IMG/VR virus record: IMGVR_UViG_3300047546_000614
Span: 1 to 23,261 of that record
DNA length: 23,261 nucleotides
Reading direction: 5' to 3' (one strand)
Source: a virus
The notes beneath the pieces were generated by a model, which made no database searches, was not told the DNA's origin, and was given only the letters and a program-made list of their open reading frames with translations. Positions 1 to 23,261 of the stretch are shown here, piece by piece (position 1 is the stretch's first letter; the number at the start of each line of letters is the position of its first letter). The translations under genes and the position numbers were made by a program.

Positions 1-1074
1 CAGGTGTCCGGTCGCAACCAGGCCGCGTACCACGTCCCTGGCCAGCCCATCCTGGGTGACACCAGCCCGGTGAGCTCCAGCGACCGCAACGAGTACATCA
101 TCAACCTGGACGGCCTGCTGGTCGCCAGCGATGTGATCTACGAACTCGACGAGCTGAAGAACTACGTCGATGTGCGGCAGGACACCACTCATCAGCTGGG
201 GCAAGCCCTGGCCCGTGAGTGGGATGCCCGCGCCGCCCGCGTGATTTACGGCGCCGCCAAGACGACCACCGAGCCGCTGAACTCGGCCGGCGCGGTTGTC
301 ACCGGCAGCATTGCCACCACCACCCTCACGGTCACGGCTGTCACCAGCGGTCGCCTGGTGGTGGGGCAGACGATCAGCGGCACTGGCGTCACCGCCGGCA
401 CCACGATCGTTGCCCAGCTCACCCAGACGAGTGGTGATGCGGCCGGCCTGCGCGGCACCTATCAGGTGAGCGCGTCGCAGACCGTGGCTTCAACCACGAT
501 CACGGCGGTGGGCGGCCCCAGCGCCGGCCGCACCGGCCAGTCGCGCACCTTGAGCGGCACCTATCTGAGCGGCACCAACAATGCCCGAGGCGACGAGCTG
601 ATCGCTGCAATCTCGGGCCTGAAGGTGTCCATGCAGAACAAGGACGTGCCAACCGACGACCTGATCGCCGTGGTTCCTCCGGCCGAGTACGACTCGCTGC
701 TTGACAGCACCCGTGCGATCAACGCCGATTACAACGGCGCTGGCGGCGGCAATGGCACCTTTGCCGATGGCCGCATCCTGCGGGTCAAGGGCATCCCGGT
801 GCACGCGAGCAACCACGTCACCCAGGCTGCTTACACCAACACGACCTACGACAAGAACACTGATTACCAGCAGGATCTGTCGAAGTGCCGTGGCATCGTG
901 TTTCACCGTGATGCGATCGGTGTTCTCACCCTTCGCAACATCGGCCTGCAGATCACGCCCACCGGGGGCGACTTCAACATCATGTACCAGGCCCACCTGT
1001 TTGTCGCTCGCATGGCGATCGGCATGGCGAAGCTCCGGCCCGAATGTGCCGGCGTGATCGAACTGCCGTAATCT
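1..1074 (+). CDS. Major capsid protein, T7 gp10-like (5' truncated by window edge)
   Basis: Forms the icosahedral head shell. The reading frame is open to the first base, and the residues around position 4 ([13 protein letters not shown]) align with an internal part of T7 gp10 (GRTQAAYLAPGE). The GTG at position 4 is therefore internal and the true start lies upstream. Other gp10-like stretches are [18 protein letters not shown] (T7 has a similar IDGLLTADVLIYDIED), YDVR/YVDVR-type text near residue 56, and the C-terminal [19 protein letters not shown] (T7: YAMGHGGLRPEAAG). Counting from the GTG at 4, residues about 98-170 are a Thr/Val/Gly-rich beta-module (TGSI..., [10 protein letters not shown]) that T7 gp10 does not have at this place; a similar module occurs in the tail fibre. 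The gene ends with TAA and is followed by a strong terminator, as gene 10 is in T7. Capsid identity is secure from sequence similarity; the role of the inserted module is unknown. Confidence 0.93.
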
Positions 1075-1111
1075 GCAATCGGCCTGCAGAGGCCGGCGTC
1101 TGGGACGAGGG

Positions 1112-1135
1112 GCCCCGGGAGACCGGGGCTTTTTT
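1112..1135 (+). terminator. Rho-independent terminator after the capsid gene
   Basis: A perfect 7-bp GC stem (GCCCCGG at 1112-1118 and CCGGGGC at 1123-1129) closes a GAGA tetraloop and is followed at once by six T residues (1130-1135). It lies about 40 bp after the capsid stop codon. T7 has its late terminator T-phi at the same place, between genes 10 and 11, where partial termination keeps capsid mRNA more abundant than tail mRNA. The same role is inferred here. Confidence 0.9.
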
Positions 1136-1150
1136 GTGCCCACCGATAGC

Positions 1151-1178
1151 ATGAGCTCAGCACCCATGCAGAGAGCTG
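1151..1178 (+). promoter_or_regulatory. Conserved box upstream of gp11, candidate phage promoter or leader element
   Basis: The stretch ATGA...GCACCCATGCAGAG starting at 1151 closely matches the one before the tail fibre at 17538. GCACCC begins exactly 19 bases before the start codon in both places, and the only difference within the 14-base core GCACCC(A/G)TGCAGAG is one base. It lies just after the capsid terminator, where a new promoter would be useful. The core contains GCACCC, which from memory also occurs in the promoter of the cyanophage Syn5 RNA polymerase. A purely translational role (GCAGAG as a weak ribosome binding site) cannot be excluded. Confidence 0.4.
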
Positions 1179-1835
1179 ATGGGCATCGCCAATCAGGCCG
1201 TCACCCCAGGGCGCACCACGCTGCTCGATGCGGTGAACGTCTGCCTGCAGAACATCGGCGAGCAGCCGGTCAACAGCCTGGAGACGCAGCAGGTGGCCGA
1301 GGCGGCCCTGGCTGAACGCACCCTGCTGGAGTTCCACAAAGAGGGGCAGACCCGCGGCTGGAGTTGGAACAGCGAAAGCGGCTACGAGTTCTTCACCGAT
1401 CAGGCCAGCGGCCAGATGCTGGTGCCGACCAATCTGGTCAGCTGGTCGCCGGATCCCTACCAGTGGGCCGGGCGGTTTCAGCTCCGTGGTCAGCGCGTCT
1501 ACGACCTGGAGAAGCACAGCTATCAGCTGTCCGGCATCAACAGCCTCACCGCCGATGTGGTGTGGCTGCTGCCCTGGGACGACAGCCCCGAGGCCTACAA
1601 CCGCTGGACCACGATCCGCGCCGCCCGGGTGTTTTCCGACCGGGTGCTCGGTTCCGATTCCGTGTTCCGGTTCACGGCGGTGGATGAGCAGCAGGCGTTG
1701 ATTGAGCTGCAGCGAGTGGAGATGGAACAGGCCGCGCCCAACAGCATCACCGGCGGCCCTGGCATCGCCCCCTTCCCGACCTACTCGCCAGCACTCGGCC
1801 TGCTCGGCCGCCGGGGAGGACTGCTGCGTGGCTGA
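1179..1835 (+). CDS. Tail tubular protein A, T7 gp11-like
   Basis: Forms the ring that joins the portal to the tail nozzle (adaptor or gatekeeper) in T7-like podoviruses. The 218-residue product is close in length to T7 gp11 (196). It carries the family signature LLDAVNVCLQNIGEQPVNSLE near residues 15-35, then TRGWSWN (T7: SRGWTFN), a central ...YQWAGRFQLRGQRVYDLE segment, and a C-terminal AARVFSDRVLGSDSV (T7: ASRQFNNRFFGAPEV). The ATG at 1179 is the only start that keeps the whole conserved N-terminus. Ribosome binding is weak (AGAG just upstream). The gene overlaps the start of gp12 by 8 bp, consistent with translational coupling. Confidence 0.93.
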   Translation: MGIANQAVTPGRTTLLDAVNVCLQNIGEQPVNSLETQQVAEAALAERTLLEFHKEGQTRGWSWNSESGYEFFTDQASGQMLVPTNLVSWSPDPYQWAGRFQLRGQRVYDLEKHSYQLSGINSLTADVVWLLPWDDSPEAYNRWTTIRAARVFSDRVLGSDSVFRFTAVDEQQALIELQRVEMEQAAPNSITGGPGIAPFPTYSPALGLLGRRGGLLRG

Positions 1836-4596
1836 TCTCGTCAGCTCGACCATCCCCAACCTGATCCAGGGGGTCAGCCAGCAGCCTGATGCGCAGCGGG
1901 ATCCATCCCAGGGCGAGATCCAGATCAACGCGGTCTCGTCGCTGACCGACGGCCTGCGCAAGCGGGACGGGTCCCGCGCCATCGCCCGGCTCTCCACCAG
2001 CTCCCTGGGCGATGTGCTGTTCCACCAGATCCTCAGGGATGCCGACGAGCAGTACCTGGTAGCGATCGCCAAGACGGCGATCCGGGTGTTTGAGCTGGAT
2101 GGCACTGAGCGCACCGTCACGGCGCCCTACGGCTACGGCTACCTCTCCACGGTGGTGAGCGCCCGCTCTGACATCCGCGCCGCCTCGATCGCGGATTACA
2201 CCTTCATCAGCAACACCAAGCGGGTGCCGGCGATGAAGACCGCCCTGGCCCCGGCGGTGGCGCGGCCGGCCGCCCATGAGGCGCTGGTGTGGGTGAAGGC
2301 CGCCAACTACGGCCAGCGCTACACGGTCAACGTCAACGGCCAGCAGGTCACGGTGACCACGGCAGTGGCGCCGGTGGTGGTGAGTGGCACCACGACCACC
2401 GAGAACCGGATCTCTGCCGCCGAGATCGCCAGCCAGATCCGCGGCGCCCTGCTGGGCGGGGCGGCCACGGCGCTGACGCTGGTGGGCTCCGCCACCACCC
2501 TGAACGGCACGGTCAGCAACGTGGCCACCAGCACCGATGAGGGCGGCAGCGGGCTGACGGTGAACGTAACCGGCAACGGCACCGTGATCACTGCCGTGGC
2601 GATCGGCAACGCCGCCGGTACGGCCTACCGATCCGGCGACAAGGTGTACGTCGCCCGCAGCCTGCTGCAGGGCGGCACTGATGCCACGCCGGTGCAGGTG
2701 GCCACGATCAACACGGCGGCGGCCGGGCCCCTCACGGGGGTCTCGATCGCCCGCAGCGGATCGGTGCTGCACCTCACCAGTAGCAACGCGATCACGATCA
2801 GCGCCACCGATGCCCGGGCCAATGCGGACATCACGGCGATCCTGACCAGCGTGCAGGCGTTCACCGAGCTGCCAACGATCGCGCCGCAGGGCTACCAGGT
2901 GGAGATCATCGGCGACCCGGGCAACAAGTTCGATGGCTATTACGTCCAGTTCGTGCCCCGCAGCGGCACGTTTGGAGAGGGCAGCTGGCAGGAGACGGTG
3001 AGCCCCGGCGTCGAGTACATGATCGACGAAACCACGATGCCGCACCTGTTGATCCGGCTGGCCAACGGCACCTTCTATTTCGGTCCGGCCAACCTCACCG
3101 TCCAGGGCGGCACCGTGATTCCAGCGTGGGGGAATCGCACAACTGGCGATTACGAAACTGCGCCGGATCCCAGTTTCATTGGCTATCCAATCCAGGACGT
3201 TTTCATCTACAAGAACCGTCTGGGCTTCCTGGCGGATGAGAACGTGATCCTGAGCCGCACCCGCGACTTTTTTGAGTTCTTCCCTGAAACCGTCACGGCG
3301 GTGCTCGACACCGATCCGATTGACATCACCGCCAGCAACAACCGAGTTGCCGTGCTGCGCTATGCGGTGCCGTACCAGGATGAGCTGATCATCTTCTCGG
3401 ATCAGATTCAGTTCCGCTTCAACGCAGCCGAGACGGTGCTGACGCCAGCGACTGCGCAAATCACGGTGCTCACGCAGTACGAGATCGATCCCGACTGCCG
3501 GCCTGTCCCCGTCCAGGGCACCATCATCTTCTGCCAGGCCAATGGCCAATGGAGCCAGTTTCGTGAGTTCAGCGTGCGCGGCGTTGGCACCGCTCTCACG
3601 GCTGACGCCAGTGATCTGACGGTCTACGTCAGCAGCTACGTTCCATCCGAAGTCTTCCGCATTGTTGCCAACGACACCGGCAATGTGTGGTTTGCTCTAT
3701 CCGGCAAGACCGGCTATCAAAATCGCATCTACGTCTACAAATACTTCTACCGCAATAGTGGCAGCGGCCCCGAGCGAATCCAGAACAGCTGGAGCTATTG
3801 GCAGCTCAGTGGTGCCGCCAGCATCCTCTCGCTCCTGTGCGTCCGCGAGACGCTTTACCTGCTGACGCAGTACGGCAGCGAGGTCTGGCTGGAAGCGGTG
3901 TCGGCGGCCGACCGCGCTGGCGGCCAGGCGCCCGCCCCCTATCAGCCGCTGCTCGATCGGCGGGTCAGCACCACCACCGACACCCCGACCGCCATCCGCG
4001 TCGCCGCCGGCACCTACAACGCCACGACCAACACCACCACCTGGACGCTGCCCTACACGATCGCGGCGCCGACGCAGGCCTGGAGCCAGTTTGCGGCCGG
4101 CGTCGATGGCGGCGTGCTGCTGGCAGAGGCAAGCAGCGGCACCACGCTCACCGCTCGGGGCAACTGGTCTGCGGCGCCGGTGGTCTTCGGGGAGCTCTAC
4201 CTGTTCCGCTACCGGTTCACCCGGTTCAAGCTCTACCAGGAGGCCAATGGCGGCCGGGTGGCCAACAACACGATGCGGACGCAGGTGCGTCACGCCAAGC
4301 TCCGCTATCACAGCACCCGCTACTTCGAGGCCTGGGTGACGGCCGAGCGGCGCGAGCCGGCCATGTACGGCTTCGGCGGCATCGTGCTCGGCTCGCGCCT
4401 GTCGCAGCTCGGCAGCAACATCAGCAACGACATCGATGTGGCGACGCCCCGCTACATGGAAGGCGTGTTCCAGATCCCGATCATGAGCCGGGGCGAGAAC
4501 GCGATCGTCGAGCTGCGCAACAACACGGCGGCCCCCTGCCAGTTCTCCAGCTGCGACTGGGTGGGCCTGTTGACCGGCCAGGCCAGGAGCCTCTGA
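1828..4596 (+). CDS. Tail tubular protein B (tail nozzle), T7 gp12-like
   Basis: Forms the tail nozzle of the short tail. The start is taken as GTG at 1828, because GGGGAGGA lies 7 bases upstream and the protein then begins MADLVSSTIPNLIQGVSQQPDAQR, matching the T7 gp12 N-terminus (SQSIKNLKGGISQQPD). The frame is open further upstream, but that part is an out-of-frame reading of gp11. The product is 922 residues, longer than T7 gp12 (794). Family features include SLTDGLRKRDGS near residue 45, ELPTIAPQGYQVEIIG near 348-363 with GYYVQFVPRSG soon after, FIYKNRLGFLADENVILSRTRDFFEFFP near 461-488, and IFSDQIQFRF near 522. Residues about 241-295 look like an extra beta-rich module of a type I recall from other cyanophage structural proteins, which may account for much of the added length. 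Its stop overlaps the next start as ATGA (4594-4598). Confidence 0.93.
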   Translation: MADLVSSTIPNLIQGVSQQPDAQRDPSQGEIQINAVSSLTDGLRKRDGSRAIARLSTSSLGDVLFHQILRDADEQYLVAIAKTAIRVFELDGTERTVTAPYGYGYLSTVVSARSDIRAASIADYTFISNTKRVPAMKTALAPAVARPAAHEALVWVKAANYGQRYTVNVNGQQVTVTTAVAPVVVSGTTTTENRISAAEIASQIRGALLGGAATALTLVGSATTLNGTVSNVATSTDEGGSGLTVNVTGNGTVITAVAIGNAAGTAYRSGDKVYVARSLLQGGTDATPVQVATINTAAAGPLTGVSIARSGSVLHLTSSNAITISATDARANADITAILTSVQAFTELPTIAPQGYQVEIIGDPGNKFDGYYVQFVPRSGTFGEGSWQETVSPGVEYMIDETTMPHLLIRLANGTFYFGPANLTVQGGTVIPAWGNRTTGDYETAPDPSFIGYPIQDVFIYKNRLGFLADENVILSRTRDFFEFFPETVTAVLDTDPIDITASNNRVAVLRYAVPYQDELIIFSDQIQFRFNAAETVLTPATAQITVLTQYEIDPDCRPVPVQGTIIFCQANGQWSQFREFSVRGVGTALTADASDLTVYVSSYVPSEVFRIVANDTGNVWFALSGKTGYQNRIYVYKYFYRNSGSGPERIQNSWSYWQLSGAASILSLLCVRETLYLLTQYGSEVWLEAVSAADRAGGQAPAPYQPLLDRRVSTTTDTPTAIRVAAGTYNATTNTTTWTLPYTIAAPTQAWSQFAAGVDGGVLLAEASSGTTLTARGNWSAAPVVFGELYLFRYRFTRFKLYQEANGGRVANNTMRTQVRHAKLRYHSTRYFEAWVTAERREPAMYGFGGIVLGSRLSQLGSNISNDIDVATPRYMEGVFQIPIMSRGENAIVELRNNTAAPCQFSSCDWVGLLTGQARSL

Positions 4597-5042
4597 TGAA
4601 CTGGTCTGATCCGACAACTGCAAGGGTGCAGCGCATTGCGAGAATGCTGCGATACCAGGACCGTCTGGAAGTGCTCTACAGCCACGGGATCACGGGGGAG
4701 GATGCAGTGCTCTCCAGCTGGCGCAACGCTGAAATCTGTCGTTGCATAGATGGAGATGACGGCGCAGCTGTGGGGATCTGTGGAGTCACGCGAGGGCGAA
4801 CGATCTGGCTGCTCGGCACCGATGAACTGCTGGCCACCGCCAGCCACCGCCGCCAGTTCCTGCGCGGCGCCCGCCGCTGGGTCGATGGCCTGATGGCTGA
4901 TCACCCGCTGCTGGAGAACTGGGCGCTCTGGAGCAACCGAGACACGCTGCGCTGGCTGGAGTGGCTCGGCTTCACGATCGACACCCCCCAGCCGATGGGC
5001 CGCAGCGCCCAGCTGTTCGCGCATTTCTGGAGGGCAGCCTGA
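4596..5042 (+). CDS. T7 gp13-like protein (DUF2833-type)
   Basis: A 148-residue protein at the gene 13 position, between gp12 and gp14. T7 gp13 has 138 residues and is needed for assembly of the virion core. Shared layout: an N-terminal segment about position or location (LEVLYSHGITGEDAVLSSW), a short glycine-rich beta segment (DGAAVGICGV) followed by TIWLLGTDELL (T7: CWFVTSDQVW), a helix RRQFLRGARRWVDGLM, then NWALWSNRDTLRWLEWLGF (T7: NYVWVGNTSHIRFLKTIGA). This resembles a small acetyltransferase-like fold, but no enzymatic activity is claimed. The ATG at 4596 overlaps the gp12 stop and the TGA at 5040-5042 overlaps the next ATG, so all three genes are probably translationally coupled. Confidence 0.8.
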   Translation: MNWSDPTTARVQRIARMLRYQDRLEVLYSHGITGEDAVLSSWRNAEICRCIDGDDGAAVGICGVTRGRTIWLLGTDELLATASHRRQFLRGARRWVDGLMADHPLLENWALWSNRDTLRWLEWLGFTIDTPQPMGRSAQLFAHFWRAA

Positions 5043-5899
5043 TGGTTGTCATCAATCCACTCAGCCTTTCAATCGCAACTGGCGCCGCGCAGGGCCTGCT
5101 CGGCGTGCTTGGAGCTGGCGCCGAGAACGCTGCCGCCAAGCAGGACTACGCCAACCGGACCGCATTCCAGAACGCGAACACGCAGTTTGCGCGGTGGCAG
5201 GCGGGCTTCAACGCGCGAGTGGCCGATGCCAATGCCCAGTACAACTACTGGCAGGAGACGGTCAACTACAACCAGAACCTGGCCTACACCCGCAGCCTGC
5301 GCAACTACGAAACGCTGCAGGCGATTGCCCAGGCGGATGTTGTCGGCCAGACCCGTGCGGCGGCCGGCGCCGCCTTCATGGGCGATAGCCAGGCGATCAG
5401 TCAGCAGGCCGCCGAAGCGTCAATGCGCGAAGCGGTGGCACTGCAGCAGTACCAGGTGGCAGCGCTCAAGGCCCGCAGTCGGGTCACGGCTGCAGGCCAG
5501 GAAGGCGCATCGATTGATCGGCTGATCAACGACTACGTGCGCCAGGTGGGCGACTACCAGGCGATTCAGGCGATCAACGAAGGATTCCGCACCCGCCAAT
5601 ACAGCCGCGAACAGGCGGCCCAGGTGGCGAACTATCTGAGTCGATACAACTCCCAGCAGTTCTATCAGGAGCGCCCCTACATGGAGCCGATTGCGCCATT
5701 CGCGCCCCTGCCGGCCCTGCTGCAGGCGCCCGAGCCAACCATGACAGGTTCCGGTCCGAGCGGCGGTGCTGCGGCCCTGCGGATCGGCTCGGCGCTGATG
5801 GGCGGCGTCAGCGCCGGCATCCAGACCTACTCGACCCTGAAGCCCCTGGCGGGCAGCAACCCGAAGCCGGCACCGACCCCGGCAGCGAAAGGTAGCTGA
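5042..5899 (+). CDS. Internal virion protein, T7 gp14-like
   Basis: A 285-residue protein in the gene 14 position. In T7, gp14 is part of the internal core and is ejected to form the outer-membrane channel. The start ATG at 5042 overlaps the gp13 stop and is preceded by GGAGGGCAGC. The N-terminus (PLSLSIATGAAQGLLGVLGAGAENA) is hydrophobic and glycine/alanine rich. Residues about 35-190 are Gln/Ala/Asn-rich helix with many aromatic residues (NAQYNYWQETVNYNQNL, LQAIAQADVVGQTRAA), as in other gp14-like proteins. The C-terminus is Pro/Gly/Ala rich. It is longer than T7 gp14 (196). Assignment rests on position, composition and general pattern rather than on a catalytic motif. Confidence 0.72.
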   Translation: MVVINPLSLSIATGAAQGLLGVLGAGAENAAAKQDYANRTAFQNANTQFARWQAGFNARVADANAQYNYWQETVNYNQNLAYTRSLRNYETLQAIAQADVVGQTRAAAGAAFMGDSQAISQQAAEASMREAVALQQYQVAALKARSRVTAAGQEGASIDRLINDYVRQVGDYQAIQAINEGFRTRQYSREQAAQVANYLSRYNSQQFYQERPYMEPIAPFAPLPALLQAPEPTMTGSGPSGGAAALRIGSALMGGVSAGIQTYSTLKPLAGSNPKPAPTPAAKGS

Positions 5900-5901
5900 C
5901 C

Positions 5902-8715
5902 ATGGCGCGAGAAGACCTCCCGCTCAACCAGATCGCACCGGCGGCCAGGCCTGTTGATGCCTTTGTGCAGCCGGCGGTGCAGCGCCCGGCGGCGCCGGCA
6001 GAGCTGAAGCTGATGCCGAACCCCAGTGGCATCCAGCTGATCGGCCAATCGTCTGGCGGCAGCGTTGAGGGCGTCAACCAACTGGCGGAACTGGCCGGGG
6101 CCCTGGCGCCATTCAGCAGGCAGCTGATGGAGCTTGCCGGAGGCGGAGTGAAGCTCTACGCCAGCTCCGAATACGAGAAGGGCCAGAACGAAGCCATGCG
6201 AGCAACCGTGCTCGCCAACCAGCAGATGCTGGCCACGGCCAGCGAATACGCCGCCGAGAACCGCCGTCTCGACAAGGTGGATCCGGTTGCGGCCCTGATG
6301 ATGGATCGGGTCAACCCGTTCCGCCAAGGGGGGCGCCAGAACGCGCTTACCCGCGTGGCGGGGAACGAGATCTTGCCGGCTGTGATGAAGGCCTACGGGT
6401 CGATTACAGGCGTGGCTGAGCTTGAGCTGGGGCATCCCTTGCTGAAGCAGACCGCCGCCCAGGCCATTCAGGGGGTCATGCAGCGCTACGGGATCGACGC
6501 CGGATCGCCCGGCTTCATCGAGAACGTCCTGCCGCAGATCAGCCAGGCGGAATCGAGGATCTTTGAGCGGCATGAGCAGGATCACGTCGGCCGCCTTAAG
6601 GACACTGCCTGGCGCGATGCAGCGCTGGAAGTGACCAGCATTTATGACAAAGCGAGAGAGAGCGGTGTCGTTGAGTGGACTGAGTTTGACCCCGTGACGG
6701 GGCAGGAGATCAGAAAAACGGCGAAGCTGGGCGAAGACCGTGCCAAGTGGGAGCGCGGGGTTCAGATTCTTGCTGGCCAAGTTGCGAAGCGTCTTGCGGA
6801 CGCCACTGGTATTACAGGAGAAACGACAGAGCTACAGGGCAGGATGTTCACGAGGCTTGCGCAAATGGCAGGCCACGCTGGCAATACCGAGCTCGCAAGG
6901 ATCCTGTATCGCACGCCAGTAGGACTGGCTGATAAAAACGGCAGAAGGCCGGCAGCTGGCGAATACTTCGGGATCGAAATGTATGAAGGCGCCTACGAGA
7001 TCGAACAGAAAAGGTGGCAGGACCGTCAACGCTCTATTGAGCGTGGTGTTGAAGACTTCAAGTCGGAGCTTGCGGTCGAAACTCAAGGACTGCCTGATGG
7101 CCCTGATCGCGGCGCTGCGATTGCGCGGCTGATCGAGAAGTATGTGGGCCTCAAGATTCCGCGATCGGAACTGGTTGAGGCTGCCGGCAGCATGAGCACC
7201 ACGCTCGACAGCGTGGCGGGGCGCAGCTTCGACTCGTCGCAGATGGACAGCCTGCTGCGCAGCTTCCAGGCCCGTGTCGGCGCGGAGTGGGATGCGACGG
7301 TGGCCGATCAAGAGTTCAATCGATTGCTCCCAACGGTGGCGCCGCAGGAGCGCGGGGCATTCAGCGAGCGCTACGCCGCCATTCGCCGCATCAAAGAGAA
7401 CGAGAAGAACGACATCCCGAGCAATCTGATCAACCCACTGATACACGCCAAGATCAAGAGCGGCCTGCGCTGGGCCTACCCCGACAACGTGACTGAAGCC
7501 TCGCTTCGCGGGGCTGACATCAGCGCAATGATGGCGTGGGGCGATGCCGACGTTGCCAAATCCGCGCAGCTGCAGCTCAGCGCCTACACCCGGCATGTTG
7601 TCGCCAGGCTGCGGGAGGCGGAATCGCGTAAGGGCGAAAAGCTCAACACCGATGAAATCCTCAGGATTACAACTGACGCCCTGGCGGAATACGGCACCAA
7701 GAACAAAGAGATGTTCAATGACCTGTTCCCCGGCTCCGCCCAGACCGACACGCCATCCGTTGGCGGCCGGGCGAGGCCACCCGCTACGACGCCGCGACCG
7801 GCTAGTGGGACGCCGCCCACCCCTGGCGGCCAGCGCCCGATGCCGGCGGTGTTCCCCTCCGGCCAGCTCGACAACATCCCAAACCGCAGCGAGCGCCTGA
7901 GAAACGGCGAGCCGGTGTTGGCGCTGCCCAGCCTGCAGGAAGAGATCGCCAGGATCTACAACGGTCAACGGCCGAGCGCTGCGGTGATTCGCGCCGCCCG
8001 TGATGCTGGCTTCGGCAGCAATGTGGGCAAATGGCTGCTGCGCGAGGCCGGCAACTACGACTCCTACGACCTGGATCCGCAGGTGCGGCAGAAGCTGTTG
8101 CGCAGCAGCAATGACGCCGCTGGCGTCGCTGGCGCCACTCAGGTGGCGGCGGCTCCCCCGTCGCCGGTCCAGCAGCTTGGCAGCTGGTGGCTGAACGTCT
8201 TGACCGGCGCGAGCCCCTCCTACGCCGGCACCCTTTCGTCCATGCGAGGAGGCGGCCGGAATGGCACAGGCCCTTTTTCGGATAGCCCGGTGGCAAGCAT
8301 CGGCGACATCAACATGACGAGATTGCGCACTGTGATTGTTGGCAAGGAGAGCGGCGGCAGCTTCTCCGCCGTCAACCCTGATTCCGGTGCGCTTGGCTAT
8401 GGCCAAGTGATGCCTTACAACGTGGGCCCATGGACCCAGGAGCACTATGGGCGCCGTCTGACGCCTGAGCAGTTCCTGGCCAGCCGAGAGGCCCAGCTGG
8501 CGGTTGTGAATGGTCAGCTGGCCAAGATCGTGCGCCAGCAGCAGGCCGCTGGCTATCGCGGCGATGTCGCAATCCGCCGCGCCGCCGCTATTTGGTACAG
8601 CGGCAACGGCAACCTTTACGACGACAACAGGCCGCAGTATTACAAAGGTCGACGATACCCGTCGATCCGCGAATACACGCTCGACATTCTCAATAGCTAC
8701 AAGCGAGGAGGCTGA
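5902..8715 (+). CDS. Internal virion protein, gp15-like, with C-terminal lytic transglycosylase domain
   Basis: A 937-residue virion core protein candidate. Residues about 1-600 are mainly helical, with repeated charged segments and a Gln/Ala-rich N-terminal part, fitting the gp15 role as a periplasmic tube protein in T7. Residues about 610-650 are a Pro/Thr/Gly linker. Residues about 800-937 form a soluble-lytic-transglycosylase (SLT) domain: catalytic Glu816 in GKESGG, then NPDSGALGYGQVMP at 825-838, and the distal AAAIWYSGNGN and YPSIREYTLDILNSY. This domain cuts peptidoglycan so the ejection tube can cross the wall. In T7 the equivalent domain is at the N-terminus of gp16, so its place here is shifted. 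The ATG at 5902 follows the gp14 stop by 2 bases. The gp15 label is by position; the SLT call is from sequence. Confidence 0.82.
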   Translation: MAREDLPLNQIAPAARPVDAFVQPAVQRPAAPAELKLMPNPSGIQLIGQSSGGSVEGVNQLAELAGALAPFSRQLMELAGGGVKLYASSEYEKGQNEAMRATVLANQQMLATASEYAAENRRLDKVDPVAALMMDRVNPFRQGGRQNALTRVAGNEILPAVMKAYGSITGVAELELGHPLLKQTAAQAIQGVMQRYGIDAGSPGFIENVLPQISQAESRIFERHEQDHVGRLKDTAWRDAALEVTSIYDKARESGVVEWTEFDPVTGQEIRKTAKLGEDRAKWERGVQILAGQVAKRLADATGITGETTELQGRMFTRLAQMAGHAGNTELARILYRTPVGLADKNGRRPAAGEYFGIEMYEGAYEIEQKRWQDRQRSIERGVEDFKSELAVETQGLPDGPDRGAAIARLIEKYVGLKIPRSELVEAAGSMSTTLDSVAGRSFDSSQMDSLLRSFQARVGAEWDATVADQEFNRLLPTVAPQERGAFSERYAAIRRIKENEKNDIPSNLINPLIHAKIKSGLRWAYPDNVTEASLRGADISAMMAWGDADVAKSAQLQLSAYTRHVVARLREAESRKGEKLNTDEILRITTDALAEYGTKNKEMFNDLFPGSAQTDTPSVGGRARPPATTPRPASGTPPTPGGQRPMPAVFPSGQLDNIPNRSERLRNGEPVLALPSLQEEIARIYNGQRPSAAVIRAARDAGFGSNVGKWLLREAGNYDSYDLDPQVRQKLLRSSNDAAGVAGATQVAAAPPSPVQQLGSWWLNVLTGASPSYAGTLSSMRGGGRNGTGPFSDSPVASIGDINMTRLRTVIVGKESGGSFSAVNPDSGALGYGQVMPYNVGPWTQEHYGRRLTPEQFLASREAQLAVVNGQLAKIVRQQQAAGYRGDVAIRRAAAIWYSGNGNLYDDNRPQYYKGRRYPSIREYTLDILNSYKRGG

Positions 8716-8719
8716 ACCA

Positions 8720-11700
8720 GTGCCACAGCAACACAAAATCGTGAATGGCAAGCTGGTGCTGGTCGGCGCCCAGCGCAGTAGCGACCTGGTTCCGCGCCAG
8801 TCGCAACGGCCCGCCCAGCGCTCCCCACGCCAGCCGCAGCCGAAGCCGTGGTGGCAGCAGGTGTTGAACCATGTCGTCTACGAGCTGCGAGGGCGCCCCG
8901 GCACTGCGCTGATGCCGCAGACACCCGTGACGATCACGCCGCCGGCCAGACCCAGCGGGAGACCGCAGGTGCGCGTGAATCTGCCCGTGGCGGCGGCCCA
9001 GACCATTGCGGCGCCTGTGCTCTACGGCCCCCAGCGACAGATCGCGATTGGCGCCGTTGGCGCTACCGACAACGCTCTCAGGGCCGGCTACTCCTGGCTC
9101 CAGAGGGCACAAGGGAAGCCCAGCGCGGATCCCTCCTCTGGCTGGTTCGGATCAGCCCTTGATGGGTACGTCGACTTCGCGTATCAGGCGCTGGGCGCCA
9201 CCCCGCCGTCGCGGATGACGCAGGCCGAAATCCAGGGCGACCAGAACCTCCGCTCCGGCGTCATGAATGCCGCGCTGATGGCCGTCCCCGGCATGGGCGG
9301 TCTTGGCGCGGCAACCGCCAAGACGTGGGTGGGTGGCGCGTTGCGCGCCGGCACGTCCTTTGCGCTGAACGAGGCGGCCAGCAACTTCCTCGACAACAAG
9401 ACCGGCGGCAACATCGTCAACACGATCAACGACACCTTCAAGCTGAAGCTGCCCGGCGCAGTTCAGGTTGGCGTTGACGACATCCCGGACGCAGCGCTGA
9501 AGTCATTCGGCCCGGACGCCGCTGCATCGGCCGTATTCGGCGTTGCGCTGAGCACAGGGGTGCGACTTGGCGTCGCCGGCTACCGCAACTTCCAGAACAT
9601 CCTCCGCAACATCAGGGCGCAGCGCGGTGTCGCCGCCGAGCAGGCCGAACGCGCCAGGCAGGAGGCAATGGGCCTTCTGCAGAAGGACGACGACGGCGCA
9701 CTGGACTTCACCGATCAGGCACGACAGCCCCCAGAGCCACCGGCGCCTGTTGCTCCACCCGCCCCGCCCCGCACACCGGCAGAGGAAGGGCTTGATGCCG
9801 TCCGCGCCATGGAGGAGCGCCTGGGCGGGCAGTCGGCCGCTGAGACCGCACCGGCGCCGCCCGATACCGCGCCAACGCCCGAGCCCGCTCCCGCACGCCC
9901 CGCACCAACCACTGAGTTCCAGGACCCGACGCAACCAGGCGCCGACATGGGCGCCGTCGCCGAGGACCTGCAAGATCGCCCCTGGGATTACGACCCCTCC
10001 CTGCCCGAGAGCACGGCGCTGGGCAAGGCCGTCGGCGAACTCAGCGACGCCGAGCTGCAGGCCGTCATCAGCAATCCAGGTATCCCGGTTGTCGATCGCG
10101 TCAACCAGACGATCGAGGCACGCGGCGCCGTTGATCCAGGCCCGGCGATCGACTCCCAGATGGTGATGGCCCCCGCCGGCCGCCTGGCGGAGGACTACAT
10201 CGCCGGGCTGATGCGGACGCTTGGCGGCATGGAGCGCCAACTGCGTCAGCTGTTCGACTCCCCGGCCAATGCCGGCCTATGGCGCCGCGCCCAGGCGCTC
10301 ACCGGCGTGGAGGACATCGCACAGTTGAGCAAGGCGGACATGCTCGACACCATCAAGGCGATGGCGGCCGAGGGCCAGGTGCCGATCACCAATCGGCTGA
10401 TGGGCGCCCAGATGATGCCAACCGGCGAGATCACGCCAGCGCCGCAGGTGTTCCAGTACAAGGGCGGCGTCAACGAGGCCGGCGAACAGCTCGGCAACTC
10501 GCTGGAGGGACTGGAGCGCTGGGATCCAAAGGCTGAGGGCATCATCCAGGTCTGGCGCGATGTGAACGGCGAGATCGGCGAGCCGGGCAAGGTCTATGTC
10601 GTCAACGGCCACAACCGCCTGGCTGCCGCCAACCGGATGGGCATTCCATCAATGCGGGTGGAGTTCCTGGATGCCCCCACGGCGGCTGAGGCCAGGCTGC
10701 AAGGCGCCGTCGCCAACGTCAGCGATGGCAAAGGCACGGTGTTCGACGCCGCCAAGGTGGCGCGTGAGCTGGGCATCACCACGACTGCCGATCTGAAGAA
10801 ACTCGGCAAACCTCAGGCCAGCGGGTTCTGGCGTGACGGCATCGCCTTGAGCCGGCTGCCTGAGGACGTGTTCCAGGGCGCGGTCAATGCCCCGGAGGCG
10901 CTGCGCCCGATGTATCGGCTGATCGGGGAATCAGGCGCCAGCCCCGAAATCATGCGCAGCGCCCACATCCATCTCACCAAGGACCCGAAGACGTCCGCCG
11001 CCGAGTTGGTCGAAATGATCGACTGGGCCAAGGCGCAGCGGAACACCGACGCGGCGAAGGCAAGCCAGGAGCAGGGCCGGCTTCCATTCGAGGACTGGGA
11101 TGCGACTTTTGACGAGCGAATGCTGGCGATGCAGCGTCTCGCGTCAGAGGTTGACACCTTGCTCGGCAAGGAAAAGCGGTTGTTTCGCGGCGCCAGGAAG
11201 AACGCCGATGCGCTGAACACCGTTGGCACCCTTGACGCTCAAGCCGCAGGGGAAATCGGTGATGGCGCCGCCCGCGCACAGGTGATCTTCAAGGACACCA
11301 AGTACGTGACCGGCCCCGTCAACGATCTGCTGAAGGAAGGCGTTGAGCGGATCCTGGCCGGCGAAACCCCAGAGCAAGTGGCCCAGGGCATCAAGAACCG
11401 CCTGGCCGCCGCCATTCAGGAGGCGATGGGCAAGGAGGCGGCGCCAGCCGTCGACGTGGTTCAGGAGGACATGTTCGCCGCTGGCGGCCGGCAGGAGCTT
11501 GGCTCGGCCGCTGAACCCGCAGCACCCCAGCCGATCGAGCTCACCGATGAGCAACGCCTCGCTGCTGAAGCGCAGCTGCTGAACGAGGCGATTGCCGGCG
11601 GCGAGGTGCGTCCGCCGAATGCACCGATCCCCAAGCTGCCGGATCCGCCGCAGGTGCGGCTGGATGAACTGGACCTGGATGCCCCCGTCACACCCGGCAG

Positions 11701-13996
11701 CAAGACGGCGCAGGCGATGGCCGACGAGGCCCGCCTGGCGGTGGAACACGCCCGCATGGATGCCGCCATGGCGGAGATGCAGGAGAAGGCAGCCAAGGAC
11801 GCCATGGACTACGAGCTGCTCACCTTCGAGGAGAAGAAAGAGCTGGGGATGACGGCAGCGCTGGATGAAGCCATCACCCCCGAGGTGCTGCCGCCGGGTG
11901 GGATGCCGGGCGAGAGGCGGACGCCAATAGCCGACGCGCTTGGCGAAAGCCTGCGGGCGCTGGCCGAATCCGATGCCCGCATGTTCCGAGAGATCGGCGG
12001 ACTCCTGGGCGACATGAGACGGGTCGCCGACGAGATGGCCGGCGGGGGCGGCGGGGGACCGGCCAACCCCGCCGGCAGGCAAGCCCTGCCCGAAGCTCCG
12101 GCAACAACGCCACCCGTCGAGATCCCCGCCGCCGCCGGCCGCAAGATCACGGCCAGGACCAGCGAGGGTCGCATCAGAGGAGCTGCCGAGGCCCTTGCCA
12201 GCTGGACAAAGGCTCCAGGCAAGGACGCGATGCCGATTGAAAAGGCGCTGGACCTGGTGCGAGCCAAGGGGGCAATCCTTGACCCTGATGCCATCCCTGG
12301 CCTGAACGCTGATGCCGCCAGGAGCGAGCGGGGGATGGGCATGAGCACTCCCACCACAGAGGCCGTCGCCGCCGCCTACCGGCAGTTCTACGGGATGCCC
12401 GAGCCGGCGCCCAGGGCCACAGCGCCAACCCTGGCGCCAGCGCCGGTGATGCCAAGGCCGTTGCGGGTGGTGCAACCGGCGGCGCAGCCCGAACTGCTAT
12501 TGCCGCAGGATCTGCAGAGATCAACGCCCCGCTACGGGCGCAGCACGATCGCGTTCCAGTCTGATCTGGATCGCGCCGCCTATGTGCTCGCCAACGATGC
12601 GGTGAAGCCGAGCAAGGCGGCCGACAAGTTCCGTCAGGTGGTCAAGGAAGCTGGCCTCGACATCGCCGAGGTGGTGGCGCACGGCAAGCGGGTGAAGACG
12701 GCTCTCAAGGCCGCTGGCGCCGGCAACCAGGGCGAGATCCAGTTGCCTCCGCAGCCGTGGCGCGGGGGAGGGCCGATCATCAGCCCAAGCCTGGCCGACG
12801 ACTTGAACGACCCTGCCAAGGCCCGCTTGCTCCGCGAGCTGTTTGATTCCTATGCGTATTTGACGACCCCGCAACGGAAGGAACAGATCGCCCGCCTGCT
12901 GGGCAACAAGAAAGCGGAGGGCGTCTGGACGCTGGGCGATGAGGGCGCCGCAAACCAGCTGGAGCGCGACATCCTTGGATTCGTCCTTCGCATGACCGGC
13001 ACCCGCGACGTCGACATCGACATCGCCGATTCCATCCTGGTGCGCAGCGATGGCGACGGCTACGGGCGGGCGGGAGCACCAGAAGTGGATCCAGTCAACG
13101 GTGTGTCCGTCGACCCGCTCTACGATGACAGAGACGCGATCATCCTGCTCGCTCGCTACGGCGAGTACCTGCAGAAGAAGCTCCCACAGGAACTTGCGGA
13201 AGTAGCCGTACATGAGGCGATCCACTTCTTGCAGCTGCGTAAGCTCACCCACGACCAACTGGAGATCCTTACACGTGACGACGCAATCGCCTGGTACAGA
13301 TCCGAAGCAGCCAAAAGTGGATGGAGAGGCAGCGACGGAACCCCCGGAGGAGACCTCAAAAACATCGAACTCATGGCATGGGGGACTCAACGCTGGCTGG
13401 CGGCAGGGCTCCTTCGTGACATGGCAGCCCTTTACAGGCACCGAGGGAAGGGGGAAGCCGCTGCACTCATCGACGAGCTGCGAGAAAGCTCCCTGGCCGA
13501 GTATTCTCCGCCTCCTACTCGACTTCAGGAAGCGCTTAAACCGCTGATCCCTGTTTGGGAAAGGATCAAGAACTATCTGCTTGGCGTTGGCTTCAAGCTG
13601 AACTCGGAGTTGACTGATCAGCAGATCGATGCGCTCGCTGGGCTCACCGGCGATCTGATGGGCGCCGGCCGCACGCGTATCGCCAAGGCGATTGACCCGA
13701 GGCCGGACCCCAATGAGCCGCCTCAAGCGGTCAAAGAAATCCTGGAAGCCGCATACACCGGTCAGATCGCCAAGCAGATGTACCTGAAGCCTGGCCGGAT
13801 GGGGCCGGCCGCATTGGCGAAATACGACCGCCGGTGGCAGCAGCTTGGCGTGTCGTGGGGCGCCAATGGCAATCCCCAGCGAGCCGCTGCCCCGCCACCC
13901 ACCAAGGCTGACATCACCCGCACGCAACAGCAGATTGACGCCATCGACCAACAGATGGCCGAGATCCGCGCCAAAGCCGCACAGGAGGGCTGCTGA
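8720..13996 (+). CDS. Giant polyvalent-type virion protein with ParB/DdrB-like and HExxH metallopeptidase domains
   Basis: A 1,758-residue multidomain protein, probably packaged and ejected. The start is GTG at 8720, 8 bases after AGGAGG (8706-8711) and 4 bases after the gp15 stop; the longer open frame only rereads the SLT domain. Residues about 90-300 contain alanine/glycine-rich hydrophobic helices (GVMNAALMAVPGMGGLGAATA, AVFGVALSTGVRLGVAG) that could touch membrane. Pro-rich linkers lie near 336-352 and 373-405. Residues about 520-720 look ParB/DdrB-like: VYVVNGHNRLAAANRMG with Asn629-Gly-His-Asn-Arg633, followed by EARLQGAVANVSDGKGTVFDAAKVARELG. More Pro/Ala-rich spacers follow near 1120-1275. 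The C-terminal part has VAVHEAIHFLQL with HExxH at 1498-1502 and a possible third zinc ligand Glu1550 in NIELMAW. Such combinations are known in phage polyvalent proteins thought to act on the host early in infection. The function here is inferred; T7 has no counterpart. Confidence 0.75.
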   Translation: MPQQHKIVNGKLVLVGAQRSSDLVPRQSQRPAQRSPRQPQPKPWWQQVLNHVVYELRGRPGTALMPQTPVTITPPARPSGRPQVRVNLPVAAAQTIAAPVLYGPQRQIAIGAVGATDNALRAGYSWLQRAQGKPSADPSSGWFGSALDGYVDFAYQALGATPPSRMTQAEIQGDQNLRSGVMNAALMAVPGMGGLGAATAKTWVGGALRAGTSFALNEAASNFLDNKTGGNIVNTINDTFKLKLPGAVQVGVDDIPDAALKSFGPDAAASAVFGVALSTGVRLGVAGYRNFQNILRNIRAQRGVAAEQAERARQEAMGLLQKDDDGALDFTDQARQPPEPPAPVAPPAPPRTPAEEGLDAVRAMEERLGGQSAAETAPAPPDTAPTPEPAPARPAPTTEFQDPTQPGADMGAVAEDLQDRPWDYDPSLPESTALGKAVGELSDAELQAVISNPGIPVVDRVNQTIEARGAVDPGPAIDSQMVMAPAGRLAEDYIAGLMRTLGGMERQLRQLFDSPANAGLWRRAQALTGVEDIAQLSKADMLDTIKAMAAEGQVPITNRLMGAQMMPTGEITPAPQVFQYKGGVNEAGEQLGNSLEGLERWDPKAEGIIQVWRDVNGEIGEPGKVYVVNGHNRLAAANRMGIPSMRVEFLDAPTAAEARLQGAVANVSDGKGTVFDAAKVARELGITTTADLKKLGKPQASGFWRDGIALSRLPEDVFQGAVNAPEALRPMYRLIGESGASPEIMRSAHIHLTKDPKTSAAELVEMIDWAKAQRNTDAAKASQEQGRLPFEDWDATFDERMLAMQRLASEVDTLLGKEKRLFRGARKNADALNTVGTLDAQAAGEIGDGAARAQVIFKDTKYVTGPVNDLLKEGVERILAGETPEQVAQGIKNRLAAAIQEAMGKEAAPAVDVVQEDMFAAGGRQELGSAAEPAAPQPIELTDEQRLAAEAQLLNEAIAGGEVRPPNAPIPKLPDPPQVRLDELDLDAPVTPGSKTAQAMADEARLAVEHARMDAAMAEMQEKAAKDAMDYELLTFEEKKELGMTAALDEAITPEVLPPGGMPGERRTPIADALGESLRALAESDARMFREIGGLLGDMRRVADEMAGGGGGGPANPAGRQALPEAPATTPPVEIPAAAGRKITARTSEGRIRGAAEALASWTKAPGKDAMPIEKALDLVRAKGAILDPDAIPGLNADAARSERGMGMSTPTTEAVAAAYRQFYGMPEPAPRATAPTLAPAPVMPRPLRVVQPAAQPELLLPQDLQRSTPRYGRSTIAFQSDLDRAAYVLANDAVKPSKAADKFRQVVKEAGLDIAEVVAHGKRVKTALKAAGAGNQGEIQLPPQPWRGGGPIISPSLADDLNDPAKARLLRELFDSYAYLTTPQRKEQIARLLGNKKAEGVWTLGDEGAANQLERDILGFVLRMTGTRDVDIDIADSILVRSDGDGYGRAGAPEVDPVNGVSVDPLYDDRDAIILLARYGEYLQKKLPQELAEVAVHEAIHFLQLRKLTHDQLEILTRDDAIAWYRSEAAKSGWRGSDGTPGGDLKNIELMAWGTQRWLAAGLLRDMAALYRHRGKGEAAALIDELRESSLAEYSPPPTRLQEALKPLIPVWERIKNYLLGVGFKLNSELTDQQIDALAGLTGDLMGAGRTRIAKAIDPRPDPNEPPQAVKEILEAAYTGQIAKQMYLKPGRMGPAALAKYDRRWQQLGVSWGANGNPQRAAAPPPTKADITRTQQQIDAIDQQMAEIRAKAAQEGC

Positions 13997-13998
13997 CC

Positions 13999-16900
13999 AT
14001 GACCGCCAACAACTGCGACGACACCTTCCAGCAGCTCCAGCGCCTTCAGGAGCAGAAGCAGGCCCTGCAGCAACAGCTGGAGGAGAAGGATCGCCTGCTC
14101 AGGGCAGCCGGCGTCTACCAGCCATCGGCCGCCGGCAACGGCATCATCCTGCGCGATCTCAGTGGCGCACCGGTTGAGCTTGATCCCGCCGAGATCCAGC
14201 GCGGCTATACCCAGCTGGTGGGCACCATGAACTCGCGGGAGGTGGATGAGCTCGTCGCCCGCGGCCTGGAACAGTTCGCCAGGCCCGTTGGCAGCGAAGG
14301 CCGCTTCCAGAACTACGACCGGCTGATCAAAGAGGTCGACGTCAGCACCCGGGAGGACTACGCCCGCTTCGCGGAAGCGCTGGGGCTCATCCACCGACGC
14401 ATCGCCCCCGAGGACCACGCCTTCATCACCCGCACCTACGGCAAGGACAAGCTGATCGAACTGGTCAGCGGCTACTACCGCAACCTCGGCGCCAGCGATC
14501 CCGAGATCCTGGCCCAGGCCGCGGCCAAGTCGGCGCCGATGATGAATGCGGTCGAGAACAAGCTCTGGCTGCGGTTCTGGGCAGATCGCAGCAAGCGCCT
14601 CTACCTCGATTCGGTGGAGGAGATGCAGGCCGCCATGCGCGAGATCCCTGGCTCCAAGCCGCCGCCGGAAATGCAACAGGAAGCGTTCAGGCGTTTCCGC
14701 CTGGCGCTGCTGCTGGAGCGGCACAACAACCTGGTGACGCGCCGCCATGCCCAGGCGCTGCGCAGTCAGCAGGAGAACATCCTGGACCTGCAGCAGTTCC
14801 GCCTTGATCTCGGCGACGAGAGCTACTACTTCGAGCCCGGCAAGGGCATCGACGACGCCATTGGCATGACCGGCAAGGATGTCGCGCCCGATGAGCACTT
14901 CGGCCGTGTTGTTGAAGCCATCGACAACGGCGACGCCACTCAGCTTGGCGTCTTGATCGACACCGCCAAGATCGATGGCCTGGATCCCAAGTCCCGCCTC
15001 GACAAGGACTGGTTCAACACGCACATGCGGATGGCCACGGCGCTGGTCAAGGATTCGCAGCTGAGCAATCTCAACTCCAACTACCTCAACGTTGGCAGCA
15101 ATGGCATCATGATGCTCTATGGGCCGCTGCAGCAGACCTTCTACAACGGGTCCATGCTCACGCCCCTGGGCACAAGGACGCTGCGCAATCGCCTGATTGA
15201 TGGCAGCACGTCGCTACTGGAGGCGATGCGGATCAGTGGCGAGGCGCATAACTTCGCCATGACGGCCCTGAAGGCCACGTGGAAATCCGATCTGCAGCGG
15301 GTCTTCCAAACTGGCGTCAGCCACTACAGCGGCAACCTCGACACCTACGGCAAGCGTCTGCTCACCAATCAGCAGGAGCTGCAGGACATGCAGGCGATCC
15401 TCGACATGCCGTACCGGCCTGGCGCCAACTGGTTCACCCAGCTGGGTAACCCGCACAACGTCGGCATCTTCACCAACAAGCTGCAGGCCGCGGCCCGCAT
15501 CCTGGTGCTCACCAAGCCGAATGGCGCCTTCCACACCGGCATGAATCGCGGCCAGGCGGCCATCGCCGCGCTGGGCTTCGGCAAGAACGGTGGCGTGCAA
15601 CGGATCAGCGCCCGTGACATCGACATGTACCTGCCCTGGAAGCCGGCGCTGCGGGCCATGGCTGGCGTCGATGAGGTGTTCGGCCGCTACCACTACCTGT
15701 TCAAGCTGAAGGCCGATCTGGAGGTCAAGGCGCGGATGGAAGGCGCCCAGCTGGGCCTGCTGGATGACCGCAGCCGTGCGGAGTGGGTGCAACGCCAGAT
15801 CGATGAAGCGGTCTACCAGGCCACGCCCAGCGAGAGCGACATCAAGGCGTTCCGCAAGCAGCACGGCCTGAAGGGCAGCGACTTCACCGATGACGAGATC
15901 GGCGCGCTGATCAGCGAGAGCAATCTGGCTGGGGCGCCCACGCTGTCATCGCCGGAGTCGATTGAGGCCTTGCGCCACTCGGCCGAGATGCGCTTCCAGG
16001 ACCCACCAACCGGCAACCCGGGCGAGCTGGTCGACACCGCAATGATGGGCCTCCGCCGCAACTGGATGGTCGATCGCTACGTCATGCCCTACTGGCGCTC
16101 CCTGTTCGCCGGAACGCTGCTGGACTGGCGCCTGTCGACGTTTGGCATCGTCGACACCGTGAAAATGCTGAATGCTGGTGGCTTCGACAAGGCGCCGCCG
16201 GAACTGGTCGCCAGGGTCAAGGCCAGCTGGACCATGAGCGGCGCCCTGCTGGCGGCCTTCGGTGCGCTCGATGCCGCCGGCCAGGTGGGCGGTGGCGCCG
16301 ACCCGGACCCTGATCGCCGCAACACCATCTTCGGCATGAAGCTGGGCGGCTTCCCGGTGGTGAACACGCTGCTGCTGTGGAAGGACATCAAGGACACGGC
16401 TGCAGCGGCCAACACCAACGACTACGACGGCACCGAACTGCTGTCGTCGATCATGAAACTGCTGACGGCGCAGATCACGCGAACGGCTGGCGTGCAGCAA
16501 ATCCAGCTGCTGCTGGAGGCCCTGATGGACGGCAACCGCAGCAGCATGGAGCGCCTGCAGACCATGGCCGGCTTCATCGGCTCCGGCCAGATCCCATTCA
16601 TCGGCACGATCCGCAATGTCGAACGTGCGGTCGGCATGGACCGCAACAGCTACTACCGCGATGAGCCCAGCACCGCAGCGCAGCGGTACGAGCTGGGCCA
16701 GGATCACCCGCTGAAGCTGCTGGAGCAATCCCTGCGCAGCTGGCTGATCGACACCATGCCGATCGCTGCGGGGCTTGCCGGCGCACGCCGCAAGGAGACC
16801 GATCACCTCGGCACGCCGCGGGGACACATCAATGGCATCAACCTGTCCAAGGCGTTCCCGATGTTCTTCCCGTCCGTCTGGCCCAAGGGCAAGACGAATC

Positions 16901-17541
16901 AGGTGGTCTACGCCGAGCTCGACGCGCAGAACATGCTTGATCCACCGCGAGCGCTGCTCAGCCGCGTCCTGGAAGGCGTGTCGATGTCGGACGATCTGCA
17001 GTTCGAGTACAACGACATCCACGGCACGATCAAGGCCGACCCGCGTTATCCGCTGATGGTCAGGCTCGGGTTGTCCGGCAAGGCCACGGTGACAACCAGG
17101 CCGCAGACCTTTGAGGCGGTGACGCCGACGGGCCAGCGCATCAAGGAAACGGATTCCAGCGGCAAGATTGAGTACGGCCCCCTTCTGAATCGCGTCACCC
17201 GCGGTCGCACCAAGAAGGACGCGCTCTATGCCCTGTTCACCAGCCGCGAATACCAGCAGCTGGAGGACGACCCGGTGACATCCGCACACCCGCCCGGCGG
17301 CCTGCCACGGGCTCAGCAGCGCACCAGGGCGGCACAGGTACTGATCCAGCGCATCACCGACTACTACGACCTGCTCACCCAGGACGAGCTTGAGCGTCGC
17401 GCTGCCGCCGGCACCAGCGCTGCCGCCAAGGAGTGGAGCGCAGCCAAGACGGCCATCACGCAGCGCAGGAACGAACGCAACCTCACCGAGCTGCAACGTG
17501 CCAACCAGATCTTGAGCGGCTCGCCAGCTCCGGCACAATGA
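13999..17541 (+). CDS. Large internal virion protein, gp16-like (no transglycosylase domain)
   Basis: A 1,180-residue protein directly before the tail fibre gene, the gene 16 position. T7 gp16 (1,318 residues) is ejected and forms the inner-membrane part of the DNA translocation channel. Visible here: an N-terminal coiled coil (about residues 8-37, FQQLQRLQEQKQALQQQLEEK), a long helical body with conserved-looking aromatic segments (WFNTHMRMATALVKD, NLNSNYLNVGSNGIMMLYGPLQQ), and a hydrophobic stretch near 740-760 (WTMSGALLAAFGALDAAGQVGG). It is followed by DPDRRNTIFGMKLGGFPVVNTLLLWKDI, a pattern I associate with the C-terminal domains of large polyvalent or N4-type virion proteins. There is no SLT motif. 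ATG at 13999 has GGAGG 10 bases upstream and follows the previous stop by 2 bases. The gp16 role is inferred from position and size. Confidence 0.68.
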   Translation: MTANNCDDTFQQLQRLQEQKQALQQQLEEKDRLLRAAGVYQPSAAGNGIILRDLSGAPVELDPAEIQRGYTQLVGTMNSREVDELVARGLEQFARPVGSEGRFQNYDRLIKEVDVSTREDYARFAEALGLIHRRIAPEDHAFITRTYGKDKLIELVSGYYRNLGASDPEILAQAAAKSAPMMNAVENKLWLRFWADRSKRLYLDSVEEMQAAMREIPGSKPPPEMQQEAFRRFRLALLLERHNNLVTRRHAQALRSQQENILDLQQFRLDLGDESYYFEPGKGIDDAIGMTGKDVAPDEHFGRVVEAIDNGDATQLGVLIDTAKIDGLDPKSRLDKDWFNTHMRMATALVKDSQLSNLNSNYLNVGSNGIMMLYGPLQQTFYNGSMLTPLGTRTLRNRLIDGSTSLLEAMRISGEAHNFAMTALKATWKSDLQRVFQTGVSHYSGNLDTYGKRLLTNQQELQDMQAILDMPYRPGANWFTQLGNPHNVGIFTNKLQAAARILVLTKPNGAFHTGMNRGQAAIAALGFGKNGGVQRISARDIDMYLPWKPALRAMAGVDEVFGRYHYLFKLKADLEVKARMEGAQLGLLDDRSRAEWVQRQIDEAVYQATPSESDIKAFRKQHGLKGSDFTDDEIGALISESNLAGAPTLSSPESIEALRHSAEMRFQDPPTGNPGELVDTAMMGLRRNWMVDRYVMPYWRSLFAGTLLDWRLSTFGIVDTVKMLNAGGFDKAPPELVARVKASWTMSGALLAAFGALDAAGQVGGGADPDPDRRNTIFGMKLGGFPVVNTLLLWKDIKDTAAAANTNDYDGTELLSSIMKLLTAQITRTAGVQQIQLLLEALMDGNRSSMERLQTMAGFIGSGQIPFIGTIRNVERAVGMDRNSYYRDEPSTAAQRYELGQDHPLKLLEQSLRSWLIDTMPIAAGLAGARRKETDHLGTPRGHINGINLSKAFPMFFPSVWPKGKTNQVVYAELDAQNMLDPPRALLSRVLEGVSMSDDLQFEYNDIHGTIKADPRYPLMVRLGLSGKATVTTRPQTFEAVTPTGQRIKETDSSGKIEYGPLLNRVTRGRTKKDALYALFTSREYQQLEDDPVTSAHPPGGLPRAQQRTRAAQVLIQRITDYYDLLTQDELERRAAAGTSAAAKEWSAAKTAITQRRNERNLTELQRANQILSGSPAPAQ

Positions 17542-17565
17542 AGCCTGCACCCGTGCAGAGCGCCT
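17538..17565 (+). promoter_or_regulatory. Conserved box upstream of tail fibre gene, candidate phage promoter
   Basis: GCACCCGTGCAGAG (17547-17560) is the second copy of the box found before gp11, again with GCACCC starting 19 bases before the start codon and with an ATGA 9 bases further upstream. Here the core contains a perfect 14-base palindrome, CTGCACCCGTGCAG (17545-17558). T7 has a promoter just before gene 17, so a promoter at this place is expected. TTGAGC followed after 16 bases by CACAAT (17511-17538) is a weak host-type alternative. The element sits in the 24-base gap between the gp16-like stop and the fibre start. Confidence 0.42.
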
Positions 17566-19152
17566 GTGCCCTACTCCTATGTCCAGTACACCGGCACCGG
17601 CACAGCGCCACTGCTGTCGGTGCCGTTCCCGTATCTGTTGAAGGCGCATGTGCGCCTCTACACGGGCTATGACCTGCTGACCGATACCTGGACCGCTGAG
17701 CTGACCGATGGCGCTGGGTTCACGTGGACCAGCGCCACGCAGGTGCAGCTGAGCGGCAACCTGGCCAATGGCGTGGTGCTGACGATCATCCGCAAGACGC
17801 CGACCAATGCGCGGCTGGTGGATTGGAACGATGCCAGCAACCTGCTGGCCGGCGACATGGACACCGCCGACCTGCAGAACCTGTATGCGGTGCAGGAGCA
17901 GCAGGACCGTGTGGTTCAAGCAGCTGCCGTGGCTGATGCGGCCAATGAAGCGATCAGCGACGTGCTGGTTTATGCGCCGATCGCCAATGTCGCGTCGATC
18001 CCCGGCAGCCCGACCAACGGCGACCGGATCGAGCTGACCGACTCCACCGGCATCGAGACCTTCTCGCCGCTCTCTGGCCGCCCCGCTGGTTTTGTCGGCA
18101 GCAGCCAGCTGCGGGTGCGGATGTACTGGAACAGCGCCAGCAATACCTGGATCTGGGGGTCGTATTACACGGTGGATCCAGACGGCCGCTATGTGCGGCA
18201 GAGCTCGATCAGCAACAGCGTCACCAGCACATCACAGGCAACGGTTGCAAGCTCCGCGGCCGTGAAGACCGCCAAGGACGCGGCGGATACGGCAGCAACG
18301 GCAGCGGCAGCTGCCCAGGCGGCGGCGGCATCCGCTGCATCAGCGGCAACTACAGCGCAGACCACGGCCAATGGCAAGCTCACAGATAGCTGCGCCACGG
18401 ATCGCGTGCTGGGCCGCAGCTCAGCCGGCACCGGCCCCGTTGAGCAGATCACGCTGACTGCCGCTGGCCGCGCCCTGCTGGATGACGTGGACGCAGCTGC
18501 ACAGCGGACAACGTTGGGCCTCTCAACGGTCGCCGCCACAGGCTCCTACGCAGACCTCACCGGCAAGCCAACGATTCCATCAATCGCCGCCAGGTCCGAC
18601 ATCAACGGCGTTCATACAACCGGCTCGATCACCAGCGGCACCGCCAGCCTGACGGTCGCCAGCGCCACCGGCATCGTTGCTGGCATGGTGGTGACCGGCG
18701 AAGGCATCACGCCCGGCACCACCGTAAGCAGCATCAACGGCACGTCCGTAACGCTCAGCGCCAATGCAGGCAGCACGCTCAGTTCGGATCCGGTCGGCTT
18801 TTACGACAACGCAAAGGCACTCAGCCCCGGCAGTGTTGGCGGGCAACTGTGCCGCGCCTGGGTCAACTTCGACGGCACCGGCGCCGTGGCGATCCGCGCC
18901 AGCTACAACGTCAGCTCGATCACTGACAACGGCGTGGGTGACTATACGGTGAACTTCACGACGGCAATGGCGGATGCGAATTATTCAGCTGTGATTACTG
19001 CCCAAGAGACTAGTGCTGGCGGGCGCGATGGTTTCCTATCAATTCGAGGAGGCACTTCACCATCAACTAGCGCGATCAGATTTTCCGGTGGCGTAAATAA
19101 TGCTTATTTTGCAGCTGATAATTCAATCGTCTGTGTCGCCATCTTCCGCTGA
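17566..19152 (+). CDS. Tail fibre protein with T7 gp17-type N-terminal domain
   Basis: The receptor-binding fibre, 528 residues, starting at GTG 17566. Residues 1-120 match the T7 gp17 attachment domain: SVPFPYLLKAHVRLY, VVLTIIRKTPTNARLVDWNDASNLLAGDMDTADLQNLYAVQE (T7: RRVTSTTDRLVDFTDGSILRAYDLN). Residues about 133-210 form a beta-rich segment ending in WIWGSYYTVDPDGRYV, a block I recall from cyanophage fibres. Residues about 215-270 are an Ala-rich probable trimeric coiled coil. Residues 351-413 are a TGSI...GEGITPGTTV beta-module related to the one in the capsid. Residues 429-528 (CRAWVNFDGTGAVAIRASYNVSSI onward) form a C-terminal knob probably contacting the host. Bases 18961-19140, encoding the tip, are about 49% GC by hand count, well below neighbouring DNA, suggesting exchange of the tip. 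Confidence 0.92.
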   Translation: MPYSYVQYTGTGTAPLLSVPFPYLLKAHVRLYTGYDLLTDTWTAELTDGAGFTWTSATQVQLSGNLANGVVLTIIRKTPTNARLVDWNDASNLLAGDMDTADLQNLYAVQEQQDRVVQAAAVADAANEAISDVLVYAPIANVASIPGSPTNGDRIELTDSTGIETFSPLSGRPAGFVGSSQLRVRMYWNSASNTWIWGSYYTVDPDGRYVRQSSISNSVTSTSQATVASSAAVKTAKDAADTAATAAAAAQAAAASAASAATTAQTTANGKLTDSCATDRVLGRSSAGTGPVEQITLTAAGRALLDDVDAAAQRTTLGLSTVAATGSYADLTGKPTIPSIAARSDINGVHTTGSITSGTASLTVASATGIVAGMVVTGEGITPGTTVSSINGTSVTLSANAGSTLSSDPVGFYDNAKALSPGSVGGQLCRAWVNFDGTGAVAIRASYNVSSITDNGVGDYTVNFTTAMADANYSAVITAQETSAGGRDGFLSIRGGTSPSTSAIRFSGGVNNAYFAADNSIVCVAIFR

Positions 19153-19155
19153 CCC

Positions 19156-19587
19156 ATGACCCACATCATCCACCCCACTGCTGACGGCGTTGCGATCACC
19201 ACTCCCACCGGAGAGGTGCCGATCGAGCAGGTTGCCCAGCAGGTCGCACCCAACGGCATCTACGCCATCGTCACCGCTGACCAGATCCCCTCCGACCGCA
19301 CCTTCCGCGCTGCGTGGGTCTACTCCCCCGATGGCATCGAGATCGACCTGGACCGCGCCAAGGCCATCGCGCACGACATTCGCCGCCGCCGCCGCGCTGA
19401 TGAGCTGGCGCCGCATGACCGCGTGATCAGCCTGAAGATCCCCGGCGCCAGCGCCGACAAGGCCGAAGCGGCACGCGCTGCCATCCGCACCCGCTACAAC
19501 GCCATGCAGGATGCAATCGACAGCGCGGCTTCAGTCGAGGATCTCCAGCGTCTGCTCTCCCCACAAAACGCCCTTGGCCACACCTGA
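19156..19587 (+). CDS. Small fibre-associated protein, function unknown
   Basis: A 143-residue soluble protein 3 bases after the fibre stop. The central DRTFRAAWVYSPDGIEIDLDRAKAIAHDIRRRRRADEL resembles a motif I recall from many small phage proteins encoded next to tail fibres (FR-AW plus a helix of the type DM.KA..I.RD.IR). The rest (IPGASADKAEAARAAIRTRYNAMQDAIDSAASVEDLQRLL) is charged helix. A role in fibre assembly or as a small virion protein is possible but unproven. No strong ribosome binding site is visible, which suggests translation coupled to the fibre gene. Confidence 0.7.
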   Translation: MTHIIHPTADGVAITTPTGEVPIEQVAQQVAPNGIYAIVTADQIPSDRTFRAAWVYSPDGIEIDLDRAKAIAHDIRRRRRADELAPHDRVISLKIPGASADKAEAARAAIRTRYNAMQDAIDSAASVEDLQRLLSPQNALGHT

Positions 19588-19617
19588 CAGACTCGATACG
19601 CTGTGGGGGTGCAGACA

Positions 19618-19803
19618 ATGACCATGGAGCCAGCCACGATCATTGCTGCCCTGGGTCTCCTCGGTGCCGGCGTCGCCGGCATCTGGAAGATCGCCGGGCA
19701 GTTCGGTGATTTCCGCGGCCGGACCAACACCTGCATCGAGCACCTGACACGGCTGACCAGCAAGCACGACGAGCGGATCTCAACGCTGGAGAGGGCCCGC
19801 TGA
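19618..19803 (+). CDS. Small membrane protein with one transmembrane helix, holin or lysis candidate
   Basis: A 61-residue protein. The start is taken as ATG 19618, because GGGGG lies about 9 bases upstream; GTG 19603 and ATG 19624 are alternatives in frame. Residues about 4-23 (EPATIIAALGLLGAGVAGIW) form a hydrophobic helix, and the rest (RTNTCIEHLTRLTSKHDERISTLERAR) is a charged, coiled-coil-like tail. T7 gene 17.5, a small holin, is at this position between the fibre and gene 18. The stop TGA (19801-19803) overlaps the next ATG. The lysis role is inferred from location, size and topology only. Confidence 0.55.
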   Translation: MTMEPATIIAALGLLGAGVAGIWKIAGQFGDFRGRTNTCIEHLTRLTSKHDERISTLERAR

Positions 19804-19988
19804 TGGATCGCATCGCCAGCTATGTCGCCGTTGCCGTCGCCATCCACGGCCTGGCGCTGGTGATCGTCAACATCACTCCCACCCCCAAGGACAACGAGGC
19901 CCTCGACAACATCAGCCGCCTGGCCGTGAAGACCTATCGGCTGATCGAGGTCATCGCCGGCCTGTGGGGCCCCCTGGCCAAGCGCTGA
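19803..19988 (+). CDS. Small membrane protein, lysis-cassette candidate
   Basis: A 61-residue protein translationally coupled to the previous gene through an ATGA overlap, with GGAGAG as a ribosome binding site (19789-19794). Residues 5-24 (ASYVAVAVAIHGLALVIVNI) form one hydrophobic helix, followed by TPTPKDNEALDNISRLAVKTYRLIEVIAGLWG, a pattern like short phage membrane proteins found near lysis genes. It could be a holin, an antiholin or an inner-membrane spanin partner; nothing in the sequence decides. No endolysin gene is present in the window. Confidence 0.52.
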   Translation: MDRIASYVAVAVAIHGLALVIVNITPTPKDNEALDNISRLAVKTYRLIEVIAGLWGPLAKR

Positions 19989-20007
19989 ATCCCTGCCCGG
20001 TGAAACC

Positions 20008-20304
20008 ATGGCCGACCTCGCCAAACAGCTCGAAGACCTCCACGCTGCCGTCGTCGAAACCGTCAAGACCCGCATCGAAAACGGCGGCACCCGCGACGAC
20101 GACGGCAACCTCCTCGAACCCCTCAGCAACGACGACCTCCGCGTCGCCCTGCAGCTGCTGAAGCAGAACCAGATCAGCGCCGCTGCCATGCCAAGCACCC
20201 CAACGGCAGACCTGGCGCGAATGGCCGGCAAGCTGAACTTCCAGACCCTGGAAGCAAAGGCCAAGGTTGTGCCCATCCGCGCAGACGACAAGCTCAGCGC
20301 CTGA
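20008..20304 (+). CDS. Small terminase subunit, T7 gp18-like
   Basis: A 98-residue protein (T7 gp18, DNA maturase A, has 89) that recognises concatemer DNA for packaging. The sequence reads LHAAVVETVKTRIENGG, then LSNDDLRVALQLLKQNQISAAAMP, a helical arrangement common in podovirus small terminases (a helix ending in ...R..NGE... followed by ...A...LK.N.I). It sits after the membrane proteins just as gene 18 follows 17.5 in T7. The start ATG 20008 has GGTGA upstream. Its last 11 bases overlap the 3' end of the large terminase gene, which runs on the other strand, so the two mRNAs are complementary there. Confidence 0.78.
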   Translation: MADLAKQLEDLHAAVVETVKTRIENGGTRDDDGNLLEPLSNDDLRVALQLLKQNQISAAAMPSTPTADLARMAGKLNFQTLEAKAKVVPIRADDKLSA

Positions 20305-22060
20305 CGCCCCCGTAGGCCACGCCACGAGGCCGCGGCGTCCAGCCAAGCGCCAAAGCATCAATACTGGCGCCGGTCTCGTCAAACCACGCCTTCAGGTTGG
20401 CCTCGTCGATCTCGTCTTGGCGAACCTGACGCGCCACCTTCTGGTCCTGCGCGGCGGCATCCACAAACCAGCCGACGCCAAGCGACAAGGCATCAATCCG
20501 GTCGTCAAACTGCAGCGCCCCACGCTCGGTCGTGATTCGGCTGAGCTGGTACATCAACGAGCGGGCATGGCCGCTGTCAGGATCGCGCTCAGCGCCGGCC
20601 CAGTCCTGTTGGATCACCTCTTGATTCACGACCAGGCGGTGCTGCTGCACCACTGGCGCCAGCACGTCGACGATCCGCCGTTCCTTCTGCCCTGACACGC
20701 GCTTTTCCTCGATTGAGCAGGGATGAACCGCCTTCACAACGGGTTGCAGCAAGGCGGTGAACATGCCATCGCCCAGGTTGGATTCCGCCACGATGGTGTT
20801 CACCTTCCACCGCAGCGCCTTCTGCGCCAGTAGCTGCAGAACCTCTGGCTCGTACCCCCTGGTCGTGCCACCGGCCTCCAGCAGGAACAGGTTGCCATTG
20901 AGCTCTGCAATCACCGCCCAGGCCAGCTCATCGCTGCCGCGGCCGGATGGATCCACCGCCAGGATGCACCGCCAGGTTTCCTTCTGCGGCACCCACCCCT
21001 GCACCAGCGCCGGGCCGTAATAGGTGCGGTCGCTGCCGAGCCCCACGCATGGCAGGCTCTGCAGGCGGTGTTCATTGGCCGAAGACCACCCCACTACATC
21101 GGGCAGCGCCTTGCCGTCCAGCGGCATCACGATCAGATCGCCCAGCCGGATCGGGTAGCGATCAAGCGTCGATAGGCGGCAGTTCAGCATCAGCTGCAGC
21201 TGCACGCCGGCTCGCGTCGTCCGCATTTCCCGGCTGCGCAGTTCCTGCTCGCCAAAACGCTCCGGGTCGGTCGGCTTGCCGGCCAGGCTCGGATCGGCTT
21301 CAACCTCTGCTGCGATCAGTGGATCCAGCCCGCCCTCGTAGCACTCCCACTGATCCGGGTCTGCCGGGTTGGGGTATCGCGCCGGCCAGTACCGGATCGC
21401 GTAGTTCCGCTCACGTACCAGCCGCAGATAGAGCGATGTCTCCAGGTGCGGTGTGCCGAGGAACATGATCATCCGCGGCAGATCCTGGCCTTCATCCGGC
21501 TTGAGGATCATTTCGAGCTCGGTCACGGCCTGCGCCAGGCGCTCCTGCTTGAGCGGTGTGATCGAGTTGTTCAGCGTCTCGATGTCGTCTGGAATGGCGC
21601 AGGTGCAGCGCTTGCCGGTCAACGCAGGCGACAGGATGCCAACCGCCCGCACCGATGGGCTCTGATCAACGATCGCAGGCCCCACGTCAAAGGCCTTGGT
21701 TGAGCTCCGGCCATCGGCCCGCGGCTCCAGGCACCGCAGGATGTCGATGTCGCGGATGCAGCGCTGCATGAAGGTCGTAACCTCCACCGCCTTCTCCAAC
21801 GTGCTGCCAGGGATCAGCACCTTTTCGTTGAACGGATCGATCCGCAGCCGATGCAACGCCCGGAAGGCGGCCATGGTGCTCTTGGCCACACCACGAAACC
21901 CCACCGTGATCTGACGGTTCGGGCCGTTCTCCATCCAGTCGCAGATGCCCAGCTGCTGCTTGGTGGGCTCATCCGCCAGGTTCAGCTCCCGCAGCAGATA
22001 GCAGACGAAGTACGGGAACCGCCCAGGGCCAATCTCAGGCGGGATCGGCGTCCAGCTCAC
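20294..22060 (-). CDS. Large terminase subunit (packaging ATPase and nuclease), T7 gp19-like
   Basis: The DNA packaging motor, 588 residues (T7 gp19 has 586). Walker A is GFRGVAKST at residues 54-62 (T7: AFRGIGKSF) and Walker B is CAIPDDIE at 154-161. Next come LGTPHLETSLY near 201 and the RNase H-like nuclease with Asp370 in LAVDPSGRGSDE, Glu426 in IVAESNLGDG and the FDDRIDALS motif at 518-526. The start GTG at 22060 is the first that keeps the conserved N-terminus (FPYFVCYLLRELNL), with a GAGG-type site on the minus strand about 7-13 bases upstream, inside a hairpin. The gene lies on the strand opposite to all structural genes and converges on the small terminase; in T7 both terminase genes are co-directional. 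Confidence 0.95.
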   Translation of the reverse strand: MSWTPIPPEIGPGRFPYFVCYLLRELNLADEPTKQQLGICDWMENGPNRQITVGFRGVAKSTMAAFRALHRLRIDPFNEKVLIPGSTLEKAVEVTTFMQRCIRDIDILRCLEPRADGRSSTKAFDVGPAIVDQSPSVRAVGILSPALTGKRCTCAIPDDIETLNNSITPLKQERLAQAVTELEMILKPDEGQDLPRMIMFLGTPHLETSLYLRLVRERNYAIRYWPARYPNPADPDQWECYEGGLDPLIAAEVEADPSLAGKPTDPERFGEQELRSREMRTTRAGVQLQLMLNCRLSTLDRYPIRLGDLIVMPLDGKALPDVVGWSSANEHRLQSLPCVGLGSDRTYYGPALVQGWVPQKETWRCILAVDPSGRGSDELAWAVIAELNGNLFLLEAGGTTRGYEPEVLQLLAQKALRWKVNTIVAESNLGDGMFTALLQPVVKAVHPCSIEEKRVSGQKERRIVDVLAPVVQQHRLVVNQEVIQQDWAGAERDPDSGHARSLMYQLSRITTERGALQFDDRIDALSLGVGWFVDAAAQDQKVARQVRQDEIDEANLKAWFDETGASIDALALGWTPRPRGVAYGGVRR

Positions 22061-22067
22061 AAGGAAA

Positions 22068-22094
22068 CCCCCTCAGCTTTCAGGGCCGAGGGGG
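22068..22094 (-). promoter_or_regulatory. Hairpin covering the large terminase ribosome binding site
   Basis: CCCCCTC (22068-22074) and GAGGGGG (22088-22094) form a perfect 7-bp stem with a 13-base loop. On the minus-strand mRNA the second arm is the GAGGGGG that would serve as the large terminase ribosome binding site, followed by TTTCCTT and the GTG start. The stem could limit terminase translation or act as a weak partial terminator between the 80-residue gene and the terminase. No long T run follows it. Confidence 0.4.
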
Positions 22095-22128
22095 CTCCGC
22101 CACCACACCACATGGAGGCGGTCACACC

Positions 22129-22371
22129 CTACTCCGTGAATGCCTCGTTGACGTCGGGCGTTGCCGGGTCGTCGGCCTCGAACTGGCCTGTCTTGCGCCG
22201 TGCTCGTTTCGGCGCTGAGGGCGTGTTCTCTGCGGCAGTAGCAGCAGCTCCAGCAAGCGCAGCCTCAGCTGCCGCCACCACGTCGTCAGGGACATCCGAA
22301 CCCCATGCCTGAAGGCCAAGCCGTGCCCGGTCGGCGTTGGAGACGTACACGGGTGCAGAGCAGGTAGGCAC
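22129..22371 (-). CDS. Small protein with C-terminal DDPATPDVNEA motif, unknown function
   Basis: An 80-residue protein between the winged-helix gene and the large terminase on the minus strand. The start is GTG at 22371 with GAGG about 9 bases upstream, which overlaps the end of the previous gene (TGAGG). The N-terminus has YVSNADRARLGLQAWG, followed by an Ala-rich helix, a basic stretch PKRARRKTG and the C-terminal FEADDPATPDVNEAFTE. I recall a similar ending (DDPSTPDVNEAW) on small proteins of other phages near head genes, but do not know its function. Nothing catalytic is visible. Confidence 0.6.
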   Translation of the reverse strand: MPTCSAPVYVSNADRARLGLQAWGSDVPDDVVAAAEAALAGAAATAAENTPSAPKRARRKTGQFEADDPATPDVNEAFTE

Positions 22372-22382
22372 AGCGTATCGCC

Positions 22383-22766
22383 TCAGTCGTTTTCTTCCAG
22401 CGCCAGCTTGAACTGCGCCCAGAGATGGCCGCGGGCCTGTGCGCTGCCAACGCTGGCGACATACGGGTTGAGGATGAAGTAATGCCCGCCCGTCTGGCGA
22501 TCACGCACTTTCACCAAGGCGCTGGCCTTGCGGAGACGGCCGATTGCCTTGATGCAGGAGGTGTAGTTGCTGCCAATCTGTTCGGTCAGCGCCCTGGCGG
22601 TGGTGCGCACCTTCCCGGTTCGATCCATGCGGCTGACCATGGCCAGCAGCACGCAGATGTCCAGCGGCTGCAGCTCTCGCTGAGCAAGCGCTTGAAAGAT
22701 GTCGTCCAAGTCCCTTGCCTGATGCACCATCACGAATCGATCCGCGTCGTCAAAATGATCTGCCAT
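22383..22766 (-). CDS. RepL-like winged-helix DNA-binding protein
   Basis: A 127-residue protein, first gene of the minus-strand group. Residues about 33-100 look like a winged helix: LQPLDICVLLAMVSRMDRTGKVRTTARALTEQIGSNYTSCIKAIGRLRKASALVKVRD, with the wing and end GGHYFILNPYVASVGSAQARGHLWAQF. This ending is like plasmid RepL-type replication proteins (YMINP...G...R..LW..F). It may be a transcription regulator or a replication initiator; the sequence alone does not decide. ATG at 22766; ribosome binding GAGG is about 11 bases upstream. Its position next to a repeat-rich non-coding region suggests it could bind there. Confidence 0.7.
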   Translation of the reverse strand: MADHFDDADRFVMVHQARDLDDIFQALAQRELQPLDICVLLAMVSRMDRTGKVRTTARALTEQIGSNYTSCIKAIGRLRKASALVKVRDRQTGGHYFILNPYVASVGSAQARGHLWAQFKLALEEND

Positions 22767-22858
22767 GGGAAACCGCGCCTCAGCTATTCGCCTGACCGCT
22801 TTTCTGGCCGCATAGGAAACGCCTAGGCCAGTTCTGCGACTCCCGTGTGATTTCCCTG

Positions 22859-22872
22859 CGTCTCACGAGACG
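22859..22872. promoter_or_regulatory. Operator-like palindrome CGTCTC-AC-GAGACG
   Basis: A perfect 6-bp inverted repeat separated by AC, about 95 bases before the start of the RepL-like gene. Read on the minus strand, TTGACC (22877-22872), a possible -35 element, adjoins it, but no good -10 follows at the right distance. It is a candidate binding site for the neighbouring winged-helix protein; this is inference. Confidence 0.3.
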
Positions 22873-22911
22873 GTCAAAATAGACACCAGTCATACCAACG
22901 GAATCCAAACA

Positions 22912-22939
22912 CGCAGGGCCACACTACTTTGGCCCTGCG
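22912..22939. repeat. Strong 10-bp hairpin in the non-coding region
   Basis: CGCAGGGCCA (22912-22921) and TGGCCCTGCG (22930-22939) pair perfectly over 10 bp with an 8-base loop. No T run follows on either strand, so a standard terminator is less likely than a protein-binding cruciform, an RNA leader structure or an origin element. Confidence 0.6.
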
Positions 22940-23261
22940 ACCTTGGCATCCCCCGCCGCCACAGGCCCGTTTTCGCGCCCCTCTAGTTCTTAAGAAAGGG
23001 TCAATCCAGTCAGGCAGAGGGAAGGCGTACCCACAGCGACCGAATCTCTCGATCCAACCCATCCCCACCCCACCTCCGGGGCCCTCTCACTGCATCACCC
23101 CTGCAGAAGCGCCAGGAAGGCCCCTCCGATGGGGTGGGGCTCCACTGACACCGATCACTCCCTTCCGTGCCCTTCCTGCCCCTGCTGGGCGCCTCTCCGT
23201 GTGTGTTCGTGCTCGATGGGCGCCTCCCCTCCACCCCCGTAGACCTCTCGCACCCCTCCGC

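Follow-up and report, generated by a model that had tools for sequence, protein, structure and literature searches.

The giant protein encoded between the gp15-like and gp16-like genes of a T7-like phage, hereafter POLY, carries a C-terminal module that is exchanged between phages that are otherwise nearly identical, and we consider it reasonably probable (about 60%) that POLY is a polyvalent protein which is packaged in the virion, ejected from it and equipped with an effector end that can be exchanged. The window referred to throughout is the whole stretch of viral DNA that was analysed (23,261 nucleotides; IMG/VR record IMGVR_UViG_3300047546_000614). Phage polyvalent proteins with ParB, zincin and ADP-ribosyltransferase (ART) domains are already known (Iyer et al., 2017; PMC5512222). 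What is new here is the exchange of the C-terminal module between near-identical phages, for which no earlier report was found in the open-access literature, a search that does not prove absence.

The gene order of the window is T7-like and comprises the major head protein, gp11-like and gp12-like genes, a small gene at the gp13 position, gp14-like and gp15-like genes, POLY, the gp16-like gene and the tail fibre, which places POLY amid the late/virion genes of a portal–terminase phage. An earlier note on this DNA had described a giant open reading frame of about 1,758 residues separated from its neighbours by 4 and 2 bases, and both descriptions were correct, as the gp15-like gene ends at 8715 and the gp16-like gene starts at 13999. 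The cassette and its surroundings contain the following features:

4961..5899, plus strand: gp14-like gene, true start probably near 5036 (sequence, locus comparison)
5902..8715, plus strand: gp15-like gene, 937 aa, with a C-terminal peptidoglycan-hydrolase-like domain (phrog_24990; weak RpfB match, E 0.013)
8705..8711, plus strand: Shine-Dalgarno sequence of POLY, GAGGAGG, within the last codons of the gp15-like gene (from sequence)
8720..13996, plus strand: POLY, giant modular protein, 1758 aa, GTG start (open reading frame, same-slot homologues, codon comparison)
13983..13988, plus strand: Shine-Dalgarno sequence of the gp16-like gene, AGGAGG, within the POLY tail (from sequence)
13999..17541, plus strand: gp16-like gene, 1180 aa (P-SSP7 gp16 profile; S-SRP02 p047 by tblastn)
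17566..19152, plus strand: tail fibre, its C-terminal part swapped between sisters too (PHROGs; sister comparison)
20294-22060, minus strand: probable large terminase subunit (own sequence and place in relatives)

Comparison of POLY with its homologue in the sister phage L001 over 540 codons gave 29 synonymous against 7 nonsynonymous differences, indicating that POLY is a selected gene. Profile comparison related the gp14-like protein to P-SSP7 ORF33 (E 9e-4) and the gp16-like family to P-SSP7 gp16 (E 3e-6, probability 88%), and p047 of the freshwater Synechococcus phage S-SRP02 matched the gp16-like gene in tblastn (E 5e-6). By the same profile comparison, the gp15-like protein matched no P-SSP7 or T7 ejection protein, and none of the gp14-like, gp15-like and gp16-like proteins showed detectable homology to T7 itself; a PDB sequence search with the gp16 profile returned nothing useful. 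A T7-type RNA polymerase is present in nine of ten related records of 26–44 kb. Similar to the ejection cassettes (gp14, gp15, gp16) of T7 and P-SSP7 in gene order and neighbours, the window differs from both in having a gene between 15 and 16 and in carrying its hydrolase-like domain on gp15. The label cyanophage used in the earlier note is not established, since the nearest relative in the genome collection is a contig in a Sphingomonadaceae metagenome-assembled genome (MAG). This phage contig (L094:8615-13612), whose ParB region is 70% identical, was binned in that MAG, which hints weakly at an alphaproteobacterial host.

Homologues of POLY were identified in Nohivirus S31C1, in 17 P-SCSP1 phages of Prochlorococcus and in 274 stretches of viral contigs, with the best 80 taken forward as loci; nearly all relatives are metagenomic assemblies, and since the ParB region was the bait for retrieving the loci, all of them contain ParB by design. 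Almost every locus with sufficient flanking sequence keeps the order gp12–gp14–gp15–POLY–gp16–fibre, and comparison of the gp15–gp16 interval in relatives, as the earlier note had proposed, found a POLY homologue conserved in this slot across the lineage. The same-slot homologue of Nohivirus S31C1 (BAQ94395; UniProt A0A6S4PA15), for which no study was found, is 31% identical in alignment and already bears the name 'large polyvalent protein associated domain-containing protein', but is shorter than POLY and has a different zincin subtype. In P-SCSP1-type genomes, one gene of 2.5–2.8 kaa replaces both POLY and gp16, with the fibre directly next to it; the homologue in P-SCSP1u, PSCSP1u_00023, has 2563 aa. 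POLY and gp16 thus appear to be fused in this type, the match of the protein end to gp16 being suggestive only (E 0.04). The gene 21 product of Prochlorococcus phage P-SCSP1a (2571 aa) has the ParB-helical unit followed by the HExxH domain, as in POLY, and differs by an additional ART-like domain (module scan) and by a long C-terminal part where gp16 would be; g20 and g21 had been guessed to be internal virion proteins on the basis of size and position only (Cai et al.; PMC9860041).

The slot is also occupied in S-SRP02, whose gp14, gp15 and gp16 are members of the same families. Its slot gene p046 (L089:35809-38859) is annotated as chromosome segregation ATPase-like and is actually a POLY-family slot protein, in which the scaffold motif was recognised at 97.6% probability (E 3e-12) and whose tail is similar. 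Neither a ParB unit nor a recognised enzyme was found in p046, and therefore even the ParB unit looks dispensable.

Within POLY the following parts were delimited:

8720..9979, plus strand: N-terminal region, about residues 1–420, moderately conserved, with a Pro-rich linker at its end
10409..10804, plus strand: ParB-fold domain, about residues 564–695, with NGHNR at 629–633 (conservation; AlphaFold2, Foldseek)
10805..11434, plus strand: helical domain after the ParB fold, about residues 696–905, its first part like the DNA-binding helix-turn-helix domain of ParB
11537..11854, plus strand: scaffold motif GEVRPPxxPIPxLP ... TFEEKKELG, about residues 940–1045 (conserved in POLY homologues; also in S-SRP02 p046)
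12122..12406, plus strand: YRQFYG module, residues 1135–1229 (module scan)
12530..12709, plus strand: SDLDRAAY module, residues 1271–1330 (module scan)
12770..13888, plus strand: swapped segment, with no blastn similarity to L001 and flanking DNA about 95% identical on both sides
12785..13759, plus strand: zincin-like module, type B, residues 1356–1680 (module scan, alignment, structure model)
13211..13225, plus strand: HEAIH motif, residues 1498–1502 (invariant columns, 36 sequences)
13367-13369, plus strand: E1550, candidate third ligand (invariant column, 36 sequences)
13889..13993, plus strand: conserved C-terminal tail TKADITRTQQQIDAIDQQMAEIRAKAAQEGC, identical in L001

The proteins of the window and L001 are 99% (gp12), 95% (gp14), 94% (gp15) and 97% (gp16) identical without any replaced stretch; replacement is confined to POLY residues ~1344–1739, which hold the zincin module, and to the end of the tail fibre. 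The GC content is 61.5% in the module versus 68% in the POLY core. The zincin module of the window is about 20–32% identical to the module of L001, whereas its identity over the searched segment is 54% with L016 and 44% with L061, a distant phage. Comparable exchanges were found elsewhere: in L065/L063, the last ~530 residues of POLY are replaced while gp12–gp16 are 96–99% identical; in L012/L013, two stretches of POLY are replaced at 98–99% identity; and the pattern returns in L049/L073 and other pairs. The control pair L043/L065 shares its module and is about 80% identical throughout. Six of nine sister clusters contain two to five C-terminal types (zincins, ART-like domains, unknown modules or none), counts that depend on the thresholds used and that leave aside apparent gp12 or gp16 swap stretches from contig ends or truncated reading frames. 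That the POLY end changes between near-identical phages from one zincin to a different one, to an ART-like domain or to no module at all speaks for a host-facing role of this end, like that of a fibre tip.

The C-terminal domain of gp15 is a second swap site of the ejection cassette. In L034/L035, L049/L073 and L046/L036, the last ~190 residues of the gp15-like protein (the peptidoglycan-hydrolase-like domain) are replaced as well, which agrees with the mosaicism reported for ejection proteins (PMC8954989). Because this domain is swapped too, the main rival reading is a structural one, according to which POLY would be an extra tunnel or core protein of the ejectosome whose variable end fits the channel to different envelopes. 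The slot within the ejection cassette, the members without an effector domain and the composition of S-SRP02 p046 would agree with such a role, and the modules not mapped to a family may indeed be structural. However, ART-like and ParB folds have no obvious function at an envelope, and T7 and P-SSP7 dispense with the gene altogether, which leads us to regard a purely structural POLY as unlikely.

The C-terminal HExxH domain claimed in the earlier note was confirmed at motif level, with H1498, E1499, H1502, E1550 and a glycine invariant among 36 homologues that are 15–54% identical to the window. Its zincin fold is less firmly indicated. The structure model of the module (pLDDT 74) has zincin-bearing top matches in the PDB that are weak (E 0.04, probability 0.57; 3e11 at probability 0.28), and its one clear match among viral models is the Nohivirus homologue. 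No match for POLY was obtained in Pfam (PF18763 and PF18818 included), with MPTase-PolyVal or in NCBIfam, and a PDB sequence search with the zincin profile gave nothing useful. A single POLY chain accordingly unites two different domains of effector type, namely a ParB fold and an HExxH...E module that is weakly supported as a zincin.

The module scan of relatives identified several zincin subtypes and three ART-like types at the C-terminus. The best of the latter, ART1, contains H-G-T, G-x-G-x-Y and a C-terminal E and matches PARP10 (PDB, E 6e-4) and, under the cut-off of the model, Pfam PARP (E 3e-5); the other two have sub-threshold matches to ART-PolyVal only. Five further modules have no family, namely YRQFYG, which varies in presence between relatives and has no Pfam match, SDLDRAAY, MSPRQK, a helical 79-aa unit and GITEQQW. 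The MSPRQK-like module (L049:11549-11902, L050:11378-11728, L064:11375-11725, L040:11687-11986) lies before or after the scaffold region, in two places in the protein (L049, L050).

These inventories bear on the possibility that POLY is a self-processing polyprotein, in which the zincin would cut POLY at head maturation or after entry to free the ParB part and would thus be a maturase rather than an effector. The zincin is C-terminal, behind Pro-rich linkers, and is the commonest module in the scan, and self-processing has been proposed for the zincins of polyvalent proteins, P1 DdrB among them (PMC5512222). Yet 18 of 60 complete homologues, 11 of which also lack an ART-like domain, have no zincin while keeping the core and tail, so the zincin is not an obligate self-processing enzyme; L035, L041, L047 and L073 have an ART-like module only, and the complete homologues L036 and L055 carry no recognisable effector. 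If the maturase were required, an unrelated domain in its place in sisters that are almost identical would hardly be expected. Self-processing is therefore improbable as a general account of POLY, and could still be true in those members that have the zincin.

The ParB part was aligned over POLY residues 558–967 with 64 homologues (65 sequences), in which NGHNR at 629–633 is almost invariant. Its AlphaFold2 model (pLDDT 82) matched Noc, KorB and ParB across both the ParB fold and the helix-turn-helix domain in Foldseek (7ol9, E 4e-4; 8qa9, E 6e-4; probability 1.0), with modest TM-scores of 0.17–0.32 by query length, and an HMM comparison with Myxococcus ParB gave E 0.02. The segment read as ParB/DdrB-like in the earlier note is thus ParB by fold, and its DdrB part was rejected, with PF18763 unmatched and the P1 DdrB profile comparison at 6% probability; the ParB fold, the HExxH domain and the placement in a T7-like ejection cassette otherwise stand from that reading. 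ParB CTPases have a GxxR box and a catalytic Glu in an ENxxR box. GHNR is present in 63 of the 65 aligned sequences, and 60 have A, S, T, Q or N immediately before the invariant N666, the catalytic Glu being mostly replaced. Nucleotide binding by the POLY ParB unit is possible from these motifs, and CTP hydrolysis is doubtful.

About 330 residues of the ParB-helical unit recur in smaller proteins of Nostoc, Pseudanabaena, Leptolyngbyaceae and other genomes (L095–L101). The unit is also found at about positions 1013–1329 of phrog_21, a family labelled portal protein that matches window residues 565–718; an assignment of POLY as a portal protein was rejected, since the match is limited to this unit, which means either that there are portal fusions or that the label covers too wide a family. 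The bacterial proteins, which occur beyond such cassettes, would suit a POLY that is not packaged at all and acts as a late cytoplasmic protein sharing the operon, for example in DNA packaging or the exclusion of other phages. This is quite improbable given that POLY keeps strictly to its place between gp15 and gp16, that it appears fused with gp16 in P-SCSP1-type genomes and that a portal-labelled PHROG contains the ParB-helical unit. Although the close sisters are all metagenomic assemblies, an origin of the swaps as assembly chimeras of coexisting phages is very improbable, because the frames remain open, the tail resumes in frame, the module type of the window recurs in L009/L016 and L061, and swaps occur in six clusters from different samples.

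A packaged and ejected polyvalent protein remains the reading we prefer. Packaging and ejection are suggested by the position of POLY, its translational coupling, the apparent gp16 fusion and the precedents of P1 DdrB, which is packaged after processing, and the N4 virion RNA polymerase (PMC5512222). The constant parts, comprising the N-terminal region, usually the ParB-fold and helix-turn-helix unit, the GEVRPP–EEKK scaffold and the short tail, would place POLY in the head beside the ejection proteins gp14, gp15 and gp16 and take it into the cell, probably attached to the incoming DNA, which the ParB unit may hold. Between scaffold and tail would lie an exchangeable cargo bay, occupied here by a putative zincin-like metallopeptidase and in sisters by another zincin, an ART-like domain or an uncharacterised module, or left empty. 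The cargo would most likely hit a host protein or defence component early in infection, and is not essential, given that L036 and L055 have none that is recognisable. No packaging signal was recognised in the constant N-terminal region, which counts against the packaged-effector reading. The hydrophobic N-terminal helices of the earlier note came down to a single segment (267–287) exceeding 1.3 on the Kyte-Doolittle scale.

POLY resembles known phage polyvalent proteins in its giant size, its several effector-type domains, its ParB-superfamily and zincin domains, with ART domains in relatives, and its setting among late virion genes. It differs in having a ParB unit that is ParB/Noc/KorB-like rather than DdrB-like, in lying between the gp15-like and gp16-like genes of its T7-like phage, and in the C-terminal variability of its family between near-identical phages; Iyer et al. 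described the polyvalent proteins they recovered as departing in organisation from other large conflict proteins such as polymorphic toxins, whose variability is mostly C-terminal (PMC5512222). With polymorphic toxins the POLY family shares a constant front and exchangeable C-terminal enzyme domains, zincin and ART types included. Unlike in these toxins, no immunity gene follows POLY, the gp16-like gene starting 2 bases on (close or overlapping in relatives), and delivery would be through the virion instead of a secretion system. More tentatively, and at somewhat less than even odds, the ejectosome of this widespread T7-like lineage may contain a protein dedicated to cargo, with a bay renewed by recombination. 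Such a protein would be the virion-carried equivalent of polymorphic toxins, its effector end changing about as readily as the receptor-binding tail fibre, presumably because of host defences encountered as infection begins.

Polyvalent proteins have been proposed to be packaged, injected weapons, an idea that has been little tested, and the conserved slot together with cultured Prochlorococcus phages makes it directly testable. Catalytic-module exchange between phages otherwise 94–99% identical argues for host-driven diversifying pressure, as on fibre tips, and the swapped modules, several without a known family, offer a collection of candidate enzymes directed against the host or its defences. 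Internal virion proteins are among the under-recruiting genes in marine viromes, for a reason called obscure (Mizuno et al., 2014; PMC3909814), and module exchange offers an explanation for this variability.

Two minor observations concern the remaining sequence. A role in the protein for the cysteine of the C-terminal EGC/GGC was considered and set aside, because the Shine-Dalgarno sequence of the gp16-like gene, which lies within this end, explains it for the most part. The major head protein (window 1-1071) has an insert at residues about 94–176 that matches phrog_21413, and the tail fibre (17566-19152) contains a stretch resembling this insert.
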